Shown here: piece after piece, positions 1 through 64,000 of the stretch | Layout of the letters: each line of letters starts with the position of its first letter | Position numbering within the stretch: position 1 is the first letter of the stretch | Origin: Siphonodentalium dalli | Lineage: Eukaryota > Mollusca > Scaphopoda > Gadilida > Siphonodentaliidae | Assembly: GCA_032622095.1 (NCBI GenBank) | Contig: CP136065.1 | Span: 35,994,732-36,058,731 of the forward strand | DNA: 64,000 nucleotides | Reading direction: 5' to 3' | Program-made: the position numbers and the translations under genes | The notes under the pieces: model-generated | Told to the model about the DNA's origin: nothing | Seen by the model: the letters and a program-made list of their open reading frames with translations, nothing else | Databases searched by the model: none

Positions 1-65
1 GGAGTCTCATGTGCTCAGGACAAGGTATCACGGACAACGGAAGATATACCGACGACAAGGAACAC

Positions 66-947
66 ACGAGATATTTAATGGATTTTGATGAAATTTTTCG
101 CATATGATTTGTTGTACTAAAGACATCAAGTGTGCTAAGCACTGTGCTGTGATGTGAGATATGGCTGAGTGAGCACGAATTCAATGGAATAGGGTCACTT
201 TTCAAAAGTTGCAGAAACACAGGTAGAATGATCACAGTCATTCGGCTGTGCCTTGGTCCCCCACTTCTCGCACGGGGATGTTGGTTTCGCGAACGCGCAT
301 GCGCCGAAACAGGCGGTCCGAGGCAAACAACCACCTTCGCGGGAAACGCGTTCGAGGTTTCCCACTCTTTAGGCGAAAAGCGGGAACGAGAAATATCCCG
401 TCGGGGAGTGAGATTCGTGAGTCAGGCCTCCGAGGCGAAAAGTCGTTGCAAGGAATCGAAGACATCCTTATCTGTTTATACCTCAATGGTCTTCATAGTG
501 GGAAGTATGGTTTACTGGAAAATGGCTTCAAAGAAACTGATTTCAATAACTCTGTGTTGCTCACGGCATGAAACTTGTTGTCATTCTGAAGGAATGGCAT
601 GGGCATGCAGCGGGTACATTGTGTCCCATAGATGACACGCATATTTTTGTGGACTCACGGTGTCTCTTTGGACCACATTTACAGCCAGTAACAACTTGTG
701 TGAACAATGGAACACTGGAGTGACTGTCCACTCTTCACCAGTGTATTGCAACTTTTAAAAAGCACCCCTCTTCCATTCAATTCGTGCTTAGCCGACCATA
801 ACATAACTCACAAGATGGTGCCTCGCACAGGTTGTGTCTCAGATACCACTAAACATTTGCGTAAAGTTTCGTCAAAATCCCATCCAATATCTCATAAAAT
901 ATTACCGAATATATTGGGGGGGGGGCTTTCTTTTGTTTAAGTGTTTA
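66..947. mobile_element. Non-autonomous Tc1/mariner-like inverted-repeat element, copy A, with ~170-bp insertion
   Basis: This is a diverged copy, in opposite orientation, of the better-preserved element at 2799-3554. Its left end has lost about 45 bases of the terminal inverted repeat; the right end (about 915-947) keeps it. Relative to the other copy it carries an extra GC-rich block at roughly 289-455. Long reading frames here are not supported as genes, because the other copy does not conserve them. Class assignment rests on the TA flanks of the other copy. Confidence 0.6.
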
Positions 948-987
948 CATACGTTAGGAACCTGATGGAGACGTTCAACGTCAGGAC

Positions 988-1131
988 TCAGGAGCCTACT
1001 GGAAACGTTACCGACCCAGGATATCGCGTAATATCAGGAGCCTACTGGAAACGTTACCGACCCAGGATATCGCGTAATATCAGGAGCCTACTGGAAACGT
1101 TACCGACCCAGGATATCGCGTAATATCAGGG
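988..1131. repeat. 46-bp minisatellite, about 3 copies
   Basis: A unit containing GGAGCCTACTGGAAACG and GATATCGCGTAATATC is repeated three times almost without change. The near identity of the copies suggests recent expansion. Confidence 0.9.
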
Positions 1132-1900
1132 CTAATTTACCTCTTATACAGATGAAGAGAGAGTAAAAGATAAGGTTTCAAACGTTTTTCGGTATAAAAT
1201 AGTCCTGACTGACAAACAAACAAACCACACACGTTTGATAAGATTATTTAAAATGTAATGGAGGCTGAGTTTATAGTTTGTAGAAAAGCATTTTGTGAAA
1301 GCAAACTACAAATCTACTCAAAACCAACCATCGACAGAAGTCGCAGATATATTTCGAGTAACGGTAACTCTAATGTTACAGTATTAGCCGTTGGCAGCCA
1401 GTGTCATACACTAGCTGGTATGCAAATGATCTTAAGTGACATAGTCTATGGAATATGTTGGTGTCATTCCATCGACCTTTCTCTATTGGCAAGTGATGAT
1501 TACAAGTACCGAATTGACAAAGAGTTATTACGTTTCTAGTATCCAAATGGTCCAAGTATTTTTCGAAATGTATATCATGTTTGAATATTTTATAAGTACT
1601 GCCTCGACTAGAGTTTTCAATGTTCGATAACCAGATGTCACGGAATTGACTATGCAGACTACATTTAAAATAAAGTACATTTGTTCTGAGCATGTAATAT
1701 AATTATCCCACACTTAACAAATGAATCTGCCCAGATTTTGTTAGAATATCTTTCACTTTCTCTATCCATTTGAACTTTACGGACACAGCTTCACAAACCG
1801 ACACCCCCATATGGGCGAAAATTCGAACCGATTGCCACTTCTGTCCAAACGATTTGACATAATGTAGGACAATACTCAATATTTAGTTAAATGTCACCCT
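1132..1900. other. AT-rich spacer, no gene recognised
   Basis: There are short reading frames on both strands but none with domain-like composition. Nothing else is recognised before the tandem array that follows. Confidence 0.5.
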
Positions 1901-2350
1901 AAATACTGGTGTGAAAGTCAAGATATCAAATCAATTCCAACCTTATTACTGGTGTGAAAGTCAAGATATCAAATCAATTTCAAACTAAATACTGGTGTGA
2001 AAGTCAAGATATCAAATCAATTTCAAACTAAATACTGGTGTGAAAGTCAAGATATCAAATCAATTTCAAACTAAATACTGGTGTGAAAGTCAAGATATCA
2101 AATCAATTTCAACCTAAATACTTGTGTGAAAGTCACAATATCAAATACATTTCAACCTAAATACTGGTTGTGAAAGTCAAGATATCAAATCAATTTCAAC
2201 CTAAATACTGGTGTGAAAGTCAAGATATCAAATCAACTCCAACCTTATTAATGGTATGAAAGTAAAGATATCGAATCAATTTCAACCTAAATACTGGTGT
2301 GAAAGTCAAGATATCAAATCAACTCCAACCTTATTACTGGTATGAAAGTA
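1901..2350. repeat. 43-bp minisatellite, about 10 copies
   Basis: A unit of the type AAATACTGGTGTGAAAGTC followed by AAGATATCAAATCAATTTC is tandemly repeated with scattered substitutions. Successive copies are directly abutted with no unique spacers, so this is a minisatellite. Confidence 0.92.
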
Positions 2351-2796
2351 TATATCCATCTATTGAACATTTTGGCCAAGCTTGTGGAGGTGGTTAGGCC
2401 CCACCCTCGAACTTTGTTTTTATACTTGAATCGCTTGGCCACATTGGTTGCTTCCCTTTTATCATCGAAGTTTTGTGTGCAGTATGTCTTCGAACTAAAA
2501 ATATCTAACAATTATACAGGTACAATATGTTACATTATAAAACGCGTTCTTGTGTTGTAAAAACTGAACGGAGATTGTCTCGAAAACGTGGCTGTAAATG
2601 CAATAATATACTATAGAACAGCCGTATTCCTAAAATAATTCGCGTCATTTTGATATATGGATTAACCATTAACCACATACACGATAGTGGTTATATTTTT
2701 GCTGAACGGTATAACTGAAAACAGTGGAGACCGGCGAAACGTAAAGTGTCGTCGAACAAGCTTCAATCAGCCCTCATGCCCCTGGTACTTGACATA
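2351..2796. other. Intervening sequence, no gene recognised
   Basis: Opposed short frames at 2314-2560 show no recognisable domain. Nothing else is supported. Confidence 0.4.
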
Positions 2797-3556
2797 TAAA
2801 CACCTCAAAAAAAGAAAGTCCCCCAATATATTTGGTAATATTTTATGAGATATTGGATCGAATTTGACGATACTTTACGCACATATTTAGTGGTATCTGA
2901 GACACATCATGTGGGAGGTACCGTCCTGTGAGTGCTGTTATGGCCGACTGAGCACGAATTAAATGGAAGAGATGTGCTTTTTAAAAGTTGCAAAACACTG
3001 ACATAGAGTGGTCAGTCACTCAATTGTTCGCACAAGTTGTTAATGTCTGTAAATGTGGCCCAAAAGTGACACTGAGTCAACAATAACATGCGTATCATCT
3101 TCGGGACACAATATGCCCGCTGCATGCCCAGTCCATTCAGTCTAACCACATTCATTTGGAATGACACCTTTCAGAAGTTTCATGCCGTGAGCAACACAGA
3201 GTTATTGAAATCAGTCTCTTTGAAGCCATTTTTCAGTAAACCATGTTTCCCACCATGTAGGCCATTGGTGTACCAACAGATAATGATGTTCCAAGTCCGT
3301 GCGAGAAGTGGTGGACCAATGCACAGCGAAGTGACTATATGATCACTCTACCTGTGTTTTTGCAACTTTTGAAAAGTGCCCCTCTTCCATTCAATTCGTG
3401 CTCACCCAGCCATAGCTCACATCACAACAGAGTGCTTAACACACTTGATGTCTCTGGTACCACACATCATTTGTGAAAGGTTTCATCAAAATCCATCCAG
3501 TATCTCGTAAAATATTACCGAATATATTAAGGGGACTTTACTTTTTGAGGTGTTTA
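2797..3556. mobile_element. TA-flanked non-autonomous Tc1/mariner-like element, copy B (756 bp)
   Basis: The termini are inverted repeats beginning AACACCTCAAAAA and containing AAAGTCCCC at both ends (2799 onward and back from 3554). The similarity extends about 150-200 bp inward. A TA dinucleotide flanks each side (2797-2798 and 3555-3556), as expected for Tc1/mariner target duplication. The interior has no transposase frame. The copy at 66-947 belongs to the same family. Confidence 0.75.
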
Positions 3557-3780
3557 GTTATAGTCTTGTTCGACCACTTTTTGCTGTTCAGTGAAACATC
3601 TGCAAATGGCAATTCGCTATAAGTTTTACAGCTACAAAACCTATTGATTGCATTGCCCCATGGACCATGTTAACGACTACACCATGTTGAAACAAGAAAA
3701 CTAAGATGCATGCATCAGGTCGGCCGTGAACTATCTACCATAGAATTGTTGTAGCTATCGATTATACATTTTGAAACACC

Positions 3781-3838
3781 TGTCTGTATGTATGTATGTA
3801 TGTATGTGTGTATGCGTGAATGCATGTGTGTATGTGTT
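3781..3838. repeat. TATG/TGTA microsatellite
   Basis: Tandem TATG units grade into imperfect TGTG-containing units. Confidence 0.9.
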
Positions 3839-4139
3839 ATAGACTCTAACACTGCTCGAATTTGGTATTTAACGTGTCAACTTGACCTCGCTCATAGGCA
3901 TGTTTCTGGACCTTGACCGATCCGACTAAAAAATTGTGTGTAGGACTACTTCGATCCCGGGAGCAATATGGACGGGTCCAATTTCACGTGGGACCATGTT
4001 CTCGAACGTGCTGATATAGGCATGTTTCTGGACCAATTGAACAATAGTTTGGCCAGACGCTGTATATACTGGGTACTGTCCAGATGGAGGCGATCACAAA
4101 AAAATCCCTAACTAGCCCGAACGAAGTCGAGTACATCAG

Positions 4140-4650
4140 CTAGTTTAATATATATTTTGGACATTTGTCTGTCTGTTTGTCTGTTAGCTATGGTCGGGAA
4201 AACTGCCGGACAGATTTGACGAAATTTGATACCTAGGGGTAATTATTTCCAGGGAGTATTTTGGACGGGTCAAATCTTGATCCCGACCTGACTTTGACAT
4301 TCAAAAAGATCAATTCAAGGTCAAATCTGGTAAAACGGAAGTATTTCAACGAAATTTGATACCTACTGTTACTTTTGTCCCAGGAGTGTTTCGGGTGGGT
4401 CAAATCATGACCATGACCTGATCTTGACATTCAAAATTGTCAATTCAAGGTCAAATCGGGTATAAAGCCGGGCGGATTTCGACGGGTACTTTTGTCGTGA
4501 CTTTTGTCCGGGGAGTGTTTTGGACGGGTCAAATCGTGACCCCGACATGACCTTCACCTTTAAAATAGTCAATTCAAGGTTAAATCGCGCATTTCTCCGA
4601 AAATCAGAGGGGAACATCCCGGACGAAGTGGGGTCCACGAGCTACTATTA
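4140..4650. repeat. ~130-bp tandem repeat cluster (mobile family, copy 1)
   Basis: About three and a half units contain TTTTGTCC, GGGAGTGTTTTGGACGGGTC and TCAATTCAAGGTCAAAT. The first unit is preceded by a GTCTGTCTGTTTGTCTGT tract. The same leader and the same ~130-bp units occur at 23280-23690, so leader plus array move together. This resembles the core-repeat-plus-microsatellite layout of pearl/HINE (Helitron-related) elements of bivalves. The Helitron link is an inference, because no convincing 3' hairpin plus CTAG end was resolved. Confidence 0.75.
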
Positions 4651-6090
4651 TATATTTCTTGATTTAGTTACAAACTAAATACCTGTATATTGTACAAAGA
4701 AATGTTTGACAAATATATCTGTATCAATATTACCATACGGGTCATTAAAATAGATACGACGAAACAAATTTTGAAGGGTGCATGTATCAGGTAAATATTT
4801 ATATTTCAAATGATGACAGGAATGCAGAAAGTTGGAGTACCTACGTAATACTGGCTATCCGCATGAAGAGATATACATGTATATAAAAACCAGATGAGGG
4901 ATATGTCTGTACAGTTGCTAAACAATTCAGTCATGCAAAAGAGGATCAAAGAGTAAGATACCAAATTGCTGCCTGTGGTAATGTTTTTTAACGAAATTCG
5001 GGAAAATTAGATTACTCTCACCCTGGTTATCCAGAAGATAATTGTGGAATCTGATGACGATCGGACAAGGGGTGTCGTCTGTAGGATCAACCAAATTATT
5101 TAGCCATAAAAATAGTAAAATTGAAGATCACCGCTGGCAGTGATGTCTTCACAAGGACAGTTTGAGAACAAAATATGGCTCACATCTAGCGGTGACCCAA
5201 AATATCCACATAAGAAAAAGTTCTCCAATAAAAGCTGACTGCAGGGTGCGCCAATTGATTCAAATTCGAAATTTAGCAGGGTGTACTGCTTGTGGCCATG
5301 TTTTCCCCGCAAATTTGATAGACTGATGGACAAAACCACTGAATCCGTTGAATCAATATACATGTATACATGGATTAATTTATATGCATTGTTATACACA
5401 GTACTGGTATATAAAGGTACTGAAAATAACTATATTACTAGTATACACAAAATAAACCATATATCATGGCTATGGGTTCTAATATCCGAACATGACAGCT
5501 GAGAACTTGGTGTGAATTAAAGAGTGGTGGTTTCTCAAGCATATCTAACCCTCCACGTTAGGCACATGCCATTAAATGTCATAAGTATAATCTAGCTTGA
5601 GGACAGAAGTGATCCATAAAACCCCCCTTAATTCAACCAGGTCCTCGCGCGATGTATGATCGATCACATGATGATCTAGGGGGATTAGAATTGATGTATA
5701 AAAACAGCACTGCATGTAAATATAAAATAAAATAGTGCTACATCTTATGACAGATTATTGCCATATATAATCAGTGATTATACAGACAGTCTGACAAAAT
5801 AAAGTTTCAGTGACACTCTATCCGAAGAGGGGAATAATTTCATCTGTTACAGTCAATGGAGCAATTATGAATCTGGAAAGGTGAAATTTCTAAGTAATAC
5901 TAGATATCGACATGACGCGATAAAATATAACGTAAATGCAATATGGCCGCTGGCGACCATTTTTTCCTATGAAATTAAAAAAATATTTGATAGCTCTCAT
6001 CTGATAGATGAATATCAAGATAAATATGAAGTTTGGTGATGATCGGATGAGTGAAGTGGACTGTGGTCTGTGCTAAACGGTTTAGTAATG
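4651..6090. other. Unassigned AT-rich stretch
   Basis: No coding region is recognised. TATA-like strings occur near 4878 (GTATATAAAAACC) and 5697, but no supported gene follows either one. Short frames at 5100-5500 on opposite strands lack domain signals. Confidence 0.4.
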
Positions 6091-6400
6091 CTTAAAAAGA
6101 TTCTTACCTTAATATTTTTATGTTCACTTTATAAACTTCACTGAGTCATCTTTGTCATGTATTGAGTTTGATATCTTTTGTTAACAGTTTATAAATCATG
6201 TATGTCTCATGTTTGTTATTTTAATTTATGTGTTTATTATCATTAAATAAAGTTGCATTCCTTAAAAAGATTCTTACCTCAATGTTTTTATGTTCACTTT
6301 ATAAACTCCACTGAGTCATCTTTGTCATGTATTGAATTTGATATCTTTTGTTAACAGTTTATAAATTATGTATGTCTCGTGTTCGTTATTATATTATATA
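6091..6400. repeat. ~170-bp direct duplication, two copies
   Basis: AAAAAGATTCTTACCT begins each copy (about 6094 and 6264). It is followed by near-identical sequence through GTTAACAGTTTATAAAT and ATGTATGTCTC. Confidence 0.88.
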
Positions 6401-8109
6401 CACTTTATAGTGTGTTTTCAGAACGAAAACAAATTGAATAAAATCAACAAATTTGTAAATTTAAAAACAATTCAAACGTTGTTGTATTCCATGTCCCAGA
6501 CCGGACATATACACCAAATTTCAATAATATTCATTGAGAAACAACGGACCAAACGCTATATAACACCCGTATACATCTTTTATTCCGTATCGGACTCGGG
6601 TACATGTTATAGTAGGTACCGAATTGACACACGTCGACTGGGCGAGTTGGCCCTGGTGCGATTAGGCCGATTCCGGCACATTCTAGAATTTACCGTATGT
6701 ATCCGTTTACGCGTAGTTTACTTTAGAAAGTTCCGCAATTAATACCGTAAATAGAGCGACCATATTTGACAGAGAATGCCTCTGTTATTGATTATCAAGT
6801 TGCTGTACATTAAAAACGACAAATTCACATGCTCGTTCAAGCGCAGTAGTCTATTTTCCCCATGTTAAAGGACATCCACAAATACTAAATAACGCTAACC
6901 TACTGCCGAATGTTTGACACGACAACTGTTAACATATTTGGGCTGAATTCATCTGACGCGGTATTATTCCTCAAAATAAACAACAAAACCATCGTTACTT
7001 GGAAATGTAGTTTGGGCTAACATTTACATAAATCCTCCAGATCAATTATCCGACACACACGTCAGATGAAAAAGTCACATGAAGTAACCGGCCAAATTGG
7101 CCGAAATAAAAACAGAATAGTGAGTTATTTATGAAAATATCATTAGATTCCGACGATTGATGTGCTTTATGCACGTATAACTTCGCGTAATTGTATAAGC
7201 AAAACTATTCAATGATAGTTATCCATCAGATATATGCTGTACACTATGTGGTAATCAATTAAACAAAGGTATGTGGTAATTTTTGTTCTCAGGCGATGGA
7301 TCAATATGAACAGAGCATGTGTTGCATTTTCGATGTTCTGCGTTGAGTGATAAGCATTACGATGCCTTGTATGAACGGGATTCCAGACTGGGCATTTTGT
7401 TGAACCGTGTAGTGCATACAGATGCACATATGCATGCTATAGAGCCAGAACATGTCACCACGTTGTCAATTTGAAACAAAAAATAAGCCCAAGGTTTCAC
7501 ATAAGCGGGCTGATGTTATACATCATGCTCAGTCAAGTAACGTTTGACACAAACAGGCTAAAGCAATTAATTGGCCAAACTAGCACAAAATTCTTGCGGT
7601 CATCGCTTAATGGGATTATGTTTCGTCTATGGAAAGAGGATCATAAGCCAATGTTAAAGATTTATTCTTTCAACCTGCAATGCAAATACAATGTATGAGA
7701 ATATTGAATTGTATGAAAAAAGTGATTACAGTCCATATACATACATGTAGTCCATAATCACGTTACTAGAAACAATATATTCCTTCTATATGGTAAAATA
7801 AATGGAATTTAAAGACATCGCATCATTATTATTAAAAAAATATTTCAAATGGGAAGGTCAAGTCTTTATATATACACGATGTTTAAGCGTGAAAGCTAGT
7901 AAGTTACCCACACATGTGAAAAGAAAAACGCTCACTGTGAACATGCATGGTGCAACACACAGTTTTATATGTATGCAAACGGTGATCGACTCAAACCCTT
8001 GACAAGAAAAAGTAATAAATTGCAATTTTGAACGGTCTAGTTCGGGCAAGATTGTCTTCGACTGTGGGACACCAAAATAAACGAAGCTTGCCTTATAACT
8101 TATAACTCC
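6401..8109. other. Unassigned spacer upstream of the minus-strand cyclase-like gene's 3' end
   Basis: Several short frames exist (the longest is 6368-6742 plus), with no recognisable domain and low-complexity composition. A possible minus-strand AATAAA lies near 7661, too far away to assign with confidence to the gene ending at 8110. Confidence 0.4.
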
Positions 8110-9261
8110 TTATAATTCGTTCTTCAGCGAATGTTCCGTCGTTGAATATTGACCCATGTCACTGCAGGGTGAACACATATGTTTACCACCGAATTCGAGC
8201 GTCGCTCGCTTTATTATCTGACTGTCCAATATGTCGTTCGCACTGAACCAACGTCTCTGTTTCACCACCACGCGCGCCACAGCGTCATAGCTTTCAACGC
8301 AATCTCGCGTAAAACCAGTCGATTCTGGCCCAAACAAACATTCACTGAAGGATCGATCTGGTGCCTTCACAGACAGTTCCAATAAATTGAATAATCCGTG
8401 GACCGTAATGTTCATTTCTCCGGCGCATGCGTTATTCGACAGGGTAACAATACTATTAGTTGGACGAAAGTTTAAATTTAGTCCCTTATCTGGATTACGA
8501 TAACCAATCAGGTATGCGTTCACACTTACTGGACCGAAAGGTACCAATCCACCGGATAAAGCATACGATACGTCACTTCCGTTCTGCACGCCTTCAGACC
8601 ACACCCAACTTTCTGGGAACGATACGCCCCAGTTCTTTTCCAAATGGGCTATACCAGTGTCACTTTGGATAAATGAACCGTCACCTACTGATAGTTGGTA
8701 AAATACCACGTTTGAACCCAAACTATACACAAACCAATGAAGTGGCAAAGGGAGGTAATACAGCCATCCTTCTGGACCTGTCCCTGTGGAATCCCACGAG
8801 TGATCTCCCTTCAGCTCTCCACGAAACACGACACCAGAAACATTGAACCGAAATAGAATAGTGTTACCGTTCACGGAAAACCCGCCGTGCTGTCCCACAG
8901 ACCAAGAGAATGAAGGCGAGGAAGTGAGGTCAGGGTTGTGCGTAACAGTTTGACCTCCGTTCACAGTGATTTTACAAACTTCAGCCGGGAAAAATCCGTC
9001 GTATGACACCAGTTTTTGGCCATGACTACCATCCCCACGACGAACCAATATGCTGACTACGACCAAAGGTCCAACGTCCTCTGTTTTCGGATCTGGCAGT
9101 ACTTTGCCGAACAGAAGACCAATACTGTTGTCTCGTTTGTGATCAATAAGACGCATGTACCATCCCTCTACGAATGGTCCTACCGCAGGGTATGGGTGCG
9201 GATCATAAAGGCTTGCCCTGACTGAGCGAAGAATGAGGGCTAGAAAGAGTCGCCTAATCAT
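8110..9261 (-). CDS. Tocopherol-cyclase-like protein, secreted/ER-targeted (383 aa, intronless)
   Basis: The protein matches the tocopherol cyclase-like family by its FVEGWYMRLID block (residues 30-40), a following GLLFGK segment, and an HLEKNWGVSFPESWVW block (206-221). The EGWY and EKNWG-type signatures are characteristic of this family. In plants and cyanobacteria the enzyme closes the chromanol ring of vitamin E precursors; the animal version's substrate is unknown. Residues 1-16 form a plausible signal peptide (MIRRLFLALILRSVRA, then SLYD). Three N-glycosylation sequons are visible (N139, N227, N284). The last four residues are KNEL, which fits the ER-retention pattern [KRHQSA][DENQ]EL. 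The frame is complete in one exon. A TATA-like site lies about 100 bp upstream on the same strand. The family call is firm from motifs; catalytic activity is not shown. Confidence 0.85.
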   Translation of the reverse strand: MIRRLFLALILRSVRASLYDPHPYPAVGPFVEGWYMRLIDHKRDNSIGLLFGKVLPDPKTEDVGPLVVVSILVRRGDGSHGQKLVSYDGFFPAEVCKITVNGGQTVTHNPDLTSSPSFSWSVGQHGGFSVNGNTILFRFNVSGVVFRGELKGDHSWDSTGTGPEGWLYYLPLPLHWFVYSLGSNVVFYQLSVGDGSFIQSDTGIAHLEKNWGVSFPESWVWSEGVQNGSDVSYALSGGLVPFGPVSVNAYLIGYRNPDKGLNLNFRPTNSIVTLSNNACAGEMNITVHGLFNLLELSVKAPDRSFSECLFGPESTGFTRDCVESYDAVARVVVKQRRWFSANDILDSQIIKRATLEFGGKHMCSPCSDMGQYSTTEHSLKNEL

Positions 9262-9360
9262 GATGCATGCAGTATGGTACTCGTGAATTTAACAGCACAC
9301 AAATGAAACACACACACTAACTACATTCATATACCCATCACTGATGCAGCGTGAACGATA

Positions 9361-9373
9361 GCTATATATATGG
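9361..9373 (-). promoter_or_regulatory. Candidate TATA box for the cyclase-like gene
   Basis: Read on the minus strand, CCATATATATAGC lies about 100 bp upstream of the ATG at 9261. That would give a 5' leader of roughly 70 nt. Position and sequence fit a TATA element, but AT-rich DNA makes chance matches common. Confidence 0.35.
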
Positions 9374-10640
9374 CAATATACATGTTAATGTACACATAAT
9401 ATAATCAGACGTATAACATGACGCTGAATACGACACCCGTGGATGGACACTTCATATTTCCTGCGTAGTTTTGGCTAAGAGTTTATTCATATGATTAGTC
9501 ACACGTCTGTGGTAGCTAACTGCATAGCTGCGTGTATTGGCGACTGATGACTGCTCGTTTCTGTGCAATAAATTAAAGGCACGGGTGGACTTCGTTAAAG
9601 GTTATAATTTAGAAATAACAGTTACCAAGTTATTATAATTTCCTCAAGAATAGAGTAATAGTATAGTTTAATGATTTTGTTGGAGTTGCTCTTTGTCAAT
9701 AAATTATCTCTCTCTCTAATGATAGTATATATGAATGCGATATTATCCAATCCACAAATCACACTTTGAGTGAGCCGAGCATTTGTTTATACACAGCACG
9801 TAAATAGTGAGCGATGAGGAAAACACTCAACACCGTGGCGATTTTTTTTAATTGGAGAGTGATATACGGTGACCCATTCAACACCGGCATCTTGAGTGGA
9901 GAGGATTAACGAACGCTATACCGGTATTTTGTGAACAATTTGGTGTCCCTCTCTAACCAAAGTTCAATTAGTGGGTCTCCCCATTGTTGAGTGTTTTGCT
10001 TATCGCAACTCTTTACTCACTGTTTGTTTACATACCATGGCGTTTGTTTACATTTTATGGACTACTCAAATGCAATATACCCGATAATAATGATTGGTAT
10101 AAGAACAAAGCTTGTCTATTATACAATATTATTTCTGTTTATGACGGTGTTAACGGGTGTGACTATTAATTCATATCCTAGCGGAAATACGCACATATAT
10201 AATGTGAAATAGGTACATAATGTGATTATTTGATTCTGAAATAAGCAGACAATGGACTCTTATCCGTTATTTAGTTTTATGGCGCGCGACACCGTGAAAA
10301 CACATGTTAAAGAGCGTACACCTGAAAAGTCGTGAGTTGGCTTATTATGTGTCTGCAGTCTGAATCGTTAATTATCCTTCATGTGACGTAACATAAGGGA
10401 CTACTAGCGACACATAGTGTCAAACTTGAAAGCCTGTCACAATTGGCTTTTATCTACAGAAACGGCTGGACCATCGGAGCTAAAAATGTGCACATACATG
10501 TATGCGTAATGTGACCTGGGGAATCTTGTTAGATAGATCCCGTTGACATCAAATGTCTTAAAAGGGCACTGATAATTAATTACATTAAATAATTAATTAT
10601 ATACACAAAAATGCAGTCAGACTGCATAATCCATATTGTA
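9374..10640. other. Non-coding spacer containing a repeat fragment
   Basis: No gene is recognised. About 9990-10175 is a diverged fragment of the repeat at 14440-14866 and 17215-17585: it shares GTTTACAT, TGATTGGTATAAGAACAAA and TTTCTGTTTATG in the same order. The rest is AT-rich sequence with short frames only. Confidence 0.5.
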
Positions 10641-10727
10641 TTGTTACCCAATAGTAGAGTTTTACTTCGTAAATCATTGGGATTTAGAATTAACTGGTTA
10701 ACCCCAAATTCGCGTTCGTAACGCCAC

Positions 10728-10860
10728 AACGAACTGTTGCCCGCCCTGAATGAACTGTTGCCCGGTTTGCAATCGCGGCCAGCTTTCGTGACGTCACGAG
10801 TGAACTGTTGCCCGACCCGAGCGAACTGTAGACTGGCTCCGAGCGAACTGTTGACTGGCC
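10728..10860. repeat. Array of GAACTGTTGCCC motifs
   Basis: GAACTGTTGCCC or a one- to three-base variant occurs five times in about 130 bp (near 10729, 10750, 10801, 10824, 10845), with GC-rich spacers of different lengths. The same motif recurs in the arms of the adjacent palindrome. Confidence 0.75.
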
Positions 10861-10878
10861 AATGTATTGGGTAACAAA

Positions 10879-11051
10879 GCAATTATTTCATGTGTCTTTT
10901 GGGAACAGGAAAAATTGCTGTCCCTCGGTATCAGGAAAAACTATCGAACTGTTGCCCTCGGCTTTCGACCTTGGGCAACAGTTCGATAGTCATTCCTGAT
11001 ACCTCGGGACAACAATTTTGACTGTTCCCAAAAGACACATGAAATAATTGC
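10879..11051. repeat. 173-bp near-perfect palindrome (long hairpin)
   Basis: Arms of about 80 bp run from GCAATTATTTCATGTGTC at 10879 to its complement ending at 11051. The innermost paired block is ACTATCGAACTGTTGCCC, closed by a loop of about 15 nt around 10965. The arms carry the GAACTGTTGCCC motif of the neighbouring array, so array and palindrome probably belong to one element. Confidence 0.88.
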
Positions 11052-11585
11052 TTAATATTCAATCGCATGAATCGCCATAACTTCAGTTACGGGCGGCCGA
11101 TCACAAACACTTTTCGGCAACGTGCTCAGTGGATTGCTGACCACTTCTCTGGGGTGGGGGTACCCACTGAATGTGCTTGTTCTTTGTTTCACGGTAACAG
11201 TATATCAACAGAATGCTTTCTTATATTGTTTCTATTGGATGCAAAGTGCCGCCCATAGAATAAATTTGAAACTAAATGTTGTTTGTTTTAATATACGTTA
11301 ATACTCCTGATCGACATTTACATGTTCATGTAATCACCTAATGCTCAACTATACCCTGATGACGTTTTATGGTACGTACACACAACTGGCTAATTGTTCA
11401 TGAAATACTAATAGTTCATATATTGTTTGTCATCTGTTGTACATTTTTTAAAGGGACTTATTTCCTTCGCAGTGGGTTCATGCAAATTAATATACATTTT
11501 ACAAGAGTCTGTAAAACAACACACACCAACAAGTACAAGTAAAATATATAATTATATTATATCGATTTAGATTCTAATTTCATTA
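11052..11585. other. Non-coding spacer
   Basis: A 63-aa plus-strand frame at 11067 is not supported by any motif. Nothing else is recognised. Confidence 0.4.
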
Positions 11586-11751
11586 TTAACCCTTTAATGA
11601 CGGGAGCTCCGCTGGCGCAGCATTGTAGGTCATTTGTCAGTGCATTCTCTTATAATGCGAGTCTACCACAGGGAGCCGCGCATATATAAGAGAATGCATT
11701 GGCACAGGGTGTTCGCAACATTTCAGGAAGCTACAGTCATGAAAGGGTTAA
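11586..11751. mobile_element. piggyBac-like miniature element with TTAA target duplication
   Basis: TTAA at 11586-11589 and 11748-11751 flank a 158-bp element. Its termini are CCCTTTAATGAC and the inverted GTCATGAAAGGG. TTAA duplication with CCCTTT-type ends is the piggyBac pattern. A diverged copy of the recurrent 69-nt hairpin sits inside at about 11640-11706. Confidence 0.7.
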
Positions 11752-11922
11752 TAACATTAAAATAAGGAGATTTCGCATATTGATACCATTGTTATATAAA
11801 TATCACTGGTACAGTGGCATCGGCAATAAAAATCTAAAGATGTCAATGTTTAATCAAATCTTGACGCAAACATTGGAGAAGGTCAAAGAATTGAAGACTA
11901 TTATGAAAATCATTTTAGACCA

Positions 11923-12352
11923 GGATTTGTTTACCCTGTGCCAATGCATTCTCTTATATATGCGAGTCGACCATAGGTCGCCTCGCATATATACGAGAAT
12001 GCATTGGCCTAACAATTTTTTATCATTTAAAAAAAAATAATGTTTCTTACAATTTTTAGGACATAAAATAAAAACTATCCATTACCCTGCAGGGAGCCCC
12101 ACACATATATAAAAGCATATATAAGAGTGTCGTCTGCTCATGTTTGTCTGGGGCTCTGTATGGGTGAAATTATAAAATTGTTAAAGAATACAAGAAAAAT
12201 TATTAAAATTGTAAAAAATTGTTAGGCCAATGGATTCTCTTATATATGCGAGGCTACCTATGGTCGACTCGCATATATAAGAGAATGCATTGGCACAGGG
12301 TAAAAAAATCCCGACTTCCGACTGGATTTGATATGGCGGGTCACATATTTAA
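11923..12352. mobile_element. Palindromic miniature element, left end truncated
   Basis: Two hairpins (11940-12008 and 12227-12293) lie in inverted orientation around an AT-rich centre, flanked by CCCTGTGCC on the left and GGCACAGGG on the right. The right side continues into a terminal block containing CCGACTGGATTTGATATGG and GCGGGTCACATAT, as in the complete copy at 45003-45475. The left terminal block is mostly lost at 11923. A further inverted pair (GAGCCCCA/TGGGGCTC) lies at about 12095-12160. Confidence 0.75.
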
Positions 12353-12956
12353 ACTTACTACGCGATCAGCGATGTTTGTTGAAAAATCACTGTAACAGTT
12401 TTATTTACACAACATTGGTCGTTATTGGAGAATTATTAGTAATTATTATAAGATCAAGGTTTATCAATTTCTTCATGTTCTTCTGGGCGGCGATGTTCCT
12501 CTGAACTATATATATTTTGCACAGCACATATACCCACTGTGAGTGCCTTGGGTCCTTTGGAACGATAACCAATCTCAATAATTTACTCTCCTAAAGCATA
12601 CCATGAATGTATGGTATACAGAAAATACATATATATCATAATTATGGAGGCACTGACAGTGACTGACTCAGCATGAGTGTTCATTGCTTCAGATGTACTT
12701 GATTCAGAGAGCGTGAACAAATTCTCATAATTTCTTATCGATATTTATTTAGTCAAACCAAACATGAAACGAAACATTAATTAAAACATCACAGTCAGCA
12801 CATTGGCATTTGAAAAACACATACATATTTAGAAAAAAAGGTGGTCGGTCAAAATATAATCCAAATTCATGCGTCAGTCTATTTGGAAAATATATCGACT
12901 TCTAATATAAATATTTTATAGTATACATGTAGCTATATATCTACTTACAATGTATA
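12353..12956. other. Non-coding spacer
   Basis: AT-rich sequence with no gene, repeat or conserved signal recognised. Confidence 0.4.
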
Positions 12957-13908
12957 TAAGGATGCGTTTACATTGTTGTAGCTCTGTGTGAATTTCTACA
13001 CACATACTATAGTGTAAACGACCTTTAACTGGTATATAATATACAGAGATGCACGCCGAAAGAAAACGGTATTCGTACGTGTGAGCAAAAAATCGTATCC
13101 GTTATAAGTCACGATCAACACCGAGGCATTGCGACGGCAAATCGGATTTGAATAATCGTTACTGGGACTTGGTGTATATGTGCTTAATCCTTGTTTGTTC
13201 ACCCACGTATTCAAGCTATTCCATGGCATCAGATGGTTCGCGAAAGTGACCATATTTAAGTACTTGGTATATAGTCGAGCAAATATCTGGGACGATTTTT
13301 GCATATTGCTGAATCAGAAACATGAAACTCGGTTCGCAACCAAAAGCCAGGAATCGCAGACTCAGAGTGACACACATTTTAGATACGGCTTCAATGCTTT
13401 CTGAAATTGTGCGTCGTGTTTCCTGCTTCTCGTAGACTCGACTCTGCTCGGATGAATCTACGAACAATAATGCTGATGCGGCACCAGGGACGTGGCGACA
13501 GGGAGGGGTGTCTCATGCACCCACAACTTTAGTAAAAAAAAATTCAACAGTTGGAAATTTCATACCTGACACAAAATTTGATGGGAATTTCACACCAACA
13601 CTATATTGAAATTGTCCTTGTAGTTTGAAGCTCATGGGATTGGTCTGGTTGAGGGGTGAAAGTTGTAAATTCTAAAGTGGACCCCCCCCCCAACGTGGAC
13701 ACTATATGCACGCCCCTGTTCGGCATAGACTAAATAGTTTTGGGCTGCTGGTATTTTTTTTATCTGACCAAAACTGACGCGAACGGGTAGTGAATTGTTC
13801 ATTACATCTGTACTGATGAGCGCGCATTGACTACCAGTAATCATGTTGTGATCACAATTCTTCACAAAGTTTGTACACATATCTACACCAAACGTAAACG
13901 CACCCTAA
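12957..13908. mobile_element. Harbinger-like non-autonomous element, copy 1 (~946 bp)
   Basis: The terminal inverted repeats read GGATGCGTTTAC at 12960 and the complement of GGGTGCGTTTACG ending at 13905. TAA flanks both sides (12957-12959, 13906-13908), matching the 3-bp TWA duplications of PIF/Harbinger elements. The interior matches the reverse strand of the element at 47181-48140. No intact transposase frame is present. Confidence 0.7.
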
Positions 13909-13943
13909 GATAAAGAGTATGTATTATAGTAATATATAGGATA

Positions 13944-14177
13944 ATGTACCACCGTGTGAAGGTTCCCTTAGGTTACGGTCGTCTACGCGCAAATTTATCA
14001 GGCAATCTTTTGCAGGCATTTCGAAGCTACAATGTGCCATAAACCGAATACAAAAATGCTTATAAAATGCATCTATACCACAGTTAACTACATGAGAAAA
14101 TGTCCCGTAATAATTATCTCAAAATTTGCAAGTTTAAGGAACGTACCATATACGGGAACCTTCACATGGTGGTACAT
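13944..14177. mobile_element. Small inverted-repeat element (234 bp)
   Basis: ATGTACCACCGTGTGAAGG opens the element, and its near-complement ends it at 14177. The interior (about 13966-14151) resembles a shortened copy of the GTACGTTCATAC-ended Harbinger-like MITE, suggesting nesting. Confidence 0.6.
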
Positions 14178-14217
14178 TTTCCGATATATTGCTACATGTT
14201 TAATACATACTATTTAT

Positions 14218-14305
14218 CTTTGGGTGCATTTATGTTTGGTGTAGATCTGTGAGAAAACTTTGTGAAGTCTTGTGTAGGGATTACTGTGATCACAACATGC
14301 AAGTA
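14218..14305. repeat. Fragment of the 946-bp Harbinger-like family, inverted
   Basis: GGGTGCATTTATGTTTGGTG followed by TGTGATCACAACATG repeats, in opposite orientation, the right terminus of the element ending at 13905. Only the end is preserved. Confidence 0.6.
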
Positions 14306-14439
14306 TCAAGTATAGGCATAAATGTATATTTTAAAGGCAGAACGGCGTTCGTTGCAGAAATATTCATATTTGTTCTAATCGCCATCAACAGTAGGAATAT
14401 TAAAATATATATAGTGTTGTTCATATGCCAAACATAATC

Positions 14440-14866
14440 AGCGCGTAAATAGTATATTGTCGTCAAGGCGTACGATGGTGTACGTAAACAAGAGCCTGTT
14501 CGTGTTTTTTCAGAAGCGTTTCTTCTGTTTACATAACACAGCGCAATTATATTGGTTAATCACACACAAATGATATAAACGCTCTTTATTATTTCCATAT
14601 CAGGAAAACAGTAACAAATAACGCTCTTTATGTTTACCATATCCGGATCTAAACAAAAGCCAGGTTATGTAACGTTTTTAGCTTTTGTTTACATAACAAT
14701 GGAAAAACATTTGACAATAACATACTGTTTTTGCCATAATTCTGATTGGTATAAGAACAAAGTCTGTCTATATTTTACTATTCTTTATGTTTATGGCGGG
14801 TTTTGACGGAGATGAATATTTTAACAGCATACCCACCGCCAACGCCACCCGTATCTTTAAGACAAT
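14440..14866. repeat. Dispersed repeat, copy 1 of 2 (plus fragment)
   Basis: Shares ATATTGTCGTCAAG, GTACGATGGTGTACGTAAAC, TGACAATAACATACTGTTT and ACCCACCGCCAACGCC with 17215-17585 in the same order and orientation. This copy has an extra ~55-bp internal duplication around AACGCTCTTTAT. No protein frame and no clear terminal repeats, so the class is unknown. Confidence 0.8.
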
Positions 14867-14889
14867 GTGTTAGTAGTATCGTCACATGT

Positions 14890-15036
14890 ACATGGAACTG
14901 CCGACATATTACTTCTCATGCCGCTATCTTTTGTAAATAGACATGTTGCCGTTGATGTCCTGGCACCATATGGTTTTCTATGAGAATATGCCTGCATAAA
15001 AGGCGTGCAAACTTGCCAGTGTATGAACGTACTGTG
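14890..15036. repeat. Right half of a GTACGTTCATAC-ended MITE
   Basis: TTACTTCTCATG, CCTGGCACCATATGG and the terminal AACTTGCCAGTGTATGAACG match the right halves of the intact copies at 18920-19269 and 22006-22397. The left half is missing. Confidence 0.65.
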
Positions 15037-15729
15037 ACACGCATGGGGGAGGGGTCAACATCTATACCCCTCAGTCCAGACAACCAACACAAGTCACCCG
15101 AATGAGTGTTCTTTCTCAACAATTTACCGACAAAGGTAGACTTCGTTCCGGCTCCGATTCCGGCACAACATATTTTTAATCAATACGACGGACAAATATA
15201 TTTGACAATCTAACATCCAAACAGTGATAATATCGGGTAACAATCATTGATACATTTTGATATCGTATCCTCGTTATCAAATTCACCTTTCAGAATATTT
15301 GTGATTAACAGAACATGAGAAATAAACCGACTTGCGTTATGTTTATAATTAAGGCGAAAATATGTGTACACGGAAGCAACATGATTAAATCGTTGCAGGA
15401 ATTCACTATGGAAAATAAGCTATCAAACCATGCCCAAATAACCTTGTCAGGAGCAATTCCACCTATACGTGTCAGCAGTACACATTCATCCTACTTTCAA
15501 TTCAGACAACTTCTAAAATACGTACACAGAAGTACACTAAAATAGAAACAACTAGGTCACAAAAGTAAACATTAAACCATGATTGAATAGCTATTTTTGG
15601 GGACATCATAGAGCATGCTGGTTCTAAACTTTACTCAGCTTCTGATTGGTTCCTTCAATCTCAGAATCTGATTGGTCATTCTGCTGCAATTTGATTTGCT
15701 GCTTCTTGGTCCTCCAGGACTGAAAAAGT
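15037..15729. other. Non-coding spacer
   Basis: A 76-aa frame at 15315 shows no domain. Nothing else is recognised until the TATA-like site downstream. Confidence 0.4.
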
Positions 15730-15730
15730 G

Positions 15731-15740
15731 ATATAAAAGG
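15731..15740 (+). promoter_or_regulatory. TATA box of the following short element or gene
   Basis: GATATAAAAGGC is a strong TATA match. It lies about 115 bp upstream of the first terminal repeat at 15845 and about 470 bp upstream of the basic reading frame. Confidence 0.5.
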
Positions 15741-16202
15741 CTGGCTCATATCAGAATCCGGGCAAACACCTACTGTGCATGGGTATATATCAATCTAATT
15801 ACAAACTCACTCACCCTACAAAAGCTCTTCAGCGGAATTACAGCATTCAAAAGTGGGTTGTGTGAGCGGGCCGACGGCCCTTTCAAATCTTCCTGGGTAT
15901 CATCCCAAACTCCAAACTTGGAATCTTGGAATCATTCATTCGCCGGTTGGTGGTTGAGCGGGTAGGTCGCATCGCTCTTGCTTTGTGTCTTATCGCTGTT
16001 CCCGCTGACTGGTGCCGAATTGCTTGTGATTTGTGTGGCCGTCCTTCGGGACTTACTCGCCCGAGCGATTCGGAGTGGTGAGCTGTTTACTGGACTTGTC
16101 AGAGGATTATTGATTTAATCACCTCTGCTTTGTTAGCCGCCCTCGGCAGATTACACGTTGTGGCACCCTCAGCTGGACACTTCACAAGGCTAAGGCGGCT
16201 TC

Positions 16203-16855
16203 GTGAATCTGTCTGTGGACCACCAGATTGCTCCAGCAGGGCCCTCTGCTGGCGGTACCTCGGAAGCTGGACCCCACCAGCAACATATCATCTGGTATGG
16301 CGATCAGAAGCAGAAGAGGCAGATGAAGACCCACTCCAGGAAGAGAAGGGACGCCGACAGAAGAGCCAAGTGGAGACAGGGGCGAGCCGAGAGACGCCCC
16401 GCTCCCCCACTTGGCTGCTGACGTGGACGTCGACGACATCTTAATAGCCAGCAGGGATGCCGATGTCACCCCGGATGTCCCTGCCGTCGCCATTGAGGCA
16501 AGCGGAGACAGGGACGCCGACACAACCGGACGTGCCTGTCGCCAGCTTCGATGTGGAGATGGACACCCTACCCACTCGGACACCGGAATTCCATCTAGAC
16601 CCGGTGTCCCCCATCTCCACGGGCAGCAGCAACAACAGCGGATACAGTCATCTATCTTCGGACTTCCAAGAGATCCAACAGAAGTCTCTGGAATTGATGG
16701 ATGAATCTAAAAGAACATGCGAAAGATGCGACCATCAAATTCGGCAACACGAAGCACTCTTCGCGGCCATCAACTCCGAAGAAGAACAAAATACAAGAGC
16801 AGAACAGCAACAAAAGAAAAAAAAGAAGGCAAAGAACAAAATATCAAAAGTCTAG
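16203..16855 (+). pseudogene. Basic retroelement-associated protein, frame-broken
   Basis: Three overlapping frames cover this stretch. The first (16203-16421) has a very basic segment, THSRKRRDADRRAKWRQ. The last (16457-16855) is acidic and Ser/Pro-rich, then has CERCDHQIRQH near residues 88-98 and ends in a Lys run. The basic segment resembles KTPSRKKRDTERLAAWKKRK at 37920-38430. I infer one original frame that now shifts between 16300 and 16480. No enzymatic domain is seen and the function is unknown. Confidence 0.45.
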
Positions 16856-16976
16856 ATCATCTTCCCTTCTCATCGTTGTGAATTTCATCCTCACAACACC
16901 CAATATCATTCACAAGTGGGTTGTATGGGATGGGTTCCGCCCTTCCAAATCCTCCCTGGCCCAGTCCAAAACCCCA

Positions 16977-16982
16977 AATAAA
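16977..16982 (+). terminator. Polyadenylation signal AATAAA
   Basis: AATAAA lies in an AAATAAATAAAAAATAATAAA context at the 3' end of the preceding element. Confidence 0.55.
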
Positions 16983-17040
16983 TAAAAAATAATAAATCTG
17001 GGCAGACTGAGTTCTTGAAATTTACCACTAGGTAACTAAC

Positions 17041-17210
17041 TATTCAGGGATAGCACTCACTACCATCGCTGTTACTCACAGAGCAACGAGCAACAAAAAG
17101 CGCTGTTACTCACAAAGTGAGCAACGAGCAACAAAACCGTTACTCATTGACTAATGAGAGACAATCTTAAAACTATTACTCATTGACTAATGAGCAACAA
17201 ACCGTTGAAT
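17041..17210. repeat. Degenerate short tandem repeats
   Basis: GTTACTCA..., GAGCAACGAGCAACAAAA and GACTAATGAG words are repeated with variable spacing, about four cycles. Confidence 0.75.
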
Positions 17211-17214
17211 CTAA

Positions 17215-17585
17215 GTAATATATTGTCGTCAAGACGTACGATGGTGTACGTAAACAAGAGCCTGCTCGTGTTACATAAGTTTTGCTTCTGTTTACATAAC
17301 ACAGCGCAATTCTATTGGTTAATCACACACAAATGATATAAATGCTCTTTATTATTTCCATATCCGGATCTAAACAAAAGCCAGGTTCTGTAACGTTTTT
17401 TGCTTTTGTTTACATAACAAAGGAAAAACATTTGACAATAACATACTGTTTATGCCATATTTCTGACTGGTATAAGAACAAATGTTGTCTATATTTTACT
17501 ATTATTTCTGTTTATGGCGGTTTTTGACGGAGGTGAATATTTTAACAGCATACCCACCGCCAACGCCGCCCGTATCTTTAATAAG
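17215..17585. repeat. Dispersed repeat, copy 2
   Basis: Direct-orientation partner of 14440-14866, lacking that copy's internal duplication. It ends in the same ACCCACCGCCAACGCC block. About 390 bp of spacer with nothing recognised follows, up to 17980. Confidence 0.8.
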
Positions 17586-18029
17586 CAAACTGTAGTATAT
17601 TATGCAGTTTGTTTTTCTGGGTTCTCCGGCTTGCAAACCGCTAGATATGAACGTTCCCATTCTTAGGCACTCTTAATTCACATGCACAATGTCGTGTTAT
17701 AATCGATAACAGTGGTATTTAACATATCCGTTGCAACACAGAGTGAACGAAAAGAAAAAAAGACGCATATCGATGTTACATAGGAATGATACAAATGAGC
17801 GACACGAGGGAGAGTAATCTCGGATGAATATTGATTTTTAGACTATCTTTCCTTAATTAATACCTTCATCTTCATCTGCTAGAATCAATAAATAATGATC
17901 TATTCATGGATACAGTTACAGGAGAATTTAAACTCATAGGAAATCCGATTATTATATACGATGCAGAAAGAATTATGTTTTATCCACGGGCATGGCGAGA
18001 GGATCTTAATTGAGGAGTGCATGTCCCAC

Positions 18030-18919
18030 TTAGGGTACGTTCATTCCTGGCAAGTTTGCACGGTATGGTTTGCAGGCATTTTGTCGAAGAATACCACTTG
18101 GTGCCATAATATGAACGGAAACAAGCACATAAAGTGCATCTGTGGCACATCTAACTACGTGCGGAGTAAAATCTCTGTAGTTCCACTAGTAACGATGCTA
18201 CCGGAATTTGCCTGTAAATTTCATGCAATTATCTCGCAAGAATAAATCATACATGCAGGTATTTGAAGTCAAATTACAATAGCACTGTTACAAGTGGAAT
18301 TAGATAAATGTTATTTCTCATGTCTTTCACTTTGGTAAAGATGCATGTTGTGTGCATGGTTCCGTTCATATTCTGGCACCATGTGGTTTTTTTCTATTTT
18401 GTTTTCATATTTTATTGAACATCACATATACACATTTCAGACAAAACTTATTTATAACAAACTTATGTAGGATGAACGCATGGAGATTGGAGCACAAGTT
18501 ATAACAACTTGGGTGGAGCTCCTCTCCCCGGGAAAAAGATGGTGGTGCACAGAAGAAAAATATAAATGCATAAATGTTGAACACAAAACAAAAATTCTGA
18601 CAAAACACACAAATACAATATGGAATGTTCAAAATTGGTATGGGGTAAGGGAAGATAGTTTTATATCATATGTTTATGTTGAGTGCATGTTGTTCATGAA
18701 TTTAAGTTAATATACGACTGGTGATGTTCAGTAAATGTAATGCATCTGTTCATAGCCAAATCGCAGTGAGTTTATAATATATGTGTGGACAGCTGCGAAC
18801 AATTGGTAATTTCCTTCATTGGAAAGTGAGACTGGTCCACAAAGTAGATCGGCAACATGTATGACGAAATGCCCGCAAAACATACCGCGCAAACTTGCCA
18901 GCGTGTAAACGTAGCCTTA
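18030..18919. mobile_element. Harbinger-like MITE with TTA duplication, interrupted by ~450 bp
   Basis: The termini are GGGTACGTTCATTCCTGGC at 18033 and the complement of GGCTACGTTTACACGCTGGC ending at 18916. TTA flanks both sides (18030-18032, 18917-18919). Compared with the intact copy at 22006-22397, roughly 18400-18855 is extra sequence inserted near the right end, containing a conserved ~60-bp GC-containing block (TGGGTGGAGCTCCTCTCCC). Confidence 0.7.
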
Positions 18920-19272
18920 CGGTACACTCACATTTGCCAGGCATTCTTTTGCAGATATTTTGGTATAGAAAGCTACACTGTACCAGAAACCGAATGCTAA
19001 TATGATTATAAATTTCATCTGTATCACACTTAACTACATGGCAATTAAAACATGTAGTTCCAATAGTAGCGATGCTATTGAAATCTTCCTGTAAACTGCA
19101 TGCAGCATCGTTACAATCGGAACTACCGAAATGATACTTCTCATGTCTTAAGCTTTGGTAAATATGAATTTTATACGCATGTTCCCGTTCATATTCTGGG
19201 ACAAAAATAGACAAAAGTATTTTCTATGAGAAAATACCTGATTCAACTTGCCAGTGTATAAACGTACACTTA
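18917..19272. mobile_element. Harbinger-like MITE sharing a TTA with its neighbour
   Basis: It begins CGGTACACTCACATTTGCC at 18920 and ends with AACTTGCCAGTGTATAAACG...AC at 19269, followed by TTA (19270-19272). The TTA at 18917-18919 is shared with the preceding element, so one copy inserted exactly at the edge of the other. Confidence 0.7.
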
Positions 19273-19927
19273 GCGTGCAGCAACAGCCCCAGACCTCTAG
19301 TCCAGGAAGATCTCATTTGCAGCCCCATTTCAAACCTGTCAACCCTAAACATGTATGTTTGGAGAATTTCCAACTGATGTTAAAATCAAACTATCAGATG
19401 ATTTTCAACCTAATTTCGTCAGACATGTCCAACTGATGCTGTGCCAGGCATGGACTTTCCAAATTTAGAACAATTCAGTCAATACGTCAACAATTATACA
19501 TAGGGAATATTTATTACATGATACTACCCTTATTCCATTCAATAAACCCATTCTATAAATTGTGATATGAAACGTTCGTTGCATAACAGGAAATAGTGCC
19601 AGGTGACCTTTGACTTCAGGTTTATCGTCTGTTTATATTCCGTACGCTACATCTCAATGAACTATGGCTTCCAATTTTTCCAAGAAACTCTATATAATGA
19701 ATCAAAAGCTTGAAATGTTATTTCATTAAATATACGCCATTATATACGTCAAAGAGTCTCTATTTATCTGGGAATATTTCCTTCGCGGGCAAACAACGCA
19801 TAGTTACGTGAAACGTCATCACATGCCTTATAGAAGCCGATGTTAGTTTCAAGTCCCATTTGTTGATTTAGGTATGTTTAATCGAAGTTTTTTTACCATG
19901 TAATACATAGAATACAATTCGTCCCAA

Positions 19928-19998
19928 GTTTATAGCGGAATTACAAAACGCGTCCAGTAAATTATGTCTGGACTCGTTGTATAGGTTCCGCTATAAAC
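19928..19998 (-). other. Hairpin just downstream of the glycosyltransferase-like gene
   Basis: GTTTATAGCGGAA pairs with TTCCGCTATAAAC, and inner blocks CGTCCAG/CTGGACTCG pair again around a ~10-nt loop. It starts about 40 nt beyond the stop codon (minus strand), so it probably lies in the 3' UTR. The same hairpin is present in the second copy at 61939-62009. Confidence 0.6.
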
Positions 19999-20036
19999 TG
20001 TGGACACACCTAGCCCCTGTCGCCAGGTCCTTGGTG

Positions 20037-21047
20037 TTACAGGTCTTCAGTCCTATTACCGATTTTGACTCCTTCCATTGCTCTTTTACACCCTCCATTA
20101 ATATTTCTCCTCTCGATGGCGATGGTGCCTTTTGTGGTCGATTTTGTAAAGAAGGGAACACAGTTGATATATCCTTGAATCCAATTTAGACGATATACAC
20201 TTGATTGAATCAATTTGTTGTTACACAAGGAGTTCTTTGCATGTTTACCAGCTAAATTTCCACGCGAATCCGTTTGATGTAGAGCTACCAATGTCCTTGT
20301 AGCATCGATGACCTTCACACTGTTTCGCCTTGCGTGCAAAATAAAATAATTATCGAATCCTATTCGTCCAATTGAGACATTAAGAAATTTATCGAACGGA
20401 TAAGAACTATCAACGAAGAAATAATCCTCTGCGAAACCTGGAAAAATTTGTCCTTTTTTGTGAATTCGCATAACGTTTTCGGGAGAGTTGGCGAATTGTT
20501 CGAAATGCGAGCCATTGATTGTGCTTTCAAAGTTGAAGTTAGTTCGTCTGCCACTGATAAGTATCTTCGTTTGATTGACGACCTTGAGAGACCGAATACT
20601 CTTTAGTGTGTGTAGCAATCCTTCGTCAAACAATATGTCCGAGTTAGCGAAACCGAAAAACGTTGCATTGAATCGAGAAAACATATCCAGGAACATATTT
20701 TTAAGAACAGGCAAATCTGGGCAGGGCCCACTTCCGGTGATTCGTGACGTCATCCAGCCATATTTAACCGCGAGTTTTTCCAAGAGCGTTTCATTGGTGA
20801 ATAACACCGGCTGTATAGACGGTAACAAGTATCGCCAATTCATCAATGTGTTGATTTTAAGTTCGCTCAGATTCACGTTGTGCTTCCATGTTGTGAAAAT
20901 TACGGCGATCAGATCGGAGCCTTGCCCCCGTCGTGGGTAGGTTGTTGTATCTCGTAGGTAATTTGTTCGGCCACCGAATAGCACTGCAGCTGCAAATATC
21001 GTAACAATGATGACATAAAGCGTTAGGTATATCAATCGTCGTCTCAT
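20037..21047 (-). CDS. Type II membrane glycosyltransferase-like protein, copy 1 (336 aa, intronless)
   Basis: A short cytoplasmic tail (MRRR) precedes one membrane-spanning helix at residues 5-24, followed by a long lumenal domain with several N-glycosylation sequons (for example N86, N127, N158). This is the usual topology of Golgi glycosyltransferases. The lumenal part has an FGFANSDILFDEG block (131-143) that looks like a nucleotide-sugar/metal binding DxD region, GRRTNF (166-171), AEDYFF (206-211), GRIGFDNYF (227-235) and VIDATRTLVALHQTD (246-260). I recognise this combination from uncharacterised invertebrate proteins predicted to be GT-A-like transferases; the sugar and acceptor are unknown. 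The start at 21047 is the first Met before the membrane helix, and it overlaps the stop of a short upstream frame. Relative to the second copy it lacks 17 residues after RDT (residue 33). Confidence 0.72.
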   Translation of the reverse strand: MRRRLIYLTLYVIIVTIFAAAVLFGGRTNYLRDTTTYPRRGQGSDLIAVIFTTWKHNVNLSELKINTLMNWRYLLPSIQPVLFTNETLLEKLAVKYGWMTSRITGSGPCPDLPVLKNMFLDMFSRFNATFFGFANSDILFDEGLLHTLKSIRSLKVVNQTKILISGRRTNFNFESTINGSHFEQFANSPENVMRIHKKGQIFPGFAEDYFFVDSSYPFDKFLNVSIGRIGFDNYFILHARRNSVKVIDATRTLVALHQTDSRGNLAGKHAKNSLCNNKLIQSSVYRLNWIQGYINCVPFFTKSTTKGTIAIERRNINGGCKRAMEGVKIGNRTEDL

Positions 21048-21048
21048 C

Positions 21049-21385
21049 TCCTTTCGCTGCCTCGCATTTTTATCTCCTTTAACTGCCTCGCATTTTTATC
21101 TCCTTTAACTGCCTCGCATTTTTATCTCCTTTAACCGCCTCGCATTGTTATCTCCTTTGTCTGACCCGCGTTGTTATCTCCTTTGTCTGCCCCGCGTTGT
21201 TATCTCCTTTCTCTGCCTCGCGTTGTTATCTTCTTGGTCTGCCCCGCGTTGTTATCTCCTTGGTCTGCCCGCGTTGTTATCTCCTTTGTCTGCCCCGCGT
21301 TGTTATCTCCTTTGTCTGCCCGCGTTGTTATCTCCTTTAACTGCTTGGCATTTTTGTCTCATTTAGCTGCCTCGCATTTTTACCT
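21049..21385. repeat. 26-bp minisatellite abutting the start codon, copy 1
   Basis: About 13 units of TCTCCTTT(AAC/GTC)TGCC(T/C)CGC(A/G)TT(T/G)TTA run up to the start codon. On the transcribed strand several units read AAAAATGCGAGGCAG, each with a short upstream frame (ATG CGA GGC AGT TAA). The frame in the unit next to the gene ends in TGA overlapping the main ATG (ATGA). Units farther away carry ACG in place of ATG. Confidence 0.92.
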
Positions 21386-21569
21386 GTGAATACAAGTCGT
21401 ATGATAACAGATAATCATATGAATTTCTATGCTCTAGCTACGCCCGTGGTTTCTATCAACAAAAATATTTCTTATTTTCTCGGATGGCTCTATTATAGTA
21501 AATTGGCTGACTATAAACCCTAATGTGGATCTGGAAATTTTCGCCGACAATGTCATAAATTTTGCAATG
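21386..21569. other. Spacer between minisatellite and LINE remnant
   Basis: No feature recognised; part of the segmental duplication. Confidence 0.4.
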
Positions 21570-22920
21570 CATCCTGATGGGGTGATAAATCCTATCTTCA
21601 AAGGGTTCGGAGACCCTAATTTACCCGAATCATATATAGAGGAATCACCCTTCTAAGTTGTTTTGCTAAACAGTTATTAATAATCGAATATCGTAATTTG
21701 CGGAAGACAATGACTTGATAACATTCAAACAGGTTTTCGTAAGGGTGACTCAACAATAGATGATATATTCTACATGCTCTGATAAACGTATACCGGCAGA
21801 GCGGACGAAATTTATATTGACTTCCGCAAAGCATTTGATATACACTGTATGGAGAGATGCTCTATGGATGAAACTTATGCAAGCAAATATATACACGGTA
21901 AGACACTATACATGTAATACGAAGCAGATACGACAATATCAAATTATGTGTGGAAAATAATAATTAGCTATCAGACTTGTTTATCAGCCAGATAGGATTG
22001 TGTCAGGGTACGTTCATACACTGGCAAGTTTGCACGGTATGGTTTGCAGGCATTGCGTCGTAGAAAACCATATGATGCCAGAAGATGAACAGAAACATGC
22101 ATATAAAATGCACCTGTACCACAATAAAATCCCTGTAGTTCCATCTGTAGCGATGATACCGGAATTTGCCTGTAAATAGCATGCAATTATCTCGCAAGAA
22201 TCAATCATACAGGTATTCGAAGGTAATTGACAGTAGCACCGTTGCAAGTGGAATTACAGAAATCTTACTTCTCTTGTCGTTCCCTTTGGTAAATATGCAT
22301 GTTATATGCATGTTTCATTTCATATTCTGGCACCATGTGGTTTTTTATTACGAAATTCCTGAAATAATACAAAACTTGCCAGCGCATGAACGTATCCTCA
22401 AGGTGGACTAATGTTATGTTCTTTGCTTGGGAACGATATATACAAAGATTCTGAGCGACTGCGCAATCTCAAACTTGAAATATTTTTTTGAGAAATATTT
22501 TGAACAAATATATTGGCTGTTTTATAAACATATTGTGTAAATTTGCGTTTATTATACGCAGACGATACCGTGATCCTCTCAGACTCAGAGGACCATATGT
22601 GTATCGTGCACTTTTATCATTCGCAGATTATGCCGGGGTATGAAATCGCCAAGCTAATACAAAGCAAACGAAAATGTTAATGTTAATGACAAATTGTCAA
22701 AGAACTTACCAATGTTCACATATCGGGGTCGTGAAATACAAATTCTACAGGAGTTTAAGTACCTTGGTGTTAAATTCTTTTACAATGGTAGATTTTGTCA
22801 GTTGATTGAGCAGACTCAGAATACAACAACGAGAGCCATGTACGACTTTTTGAATAGAGCACGAAAGCTGCATCTAGATATTATGTTTAAATTCCGATCA
22901 TTCCGATTTCTCTAGTCAAA
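21570..22920 (+). pseudogene. Non-LTR retrotransposon reverse transcriptase remnant, split by a MITE
   Basis: Translated pieces in shifting frames give GVINPIFKGFGDPNLPES (near 21577), YRGITLLSCFAKQLL (near 21637), QTGFRKGDSTIDDIF (near 21730), a DFRKAFD motif (near 21820), then, beyond an inserted MITE (22003-22400), LYADDTVILSDSED (near 22550) and an EFKYLGVKFFYNGRF thumb segment (22745-22790). These are the ordered fingers, palm (including the YADD box) and thumb motifs of a LINE reverse transcriptase. Stops and frameshifts are numerous. The first part also lies in the second duplicate, so its insertion predates the duplication. Confidence 0.85.
22003..22400. mobile_element. Harbinger-like MITE inserted in the LINE remnant (392 bp)
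   Basis: The termini are GGGTACGTTCATACACTGGC at 22006 and the complement of GGATACGTTCATGCGCTGGC ending at 22397. TCA flanks both sides (22003-22005, 22398-22400). It separates RT motif blocks that read through otherwise in order. This is the most complete member of the family in the window. Confidence 0.8.
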
Positions 22921-23279
22921 GAAACGCTGCCCTATAAGTAAATATGGAAAGCGCATGGCAGAATCAGTCACTGTTGAGCACGGCAGATATCAATGTGAAA
23001 TTAATAGAACACACCAGTTGGGGTGTACCTAAAATGCTGATCAGGAATTTCTCGATTTCAGATTAACTCAATTATAACGACGATCGTGGGTTGTGCAAAT
23101 GACACGTAATAACAACAATAACTAGAGGTCAGATTCCATGGAATCAGATATACTTCCATGGTATTCCATCCCACCCCATGTGAGTGTTATGCGTATATGT
23201 GTGTTCCTCTTCGTGCGAATGCATATGGGTGCCTTACGATCCGATGGTTCACTTGCATTGACATTTCTAAATTTAATAT
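22921..23279. other. Non-coding spacer
   Basis: No gene or conserved signal is recognised. Confidence 0.4.
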
Positions 23280-23690
23280 ATATTTTGGTACTTCTGTCTG
23301 TCTGTTTGTTTGTCTGTCAGCTACGGCCGGGAAAACTGCTGGATGGATTTTGACGAAATCTGATAAATGTGGGTACTTTTGTCCAGGAAGTGATTTGGAC
23401 GGGTCGAATCGTGACCCCCGACATGACATTGGTCTTCAAAAAGGTCAATCGAAGGTCAAATCGGGTAAAACAGACGTATTTCCACGAAATTCGATAGCTA
23501 GGGTAACTTTTGTCCGGGGAGTCTTTTGGGCGGGTCAAGTCGTGACCCCGACCTGACATTGACCTTCGAAATGATCAGTTCAAGGTCAAATCTGGTAATA
23601 CGAACGGATTTCGACGAAATTTGATACCTAGGAAAACTTTTGTCCGGGGAGTGTTTTGGACAGGTCAAATCGTGACAATAGGTTAATTTG
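23280..23690. repeat. ~130-bp tandem repeat cluster (mobile family, copy 2)
   Basis: The same leader (GTCTGTCTGTTTGTTTGTC, then AGCTACGGCCGGGAAAACTG) and three ~131-bp units (starts near 23377, 23509, 23639) as at 4140-4650. The two loci differ in copy-specific substitutions, so they dispersed before some of the unit divergence. Confidence 0.78.
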
Positions 23691-24560
23691 ACAGTAGAGC
23701 GGACATACCTATATAGTATATCGGTGAGCATATTCATGCATTTGCCTTGCTTCTTGATAAGTCAGTTTGAATTTGCGTCATGAATAGAGGGTTTTTAATT
23801 TGAGTAATATATATCACCCGTTACAACGTTATACGCTTAAAGGGTTAAACCGTTCAATATAAATTATTAAGAAGTGTACTAATCTTGCGTTTAGATACTA
23901 CTTATCACATCCACTCAACGAAAAGTTTTTATCTCAATATACGATTTTCGGAGTAATTTTCCCCATTTGATCTTCGGTGGAATTTTCCAAATCTGAACCC
24001 ACCCGACACAAACACTCCCTTGAGCAGGTTGCGTTTATAGTAGAGAGGTCAAATTTTGGAGGCATACCTACAGTATACCGGCTTAGGTACCACCGCATTA
24101 AACTCGCTCCTAGATTAGCCCGTTTGGATTTGGGGCTAAAAATCGGCTAGTGATAGACTACAGAAGGCTACATATTTATGATATATAGCGTTGTCACGAG
24201 TAAACCGTTCCATCTAAAAATTAGAAAATCGCCCTCTGGATGCGCGTGAACACTAGCCATCAGATGTACACGTCTAAAAAAATTATCTCGATGTTTGAAT
24301 TTTCCCCCCTTTGCAATTTTCGTGGAATTTTCCTCATGTCTCAACCCACACTGACACGCATTCTCCGTTGGGCATGTTACATTTATAGTATAGCCGTCAA
24401 ACTTCTGTGACGTACATAAAGTATGTCAACGTACATGCTACCACATTATCTTGCTCTTTAACAAGCCGGTTTGGATTTGGCGGGAAAAGTAGTTGCAATA
24501 ATTCCGTACACCGTAACGCGGAAAGTACTGGGTAAAAACATTTTTAAGCGGTATATTCGA
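23691..24560. repeat. Diverged ~330-bp tandem repeats, about 2.5 units
   Basis: Blocks such as TTATAGTA(GAGAGGTC / TAGCCGTC), GGTTTGGATTTGG, AAACCGTTC and CGGTGGAATTTTCC (or CGTGGAATTTTCC) recur at about 330-350 bp spacing in the same order. Divergence is high. Confidence 0.6.
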
Positions 24561-25690
24561 GTCCGAATCTCTCGTCCAATTCGGAATATGCAATAACAAA
24601 TTTTGAGCTGTGTACTTATAAAAAAAAAAAAAAAACCTTGGTTTATTCATCCTGGTGTATAGTGTGTCCATTTTTATGACCAACTTCACTCATGGAATGC
24701 GCATACCTTAATAGACTACTTTCGTTAAGAATTTTTTTTTTTTCGAAACATATGCCCCTACCCCAATGTATAAATATATGACCGACCCTGTCCAGTTTTT
24801 GTTTTCGCAATGAACTGACAACTACCAAGAGGACTGCGAAAACCGAATTCGGTTATCTACAATGATACAAAAGAACAGCTGAGTACAACCAATTTGAGGT
24901 TTGCCTATTTATGGGCGGTAACTCCTCAGGAAAAGCTCGGACACAAGTTTTGATGCCGTTGGTCTGTAGGGCATATCGAGTTGTGCATACGGTCCAATTT
25001 TCGATGCTCTGCTCCTTATAATTTCCGAGATAATACACTGACATGTTTTCGTATAAAGGGAGATAACTCTGCGAAGAAAGCGCGGACAATATTCGCCATG
25101 CGTCTAAGGCACAGAACTCATTAACCCCAACATAAGTACCAACTTTCGGTTCGATACTCCCCATATGTTCAGATATTAAGGCGTTGCAAAAGTGTCGAGT
25201 ATAATAATAATAATAATAATAGTGAAAAATATTTTTATTTTTTTATTTCATTCCGTGGCGAAGCGCTCTGGCGACATCGCGATACCTTCATTTTCAGTAT
25301 CCCTTAGATGCCTACGTTCCCTAGATATTTCACGGTCCTCCTCCAATTAGTTTCTGAGTATTTTCAATAAAACGGAAAACGGCCCCAATAGAAAAACAAT
25401 ATACTTCCTTGGTTACACCATGGAAGTATAATAATGACCAGTTTTATATAGCGATTAACCAATTACTTGCTCTAACACGCTTGGTACAATATTACTCCGA
25501 TACTCAGTATGACAACCTGACTGGTACTCTTTTAACGCATGAGTGATGCGAAGTCGACACAGTACGAGCGACCTTGCTCAAGGGTCCCAACTTGGCGCGT
25601 GTTTTGAAACAGCGTGCAATCCGACAATTGCATGCACGTCGCTCAAAGCGGCCAAGCCACTGCTATGTGGCTAATGATATTTTTCGAGCG
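24561..25690. other. Spacer left of the long-inverted-repeat transposon
   Basis: Contains an A tract near 24620 and an (ATA)n run at 25200-25222. A 103-aa minus frame at 24853-25164 has no recognisable domain. Because the transposon's true left end is unresolved, the last ~100 bp could still belong to it. Confidence 0.4.
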
Positions 25691-25711
25691 TCGGTCGCCA
25701 AACCCCGAAAT

Positions 25712-26184
25712 TCACGGATGCGTGTTTTGGCGTATAAAGTTTTTTTCTCTGCGGATTTTGTTAATTCAGGCATCCGACATCAATATTTTTATCGGCTGGC
25801 CATCTGTCAGCCGTGAGCAATTTTTTTTATAGCGACCTAAAAAGTATACCCCTCCCCAATTTGTTCCCACAGTTACTTGGAATTTGTTGCAAATTCACAT
25901 GACTAATCTAGTAAAATGTATACAAATGTATATATTTTCATGAAGCTAAGCCATAATGACACTATTTCGGGCCAAAATTGAAACTCACCATCCAAGATGG
26001 CTACCAAAATGGCCACCGGAAGTTAAAATATGACATTTTTTCACAAATATCTTCTAGATCAGTTCATGCTGTTTGGAACTGGTTGAGTAATATGACTTTA
26101 TTTTGTATTCTGTATATTAACTGATCATTGGATCAATTAAATATGCAATTATTGGGGTCCTACCCGCTTGTGATCCCTCAAAAA
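25712..26184 (+). repeat. Left terminal inverted repeat of the PIN/CXC element
   Basis: Runs from TCACGGATGCG to TGATCCCTCAAAA. It matches the reverse complement of 31737-32219 over its whole length, with roughly nine in ten bases conserved by eye. It contains CCAAGATGG and AAAATGGCC words near 25991-26015. Confidence 0.9.
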
Positions 26185-26721
26185 TTCGATTTTACAGAAC
26201 GCGGTATAAAATTTCACAAAAAATCACAACTCGGATTCTAGACATATTTCAACAAGAAATGAACAGAAGGTTGCAATTAAGTAAGGCATACCATTACCTA
26301 TTAATATTCCAACTCACTGGAACCCAAATTCTTACTTTGGCTCAAAATGGCCGCCAAAATATGGAAAATAGTAAACATTGCCCTAGGGTGTCTTGCAATC
26401 GCTCACAAGTTGCGGTTGATGTAAAAAAAATGACTATCATGATTTCTATACATTGAATACTAACAATCTTTAATTTCAAGTACCAACGACAATAATTGAA
26501 TCCAAAATGGCAGTCAAAATGTTGACAAAATGGGCGGAAAAAGTCGTTTGATATCATACTTAACACATCACTCAAACAGGAACTAAATTTTGACCGAAAT
26601 ATGTAGCATTAGATTGATGTCTTTCGTTTGCCGAAAATAAGTAGTACTGCAGTATTGCTACAAATTGCAGGCAGAGTTGTAGAAGAAATGTACATGAACA
26701 AGTAGCCCAATTACTGAAACC
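26185..26721. other. 3' non-coding part of the PIN/CXC element
   Basis: Lies between the left inverted repeat and the CXC frame. It holds further AAAATGGC-type words (CAAAATGGCCGCC near 26342, CCAAAATGGCAG near 26503, AAAATGGGCGG near 26527). No frame is supported. Confidence 0.5.
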
Positions 26722-26970
26722 CTATACTGAACTACGTGTTGTGTCTGTATCTGCTTCGTTCAACTGAGCTGCTCTGCCATCTGTCCCCGAATGCGTCTGT
26801 TCATTACAACACTCAATTGTTGCATTACAAGCACAAAATATTGTGCATGCCAATCGAGAAGATCTACACCCGCACCTGTTAGTTTTGCAAGGCTGTGTTC
26901 TCGAACAGGAACACCGAACCAAGCGCAAAACCGTTTCGGGGGCAACCAGTACACCAGTTGGAAGAGTCAC
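26722..26970 (-). CDS. C-terminal tesmin/TSO1-like CXC domain of the element's megaprotein (fragment)
   Basis: The frame contains a dense Cys cluster, CSCSRTQPCKTNRCGC followed by CTIFCAC and CC (residues about 21-58). This is the pattern of the tesmin/TSO1-like CXC (CRC) DNA-binding domain, which coordinates zinc. The segment before it (SPVTLPTGVLVAPETVLRLV) is in frame with sequence reaching back towards 27030 apart from one TAA. It is therefore the tail of the same protein as 26993-28777, separated by a C-tract frameshift and a stop. The apparent Met start at 26970 is internal. In the parent protein the domain probably binds the element's own ends, which is inference. Confidence 0.75.
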   Translation of the reverse strand: MTLPTGVLVAPETVLRLVRCSCSRTQPCKTNRCGCRSSRLACTIFCACNATIECCNEQTHSGTDGRAAQLNEADTDTTRSSV

Positions 26971-26992
26971 GGGTGATAAACATTTTTAAATT

Positions 26993-28777
26993 TCATCCTT
27001 GATAAAACCAAAATGTGTAGCATCCAATTGTGGGGGGGGGGATGAGGTCTAAAGCGTGTTTCCAAATGCACACTTGGAAATGTGCGCGTTTGATGTTCTC
27101 TGTGAATGCTTCGGTGGTTGGAGATAGGCTACACAGACTAGGAACTGTGGTAGCGCCCTTCTTCCATATCTTCGATGTCCAAACACTAATTCGCGCTTCA
27201 GACATGGTGTTTTTGTCTTTGCAACCGTAGCATGAACACATGGATTGAGTAGCTTGGTTGAGTACCTCAGACCACGGGGCATTAACGTCACCAACGGAGG
27301 CTAGTGAGTTTTCACCGAATTTTAATACTTTTAACGTGCGACCTTTGCCAATTCCAAAACAGCATCCAACTGTGTCGCATCCAGAGATGCCATGAGCCGC
27401 AAGCAAGTCTGGGATAATACCTCTATGCTTATCAACAGTTGCTGCGATATCAACAACCGATTTTCCTTTTATGGGAGATTCCATGAAGATATTGCATGAC
27501 ACATTTTGGTCCAGATAGTAATGCAGAAGCAACGCGTATACACCAGTGTCATCTGCAAGAACTATGACATTGGCATGGTCAGGTGCAGTCTGAAGAGCTT
27601 GTTGTACAATAATGTTATCAGCTTCTTCGTGCTCATTTGCCATGTCATGCCTGTCAATAACGACACCCTTGTTTATTTCAAATGGAACAGCATTTTGGCC
27701 AGTTACAAACAACGCATGTTGCCAGGTGTTGTCAACAGCGAACTGTTTGTCACATCTAAATTCATTCACAATAATGTCAATCAACTGTTTGTTATTTTCA
27801 GTTACAGTCAGGACCAATTTCTGAGATGGTAGTGAGGACTTTGCAGTCAACGTAAATTTCCTGCAACAAGCCTCGCCACTTCTCTTAGCTCTAGTGGTAC
27901 ACTTAGTACTGAAGTCTTTGTACCTGTCAAATACAAGGAATGTGTCTCCAGATATGAGTCTCTGCTTCACTTGTTGCTGAAATTTCTTAACATAATATTT
28001 TACTGTTGGGGGACAGAATTTGCTGGGAGCAGGCCAATGTGGTATCCACAGTAGCGCACAACCATCTATTATTATGCAAGATGACGCATTTCTCTTTGAC
28101 GTCTTCACAGATGAAATCATAACTGCAGTTTGTGATTTCAGATCGGACTTAGATTTTGATATTCGCATATCACCGTTCTCATTGAAAAGAGTTGTCGGAA
28201 TTGGGGACAATTCATATGATAGTATGTCATTTATTCTAACGTCTCTAGAGCTAGCTTGAAGTCCCATTACCCGTGAGTAAATAAGATTGCTGTCAAAGGT
28301 TTTGTTGTCACCCAACTTGACTGACTTTTTCATAACTGCCATTGTTTCAACGAGCATTGATATCTTATCATAAAACCCACTCGGGAGTTTGTTCACAAAA
28401 TCATTCAATGTTTGCCGGCCAAGTGATAAGGTCATGTCCAAATTTACATTTTTGGTAGTATTCTGACCACTGACTACGTTTACTATTGCATCAGGGTGTT
28501 GTGTGGGGTATAGTGGGTGTATGACCGTTGCGAGTTTGTTCCTGATACCCTCACGATCTGCGTGATCAGCAGCAATTCGCGCCTTCATCTCCTCTTTGTG
28601 TTCAAGCAATGCCTGCGCCGTGACATCGGACTCTCTCCACTGAGCGACACCATTGATAAGTTGGCCGCAGCTATGGAGGCTTAAAGCCCACACTTTCAAG
28701 GTTTCTGGTTTCAATGTAATGCCTATAATGCCTGACTTACCATGGCCGTGACGCATGCATGTGGTTTCAATAAACAT
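26993..28777 (-). CDS. Middle part of the megaprotein with FEN/XPG-like PIN nuclease signature (594 aa)
   Basis: Acidic motifs appear in the order of a FEN1/XPG-type PIN domain: IIIDGCALLW (D238), LVFDRY (D284) followed by a basic TRAKRSGEA stretch, HEEAD (E384, E385, D387), LADDTGVY (D409, D410), GCDT (D468) and GIGKGRTLKVL (475-485), the last resembling the helix-hairpin-helix after the final acid. All expected acids are present. The N-terminal region (HGKSGIIGITLKPETLKVWA, residues 12-31) belongs to a large uncharacterised family recurrent in invertebrate genomes. The frame ends abnormally: a run of C near 27030-27040 shifts the frame into a premature stop, while the original frame continues into the CXC domain. 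The Met at 28777 is probably internal, with the true protein continuing upstream into 28723-31209. Confidence 0.72.
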   Translation of the reverse strand: MFIETTCMRHGHGKSGIIGITLKPETLKVWALSLHSCGQLINGVAQWRESDVTAQALLEHKEEMKARIAADHADREGIRNKLATVIHPLYPTQHPDAIVNVVSGQNTTKNVNLDMTLSLGRQTLNDFVNKLPSGFYDKISMLVETMAVMKKSVKLGDNKTFDSNLIYSRVMGLQASSRDVRINDILSYELSPIPTTLFNENGDMRISKSKSDLKSQTAVMISSVKTSKRNASSCIIIDGCALLWIPHWPAPSKFCPPTVKYYVKKFQQQVKQRLISGDTFLVFDRYKDFSTKCTTRAKRSGEACCRKFTLTAKSSLPSQKLVLTVTENNKQLIDIIVNEFRCDKQFAVDNTWQHALFVTGQNAVPFEINKGVVIDRHDMANEHEEADNIIVQQALQTAPDHANVIVLADDTGVYALLLHYYLDQNVSCNIFMESPIKGKSVVDIAATVDKHRGIIPDLLAAHGISGCDTVGCCFGIGKGRTLKVLKFGENSLASVGDVNAPWSEVLNQATQSMCSCYGCKDKNTMSEARISVWTSKIWKKGATTVPSLCSLSPTTEAFTENIKRAHFQVCIWKHALDLIPPPTIGCYTFWFYQG

Positions 28778-31209
28778 ATCGCTCTATATGCCGTCCCAAA
28801 CCCATCAACGTGCCTCATTACACGAGACCCTTTCAAAAAGTGTTGTAGAACTTCTGATGGTACTCTTTGCATCTCTCTCAAGTAGTATACGCCGTACCTA
28901 GCATAGTTCACGTGACCCGATGCAAAGAAATATGGCAACATTTGTTTCACCGCTACCAAGTGTAATGGCCAGTCGCCTTCACGCTCAGCTCCAATGTACA
29001 TCATCATGATAAAAACGGGCCTTATAAAGCAGTCCACACATGCCTTGCAAGTCTTGCTGCGTTCAGACAAGTCCTCTAATATCTCATTCAAATCTTCAGG
29101 ACAGACAACGTTCTCCCGAGCTAAGATGTCTCTCAGCAACTCTTCGGCCAACAATCGGAATGCACGTACGTTCATGGGAAACTTCTTGCCAGTCATCATC
29201 TTAGATACACCACCGAATACTGACTCAAGAATTTCTGATAACCCTGTATTGTCCATCAATGTGCCGACAGCACCGACGAAGCTCATAAGCATATGCATGC
29301 CTCCTAACCGGGGTATGATGGTTTTCAATTTATCCGGATCAGACCAAAGAACATTCAATGCCACTGTATACAGCTGTTGATCAGCTGTGAATAGCGTGAA
29401 CTTCTGCCCAGTCAACTTAGTTAGACGTAGTGCTTCTAACATGGCGGTGAAAATTGTTTCCGGATCAGCCGGGGGCATATCAATCAATGGTAGATATACC
29501 GCCTTCGTCGCCGGTTGTGGTGACTGGCCACTCTGGCGAGATAATCTGGTATTGTAACCGTTAAACTCCGGACAGTCAGCATGTTTTATGACGTCTTTCA
29601 GAAACCCAAAATCACTTTCCAATGCCCTTCGCTCTGCAATAGCCATGCGTGCCAAGACCTTGAGCTGAGGTACGTCATTTCGAATACATTGAGCGGGAAT
29701 GTCGGGCTTTTTAGATCCGTCAAACGTGGACGCTTCAACATTGTAATCAATGGGTTTAGACATATCATGCTTACTAACTCTCGGTATCATTGGGGGGATA
29801 GGTTCCGCTTTCGTGTTAGGCTGTGTCATCAAGACCGCCAATGAGTGTGTACTGAGCTTGCCATTCTGGGAAGATATATCAGCTTCAAAGTTATCGACTA
29901 CGAACTGTATCAACCCATCTTCCGAACTGGTGACTGTAGTTAGATTGTTACTCTTAGAGGCCAATACCGCTGCCGATTTTTTAAACCGCAACAGCTCATC
30001 GTATGTGCAAATGACACCGAAGTCATGCATTGATTTGACCAACTCCTTGGAATCGCGAAGCATTACTGCTAAACTTAATTGCAACGGTGTAGGCACCCCT
30101 TTGATTGCAGAAGTAATCATGTTACCTATCATCAGCGCCGGGAGAGTATTGTCAAGTTTTGGCGACAGGCGGCCAAGAAAGTCTAAGACAGTTTGACTTG
30201 TATACTCGAAAAGTTTATTTTTATCTAACCTGGGCTCATAATTGTTTCCATCGATTTCAATGTCTTCGACCTCCTTAGAAACTGCTGTTCGCAGAGTTTT
30301 CATGGCTGCGGGGACATCATCATCAATATCACTGACAATCCTCACGAGAGAACCTACTCGAGATCGCATTGCAACTATTGTCGCGATTGATGGTGAACTA
30401 AGAAGCAGAAATTCTTCGCCAAATAGCTCTGTTAATTTGGAGACAAGTAGTCTCCGTGACAAAAATCTTCCGCCATGTTGAACATACTTCTCATATAACT
30501 CAACAGAGCTCCAACTAAGAGAACTATTGCTTCTCATTAAATCTACCACAGCTTGAAGAGGCGGTTCGATATCAGGTAGTGCCATGGATATTGTGGCATA
30601 TTTTGTGGCTGCTTGTAACGCTCGTTCTCCCATGAATGACTGACGGCAATCGGAGTGATATCGAGCGTCTGCTGCGTGTAAGTCTCTTACGGCTCGACTT
30701 ATTCGGACCCGGACTTCGTCGGACCATTTGTCAGCACGTTCGTCGCACTTGCTGAGAATATCCTCTTTTGGAGTCATACCACCATGTGTAAGTTGGGTTT
30801 GTCGGAAGATGTATGCAGGCCTCCACCTAGAAGGATTTTTCTTATCTTTTTCCACTTTACATTTTAGCCCCCAAAACACACAATCTTTCATGATGCTACC
30901 GACGTATGAACGCCTGGTCATTTTCTTAGGTGCTGCGTTGTCAGGTTGTTCCACATTGGAACCGCGCTTTTGTTTGGCTTTTGCCACTGTTTTCGGGTGT
31001 ATGTACTTATCTATACACTCCCTATGAGCATCAAGTGAAGTATTGTTGTCGGCCTCGAATTTTGGGCGCAAATCAAGGTGAAGTCCGTCACCATATATCT
31101 CGCTGCTGGTAATGACCTTTTGAATTCTTGTGGCCAAAACCTTAACAAAGCGATTCCCGCTCGAATCAGAGCACTCATAAATATCTGCAAAGTAGCACCT
31201 CTGCGACAT
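28723..31209 (-). CDS. N-terminal part of the megaprotein, uncharacterised (828 aa)
   Basis: The Met at 31209 is the first after an in-frame TGA. Residues 59-190 contain Cys/His pairs (HREC 62-65, C110-C117, C155, ARYHSDC 182-188) that could form one or two zinc-binding modules; the ARYHxxC pattern recurs in this uncharacterised animal family. The C-terminal half has family-like blocks FTADQQLY (607-614), IPRLGGMHMLMSFVGAVGTL (632-651) and NYARYGVYYL (768-777). No DDE, tyrosine or HUH transposase can be named, although conserved acids at D439, D577 and D610 are candidates. The frame ends after a one-base loss near residue 803. In the frame of the next ORF the sequence then passes a TAG and continues as SDMFIETT, so both ORFs were one gene. 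Confidence 0.68.
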   Translation of the reverse strand: MSQRCYFADIYECSDSSGNRFVKVLATRIQKVITSSEIYGDGLHLDLRPKFEADNNTSLDAHRECIDKYIHPKTVAKAKQKRGSNVEQPDNAAPKKMTRRSYVGSIMKDCVFWGLKCKVEKDKKNPSRWRPAYIFRQTQLTHGGMTPKEDILSKCDERADKWSDEVRVRISRAVRDLHAADARYHSDCRQSFMGERALQAATKYATISMALPDIEPPLQAVVDLMRSNSSLSWSSVELYEKYVQHGGRFLSRRLLVSKLTELFGEEFLLLSSPSIATIVAMRSRVGSLVRIVSDIDDDVPAAMKTLRTAVSKEVEDIEIDGNNYEPRLDKNKLFEYTSQTVLDFLGRLSPKLDNTLPALMIGNMITSAIKGVPTPLQLSLAVMLRDSKELVKSMHDFGVICTYDELLRFKKSAAVLASKSNNLTTVTSSEDGLIQFVVDNFEADISSQNGKLSTHSLAVLMTQPNTKAEPIPPMIPRVSKHDMSKPIDYNVEASTFDGSKKPDIPAQCIRNDVPQLKVLARMAIAERRALESDFGFLKDVIKHADCPEFNGYNTRLSRQSGQSPQPATKAVYLPLIDMPPADPETIFTAMLEALRLTKLTGQKFTLFTADQQLYTVALNVLWSDPDKLKTIIPRLGGMHMLMSFVGAVGTLMDNTGLSEILESVFGGVSKMMTGKKFPMNVRAFRLLAEELLRDILARENVVCPEDLNEILEDLSERSKTCKACVDCFIRPVFIMMMYIGAEREGDWPLHLVAVKQMLPYFFASGHVNYARYGVYYLREMQRVPSEVLQHFLKGSRVMRHVDGFGTAYRAICLLKPHACVTAMVSQAL

Positions 31210-31736
31210 ATCCAGAAAAGTTCCAGAAAAGCCTCAAGGAACAAAACTGAGGAACTTCACTCAGCGAATATCTTAAAACACGAAACAAGTTACTAAATCA
31301 ACAATAAGGCAAGAATGAGTCAAATCAAACTAAACGTGAATACACAATTGGTTTTCAAATATACTCTGCTACTCGCCGCCAGAATACTGATTAAAAACTT
31401 TGAATATCGATTACAAGTAAAAGCACGTGCTCGCCTGTTGAGTGATCAAATGCCACTGAACTGACTGTAATGACAGTTCGGAGCATGCAGTTAATAAAGA
31501 GCGTTCTTTTTAATCTGACTAAAATAGCTATACACATTAACGCTCTTTATTGTCAGATTTCAGGACGGTATGATGTCGAGTTCTAAAATCTAGAGTATAA
31601 TAGTGAATACTATAAGTGTATTAATGATAATATACCTTAATATTTCCATGTTAGTCATGTGAATTTGCAACAAATTCTAAGTAACTGTGAATTTACGTCT
31701 GGGAACAAATTGGGGGGGGGGGGTATACTTTTATAT
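31210..31736. other. 5' non-coding part of the PIN/CXC element
   Basis: Probably holds the promoter. A short inverted pair, TTAATAAAGAGCGTT (31491-31505) and AACGCTCTTTATT (31539-31551), could form a hairpin. 31656-31736 is a partial duplicate of the outer right-repeat segment at 32010-32095, including a poly-G tract (31712-31723). Confidence 0.5.
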
Positions 31737-32219
31737 ATTTTGAGGGATCACACACGGATAGGACCCCAATAATTGCACATTTAATTGCTCAAATGATCAG
31801 TTAATATACAAAATACAAAATAAAGTCATATTACTCAACCAGTTCAAAACAGCATGAACTGATCTAGAAGATATTTGTGAAAAAATGTCATATTTTCAAC
31901 TTCCGGCGGCCATTGTTGGTGGCCATCTTGGATGGTGAGTTTCAATTTTGGCCCAAAATAGTGTCATTATGACTTAGCTTCATGAAAATATATACATTTT
32001 ACCAGATTAGGTATGTGAATTTGCAACAAATTCCAAGTAACTGGTTTCACGTCTGGGAAAAAAATGGGGGGGGGGGGGGGGTATACTTTTTAGGGCGCTA
32101 TAAAAAAAATTGCTCAAGGCTGACAGATGGCCAGCCGATAAAATCTTGATGTCGGATACCTGAATTTACAAAATCCGCAGATAAAAAAAAACTTTATACG
32201 CCAAAAGACGCATCCGTGA
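31737..32219 (-). repeat. Right terminal inverted repeat of the PIN/CXC element
   Basis: Reverse complement of 25712-26184, ending CCGTGA at 32219. It has a 16-base G run at 32066-32081 where the left copy has the mixed CCCCTCCCC. Confidence 0.9.
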
Positions 32220-32236
32220 CCTGGCGGCCGGACCGA

Positions 32237-32396
32237 GTTAACGTAAATGGGGGGGGGGGGGGGTGGAGAGTTTATTGTCATGTCGACCAATGAGAAGTTG
32301 TTATTCGATAGTTGTTGTCAGAGGATTATAGCTTGGTGAGAGTTCACTCTAGCCTAACCAGTCGAGTCAGCAAGTCACATTTATACATATATATAT
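32237..32396. repeat. ~160-bp module at the Penelope boundary, copy 1
   Basis: Begins TTAACGTAAAT, has a G run (32249-32263), then GTCATGTCGACCAATGAGAAG and AACCAGTCGAGTCAGCAAGTC, and ends in (TA)n. The same module stands alone at 48177-48335. It directly joins the Penelope-like coding remnant and is probably its terminal or pseudo-LTR piece. No hammerhead core was found in it. Confidence 0.7.
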
Positions 32397-32410
32397 ATAT
32401 TGTAAATATT

Positions 32411-34198
32411 ACAAACCATTGGATGAGCCAATTTGGAAATCCAATGTTTTAAAATTCAATCTCATTCTCAAAAGCTTGCTGGACCAGGACGTTTTAAAGA
32501 AAAAACATGTTCAGTATCTAATTGCAAAACCTGAATCCAATAATAGGACATTTTATTTGCTTCCTAAAATACATAAACCTTTGAGCTGTTGGACTAATCC
32601 ATACACACCTCCCGGCCCCCGATCATCTCTGACGTCGGCTCGGAGTCCTACCACATTTCGGAGTTTATTGATTTCTATTTTAAACCAATTGCTACCCGCC
32701 ATCCGAGCTATCTAAAAGACACGGAGGACTTCCTCATTAAATTGTCGAAAATTGAAGTCCCATCTTCTGCTTACCTAATTAGTCTCGACGAGGAATCTAT
32801 GTATACAAATATTGGAATCGATGCCGGATTAAAGTCAATTAAGAATGCATTTGATTTTCACCATGATCCTCATCGACCTGGAGATGAAATACTTCAATTA
32901 TTAGAACTGTCCCTTAAAGGGAATGACTTTGAATTTAATGGACGATATTATTTACAGGTATCCGGCTGTAGTATGGGCAAGAAGTTTAGTCCTAATTTTG
33001 CCTCAATTTTTGTTGCAGAGTGGGAGAAAGGCGCCCTAGCCAAATGTCATAAACAACCATTAGCCTATTATAGATTCTTGGACGAAATATTTATCATTTG
33101 GACTCATGGTCTGGGTGAGTTTAGGGTGTTCTTGGACATCTTGAACAGTCATGACGAATCAATCAAACTCAAAGAATCAATATCGCAAACCAGCATTGAT
33201 TTCCTTGATTTAACAATATTTAAGGGCCCACAATTTACATCATGCAACATTTTAGATACAAAACTTTTTACGAAACCAACGGATTCTCACCAGCTACTTC
33301 ATCGTAAATCTTTCCATCGCCAAAACTTTTCAATGGATTGATTAAATCTCAAATCATTCGATATCACCGGAACTGCACGAACAGAAGCGACCTAAATCAA
33401 GCTTGTTCGGTGCTTTTCCAGGCTTTACGACCGCGCGGCTACCCTAGTAGACTACTGCGCCAAGTAAAGTCCGAAACTATCAGAGAATTGGAATCGTTAC
33501 GCCATGACCCAACATCGACTGAACCAACAAGGATACGGCACAATCGGCCGGTGTTGGGTAATGGTTCAGCCTCATTTTGTCACAAAAAACGATGTTACAT
33601 CAATACAATGGGATATCTCAATACTAGTAACACTTTCACCAGCGAACAAACACGCATATCGTATCAAATGCATAGCGAACTTAATTGTGATTCTAAAAAT
33701 GTAATTTACTTAAGCACATGCAAAAGATGCCGTACACAATATGTTGGACAAACAAAAACCTCTCTCAAAGTTAGAATGTCTAATCATCTTTCCAGTGTTC
33801 GCAAAAAACTCGACATGCAAATTTCCGATCATTTCAACTCATCTAATCATGACATTAAATCCCATTTCAGCTTTCAGCCAATAGAACAGACACCAATTCT
33901 AGCCGACGAAGACCAAACCGATTCAATACGCCTAGAGCGCGAAAATCATTGGATGGGCGTACTTAAAACATATCTTCCGTTCGGACTTAACATTGACTAC
34001 AAAGGTGTTTCTCGAAATTTCTTGTGCTTTCCTCTGATCTACAATCGTAGAAATGTGGAAATCGCAAACATTTTCAGAAAAAACTTTGCATTATTAAACA
34101 CTAAATTGACCGAGCCTCTCGACAAACGGGTGATTATTGCCTACAAGAAAAATCCCAGTTTGAGAGATATGTTAGTTCGATCAAGACTCAGACCTTGA
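32411..34198 (+). pseudogene. Penelope-like element: RT plus GIY-YIG endonuclease, frame-broken
   Basis: The order is reverse transcriptase then endonuclease, as in Penelope-like retroelements. RT motifs: FYLLPKIHKP (near 32550), then after a frameshift at the C-rich 32615 region ISDVGSESYHISEFIDFYF, LISLDEESMYTNI (near 32785), GCSMGKKFSPNFAS (near 32965) and RFLDEIFIIW (near 33072). The catalytic pair, normally DD, reads DE. A second frameshift at about 33330 leads into 33338-34198, which holds a Cys pair (C81, C86), the VIYL...YVGQT GIY-YIG signature (122-139), R146, H150 and a candidate catalytic Glu in RLERENHW (198-205). The N-terminus is missing where the frame meets the (TA)n of the preceding module. 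At least two frameshifts make it inactive. Confidence 0.88.
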
Positions 34199-34377
34199 TT
34201 AACTTGCAGTTCAATTAGCTTTTTAGCAATTTCAACATCATTATCCTTTGTTTGTGCTCAACACAATATTTTATGTCAATTTCCGACACAACCTAACAAA
34301 ATTTAGCTAGTTCCATAGAAATAATTACATAAGAAATCGGATAACCGACCTGTGCCAGTGCCCTCCACAATTTCCAA

Positions 34378-34380
<3 letters not shown>

Positions 34381-34438
<58 letters not shown>

Positions 34439-34446
34439 TACATATA
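34381..34446. repeat. (TA)n/(CA)n microsatellite
   Basis: A long uninterrupted TA tract passes into CACACA at the 3' end of the Penelope-like element. Confidence 0.92.
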
Positions 34447-37010
34447 CATTCATATCATATAATAATATGTCTACATTATTCATTTAAGATTGGTGGTCAA
34501 CAATGTATATCAATTCCATATATATTCCATCCATAGGGGGTCAACAATGTATTTGAATTCCATCCATTATGATACGGTACATCATGACTGGGTAGGACTG
34601 TGTTGTGTCAATTCCATCCATCGTGATATATCATGACTGGGTTGAACTTAGTTGTAATTTTCATTTGAGGGTGCGGTCAATAATACATTCTAGTTAGATC
34701 CATTGTGACTTGACCATTTGACAATGCAATGCATTTGACAATATAATATTTATATAATGACTTGGTAGAACTCACACATATGCACACCGACACACAGTAT
34801 TCCTTTAAGGGTGGGGTCAAAAATGCATTTCAATTTCATTTGTTCTGTTATATCATGACTGGGTATGACTTAGTTCTGTCAACAATAAATATATTTTTTT
34901 CATTGTGCATTATGACATGTCAAAATTAGGTAGGACTTAGCTGTGTCTGCAGTATTTTTTCATTTATAATTTAGTCATGCATGTCAACAGGGAATTTAAT
35001 TTAATCCTTTCTGATATATCACTTATGACTTAGCTGTTCAGAAATAAGTATATTATTTATAATTTATTCATGTAGGAGTGGGTTCCATGCATGAGTGGGG
35101 TCATAAATACATTATAATTCCATTCATCGTGACTTGTAGTGAATGGGTAGAATTGAGCTTTGTCAACAATAGTAACTTTTTAAATTATTCCTTTAAGGGT
35201 GGGGGTCAAAAATGCATTTAATTTGTTATGTTATATCATGACTGGGTATGACTTAGTTCTGTCAACAATAAATATATTTTTTTCATTGTGCATGATGACA
35301 GGTCAATATTAAGTAGGACTTAGCTGTGTCAGAAATATTTTTCATTTATAATTTAGTCATGCATGTCAACAGGGATTTTAATTTAATCCTTTCTGATATA
35401 TCACTTAGGACTTACCTGTTCAGCAATATAAAGTATATTATTTATAATTTAGTCATGCAGGAGTGGATTCCATGCATGGGTGGGGTCACAATTGCATTAT
35501 AATTCCATTCATCATGACATGTAGTGAATAGGTAGAACTTAGTTTTGTCAACAATAGTAACTTTTTATATTATTCCGTTAAGGGTGGGGGGAAAAAAATG
35601 CATTTCAATTTCATTTGTTATTTTATACATGACTGGGTATGACTTAGTTCTGTCAACAATAAATATATATTTTTCATTTTGTATTATGACATGTCAAAAT
35701 TTGGTAGGACTTAATAGCTGTGTCAGCAATATTTTTTCATTTATAATTTAGTCATGCATGTCAACAGGGAATTTAATTTAAACCTTTCTGATAAATCACT
35801 TAGGACTTAGCTGTTCAGCAATAAGTATATTATTTATAATTTGGTCATGCAGAAATGGGTTCCATGTAGGGGTGGGGTCAACAATGAAATTCCATTTCTT
35901 TTAAGGGTGTGTGTCAAAAATGAATTTCCATTTATTCTTTTAATGTGGAACAGTGTATTTAAATTACATAAATTGTGAAATATCATGGTGGGACATAGTT
36001 GTGACATTCTGATATATCACTTAGTACTTAGCTGTATCAGAAATAAATAAATAATTTATAATTTAGTTACACAGGGTGGGGTCAACTATGAAATTCAATT
36101 TATTCTTTTAAGGGTGGGGCCAACTATGAAATTCAGTTTATTATTTTAGGGGTAGGGGCCAGCTAAGTGTATTCCCTCTACATTATGACATCATAACTGG
36201 GTAGGAAAACAAATATATCATTTCTAATTTAGTTGTACAAGTCAGCAATGAATTTAATTTCATCCATTCTGATATATCACTTAGGACTTAGCTGTATGGG
36301 CAGTAAATATATTATTTATAATTTAGTCATGTTGGTGTGGGGTCAACAATGATTTTCAATGTATTCATTTAAGGGTGGGGCCAACAAGTGCATTCCAATT
36401 GCATCCACTGTGACATCATAACTGGATAGGACATAAGTATTGTAACAACAACAATACTTGTACATTGATAATGTATCCATTTAATGGTGGGGTAAGAATT
36501 ATTCAATTCTATCCATTATGATATATCATGACTTGGTAGGACTTAGTTTTTGTCAACCAAAAGTATATTTTAATTTATTCAATGTATTTCAGTTACATCC
36601 ATGACATAATGAATGGGTAGGCATTGGCTGTTATCAATAAATATATTATTTCTAATTTAATTGTGCACTTCAGCAATGAATTTAGTTTCATCCATTTGTG
36701 ACATCAATAATTGTACATCTGTTATTTATTCATTTAAGGTTGGGGTAAGAATGCATTTCAATTCTATCCATTATGATATATCATGACTTAGTAGGACTTA
36801 GCTCTGTCAACCAAAGTATATATTTTTAATTCATTCATTAATTACATCCAATGTCATATGCCTCTGTACGACTTAGCTGTATCAACAACAACATATTAAT
36901 TATATCTGTTTGATCAACAATGAATGTTATTCCATCCATTCATATAATTATATATAATGACTTGATAAAACTCAAGAGTGCTAAATATATACTATTGTTA
37001 TAAATTATTA
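34447..37010. repeat. AT-rich satellite-like array, ~390-bp units diverging rightward
   Basis: Three clear units begin with CCTTTAAGGGTGGGG or a variant near 34802, 35189 and 35573. They share ATCATGACTGGGTATGACTT, GTCATGCATGTCAACAGGG and GTAGTGAATGGGTAGAA. Shorter scrambled pieces of the same words (AAGGGTGGGG, TATATCATGAC, GGACTTAGCTGT) continue to about 37010. No coding frame. The array fills the gap between two retroelement remnants. Confidence 0.8.
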
Positions 37011-37055
37011 ACGAGACTTGAGTGGGTTAGGTCATAGTATAATCTAATCTATGAT

Positions 37056-37616
37056 TTGCTTCATGTCCTTACAATATACGTTACCAATGGTATCTTCCCT
37101 TCTAAATATGCATGGAAAACTCTGGTTCGCGATAAGATTCTTGCTTATGACAATGCCATATGGAAATCAACCGTGTTATCAGATCAAGAATTGGCAATAT
37201 TTTCTCATTTCCACAATTCTCTAGATATGTCTCCACTGTGGCATGCGTGTAAATCCCAACCATCAGAGAAATATATCTTCTTGCTTATTGTCCGTTTGGT
37301 GGCTCACACCGCCTATAGGGACAAAGGTAAATGCCGCAAATGTGGACTTGTATATGAATGTATTGTACAACATGTATTTTGTGACTGTGTAGCTCTTGCT
37401 GATGTTAGGAATATTGTATGGTTCGATATTATTGACCAATTCGGCACCGAAACATTCGTATTTCTTGATAACCTAGATCCTTATCAACTATTGGGCTGCT
37501 ATCTCGGCCACCCGCCGTTAGAAGTTCCTGATGTGCTCCATACCGACGAATTAGTCTTGTTCTTCTCACGTTTAGCAGAAAATATTTGGAAATTTTACCA
37601 TCTAGATACCGGCTAA
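37056..37616 (+). pseudogene. C-terminal end of a LINE ORF2 with zf-RVT-like zinc finger
   Basis: An open 186-residue stretch ends in a natural stop. Residues 93-111 read CRKCGLVYECIVQHVFCDC, matching the CxxC...HxxxxC finger found after the RT in several non-LTR clades. Flanking blocks (LWHACKSQPSEKYIFLLIVR before, LLGCYLGHPP after) fit the same region. The RT domain itself is absent: sequence to the left is the AT-rich array. It is a 5'-truncated copy, as is common for LINEs, with no intact enzyme. Confidence 0.7.
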
Positions 37617-37734
37617 TATCGCTCTGTTAATTAATACAAGGTCACCGGAACTTAATAAACCTTTGACCTCTGACGAACGATTACATCGTTCTGAGTATAT
37701 ACGACCCACAATAAAATTGAGACTATAAGCATAT

Positions 37735-37833
37735 ATATGTATGTGTACGTGTGTATGTATGTATGTATGTATGTATGCGTATGTGTGCGTGTATGTACAT
37801 GTGTATGTGTATGTATGTATATGTGTGTATGTG

Positions 37834-37870
<37 letters not shown>
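37735..37870. repeat. (TATG)n and (TA)n compound microsatellite
   Basis: TATG/TGTA units grade into an uninterrupted TA tract ending near 37870. Confidence 0.92.
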
Positions 37871-37872
<2 letters not shown>

Positions 37873-37919
37873 TATAAAGTGTTGATAACTATATGCACAG
37901 ATATATATATAGTAGAAAT

Positions 37920-38430
37920 GATTAAGGTGTCAGCGTCTATCCGTGGCGATGGAGAGTCCATTACCACTTCGGGCGGTGCATCGATTTCGGCTGCGCGGGA
38001 GGTGTCGCCTGGTGTGGCATCAGTCGATTTCCTCTTTTTCCATGCAGCCAATCTCTCTGTGTCTCTCTTTTTCCTGGATGGAGTCTTTTTCTTTCGCTTC
38101 TTCCTGGCTGGTTTGGTAGTTTCCAGTCCTCTCCCGGTAGAGAGCCCTGATAAGGGCTTTGCCGGGCAGGACTGGAAGTCCAAGACCAACTGGTATCCGC
38201 CTGTGTGTGCATGGAGTGACCAGCTCACACAAGGCGCGACATGCATGGAGTCCAGCATTGTTGTGATAGCATTCGGGATTATCGGTGGCGTAGTCATCCT
38301 GAGAGCTGGCGATCCTAACTCTCTGGGTGTGAATTGTGAAATCGAATGGCATGCATGCCTTTGTTGTTGAGTCGTTTCCGGCCGAAGGCCGGGTAGGGTG
38401 GTCGGACTGCAGTGTGCAAGTCCCTTCACC
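37920..38430 (-). pseudogene. Basic retroelement-associated ORF, second family member
   Basis: On the minus strand the frame reads GGYQLVLDFQSCPAKPL, then KPARKKRKKKTPSRKKRDTE and an acidic Pro-rich tail ending SPSPRIDADTL, before running into microsatellite. It starts after a CCGGCCGAAGGCCGG hairpin (about 38381-38395). Hairpin followed by basic ORF mirrors the arrangement at 15845-16855. It sits just downstream of the Jockey ORF2 stop, so it could be that LINE's 3' region or an independent insertion. No enzymatic domain seen. Confidence 0.45.
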
Positions 38431-38533
38431 CTTTCTTGATTTTTCGATGGGGATCGATCTTGTGGCTGTCGTCGTTACTGTGGTTGGAGGCAAAGCGGCG
38501 GAAGCGTGGTGGAGTCGTCATGTGCTGTCGAGG

Positions 38534-40312
38534 TTATATGGGTCTGTCTGTTGCGTCTAGTTGTAGGATGGACTTTGTCTTTTTCGTGGTGAGTAGTTGA
38601 TTTCTAACTTGTAGTTCTAGGAGGAGTGGGCTGTTGTCTAGTCGGGATAGTGTCATGTTTCTGAGATCCATCAGTCTTTGCTTGATTGTAGGTATGTTCG
38701 CTGCGTCGTGGAGGGCGTTGATCGGTGTCCATGGTGGTTGGCGGAGCGCGATGCGGAGTGCATGGTTTTGGACTTTCTGTAGTTTTTCAATGTATGTCTT
38801 TGGGGCTGCTGTGAGGACGGCAGCACCGTACTCCATGACTGGTCGGACGTAGATTTGGTAGAGGTTGATGAGGGTTTGGATGTTGGTTCCCCAGTCTGTT
38901 CCCAGGAGGCATCGTAGTAGATTTGTTCTTTTTCGGGCTTTGTCGGCTATCTTGTTGATGTGAGGGATGAAGGTCATTTGCTGGTCTAGTGTTATTCCTA
39001 GTAGGATCGCTTGGTTGGATGGTTGGATTGTCTCGTTGTCTATCTTGATGTTGATGGATTGTGTTGTTTTTCTTCTGTGGAATATGATGAGTTGGGTCTT
39101 TTTGGCGTTGAGTTTAATTCTCCATTTTGAGCACCATGTTGATAGGTCGTCGAGTGTCTTTTGTAGTCTTTTCTGTAGGATTCGGGGGTTTGTATGAGTC
39201 GTCCAGAGTCCTAGGTCGTCGGCGAACTGTGATATTTCAACGTTGTTTCTCTTGTCTATGGGTAGGTCGTTGGCGTAGATTAAGAAGAGGAGTGGGCTTA
39301 GTACAGATCCTTGTGGTGTTCCGGCGCGTAGGTGGACTGGGTTTGATGTTTCGTTGTTGATGCGGACGCTGAGTTGACGGTCTTGAAGGAATGAAGAGAT
39401 GAGGCGTGTGTATTTTCTTGCAAGGTTGAGGTGGCTGATCTTGTATCGGAGGCCGTCGTGCCATACTGAGTCGAAGGCTTTTTCTACGTCTAGGAAGACT
39501 GCGCCTGTTGTCCAGTTTTTTCCTAGGGATAGTCGGACGTCTTCTGCTATTCTGATGATGTGTTCTATGCCCTCTTTTCCTTGTCGGTAACCGCGCTGCC
39601 ATGGATTGAAAAAGTTGGAGGAATCTAGGTGGTCTCGGAGTCTGCTGCTGATTATTCTCTCGAAGAGTTTTCCCGTACATTGGAGGAGGCTGATGGGTCG
39701 GTAGTTGCTGGGGATGGATCGGTCTTTGTCTGGCTTTGGGATCATTACTCCTACTGCTGTTTTCCATGCTGTTGGGAAGTATCCAATGGTTAGGCATGCG
39801 TTGAAGAGTAACAGTAGTCTGGCGAAGAAGGCTGGTGGAGCTTGTCGAAGTATTGTGTATGTGATGCTGTCGTTGCCTGGAGCTGAATTGTTTTTTCCCT
39901 TCTTTAGATTGGATATTATCTCTTCGTGTGTGATGGGTGATGCAATGGGAAAGACTTCATCCGGGTCGCTGTCGGTGTTGTTTAGTGGTTGGAAGAGGTC
40001 TGGATTGTCTTTGATATGGTTTTCAACGGTCGTTTTGAAGTTGTCGTCGTATGCTGTGCCTTGGTGGGTGTTGTGGATCATTTTTAGATTTTCAGCGAAG
40101 GTCTCTGCTTTTTCGTTGTCTCCTGAGGTAAGGTTTCCGTCTGATTTTTTTAGGGGTTTTTCTGTTTTGTTGTTGGTTATTCCGGTGCCGGTTAGGGTTT
40201 TGAATGATTTCCAGAAGTTTTTGTTCATTTTCATGTTGCCGAGTTCTGTTGTTGCTCGCTGCCAGGATTCAGATTTTTCTTTTTTCACTGCTGCTTTGAC
40301 TTGTTTGTTCAT
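38534..40312 (-). CDS. Jockey-type ORF2, reverse transcriptase part
   Basis: RT motifs in order: IPKPDKDRSIPSNYRPISLL (191-210), QRGYRQGKEGIEHI (239-252), FLDVEKAFDSVWHDGL (273-288), GTPQGSVLSPLLFLIYANDL (331-350) and FADDLGLWTT (363-372). The catalytic Asp residues are intact. The C-terminus continues through the thumb and connection region and ends without an RNase H domain. The Met at 40312 is internal: the same frame extends upstream (NPGDPHYKHLYNS) towards the endonuclease, so the true protein is one ORF2 broken near 40385. Confidence 0.9.
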   Translation of the reverse strand: MNKQVKAAVKKEKSESWQRATTELGNMKMNKNFWKSFKTLTGTGITNNKTEKPLKKSDGNLTSGDNEKAETFAENLKMIHNTHQGTAYDDNFKTTVENHIKDNPDLFQPLNNTDSDPDEVFPIASPITHEEIISNLKKGKNNSAPGNDSITYTILRQAPPAFFARLLLLFNACLTIGYFPTAWKTAVGVMIPKPDKDRSIPSNYRPISLLQCTGKLFERIISSRLRDHLDSSNFFNPWQRGYRQGKEGIEHIIRIAEDVRLSLGKNWTTGAVFLDVEKAFDSVWHDGLRYKISHLNLARKYTRLISSFLQDRQLSVRINNETSNPVHLRAGTPQGSVLSPLLFLIYANDLPIDKRNNVEISQFADDLGLWTTHTNPRILQKRLQKTLDDLSTWCSKWRIKLNAKKTQLIIFHRRKTTQSINIKIDNETIQPSNQAILLGITLDQQMTFIPHINKIADKARKRTNLLRCLLGTDWGTNIQTLINLYQIYVRPVMEYGAAVLTAAPKTYIEKLQKVQNHALRIALRQPPWTPINALHDAANIPTIKQRLMDLRNMTLSRLDNSPLLLELQVRNQLLTTKKTKSILQLDATDRPI

Positions 40313-41390
40313 TGAGTTGTAGAGATGTTTGTAGTGGGGGTCTCCTGGATTTTTCTGCTGGAGTCTTCGTAGTTTTCGGGCATGCTATGTCTAGGGCGGA
40401 GTCTATGGTTTTTGAGAGCTGTTGGCATGTAGTGTCGATGTTGGTTGTTGTCGTGATGGATGGGATGTCTATGTTGTCGGTGATGTGTTGTCGGAAGAGG
40501 TCCCAGTTGGCTTTTTTGAGGTTGCGGCGCATAGTTTTCTGGTGGCGATCTACGCTGGCGTTGCTGATCTTGATGTGGAGGGGTAGATGGTCGCTGGAGA
40601 TGTCGTCTCCTACTTGGCACTGGAATCCTTTTGTGGTGATGGATGGGGTGGCGATGGCTAGGTCGAGGATGTCCCATGTGTTGGTTGGAGCGTGGCAATG
40701 TGTTGGTTCATCTTCGTGGTTCAATATGATTAGATCTAAGTCTTCGATGATGTCAAACATTCGGTCACCGTTAGTGTTCGTCAGGTTGCAGCCGTAGATG
40801 GTGTGTTTCGCGTTGTAATCTCCGATGAAAATGCATTGTCGATGTGTAGATGTGTAGCGGTTGAAGGAGGATCTGTTGAGTTCTGTGGATGGTGGGTTGT
40901 ATGTAGCTACAATGGCAGTCTTGATGCCACGTATGGTTATCTCAACTGCCAGGGTCTCTTCGTCTATGTCTTCTGTGTTCAGCATGGCGTGTTTCAGGTC
41001 TTTGTGTATGAGTAATGCAACACCTCCCCCCTGGGAGTTCCGGTCTCGGCGCGCGATTTTGTAATTAGTGAAGGTGATCCGGCTATTGTCGTCGAGCTTG
41101 GTCTCATTAATGGCGATTATATCTGGTTGATGGTCGGTGATGTATTCTTGTAAGATTTGGCGCTTGTGTGTTAAACCGTTGATGTTTATGTGGAGCAGGT
41201 GCAACAGGCAATCAGGCGATTTCCTGTTGTTCTTTGAGTGAGTCGTGTCAGCCATTGTAGGTGTGACAGTTGAGTCTTGTTTTGGCGTTAGTGTTGTTTT
41301 AGCGTCTGAATGTGAATTGCTGTATGGCTTCCGCGCTGAGTTGGGTTCTGTAAAAGGTGTTGACGGCTTCGCTGACGTGTTGGCTGACAC
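40269..41390 (-). CDS. Jockey-type ORF2, endonuclease part (frame-broken)
   Basis: This is the endonuclease/exonuclease/phosphatase fold of LINE ORF2, which nicks target DNA for primed reverse transcription. Catalytic motifs are all visible: N71 (HININGL), E96 (NETKL), GGGVALL (121-127), D191 and N193 (GDYNAKH), D243 (LDLAI) and SDH (266-268). The likely start is M46 (about 41255), just after the ORF1 stop; the upstream Met at 41390 would overlap ORF1. The frame goes wrong after the ACP segment near 40385 and ends at 40269. The RT frame begins one base out of phase, consistent with a small deletion. Confidence 0.87.
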   Translation of the reverse strand: MSANTSAKPSTPFTEPNSARKPYSNSHSDAKTTLTPKQDSTVTPTMADTTHSKNNRKSPDCLLHLLHININGLTHKRQILQEYITDHQPDIIAINETKLDDNSRITFTNYKIARRDRNSQGGGVALLIHKDLKHAMLNTEDIDEETLAVEITIRGIKTAIVATYNPPSTELNRSSFNRYTSTHRQCIFIGDYNAKHTIYGCNLTNTNGDRMFDIIEDLDLIILNHEDEPTHCHAPTNTWDILDLAIATPSITTKGFQCQVGDDISSDHLPLHIKISNASVDRHQKTMRRNLKKANWDLFRQHITDNIDIPSITTTTNIDTTCQQLSKTIDSALDIACPKTTKTPAEKSRRPPLQTSLQLNEQTSQSSSEKRKI

Positions 41391-43017
41391 TTCTGTTTGT
41401 ATCTTGTTTGTTTTTGTCTGGTTCTGTCAGGACTTTGACTATTGATGCTGTTAATACCGCGGCGAGCTTGAGTGTGTCTGTGATTTCTGCGGGCTTGCTT
41501 GTGGCTGCTGCGTATGTCAGTTTCTTAGTTTCTTTTGTTGTGACTTCTTGTTTGTATATTCTGCATCCTTTGTAGGCTGAGTGATGGTCGTTGTCGCAAT
41601 TGGCACATCTTCTTATGTTAGCGGTGCAGTCTTGATGTTTATGGTTTCCCGCGCAGTTCTTGCATACGATGCTGTTGTTTTTACAAAATTCTGCCGTGTG
41701 GTTGAATTTCTGACATTTGTAACACTGGGTCACGTGGGGATGCTCTCGGAATTCTGTGACTTTGTATCTGTTGATGTTGGATCCTAGACGGACTCCCTTC
41801 ATCAGTTGTTGCTTTGATTCGTTGTCCGGGCATGTTACTTTTACCTTCCAGGTAGGTTGGTCGGTGTGTGCGCTTTTGAATCGTTGGATCTGGAATTTGC
41901 TCCCGATGTCCCGCTGTATCTCATCCTCTGTTATTGTGGGGGGAACCCCACTGATAACAGCCCGGTGAGTTACTTGGTGCGATCGGTTGCTCCCGTGAGT
42001 GAGCCGGAATGTTGTGTTGGTCTGTTTGAAGATCGGTAATTCTTTGGCTTTGGTTAGGAGGTAGTGTTTAGTTTCTTCGTTTTGTGGGTATATCAGGATG
42101 GTTCCGGCTTTGGTTGTTGATATTCTTATTGGGTATTTGGTTGTGATGGCGCCTTGGAGGAAATACGGGCTTTGCTTCATTTCTTCCGTCATGTTTTCAG
42201 CTATGAGGGTGTCTCGTCTTTTCTGGTTGTTGTGGTTGGCTGGCTTGGTCGTTTGGGTGGTATGATGACTGTTGTGACTGGCTGGATTGTTCGGTTGCTT
42301 GGAGGGCAGGTTGTCGATCTCTGCTGCATCTTCTTTTCGTTTTTTATGTGGTGTATTTAGTGGGCTGATCATTTCAGGCATGTCGTGTGCTTGTCGTTGG
42401 CGTTTCTTATTTCTGGAGTAGAACATGGCGAAGTCGGAGTCAGAAATGTCTTGGTCGGTTGAGGTTTGGATGTCAGTTTCGTTAGTCATGTGTATGTCTT
42501 TAATTTCGGCCGGTTTAGTTGTAGCAGTAGTGGTATTCTGAGATGAAGTGGAGGTTGATTCGCCGGTCGTGGGATTTTTTGTTGTCTTGGGTGTTTCGGC
42601 ATGTTTCGGCGTCTGTGGCATATCGGAGGTCGTGGCTTTTTCAGTTGTCTTTTGTTTATCAGAGGTCGTGTGCTTGTCTGTTGTCTTTGGTTTGTCAGAT
42701 GGCTTTTGCTTGTCGGATGTCTTTGGCTTGTCGGAGGTTTTTGGCTTGTCGTTCGTCTTTGGCTTTTCGGTCGTCGATGGTTTTGGAGTTGTGTCTTTTT
42801 TCTTTTCTTTTTTGTTCGTCATCGTTATGTTAAGGTTTTTGATGTTTTCAGATAGGTTGTTGATCGTGTGACGATTTTCTTTAATTTCTCCATTCAAGTT
42901 GTCGATCCGCTTTTTCAGGTCTGCGTTCTCTGATTTTAGGAAGGCTACCACGTCAAAGCCGGCGCCCTGAGAAGGGCACTGCGACTCTGACAAAGCATTT
43001 TTGGTAAGTTGTTCCAT
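41299..43017 (-). CDS. Jockey-type ORF1 protein (572 aa), RNA-binding gag-like
   Basis: Residues 25-66 form a predicted coiled coil, likely for multimerisation. Residues 78-160 are a low-complexity K/P/T/S/D stretch with repeated KPKTSD words. Residues 295-425 resemble the RRM-like module that precedes zinc knuckles in Jockey/I-type ORF1s. Three knuckles follow: C432-C445 (CYKCQKFNHTAEFC), C452-C464 and C471-C485. The protein would package LINE RNA for retrotransposition. The frame is complete and unbroken. The stop at 41299 lies about 43 nt before the likely ORF2 start. Confidence 0.88.
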   Translation of the reverse strand: MEQLTKNALSESQCPSQGAGFDVVAFLKSENADLKKRIDNLNGEIKENRHTINNLSENIKNLNITMTNKKEKKKDTTPKPSTTEKPKTNDKPKTSDKPKTSDKQKPSDKPKTTDKHTTSDKQKTTEKATTSDMPQTPKHAETPKTTKNPTTGESTSTSSQNTTTATTKPAEIKDIHMTNETDIQTSTDQDISDSDFAMFYSRNKKRQRQAHDMPEMISPLNTPHKKRKEDAAEIDNLPSKQPNNPASHNSHHTTQTTKPANHNNQKRRDTLIAENMTEEMKQSPYFLQGAITTKYPIRISTTKAGTILIYPQNEETKHYLLTKAKELPIFKQTNTTFRLTHGSNRSHQVTHRAVISGVPPTITEDEIQRDIGSKFQIQRFKSAHTDQPTWKVKVTCPDNESKQQLMKGVRLGSNINRYKVTEFREHPHVTQCYKCQKFNHTAEFCKNNSIVCKNCAGNHKHQDCTANIRRCANCDNDHHSAYKGCRIYKQEVTTKETKKLTYAAATSKPAEITDTLKLAAVLTASIVKVLTEPDKNKQDTNRSVSQHVSEAVNTFYRTQLSAEAIQQFTFRR

Positions 43018-43249
43018 AGTTTGGCAATTTATAAAGTTTATAAAGTTTACTCTTTAAAGTAATCAGGTTACTTGTGAAGAGTGCTGCTGACTCGATGAGA
43101 TGTTCCTGTGAGTGCTGCTGACTCGATGGACTTTAAATTCGCTCTTATAGATACTCTATACATGCATGACATTGTTCTGTTCTGAGGAGATATAACTCAA
43201 CATTAGCGGCGACTCTCTTGTGAAATCCTCCTCACCCTTAGCTATTCTG

Positions 43250-43435
43250 AAACCATGTCACTATGTCAAAATATGTCACCGTGTCAAAATAAGTTACCAT
43301 ATAACCATGTCAAAATATGTCACCATGTCACCAAGTCAAAATATGTCACCATGTCACCAAGTCAAAATATGTCACCATGTCAAAATATGTCACCATGTCA
43401 AAATATGTCACCAAGTCAAAATATGTCTGATGTGT
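43250..43435. repeat. Short tandem repeats of CAAAATATGTCACCATGT type
   Basis: The words TCAAAATATGTCACC and ATGTCACCAAG alternate about nine times. Confidence 0.9.
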
Positions 43436-44378
43436 AAATGTTCATTGAGGTGTCAATAAATATTGTTCAAAAGTACTCAATCCGATCATACGATACTCAT
43501 ATCATCAAGATACAACAATAACATTTCTTCCAAACTACGCTTCAGTTATCAGAATCGATTAATCGAAACAAAATAATGCTAACCACTGCCAACTATGGTA
43601 TCACATTTCCAAAAACGTGTTATTTATCAACAATTTGTTTTTTTTTAAATATGGCCGTGTTATCACTTGAGTATCACGAAATTTGGCTGTATTACCACTT
43701 GATTTTAGAGTTATCCATCTTCATCCGCAATTTTGTCCGAGACCGTCCGTTCGACGACATTTTTCTGGGCCACAAATAATTGCGAGAATCTCGAGAAATA
43801 ACAAACTTCAAAAATCGATATCTGATCACTCTGAGCTTTGATGGGTGGGTTCCTCGACTCGAATCAAATATTGTATTTACCCCCGCACCCAAAGAATAGA
43901 AATAGTAATTTAGGAGCGTTAATTCGAATAATGCATCTTTATACCAAACACTTACCATACAGCTTCCACGTGAATCGTACATAAATCAACCAAATCCATC
44001 CATCTATTTCCAGATTTGTGAACGTCTTACACGTGCAGCCGAAATTCTCGGCCAGTCTCTCTGTGTCGGATAAGTTTTGATGGTGCTATATAATGATATC
44101 GCTATGTTCATAATCTCAAGATTCAAACCTGGTTCCGTCGGCGAATGGACAACATAATCACCCAATCACGATTTGTCAAATTTATCAAGCCCGCGTTTCA
44201 GCTCTGCACTGCTGCTTTGCAACCAGCAAGAAAATCGCATCGCGTCGTATATACAGGCATTCAATGTAAAAGTTATTGAGGCGTTTTAATTGATATATCA
44301 TCTATCTATTGTTTGCACATGTCCTCGCCTTGTTGAAAAGAATATGACAATCCAAATGATTAAGAGTTCTACAATCGC
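43436..44378. other. Non-coding spacer
   Basis: Short frames at 43576-43982 on opposite strands show no domain. Nothing recognised. Confidence 0.4.
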
Positions 44379-44722
44379 TGCAGGGAGCCCCACACATATA
44401 TAGAAGCATATAGAAGAGTGTCGTCTGCTCATGTTTGTCTGGGGCTCTGTATGGGTGAAATTATAAAATTGTTAAAGAATACAAGAAAAAATTTATTAAA
44501 ATTGTAAAAAATTGTTAGGCCAATGCATTCTCTTAGATATGCGAGGCGACCTATGGTCGACTCGCATATATAAGAGAATGCATTGGCACAGGGTAAAAAA
44601 AATCCCGACTTACGACTGGATTTGATATGGCGGGTCACATATATGCAGAGAAAAGTGAAGCGCATCGTGTGTTAATCTGTAAACATATCCACCCCTGGTC
44701 AAGTGCTCCTACTAATGTGCTA
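44379..44722. repeat. Left copy of a ~345-bp direct duplication
   Basis: Matches 45203-45551 from CTGCAGGGAGCCCCACACA to CCTACTAATGTGCT. It is the right two-thirds of a palindromic element plus its right flank, including a hairpin at 44519-44587. Confidence 0.88.
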
Positions 44723-45002
44723 TGGAGTGCATTCCTGGCGTAAGTAATTTGTGAGAATCGTAGTATTTAGAAATAGTTATAAATACAACGTGATGGGAAA
44801 GAATAATCAGTCACAAGTATCGTTGACTGATACAAACTCGAAGATGATGTCTCCTATATTTCGATGAGTAAAATGAATTATGAATATATCGCATGTATTC
44901 AGTTTTCCAACAAGAGTTTGACAATGCGTGGGACAATTGTCAACACGTCATTGACCTCTGATCTGTGAAGTGATCTGTTATGCTATAATCCAATGAAATC
45001 GC

Positions 45003-45475
45003 GCATATATGTGACCCGCCATATCAAATCCAGTCGTAAGTCGGGATTTGTTTACCCTGTGCCAATGAATTCTCTTATATATGCGAGTCGACCATAGGTC
45101 GCCTCGCATATATCAGAGAATGCATTGGCCTAACAATTTGTTATCATTTTTTTAAAATAAATGTTTCTTACAATTTTTAGGACATAAAATAAAAACATCC
45201 ATTACCCTGCAGGGAGCCCCACACATATATAGAAGCATATAGAAGAGTGTCGTCTGCTAATGTTTGTCTGGGGCTCTGTATGGGTGAAATTATAAAAATG
45301 TTGAAGAATACAAGAAAAAATTTATTAAAATTGTAAAAAATTGTTAGGCCAATGCATTCTCTTATATATGCGAGGCGACCTATGGTCGACTCGCATATAT
45401 AAGATAATTCATTGGCACAGGGTAAACAAAATCCCGACTTACGACTGGATTTGATATGGCGGGTCACATATATGC
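45003..45475. mobile_element. Complete palindromic miniature element (473 bp)
   Basis: Left end GCATATATGTGACCCGCC and right end GGCGGGTCACATATATGC are exact complements. They continue inward through ATCAAATCCAGTCGTAAG/CTTACGACTGGATTTGAT and CCCTGTGCCAATG to a pair of inverted hairpins (45061-45129, 45349-45417). An inner GAGCCCCA/TGGGGCTC pair lies at about 45216-45280. No frame of coding interest. Confidence 0.82.
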
Positions 45476-45551
45476 AGAGAAAAGTGAAGCATATCGTGTG
45501 TTAATCTGTAAACATATCCACCCCTGGTCAAGTGATCCTACTAATGTGCTC
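45203..45551. repeat. Right copy of the ~345-bp direct duplication
   Basis: Direct match to 44379-44722. The unit boundary cuts through the palindromic element, so the duplication is secondary to the element's insertion. Confidence 0.88.
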
Positions 45552-45827
45552 TGACGCTGGTGGGCTGAATTGATATGCATGATGCTGGTAGGGCTGGTAC
45601 GAACAAGTGCTGTTTTTTTCCCTAAAGTTATAATTTTCGCGGTGTTTGGCTAATCCGAGCGATTTGATATACATATATATTTCTCAGACTTAATAATGGC
45701 TGCATGAGCTGGTGACTGCCAAACGACGTGAATAGACATCTTGATTATAGTCGATTTGCAGTAATTAATACAACCAACTGTTAATAAACTATTTCGCAAT
45801 ATATATGTATTTGAATGTTTGATATAC

Positions 45828-46198
45828 TTAACCCTTTACCCAACCGGTTCATTGACCACATTGTGATGGTTACAGTTATGCCCTGTGCCAATGCATTCTC
45901 TTATATATACGAGTCGACCATAGGTCGCCTCGCATATATAAGAGAATGCATTGGCCTAACAAATATGTTTTTTTAACACTTTTTACCATTTTTTCTTACA
46001 TTCTTTAACAATTTTAGAATTTTTTCTTACATTTTTTAGCAATTTTTATAATATTTTTCTACATTCTTTGACAAGTTTAGAATTTTTAATATGTGTTAAG
46101 CCAATGCATTCTCTTATATATGCGAGGCGACCTATGGTCGACTCGCATATATAAGAGAATGCATTGGCACAGGGTCGTTCTGTTGGGTAAAGGGTTAA
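45828..46198. mobile_element. piggyBac-like MITE carrying two hairpins
   Basis: TTAA at 45828-45831 and 46195-46198 flank termini CCCTTTACCCAAC and GTTGGGTAAAGGG. Inside are two inverted hairpins (45887-45955, 46100-46167) around an AT-rich centre. TTAA duplication plus CCCTTT ends indicates the piggyBac type. Confidence 0.75.
45887..45955. repeat. 69-nt hairpin module (representative of 8 copies)
   Basis: The arm GCCAATGCATTCTCTTATAT plus ATGCGAG (27 nt) is exactly complementary to its partner in the best copies. After one mismatch, CGACC pairs with GGTCG around an ATA loop. Copies: about 11640-11706 (diverged), 11940-12008, 12227-12293, 44519-44587, 45061-45129, 45349-45417, 45887-45955, 46100-46167. 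Confidence 0.9.
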
Positions 46199-46357
46199 TG
46201 GCTTTCTCGTGATATGTTCAGATTATCCGAACACCGCGAAAAGATAACGGTACTTTTTCTTTACAGCACCAGTTTGCCCTAACAGCATCATGGCATTTCA
46301 CCAGGACTCACCAGCATCATTGCACATTAGCAGGATCCCTTGACCAGGGGTGATATG

Positions 46358-46631
46358 GAAGGGACTGCCACTATATATATGGGGATAGAGTGGTCATAAT
46401 TCTAATATAATATTCAATTTCATAATTTAATATTTTAATTTCAATATTTTTATTTTTATTTTCAATTTTATTCTTGTACAGTTTACTTTTATATATATAT
46501 AATTCAATATTTTATGTTTCATTTTGCTATTTTATACATTTCACTGATTGTATAACTCAATATTCTAATTTTTATATTGCCCAAGTTCCTGGACATACTA
46601 TCACACGATGATCGACAACGGGAAATATGCC
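46358..46631. other. Non-coding AT-rich spacer
   Basis: Poly-T/TTTTAT-rich low-complexity sequence; no gene. Confidence 0.5.
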
Positions 46632-46747
46632 AACTGTATATAATCGACCATCTGCCAGGTAACTGTATATAATCGACCATCTGCCAGGTAACTGTATATA
46701 ATCGATCATCTGCCAGGTAACTGTATATAATCGACCATCTGCCAGGT
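46632..46747. repeat. 29-bp minisatellite, 4 copies
   Basis: AACTGTATATAATCGACCAT followed by CTGCCAGGT is repeated four times with one substitution. Confidence 0.93.
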
Positions 46748-47177
46748 AAATTTGCCAGGACATGTGTGAACATATACCCTATAGCACTATTCTCGAAAGA
46801 CCGAAAATATTACATTTTACAACTATATTTTGTCAAAGAGTTTGTTATGTTACATTCTATTATGCTATGCGTTGAATATTTTCATTGTCATGGCTTGGTT
46901 ACGTTTTGGTTACCTTAGTGTAAGTGTACTTTAAGTAATTTAGAACTCGGTGATGAATTCCATGTAATTTTAAAATGCCCTGCACTACAGACTCTACGAA
47001 AGATATATAAAACCTTACTTCTACCAAAACCCCAATATTATTAAACTGAATGAACTATTCAAATTGGGAAAGGCGGAGAGAATACAAAATCTTTCACTGT
47101 TCATTAAAAGGGTTATGCTATTCTTTAGGCTCTCCTGCGACATTCTATAACCGCACACGTTAGGACGTTTACTTGGA
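46748..47177. other. Non-coding spacer
   Basis: Nothing recognised. Confidence 0.4.
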
Positions 47178-48143
47178 TTAGGCTGCGTTTACACTGCTGT
47201 AGAAATGTATACAGATCTGTATGAAGTCACGTGTCGCGCATTACTGTGATCACAACATGATTACTAATATTGAACGCTCGCTGATCAGTACTCAGGTAAT
47301 TGACAATTCACTGCGAGTCGTGTCAGTTTAGGCCTGACATAAAAATGTATCAACTATCAGCAGATAACAGCATGTATTTAAAGTGTATCCTTATACCACT
47401 TGATAGTGGTTCGAAGAAAGAATGAAATCATGCAGTTACCATACAACACCCTTTATTTGACCAAATGTAGTAAAATTTCCAACTGATGACAACTCCAATG
47501 ACAATGTTGACCAATGTAGGACAATATTGTTTTCTTAAATTACATGCAGTTTTTATATATAGCTGTTAGACAATAAATATGATTATGATGATGACTGGCC
47601 ACGGGGAGGGACCAGGACACAATCTTTCCAAGTGTTGGACATTTCCAACATGACACCCGCCCATATGATAAGGTTGGAAAATTTCCAGCTGATGGCCATT
47701 CCAGCCCAAAATTTTGATAAAAAGTAGGAAATTATGCAAATATTGGTCCGAAAACAATACCCCCCCACCCAAATAAAATGTTTGAAAATCAAACTACAAG
47801 ATCATTGTCAATCTATTGTTGGTTTGGAAATTACAACTAATGTTGTGTCAGGTATGAAATTTCCAATCGTTGAACAAGTTGCCACGTCCCTGTCCGTGTT
47901 CAATATTCGAAATACACGGGTTGAAATGACAACGAAAACATTCGCCAAGCCCGAGTAATAATTAATCAAAACTGATTTGCCTGTAGCAATGCTTCGGCGT
48001 TGACCGTGACGTATAGCGGACACGAGTTTTGCTCACACGAACTAATACCGTTTTCTTTCTGTGTGCATTTCTATATCAACCCGTTTACACTAGTCTGCGT
48101 GCAGATCTGTGTACATTTCTATAGCAATGTAAATGCACCCTTA
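47178..48143. mobile_element. Harbinger-like non-autonomous element, copy 2 (~960 bp)
   Basis: The termini are GGCTGCGTTTACACTGC at 47181 and the complement of GGGTGCATTTACATTGC ending at 48140, flanked by TTA on both sides (47178-47180, 48141-48143). The reverse strand matches 12960-13905 in several blocks, for example GAAAGAAAACGGTATT and GGAAATTTCATACCTGACAC. TTA/TAA duplications and GG(G)-starting ends fit PIF/Harbinger. No transposase frame. Confidence 0.72.
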
Positions 48144-48176
48144 GCACGAAAAAATTGTATTCACAGTACGTGATTT

Positions 48177-48335
48177 AACGTAAATTGGGGTGGGGGTGGA
48201 GAGTTCATTGTCATGTCGACCAATGAGAAGCTGTTATTCGATAGTTGTTGTCAGAGGATTATAGCTTGGTGAGAGTTCATTCTAGCCTAACCAGTCGAGT
48301 CAGCAAGTCACATTTATTTATATATATATATATAA
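48177..48335. repeat. ~160-bp module at the Penelope boundary, solo copy 2
   Basis: Matches 32237-32396 from TTAACGTAAAT through the GTCGAGTCAGCAAGTCACA end and (TA)n, without any attached coding sequence. Confidence 0.82.
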
Positions 48336-49437
48336 ATACGTAATGGAATATGGAAGCTTATAGTACATCCATAAATTACTTATTTGGCAACGTAGATAAT
48401 ATTGCATTGTTCGTGTTTTGGATATATTGTCATTGAGAATGAATTTCCGAACATTGTCGCTGCGTACGAACGGGTTTCGATAAACAGGTTTCCGCCTTGT
48501 TTTTCCCCCAGAAAATAAGGGGGCTTTTACCTAGGCGATTTTTCCTGACCGCCTGCGCAGTTTTCTCGATATGTACAATAGCCTGTATGTCTACATGTGC
48601 CAACAATATTCCATGTAAACATGCAATCCTTAATTAAACGCTGACTTCCGACAATGGATCGTCTCATTTGCAATATTTCTAGTTGTTTATTGTAACGTCG
48701 AATTTGGAATACTGTGTTATATCCCACTACAGGAAGGGGACACCGTTTGACCGCCGTCATGCCCGTTCAGCAGTTCAAAATCACGTCCAGCAGTACAGCG
48801 GCTGCAGTTCAGCAGATTCTCGCGAACGCAGTTGAAAGGAGTGAGCATTTTGTTAAAATTAGCGTTTAAACAGTTACTATGACCATATAAGTAATATATA
48901 TGATATATAATATAAATAATATGATATAAATATTATATGAGTCAAACCATTTACGAAAACATATTTGCCCTTATATAATATGATGGCATAATTTATTGAT
49001 GTACATGCGTTTTGTATTGTTTGTATATATGTGTATACGTTGTAGCATGTTGCAACTTCGATACTGGCTTTTGAAAATAAACAATACAATACAATAGAGT
49101 CCTATCACAGGCGGCACATGCTCTTGACGGGGCCTACCAAGAGATATTCATTCCCGGCGAAAAAAAAATGCAAATATCTGAAAACATACTGACCTGACCC
49201 TTCCAGCAATATTATTTCAACTTAGTCACCAGACTAGATTTTAATTCACTCATTGTTTTCCTCATTTTCATAAATTAATACTTATAGTTTAGCCATCTAA
49301 AAACGTTCTGTCCCAATTACAGGTGACTGAACACTAACACATTGGATATTTATGAGGTTGTTCTGTACCCGGTATAGGAGAAGTACAATGAGATGTTAAT
49401 TCTGCATTCCCTGTGACTGTCAACATGTAAGTTGAGA
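48336..49437. other. Spacer with a LINE-like 3' tail
   Basis: No coding region is recognised. At 49060-49096 CTGGCTTTTGAAAATAAACA is followed by (ATACA)n, resembling short-tandem LINE tails; the upstream body is not identifiable. The rest is AT-rich. Confidence 0.45.
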
Positions 49438-49445
49438 TATAAAGG
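49438..49445 (+). promoter_or_regulatory. TATA box candidate upstream of a small signal-peptide frame
   Basis: TATAAAGG in a GAGATATAAAGGATC context, about 115 bp upstream of the ATG at 49559. Confidence 0.35.
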
Positions 49446-49558
49446 ATCTCCCATAAGTTTCATATATTGATACCCTGCGCACACACATTCCTGTAATCCT
49501 AAACTGTTATATACGATAATTACTGTAATCCTAAACTGTTAAGTACGACGAGTACGAT

Positions 49559-49648
49559 ATGAAGTTCATTGCAACGTTTCTGATTGTCTGCGCGAGAGTA
49601 TCAACCGATAATATGAATTCATTGTTGTTGAATAATGTATTCAACTAG
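49559..49648 (+). CDS. Possible first exon or small ORF with signal peptide (29 aa)
   Basis: The frame encodes a basic start (MK), a hydrophobic run FIATFLIVCA and a small-residue region suited to signal peptidase cleavage, then a few polar residues and a TAG. The upstream TATA box and a repeated TGTAATCCTAAACTGTTA in the leader are suggestive. No downstream exon could be identified, so this may be a signal-peptide exon of a secreted protein or a chance frame. Confidence 0.25.
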   Translation: MKFIATFLIVCARVSTDNMNSLLLNNVFN

Positions 49649-51591
49649 AAAACGCCAAGCAACAATAGACGAAATACCGGTGTCAGTTTATTTGTGAGAT
49701 CGCGTGATCATATCTGGCTTTTATTTCAACATAACGAGTACGGGGGATGAGATTCGTTTTGGGTCACTTGGTGGTATAACCTTTTGATGCAGACGGGTGT
49801 TGCGTATATGGTGTCAATTACCTTGTGATATGCCGTATAGTTGGATACAGACAAAACATGCATGCGCACTGAGGTCGCTAGGAAGGAACGTTATTTAGCG
49901 CGGGTTCGTTTTGTGGTACAATTGTCGGTCAGAATTTACCAACCATATGACGCCATAGCGACTATCTGTGCGCTTCTGGCGTTCGTCAGAAGGTGTTTTT
50001 AGCTGCTGAGCTACATGTATAGCATCGCTGGTATTCGGCAACATATTAGTTGATTAGTATGTGCATATATGTATTGTTGCCATGGACACATGACCCATAG
50101 CCGGTCTCATCAATAATGTTTCCCCAATTCTGAATCTACATAGGAGCAAATTTATTGATTAGTGTTTTATCTGGCCAAATTTTATATTTGAAATATAAAA
50201 TGTCCAAAATCCACCACGATCGGTATATACGCAACACATATCTTAATTTTGTTAGTAAGGACAATTTTCACTCAAATAGCTGGAATTTTTAATCTACCCA
50301 TATTATACAAGATAAAGTTGTCAACGGGTATACTAGACCGGCCCCCAGATGAGGGTAGTATCACACGAAAGGGTAGAAATTTTGACGCTATCTCCAATTA
50401 TCCTTGTCCCATGGGGGATCCAAAAACACTGAGGTATCCAGGGCGGAGCAGGTGGAAAATATATTTTTTGACCTTTTTAGTATTTTTGACCTGCAAATTT
50501 CAGTATAATCAGGAAAACAAATACAATAAGACAAATGTCGAATAAAATATACTTGAATATCAGATATTTATTTTATCTGGGTTTCTTAACATTAATGATG
50601 TGCAATAAATGATATTCTCCAACAATTTTTTGTGAAATATTCACGAAAAATGCATAAATTGCAGTGCTTTTTCAAAAAGGTTTTCCAGAATATTTTCTAT
50701 AAAACTCTCAGTGGTACATCAAAATTGTCAGCATTATATACCTGATTCATTGATATCATGATCACAACCACTAATATCCAACAAGCCGAGATATTTTCAA
50801 AAACTTAACCCTCCCCTAAAACTATCTGAAAATACCTGTCAAGTCAGAATAGCCCGTTTTGGTTCCGTTTTGTTAACCAATTCAGAGTCTTATCATATAT
50901 CATGGAATTAGAATGTATCTGAGGAGGTTTATGTTATGAGAGAGTCTATTTTGTTTAATATTTGATTTTTTTTACGGTAAATTAGTTAAAATTTAGATTA
51001 TTTTTAGGTAAAAACTTTCTGAAAAATTCCCATAACTTTGTCAGTTTTATGGATACAGCTGCAAATCTTGCACCACAATAAGCATAGATTCATCCCCAAT
51101 AGCAGACATGAAATTCTATAATCATTTACCAGACCAGACTTAAGAAATAAAGTAAACTTAACCCTACCCAAGATAGTGTTCTTAATGCTTTCAATTTTAT
51201 GCTTTATGCTACTGAACTTGAAAGGTCATTCAGACCAGTTGATATAATCTCATCTTCACTGTCAATTTCATCAGATGTGATGATATTAGTCAATAGGATT
51301 CCTGTGCAACATCTTCAGGGAAGAATGGTTAAAACAGCTCAGGTTGCCTATCGGCCGCCCATCCATGAAATGCTACATCAGGAGTGGTTGATTTGGCAAC
51401 GGTTGCAATTAAGACTCCACTGTTTTGCTATCATGTTGGCTCGTTTTGACTGTAGAATTAAAGATTCCTCACATATCAGAAATATCAAGTACCTTATGTT
51501 GATTCTCAAACTTCTGCTGGAACATTATCCAACTAGCTTGATTATTGATCATATAAGTCACATGCTAACTCCTCGAGTGTAGTAATCGTTT
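49649..51591. other. Spacer, one unrecognised frame
   Basis: A plus-strand 127-aa frame at 51199-51582 ends just before the inverted-repeat element. It has no recognisable domain and may be an old repeat remnant. Nothing else is supported. Confidence 0.4.
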
Positions 51592-54012
51592 CACTGTCAA
51601 AAACCCAGTTCATTCCCGAATAAGCCATGACTTCCATATATTTTAATCGTAACTTCCAGAAGAGTTTTTTTTCCTTTTTGGAAGTTAATCATTACCCGTG
51701 AAGGAATGGAACCCAATAAGTCATTATTCTGTATATTTGAAACCTGCCCATTAGCACCAAATTTGATCAACTATTATCAGGGGGTTTAACGTTTCCTCCA
51801 TTGTGCATAAATGCCATTAAGATGGAGAACTATCTGACATGACCTCTCTATTGATTAATATGTCCTTGAGTTATTGTGGAAAGCGATAGCCACCCAGGTT
51901 ACACAAGTACAAAAAACCCGATAACTTACAGTCACTCCATATATACACATAAACACCACACAAATGACAAGTTAGTCACTCTATACACATAAACCTGACC
52001 CATGACCATATAGTCACTCCCTGTATACCTATACACCACTTTCATGACCATAAGTCAATCCTTGTATACCTATTCATCTCACCGTTGGCCATACGGTCAC
52101 TCCCCGTATACCTATTCGCCACACCTATGGCCAAATAGCTATTCAAGATATACATATACACCCCATCCATGACCATCAAGTCACTCCAGGTATAAATATG
52201 CATCTCGTCAATAGCCATATAGCCACTCGCTTTATACACGTACCCCTCACCCATGACCATATACATGTATAGCCACACTTGTGTATACCTGTACAACCAT
52301 TAGTCACCATGCAGGCACACCAGGTGATGATCATTCGTGATCACACAGTCAATCCTTGTATACATATTCACCTCACCATTGGTCAGACATCACTCCCTCT
52401 ATACATGTTCACCAAACCCATGGTAAAATAGCCACGCAAGATATACATATACTCCCCAACCGTGGCCATATAATCACTCCAGGTAAACATATGCACCTCA
52501 CTAATGGTGATATAGCCACTCACTCTATCCACATACCTCTCCATAACCATACAACCACACTTGTGTATACCCATACACCATACATGTGACCATACAGCCA
52601 TGCAGTCACACCATGTATATTCCTACACCTGACCCATGACCATATAGTCACACACTATATACATATTCACCACATTCATGATCATACAGTCAGTCCCTGT
52701 ACACCTGTTCACCACATCATTGGCCATACAGTCACTCCCTGAAAACATATTCACTCACTATTGGCCATCATGCACTCACTGTATACATTTTGCCACATCA
52801 ATAGCCATATAGCCACTATATAGCCGTTATATACATATACATCTACACATGCCCATCCACACGCTCGTCAATGACCATCCAGCATCCTCCAGGTACACAT
52901 ATGCACATAATGACTGTGCTGTCATTCCATGCACACCTATCTATATTACACATAGCTGCATCTAGTTATCCATTCACCTCACCCATGATCATTTACATAA
53001 ACCACAGCAATGCCCATACAACCATATTGGGTACACCCGCACTGGGTACACATAACCATATAACCATAGTCACTCCCTGTATACCTATTCACCTCACACA
53101 TGACCATGCACTCACTCCTTGTATATCCATACATATCACCATGGCCACCCCATTCAAGGACATATAATTAAACATGTACACATATTCACATCATTCATGA
53201 CCATACACTAGCTCCCTTTATACATATTCACCTCTTCCTATGACAATACGGTAACTCTCTGGTTGCCATCTTGACCTGCACGCTGTATCAAGTTGATCAA
53301 TTTTTTATCCTAATAGGCCAGAATAGCCACATATTATGATTAATTTAAGTTATGTTTCAAAGTTCTGCCCATTTATTAAAAACAAATATAGCCAGTATCC
53401 CAAAAGAGGTTCTCGGCAACTTTAAAATTAATTTGTTATGTCACATAAGGAAATGGGACAACCAGAATAGAATCACAATTTGCTACATTTTCTGAACAGC
53501 AGAGAATAATGTTCGTGATATATGTGAAAAATGGTTGCCATTTTGGAAGCCATATTGAGTAATTTGGTTTATAAGCACATTAGTGTGACACATTAAAGTA
53601 GATCAAAACAATAAACACCTTTCATACCAAGGTTAGTTACATTTTACTTGAAAAATTCCCCCCCCCCCATATTTATGTCAAGTTTTTGAGAGAAACATCC
53701 AATATTTCTGGTAATGTCAGTGGTGACAAATTAAGTAAAAATTAACCAAGGTGCTTCAGACATGTTAGTGTTCAATGTATAGAAGGCAGAATAGCCAATG
53801 TTATACATCAGCCACAACTTGTAAGCGATTGTTGGGCACTCTGTGGCAATATACAGAAGAATGGAGTTATTGGGTTCCATTTCTTCACAGGTAATAATTA
53901 CCTTTCATCGTTTTTTGAAAAGGAAAAAAACTCTTCTGTAAGTTGCTGGAAAGATTATCAAAATATATGGAAGTCATGGCTTATTTAGGAACGAATTGGG
54001 TTTTGGACAGTG
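51592..54012. mobile_element. 2.4 kb inverted-repeat element filled by a minisatellite
   Basis: CACTGTCAAAAACCC at 51592 and GGGTTTTGGACAGTG ending at 54012 are complementary. The similarity runs about 150 bp inward, including AAGCCATGACTTCCATATAT and ATGGAACCCAATAA. The interior is a long minisatellite and a unique AT-rich part with TTGCCATTTTGG-type words. No transposase frame and no clear target duplication. Confidence 0.65.
51925..53260. repeat. Degenerate ~45-bp minisatellite, about 28 units
   Basis: Units of the form CATGACCATATAGTCACTCC followed by CTGTATACCTATTCACCTCA vary in sequence and length throughout. ORFs across it are by-products of the repeat. Confidence 0.85.
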
Positions 54013-54689
54013 ACACGCTTATTTTCTGGTAAATTCTAGCTTTCCGTATCGAAATACCTGCAAAAGAAATGCCAGGCGAATTTACCAGCGTATGAGTCCG
54101 GTCCGGTTACCGGGTGTGTCATGCGAATTGCAATTGGCTGTCGTTGTCCGCACATGCACCTTTAGCCAAAGTTTCTACGCTACCGATGGACTAGATATTC
54201 AGTAATACAATTCGTAGTAATACAGATACAAGGAAACCATAGTCAGAAATGTAACGCCATCAAGATCGTATTATTAGGCATATACTAGTATAAATTATAA
54301 TATAAAATATATTGGTTTCATGAATGCATCACATCAGAATTCCGTTAAAACAACTAATCCTTCAAGTTATCAAAACTGCGGCTTATTACTGCAGGTTTCT
54401 CATTCGCCACACCAGAAAGCCTCTAAATGCGGATAAAACAATCTACTAATCGGATTAAATACACGCCCGATACTTCACAATACGACCTTTATTCTACATT
54501 CCAACTGAGACATACTTCATCAACAAAGTTAGCTGTTATATTATACATTGTGTTCCCGCAATAAAATCTTCAAGAGTGGCCCAGCCATTGTTGATTGTTC
54601 ATACCTAAATATCGAAAGCAATTAACGCGGTCATAAAAATTACATACTGCAACAATGAGACATCCGCGAAGATACATCCGCGAAAACCA
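54013..54689. other. Non-coding spacer
   Basis: No gene recognised. Confidence 0.4.
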
Positions 54690-54955
54690 GAAATGTGTTG
54701 TCCTGCGAGATATCCTCATCGATATAGCTCCATCAGATCAGCCTTACAATTTCCTAAAATAACTCGCATCGCGTGAAACCCGAAATGTGTTGTCCTGCGA
54801 GATATCCCAACGCCCCGTTGGAGACGGCCAGATCAGCCTTACTACAGTTGTATAAAATAACTCGCATCGCGTGAAACCCGAAATGTGTTGTCCTGCGAGA
54901 TATCCCAACGCCCCGTTGGAGACGGCCAGATCAGCGTAGCAGTAAACACCCATCG
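54690..54955. repeat. ~98-bp tandem repeat, 2.7 copies
   Basis: AAATGTGTTGTCCTGCGAGA followed by TATCCCAACGCCCCGTTGGA and CGGCCAGATCAGC recurs at about 54783 and 54881, with a shorter diverged unit at 54690. Units two and three are nearly identical. Confidence 0.9.
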
Positions 54956-55470
54956 TATAGGGCGTAATAATTAATAGAGTACAAAATCTTGCACAAAGCC
55001 ACGAAGACATTTCTACTTGATAAACTGGAATAAATATAATTATTTGCATTCATCTGCGTCCTCACCAGAATATGCGCTTCTTTTATTGTTGGACGGCGTT
55101 AATCTTACCTGCTAAATATCAAACACTCGAAAGTCGTATTCGAGGTAGAATTGAGCATTGATGTGTGCATTAGTGTAAACAATTTTTATTTCCAAATCCA
55201 AACAGATAACATAATATACAGATGATACAAATATGCAAAAATAGAAGAGATAATGGATGGAAATGAGGATCAGACAACAAGCCCGATTGCTTATATGAAG
55301 TCTTCTCATCTTTGGCGACATGCCCCTTCCCCATTAAGTGAGGAAGGGGTATCGATCAGACGGGAAAGGATTCAATAATGTTTTTTTTAGGAGAAATGGA
55401 GATATATAACTACGTTTGAGTTAGGGGTGGAAACAGGGAGAAGATAGTGTCAGGGATAGCAAGAGGCAGG

Positions 55471-55530
<60 letters not shown>

Positions 55531-56449
55531 ATGAGAAAGAAGAAGACAGGCGGGGGAGATGAGTCATGAAATGATGACAGTGGTGGTGAGTTTACAAATA
55601 ATTGAGTTGAGTTGTTGCGTGATAAAAATGATGCTCGTCTATAGTAATATGCATGCGTAAGGCACCATGGGATGGGGTCAATCGCAATGGCCAATTCCTA
55701 TTTCAATGGAATCATTTCACGTATATGCATGATCGTAACAAGTAAGTAACATACAAACTAATCGTTTACGGTAGACATTTAGTACTATATATATAATGGG
55801 GAATATCATGCTGCCGCATAACGCGGCCGGAATCCAAAGCAATTTGTGTGGGCATTGAGATCGGTGACGAACATCAGAGTTGTTAACATTCCCTACCCAG
55901 AGTTGTAATTTTTTGCACAACGGTAGAACGGGTTCTGTATAGAGTTAAATTTTTTTATCGAATATGCATTTAAGATACCTCCTTGATATGATCAACCTAC
56001 ATGCAGAGTTTCTAAGAGGAGCATTGAACACTTTTGGATCTAGTTATACAACAAATTAGGCTATGAAACCGGGGTATTTTATCTCGGTCTCGTTGGCTAT
56101 CGAAAGCGCATTGAAATGGTTCTGATGTGACAATTTTTTCCGTCCTCACAGAAATCTCAATTTCGCACAGCTGGAAATTCAAAGATGCCACTGCATGAAC
56201 TACATTCATAGTAAACTAGATATCTCATATCAACTACAAGTATGTACTGTTCAAATACAAAGGGAGATAATTCATATTTCAGAATTAGGTTAAAAATAAT
56301 TCTAAAACTAACTTAAATTGAATTTCAGTTGAAACCTTGTGAGAATCACAAAAATGGAATGATGAAATTATTATTTAGAGTAGACTTACTGGAGTATTAC
56401 TTCAAACAGATTAAGTTCGGTAGACGAAATTGTCCAATCGAACCGATTA
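54956..56449. other. Non-coding spacer with (GA)n microsatellite
   Basis: A GA tract occupies 55471-55528. Short frames at 55112-55321 and 55717-56209 are not supported by motifs. No gene recognised. Confidence 0.45.
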
Positions 56450-57006
56450 ACGTACACGGGGGGAGAACTGCGACGTGAGGATCGGTTGCATTCCGATAAA
56501 GAGACGGTGGAAATCCGATAAACGAGACGGTTCGCTTTCGGCGACAAACGAGAATTGCCGTAACAAATCAGGTTTCATATCATCATATAGTTAGTTTAGT
56601 TACTAATATCCATCAATATCTAGACGCTACAGTGAGTAAAACCAATAGATTCGCCATTTAAAAGTCACGCGACGGTTCGTTTTCCTTTAAAAAACGAACC
56701 GTCGCATGTCTTTTATCGGAAAACGAACCGTCGCGTGACTTTTAAATGGCTATTCTCTTGATTTTAGTCACCGTAGCGTCTAGATTTTGATGGATATTAG
56801 TAACTTAAATAACGATATGATGATATGAAACCTGAGGGGTCACCGAAATTCCATTTGAATGCCTGAACACGAAGAAAATCTCGTTTGTCGCCGAAAACGA
56901 ACCGTCTCAGATCGAATAGCCGCCGTCTCGTTTATCGGAATTCCACTGTCTCTTTATCGGAATGCAACCGATCCTCACGTCGCAGTCCCCCCCCCCCCGT
57001 GACGTA
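56450..57006. mobile_element. Full-length palindromic element (547 bp) with 5-bp target duplication
   Basis: The two halves (56455 to about 56690 and about 56700-57001) are complementary along almost their whole length, from CACGGGGGG...CTGCGACGTGAGGATCG at the ends to CCATTTAAAAGTCACGCGAC near the centre. ACGTA flanks both sides (56450-56454, 57002-57006). It carries repeated CGATAAACGAGACGG and CGACGGTTCG words. CAC ends with 5-bp duplications recall Transib/RAG-type elements, but the rest of their heptamer is not matched. Confidence 0.82.
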
Positions 57007-58329
57007 GAGCGATGTGACTTCGGGGGAATACCGTAAGCCTTCCGAAAAATGAAACAATTGGCAGGAATACGATAGACAATATCCGTATGAATCTGAATGA
57101 ATGTTTACAAAGACTGGCATTATAGGTAAGTGCTGTAGTTTTCAATGAATCATCTGTTTAGAAAATGTAGCATTGTTTATGGATAATTTAGTCTTTAAAA
57201 TATGTGCCAATGCAACAAATGTTCGTGCATGCAGCTGAGCCATCTGTGTGCTACCATATATAACCTTGTTACAATCCCAAACGCAATTCAAGCGAGCGCG
57301 GTGTATCTTCCCCGATTGCTGTCGAACCAAAGTTTACAATATTTACAATACGATCTCAATATGGTTAAATTTACTAATGTTTTCTGTTTATGGTAAACTC
57401 AGAATTTAAATCAATTAAAGCTGCACATAGCATTTCAAACATTGAATCTGCAAACCTTAAATATTACACACCATCGACCACTTTAGCTGTTTAATAAGGG
57501 AAATTTAAAGTTATTCTGAAGACAAAAAAATAATCTATTGTTTTTTTTATCACCATTGTTGTAGCTAAAGATAGTCAGTTTTCGGGCAAAACTATGTCAA
57601 GGTAGTACCTAATATCGCCCATTCGTCTTGCGTTTAAGTTGAATGGTGTTTGTTAAAATTGTCCGAACACATTGTGTGCCTTTAAATATTCTCTAATTGC
57701 ATGCCACAGGTAAGAAAGTAGGTCAGCGAAACTCTTCTATATGTCTTGGATTGAGAGCATGAATGCGTGAATGTATTTTGTTTCTTCCTCTGTTGTTATT
57801 CTTCTTTCTCAATACAAAAATAAAATAACCTTGTTACAATCCTCCAGTTGCTTCCGGGCCACGCCAGCTGATAGCGTACTGGGAATAAGACTCAGCGCTG
57901 CTGTTGATTGTATTAGGACATGTATGTGTGCAAACGTTATCTATATACGACATCTGATTAGCCACCAGCGCTGTACTCTTCTGGCGCTCCAATTGATGAT
58001 ATTAACAGTTTGAGATGAACATTTCCCCCAGATCTGCTGTTCGTTAATACACACAATTTATGTAAGATAAGCAGTTTAAATCGCGCCACATTAATTAACG
58101 CACTAATTTGTTAGCGTTCTTGGTGGATAAGTCTAAACAAAATAATACAATGCTTGTCAAACCATTATCACAAATAATAACGTGATCGATTGTATTGTTA
58201 TTTTCATTATCATTAACCCCCAAAGTGATGAGGCACAGCGAGTTGAAATATCTGTAAGCAGGAACACGTAGTATGGATTGAATATAAGGGAACCGTGGAA
58301 TGAGAAACCTGAAAACCTAATTATTTGGA
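57007..58329. other. Non-coding spacer
   Basis: No gene recognised. Frames at 57142-58013 lack domain signals. Confidence 0.4.
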
Positions 58330-58800
58330 CGGGCAGTTCGGAATGGCGGCACTTCTGTGTGGCCGCGACCACTGTCCGTGCGTGTGTGATTTCTATGACA
58401 CCCACACTGTTCTGGCCACTAAAATTACACCTAGACCTGCCTAGACACCACAATGGCGGTCCGGGATGTTAGCTTCATTCGCGGCAAACATATTCGGCGA
58501 TGTTGGCATTTTGAGGGTTAAAAGCGGCACTTATGTGTGGCCGCGAGCCCCCATCCGTGTGTGGGTTTCCATGACACCCGTACTGTTATTGCCACTAAAA
58601 TCAACCGTATATACCACAGGAGAGTTCGGGCTGTTAGCTTGATTAACGAAAAAAACATATTCGGCGATGTTTGTATTGTGATGGTTAATAGCGGCACGTA
58701 TGTGTGGTCGCGACCTCCCCGACTGTGTGTGGGTTTCCATGACACCCGCACTATTATTGCCACTAAAATCACCCCTAGACACACCAGGGGGTGTCCGGGC
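58330..58800. repeat. ~170-180-bp tandem repeat, 2.7 copies
   Basis: Each unit contains GCGGCACTT(C/A)TGTGTGGCCGCGA or a close variant (near 58346, 58524, 58693), then TGACACCC, CCACTAAAAT and CATATTCGGCGATGTT. The GCGGC...GCCGC part can form a small hairpin in each unit. Confidence 0.85.
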
Positions 58801-60194
58801 TGGACCGGGCTGGTCCGCGCGGTATGTAATCATACCGGAGCGGGAGAGTGGTTCGAGTCGTTCGGAATATAAACCGAACTAATTAATGCTGACAATGAAA
58901 CAAAGCTTTGCTAAATGATGGTGATAATGTTGGTGGTAATGATGGTGAGGATGATGGTGAGGGTGATGACGCCCGTGACGTTGACGGCGACAATAACAAC
59001 GACCATGGTGATGTTGGCTATGCTAATGGTGGTGATATGTCGTAGTAGTAGATATATACTGTATTAACAATAAGTACACAAATTTGACAATGTGCTGACA
59101 AAGTTGGTATCAATATTATACAAAATTATTATTAAAGTATGAATTTTAAAATTCAGAGTTCTGCTGGCGATGGTGCTATTACATATGTGCTTTGAATAGG
59201 ACGGTCACGTCATCTCCAACATTCTTACTTTTTGTCCGAGATTCCTGTACTCTCGATGGACTGTCTTCCCGGTTCCTCCGAAAATAAAGTGAAGTGTAAT
59301 CCCACATAGGCACGGAGATATAAACATGGCTGTTATGATAACGCGGGAATCTGTAAAATATAGTAATTCGTGCGGCCGCTGCGATCTCGGTGGATTCCGA
59401 TACCTCTCGCTGACAACAACGGCACCTCCGATGATTATATAAACAAAATAACCTGGCCACGACTGCGAGTGGGATTAAAAGTTGCACATGTTGTGCTTTG
59501 TAAGCAATTCATGAGATTCAGGGTTCTCTACAATTTTATTTATACTATTTTTATTTTTGACTGGCTAAAACTGCTCTGACGGCAGACTGTCTGTTCACCA
59601 TTAGCGGAATGTAAGCTTCCGGTGAGCAAGGCCGGGTACCTTGTTTATGGGCTCAGGACACTGTGGCATCACCCATTGCTCATTCTGAATATGGGCACCA
59701 TAAAACATGCGATGATATTTTGATGATCAATTTAGGTTTTAATTTTCCTACTACGACATGTGGCCGCGTGGCGCGTCATATGAGCTAGCTGCTGAAATGA
59801 CGACAAACTCCACAGTTAATATAAACTAAAGTTAGTAGTCTAACTGTTGAAAGCTGACTATTTAATAGAGGTGTTTCACTTCAGGGACACGAGAACCTTG
59901 CTCCTCTGACGGAATGATGTGCCACATTCATAGACACGGTAAGTGTGAATGTCTTTGTTCTTTTCGAATCCAACCGGCAACTAATTTTGGGCGTGGATAA
60001 ATGATTTCCCTTCAATTGGTGCTTAGAGTCTATTAACCCTTAAACATATATATATATTAATTGACGAGTAGTTCCCGTTGCCACCGGCGAAATTTTACCC
60101 ACATTTTGTGGACATCCGCGGTATTAAGATATATATACTAAGCGAGCAGAGCAACATGCTGCCCTTGTTTAACACACACAATACCAAATATTTT
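58801..60194. other. Spacer before the second segmental copy
   Basis: Contains a GATGGTGATG-type imperfect microsatellite (58915-59035). A 102-aa minus frame at 59179-59487 begins with a hydrophobic stretch but has no recognised domain. Nothing else supported. Confidence 0.4.
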
Positions 60195-61938
60195 ATCCAC
60201 GGGCATGGCGAGAGGATCTTAATTGATTAATCATGCAGGTATTTGAAGTCAAATTACAATAGCACTGTTACACGTGGAATTCGATAAATGTTACTTCTCA
60301 TGTCTTTCGCCTTGGTAAAGATGCATGTTGTGTGCACGGTTCCATTTATATTCTGGCACCATGTGGTTTTCTTTTTGTATTTGTTTTTTTTCTCATATTT
60401 TATTGAGCATCTCATATAAACATTTCAGACAAAACTTATTTATAACAAACTTATGTAGGATGAACGAATGGGGATTGGAGCACAAGTTATAACAACTTGG
60501 GTGGAGCTCCTCTCCCCGGGGAAAAGATGGTGTGCACAGAAGAAAAATTTCAATGCATAAATGTTGAACACAAAACAAAACTTCTGACAGAACACACAAA
60601 TACAAATCTTGGAATGTTCAAGATTGGGGTAAGGGAAGATAGTTTTATATCATATGTTTATGTTTAGTGCATGTTGTTCATGAATTTAAGTTAATATACG
60701 ACTGGTAATGTTCACTAAATGTAATGCATCTGTTCATAGCCAAATCGCAGTGAGTTTATAATATATTTCTGGACAGCTGCGAACAATTGGTAATTTCCTT
60801 CATTGGACAGTGAGACTGATCCACAAAGTAGATCGGCAACATGTATTAGATATATTTGATATCTGGTTTTCTATGACGAAATGCCCGCAAAACATACCGT
60901 GCAAACTTTCCAGCGTGTGAACGTAGCATTAGGGTACACTCGCATTTGCCAGGCATTCTTTTGCAGATATTTTGGTATAGAAAGCTGCACTCTACCAGAA
61001 ACCGAATCCTAACATGATTATAAATTTCATCTGTATCACAGTTAACTACATGGCAATTAAAACATGTAGTTCCACTAGTAGCGATGCTATTGAAATCTTC
61101 CTGTAAACTGCATGCAGCATCGTTACATGCGGAACTACCGAAATGTTACTTCTCATGTCTTAAGCTTTGGTAAATATGAATTGTATATGCATGTTCCCGT
61201 TCATATTCTGGGACAAAAATAGACAAAAGTATTTTCTATGAGAAAATACCTGATTCAACTTGCCAGTGTATAAACGTACACTTAGCGTGCAGCTACAGCC
61301 CCAGACCTCTAGTCCAGGAAGATCTCATTTGCAGCCCCATTTCAAACCTGTCAACCCTAAACATGTATGTTTGGAGAATTTCCAACTGATGTTAAAATCA
61401 AACTATCAGATGATTTTCAACCTATTTTCGTCAGACATGTCCAACTGATGCTGTGCCAGGCATGGACTTTCCAAATTTAGAACAATTCAGTCAATACGTC
61501 AACAATTATACATAGGGAATATTTATTACATGATACTACCCTTATTCCATTCAATAAACCCATTCTATAAATTGTGATATGAAACGTTCGTTGCATAACA
61601 GGAAATAGTGCCAGGTGACCTTTGACTTCAGGTTTATCGTCTGTTTATATTCCGTACGCTACATCTCAATGAACTATGGCTTCCAATTTTTCCACGAAAC
61701 TCTATATAATGAATCAAAAGCTTGAAATGTTATTTCATTAAATATACGCCATTATATACGTCAAAGAGTCTCTATTTATCTGGGAATATTTCCTTCGCGG
61801 GCAAACAACGCATAGTTACGTGAAACGTCATCACATGCCTTATAGAAGCCGATGTTAGTTTCAAGTCCCGTTTGTTGATTTAGGTATGTTTAATCGAAGT
61901 TTTTTATCATGTAATACATAGAATACAATTCGTCCCAA

Positions 61939-62009
61939 GTTTATAGCGGAATTACAAAACGCGTCCAGTAAATTATGTCTGGACTCGTTGTATAGGTTCC
62001 GCTATAAAC
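61939..62009 (-). other. 3' hairpin of the second glycosyltransferase-like gene
   Basis: Same GTTTATAGCGGAA/TTCCGCTATAAAC hairpin as at 19928-19998, unchanged by eye. Confidence 0.6.
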
Positions 62010-62047
62010 TGTGGACACACCTAGCCCCTGTCGCCAGGTCCTTGGTG

Positions 62048-63109
62048 TTACATGTCTTCAGTCCTATTACCGATTTTGACTCCTTCCATTGCTCTTTTAC
62101 ACCCTCCATTAATATTTCTCCTCTCGATGGCGATGGTGCCTTTTGTGGTCGATTTTGTAAAGAAGGGAACACAGTTGATATATCCTTGAATCCAATCTAG
62201 ACGATATACACTTGATTGAATCAATTTGTTGTTACACAAGGAGTTCTTTGCATGTTTACCAGCTAAATTTCCACGCGAATCCGTTTGATGTAGAGCTACC
62301 AATGTCCTTGTAGCATCGATGACCTTCACACTGTTTCGCCTTGCGTGCAAAATAAAATAATTATCGAATCCTATTCGTCCAATTGAGACATTAAGAAATT
62401 TGTCGAACGGATAAGAACTATCAACGAAGAAATAATCCTCTGCGAAACCTGGAAAAATTTGTCCTTTTTTGTGAATTCGCATAACGTTTTCGGGAGAGTT
62501 GGCGAATTGTTCGAAATGCGAGCCATTGATTGTGCTTTCAAAGTTGAAGTTAGTTCGTCTGCCACTGATAAGTATCTTCGTTTGATTGACGACCTTGAGA
62601 GACCGAATACTCTTTAGTGTGTGTAGCAATCCTTCGTCAAACAATATGTCCGAGTTAGCGAAACCGAAAAACGTTGCATTGAATCGAGAAAACATATCCA
62701 GGAACATATTTTTAAGAACAGGCAAATCTGGGCAGGGCCCACTTCCGGTGATTCGTGACGTCATCCAGCCATATTTAACCGCGAGTTTTTCCAAGAACGT
62801 TTCATTGGTGAATAATACCGGCTGTATAGACGGTAACAAGTATCGCCAATTCATCAATGTGTTGATTTTAAGTTCGCTCAGATTCACGTTGTGCTTCCAT
62901 GTTGTGAAAATTACGGCGATCAGATCGGAGCCTTGCCCCCGTCGTTGGTAGGTTGTTGCTGGGTATGACTGGAATCCCACCCTCGGCTCGAGCAGGATGG
63001 TCCGTTGTGTATCTCGTAGGTAATATGTTCGGCCACCGAATAGCACTACAGCTGCAAATATCGTAACAATGATGACATAAAGCGTTAGGTATATCAATCG
63101 TCGTCTCAT
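62048..63109 (-). CDS. Type II membrane glycosyltransferase-like protein, copy 2 (353 aa, intronless)
   Basis: Nearly identical to the protein at 20037-21047: the same membrane helix (5-24), the FGFANSDILFDEG block, AEDYFF, GRIGFDNYF and VIDATRTLVALHQTD. Differences include a 17-residue segment in the stem after RDT (QRTILLEPRVGFQSYPA) absent from the first copy, A21V, N29Y, L88F-type substitutions and a final Met in place of Leu. An open frame with few changes in both copies suggests both are, or recently were, functional. The stem-region indel would change only the spacer between membrane and catalytic domain. It sits in the same context, with a minisatellite upstream and a hairpin downstream. 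Confidence 0.72.
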   Translation of the reverse strand: MRRRLIYLTLYVIIVTIFAAVVLFGGRTYYLRDTQRTILLEPRVGFQSYPATTYQRRGQGSDLIAVIFTTWKHNVNLSELKINTLMNWRYLLPSIQPVLFTNETFLEKLAVKYGWMTSRITGSGPCPDLPVLKNMFLDMFSRFNATFFGFANSDILFDEGLLHTLKSIRSLKVVNQTKILISGRRTNFNFESTINGSHFEQFANSPENVMRIHKKGQIFPGFAEDYFFVDSSYPFDKFLNVSIGRIGFDNYFILHARRNSVKVIDATRTLVALHQTDSRGNLAGKHAKNSLCNNKLIQSSVYRLDWIQGYINCVPFFTKSTTKGTIAIERRNINGGCKRAMEGVKIGNRTEDM

Positions 63110-63110
63110 C

Positions 63111-63425
63111 TCCTTTCGCTGCCTCGCATTTTTATCTCCTTTAACTGCCTCGCATTTTTATCTCCTTTAACCGCCTCGCATTGTTATCCCCTTTAACCGC
63201 CTCGCATTGTTATCCCCTTTAACCGCCTCGCATTGTAATCTCCTTTGTCTGCCCCGCGTTGTTATCTCCTTTGTCTGCCCGCGTTGTTATCTCCTTTGTC
63301 TGCCCGCGTTGTTATCTCCTTTGTCTTCCTCGCTTTGTTATCTCATTTGTCTTCCCCGCATTGTTATCTCCTTTAACTGCCTGGCATTTTTGTCTCATTT
63401 AGCTGCCTCCTCGCATTTTTACCTG
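63111..63425. repeat. 26-bp minisatellite abutting the start codon, copy 2
   Basis: Same repeat family and position as at 21049-21385, with a different unit order and number. The unit next to the gene is identical, including the short upstream frame whose TGA overlaps the main ATG. Confidence 0.92.
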
Positions 63426-63599
63426 TGAATACAAGTCGTATGATAACATATAATTCTATGAATCTCTATGCTCTAGCTACGCCCGTCGTTTCTATCAACA
63501 AAAATATTTCTTATTTTCTCGGATGGCTCTATTATAGTAAATTGGCTGACTATAAACCCTAATGTGGATCTGGAAATTTTCGCCGACAATGTCATAAAT

Positions 63600-64000
63600 T
63601 TTGCAATGCATCCTGATGGGGTGATAAATCCCATCTTCAAAGGATCCGAAGACCCTAATTTACCAGAATCATATATAGAGGAATCACCCTTCTAAGTTGT
63701 TTTGCTGAACAGTTATTAATAATCGAATATCGTAATTTGCGGAAGACAATGACTTGATAACATTCAAACAGGTTTTCGTAAGGGTGACTCAACAATAGAT
63801 GATATATTTATTCTACATGCTCTGATAAACGTATACCGGCAGAGCGGACGAAATTTATATTGACTTCCGCAAAGCATTTGATATTAACTGTATGGAGAGA
63901 TGCTCTATGGATGAAACTTATGCAAGCAAATATATACACGGTAAGACACTATACATGTAATACGAAGCAGATACGACAATATCAAATTATGTGTGGAAAA
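63600..64000 (+). pseudogene. LINE reverse transcriptase remnant, second copy (cut by window end)
   Basis: Repeats the left part of the remnant at 21570: YRGITLL-, QTGFRKGDSTIDD- and DFRKAFD-encoding blocks. It carries a small extra TTAT near 63810. Confidence 0.8.

Follow-up and report, generated by a model that had tools for sequence, protein, structure and literature searches.

The window, a 64,000-nucleotide stretch of contig C5 from an assembly of 2.23 Gb in nine contigs, contains a decayed copy of a mobile DNA transposon at positions 25690–32233 (minus strand), in which two inverted arms enclose a single gene. The limits are drawn from tips common to dispersed copies elsewhere in the genome (GTCC...GGAC), with tip matching placing the ends at 25690 (GTC...) and 32233 (...GGAC); similarity to individual copies ends at 25692 and 32233 (L010 and L027) or was delimited at 25692 only (L011 and L012). 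A first-pass annotation, made from the sequence alone, had set limits (25691–32236) that fall within three bases of these ends. In place of a TA dinucleotide outside the tips, this copy has GC at 25688–25689 and CG at 32234–32235. Arm A (25690–26184) lies downstream of the gene and arm B (31738–32233) upstream, and the ~475 bp compared between them (25712–26184 against 31738–32219, inverted) are 88% identical over 493 columns. The positions adjoining arm B (31629–31723) repeat parts of 31985–32077.

The minus-strand gene spans ~1,490 codons and is split over three reading stretches, such that the annotated picture of a single gene in three frames between two ~475-bp inverted repeats holds. The first stretch (28723–31233, minus; 836 codons stop to stop) encodes N-terminal Cys/His clusters and most of a DUF6589-like central domain, with its final ~25 codons out of frame relative to the family. 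The second (26993–28783, minus; 596 codons) encodes the end of the central domain and a PIN nuclease domain of the FEN/XPG type, and a third frame holds a C-terminal cysteine-rich stretch (26746–26979, minus) that, from its motif, we take to be CXC/tesmin-like. At least two frame breaks are present, at about 28.8 and 27.0 kb. Unbroken relatives of the gene occur in the same genome (e.g., L029, below). Pairwise comparison of nine gene copies (36 pairs) gave dS values of 0.003–0.043 and dN/dS values of 0.62–1.89, indicating young copies that have decayed after insertion largely without constraint; the dN/dS values neither prove nor disprove function.

Several other features share the window. There is a 392-codon stretch at 8110–9288 (minus) matching Pfam Tocopherol_cycl (PF14249; E 9.5e-11), and to our knowledge a tocopherol-cyclase-like gene would be unusual in an animal genome. 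A stretch of 352 codons (20037–21095, minus) has a nearly identical counterpart of 369 codons ~42 kb away (62048–63157, minus), each adjoining a 26-bp tandem repeat, and a further copy of the transposon (L013) is found just past the end of the window; together, the paired stretches and this copy point to a tandem segmental duplication of ~40 kb. Near the right end of the transposon, a broken element at 32598–34198 (plus) has matches to reverse transcriptase and GIY-YIG, on the basis of which it is presumably Penelope-like. Farther along, a reverse transcriptase (RVT_1, E 5.8e-38) at 38534–43053 (minus), in a region with strong base skews at 38–44 kb, probably belongs to a non-LTR retrotransposon.

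Dispersed copies, constant ends and empty sites

A genome search with the left arm (25712–26184) returned 40 scored matches, the best of 2,461 first-look candidates, all at least 92% identical (the window's own included) and spread over all nine contigs. All but one (39 of 40) covered the arm completely or to within two bases, with the other starting at position 41, and the view of the inverted arms as the termini of a mobile element is borne out by these dispersed copies with constant ends. Among 20 fetched regions (L009–L028), gene parts were detected by tblastn in nine (L009–L013, L022, L024, L025, and L027, with L024 holding a remnant only) and no gene part in the other 11. Nine of those gene-free regions are elements of 4.4–5.4 kb, one is 7.8 kb (L028), and for one (L026) a single end was read. 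The gene-free elements have the same ends as the window family, with long nested inverted repeats inside, and no frame longer than 167 codons occurred in the 11 gene-poor elements examined (L014–L021, L023, L024, and L028). These ~5-kb elements with shared ends appear to have been spread by the same machinery.

Not all of the gene-carrying copies represent independent insertions. The L009 locus is 98.2% alike to the window over the entire 10 kb fetched, flanks included, and L013 lies in the neighboring tandem duplicate, so the window, L009, and L013 do not count as separate events; L010 and L012 also have a flank in common. Only the window and L010 from these groups enter the set of 16 elements described below. 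In L010 and L012, both gene carriers on C5 (163.1 and 162.7 Mb), the equivalent of window positions 27951–29499, running from the end of the DUF6589-like domain to the beginning of the PIN region, is present twice in the former and four times in the latter, where one of the four repeats is cut by the end of the locus.

More distant copies were recovered by a six-frame genome search with the second reading stretch, which gave at least 82 matches at 37–100% identity (73 of 2,092 candidates scored). One of these loci, L029, holds an element of 5.55 kb (1103 to 6650 of the fetched locus) whose 165-bp inverted repeats, 87% identical, enclose 1,458 codons in one unbroken frame. The L036 element has the tips of L029 at a different genomic site and is 92% and 98% alike to it in two aligned segments (755 and 661 columns, respectively), and a third gene carrier, L030, measures 6.2 kb; at such sites the gene travels with its arms, as the first-pass annotation had supposed. 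In L035, ~55% like the window protein, the tip GTCCGGCAGCCAAA is kept, followed by GCGTGTTTT.GCGTATAAAG, and a search for its second (B) end did not find it. L039 has inverted repeats over 541 columns at 72%. Protein and ends therefore diverge together, the pattern to be anticipated for a protein that acts on those ends. Among the best scored candidates, 19 of 30 merged places holding paralogs at ≤44% identity fall between 11 and 62 Mb of contig C3 (51 Mb, 2.3% of the genome), perhaps a low-recombination or sex-linked region.

The ends of the relatives in the genome begin 5'-TAGTCC, and target duplications were scored in 16 elements for which both ends were read. Outside this set are nine copies with one end and its flank only (L009, L011, L012, L013, L022, L025, L026, L028, and L031), L035 (B end not found), L039 (tips not resolved), and eight loci fetched without ends (L034, L037, L038, L040, L041, and L048–L050), as well as L032/L033, with both ends read and no target duplication. 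In 11 of the 16, both ends have TA directly outside GTCC, and in nine (L014, L016, L017, L018, L019, L021, L029, L030, and L036) the flanks beyond the TA match exactly over 3 bp, compared with 6 of 240 mispaired-flank controls. The remaining seven lack an exact 3-bp duplication (L015 and L020, in which two of the three letters fit, and L010, L027, L023, L024, and the window copy), and a duplication of 4 bp was seen in 0 of 16 at the five offsets tried. Three of the seven gene carriers with both ends read show the 3-bp duplication (L029, L030, and L036, as against L010, L027, the window, and L032/L033), and AA or other letters replace the TA of the tip in several gene-carrying copies close to the window. 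For the window copy itself, GAG (CGAG by eye) repeats only at a shifted offset, which chance can give, and no duplication is claimed for it.

The sites of two insertions could be read without the element. L017 is inserted in a tandem array of ~68-bp units, and none of 24 other array units is interrupted, with 18 reading CCCATAGG, four CCCATATG, one CCCATAGT, and one CCCATAAT. The junctions of the element read CCCATA-TAGTCC...GGACTA-ATAGG, which makes ATA the duplicated triplet and assigns the TA to the element. L029, with its unbroken gene, is inserted in an abundant repeat; a search with its joined flanks gave 1,182 first-look candidates, and all 40 that were scored cross the junction. Ten of the 12 empty sites read are exactly CATATGTTTCC, in which the target triplet occurs once, and the other two differ by a single letter at the triplet; none of the 12 has a TA tip or a second TAT, the triplet duplicated around L029. 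Four letters (TGAA) near the site in the host copy, absent from the 12 empty sites, are interpreted as variation in that copy of the repeat. For the joined flanks of L030, 0 of 40 matches crossed the junction and no empty site was found. TA as the target duplication, which at first fitted 11 of the 16 elements, is ruled out by the array of L017 and the empty sites of L029. The constant-length duplication (3 bp) and empty sites that the first-pass annotation had named as signs of transposition are thus both present, and, from dispersed copies, shared ends, 3-bp duplications, and empty sites, the family is a mobile DNA transposon.

A transposase-like protein with a predicted flap-type nuclease

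Proteins of the family are ~1,450–1,490 residues in length, with N-terminal Cys/His motifs that, by eye, recur among the copies. Three conserved acidic positions in the center are candidates for a catalytic triad: the D of DNFEADI (29875–29895, minus; kept in 9 of 9 rows that have a residue there), the D of TADQQLY (29368–29388, minus; 12 of 13 rows, the odd one apparently a misaligned tail), and the E of IETTC (28757–28771, minus; 12 of 12 rows), though the counts carry less weight than they seem to, since the rows are fragments related to one another and fall into about six groups. The corresponding motifs of L029 are DNFD, TADQQLY, and IETTFMRYG, with D428, D599, and E804 as the conserved residues. 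The Pfam profile DUF6589 (PF20231) matches weakly in the window (E 0.00036), L011 (E 8.5e-5), and L030 (E 0.002), all below the Pfam cut-off, and the same Pfam search returned no DUF6589 match in L029 or L035. A protein encoded in the same genome that does score above the cut-off (C1:85732081) aligns to residues 595–864 of L029 (E 2e-13, for a single target without composition correction) and also to the family profile (E 1e-23, for a single target without filters), and the center of the protein therefore belongs to the DUF6589 kind. This homology, together with the conserved D/D/E, speaks against the description of the gene as having no named transposase.

The DUF6589 profile has 90 matches in this genome, some of them in open frames of 1,380–1,541 codons, and no match in any of 14 control genomes. 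Pfam assigns the domain no function, a literature search on DUF6589 found no mention of it, and another on CXC, transposase, and Cnidaria gave nothing on the subject. Among nine pattern matches in viral contigs there were no relatives. Judged from its sequence, the DUF6589-type center may form a DDE catalytic core with a long helical insertion. Two structure models were made, one of which was reliable over the PIN region alone while the second was poor (mean pLDDT 46.8), and with the latter Foldseek gave 0 PDB matches at E ≤ 0.001 for the D/D/E domain.

The nuclease domain (approximately 27062–28075, minus) was modeled on the homolog in L029, and by that model its fold is of the FEN1/XPG/Exo1 type, with a best Foldseek match at E 0.0056 only. 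The window copy has the acidic motifs DGCA, VFDRY, HEEAD, ADDTG, and GCDT, where the last D of ADDTD has become G. The CXC part had no match in Pfam or in the PDB.

Affinities of the element and a possible mechanism

AcademX, a lineage of the Academ superfamily, was reportedly set out by Kojima in 2020. Its nuclease is of the XPG type, and terminal inverted repeats are general among such transposons. The combination of a flap nuclease, a transposase-like domain, and a 3-bp duplication fits AcademX, and the window element is most likely a decayed cut-and-paste transposon of this lineage, whose one gene would produce a transposase with a Cys/His region, a DUF6589-type core, a PIN nuclease, and a CXC-like cluster; the AcademX label is probable, and was set by the description of AcademX rather than by its sequences. 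Excerpts of PMC10045372 give duplications of 9–10 bp for AcademH and 3–4 bp for AcademX, linked to an encoded helicase and nuclease, respectively. The present family has terminal inverted repeats, exact 3-bp duplications (9 of 16, with 4 bp in 0 of 16) and empty sites, a nuclease of FEN/XPG/Exo1-type fold by model encoded with the proposed transposase core, and a conserved D/D/E with DUF6589 homology in a poorly modeled fold. No helicase was present among Pfam matches at E ≤ 1 and the duplication is 3 bp rather than 9–10 bp, setting the family apart from AcademH. Kolobok, characterized by a TTAA duplication in excerpts of PMC9587614, was considered and rejected, as no 4-bp duplication occurred at five offsets in the 16 elements. 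The same excerpts report accessory nucleases in several Kolobok lineages, so nuclease fusions are not strange among transposons, and those of PMC10799480 and PMC5753468 hold nothing further on AcademX.

A less likely reading, though one to be taken seriously, is that DUF6589 is a DDE transposase core distinct from that of Academ, and that its fusions with a FEN-type nuclease and a CXC-like, putatively DNA-binding tail form a new lineage, outside Academ and similar to AcademX no further than in the length of its duplication and the possession of a nuclease, with the nuclease acting directly in transposition. Academ was compared by description, DUF6589 is absent from the literature searched, and the Academ descriptions in excerpts of five papers (PMC10045372, PMC10799480, PMC9587614, PMC5753468, and PMC10294476) contain no single-protein architecture ending in a CXC-like tail. 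Against it, a nuclease and a 3–4 bp duplication are the features printed for AcademX in the excerpts of PMC10045372, which also tells against the first-pass suggestion of an undescribed class of mobile element.

It is very improbable that the gene is cargo, with the ends moved by the transposase of another element and the PIN/CXC protein a passenger. Many copies with ends and no gene appear to have been moved in trans and the gene product has a DDE fold by prediction only, with poor models, but no other frame longer than 157 codons exists in the window element or the L029 stretch, the proposed D/D/E residues are conserved, and end sequence and protein diverge together, with recognizable tip letters even in L035. 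Tc1/mariner transposons duplicate a TA target, and the TA beside GTCC in 11 of 16 elements gives such an origin a superficial fit; the empty sites without that TA, and the ATA and TAT duplications of L017 and L029 that leave the TA within the element, make it scarcely credible. The notion of a host gene enclosed by a palindrome or an inverted segmental duplication, for which the position of the window copy within segmental duplications might be cited, has next to no standing; for the family it is refuted by copies that are scattered through the genome yet end alike, as well as by the 3-bp duplications and the empty sites.

For the preferred reading, an AcademX-like cut-and-paste transposon, a single transposase of ~1,450–1,490 residues would bind ends starting 5'-TAGTCC, and its D/D/E core would excise the element and join it to the target with a 3-base stagger, which host repair would fill to leave the 3-bp duplication. 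The flap nuclease may cut back 5' flaps, or the strand ends that remain after cleavage or joining. If this reading is true, a class of uncharacterized animal proteins would have a function as transposon enzymes, and the 'hypothetical protein' families containing them would be inflated. Further, DUF6589 would be tied to a transposon with defined ends, and a flap nuclease would be covalently joined to a transposase, leaving the part that the nuclease plays in strand processing open to direct test.

Compared with known systems, the family, likened by description, resembles AcademX as given in excerpts of PMC10045372 in being a DNA transposon that has inverted repeats, encodes a nuclease, and duplicates 3 bp of its target, and the sizes of L029 (5.55 kb) and L030 (6.2 kb) are close to the mean of 5,565 bp for 100 curated bivalve Academ elements in excerpts of PMC10294476, a likeness that likewise tells against a separate superfamily. 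It differs in its CXC-like tail and 5'-TAGTCC tip, both absent from the Academ descriptions in the excerpts of the five papers cited above. Its central domain is homologous to that of PF20231 proteins (C1:85732081 to residues 595–864 of L029), whereas the window family scores below the Pfam cut-off or not at all. Unlike FEN1, XPG, and Exo1, the nuclease of the window family is fused inside a transposon protein of ~1,460 residues.
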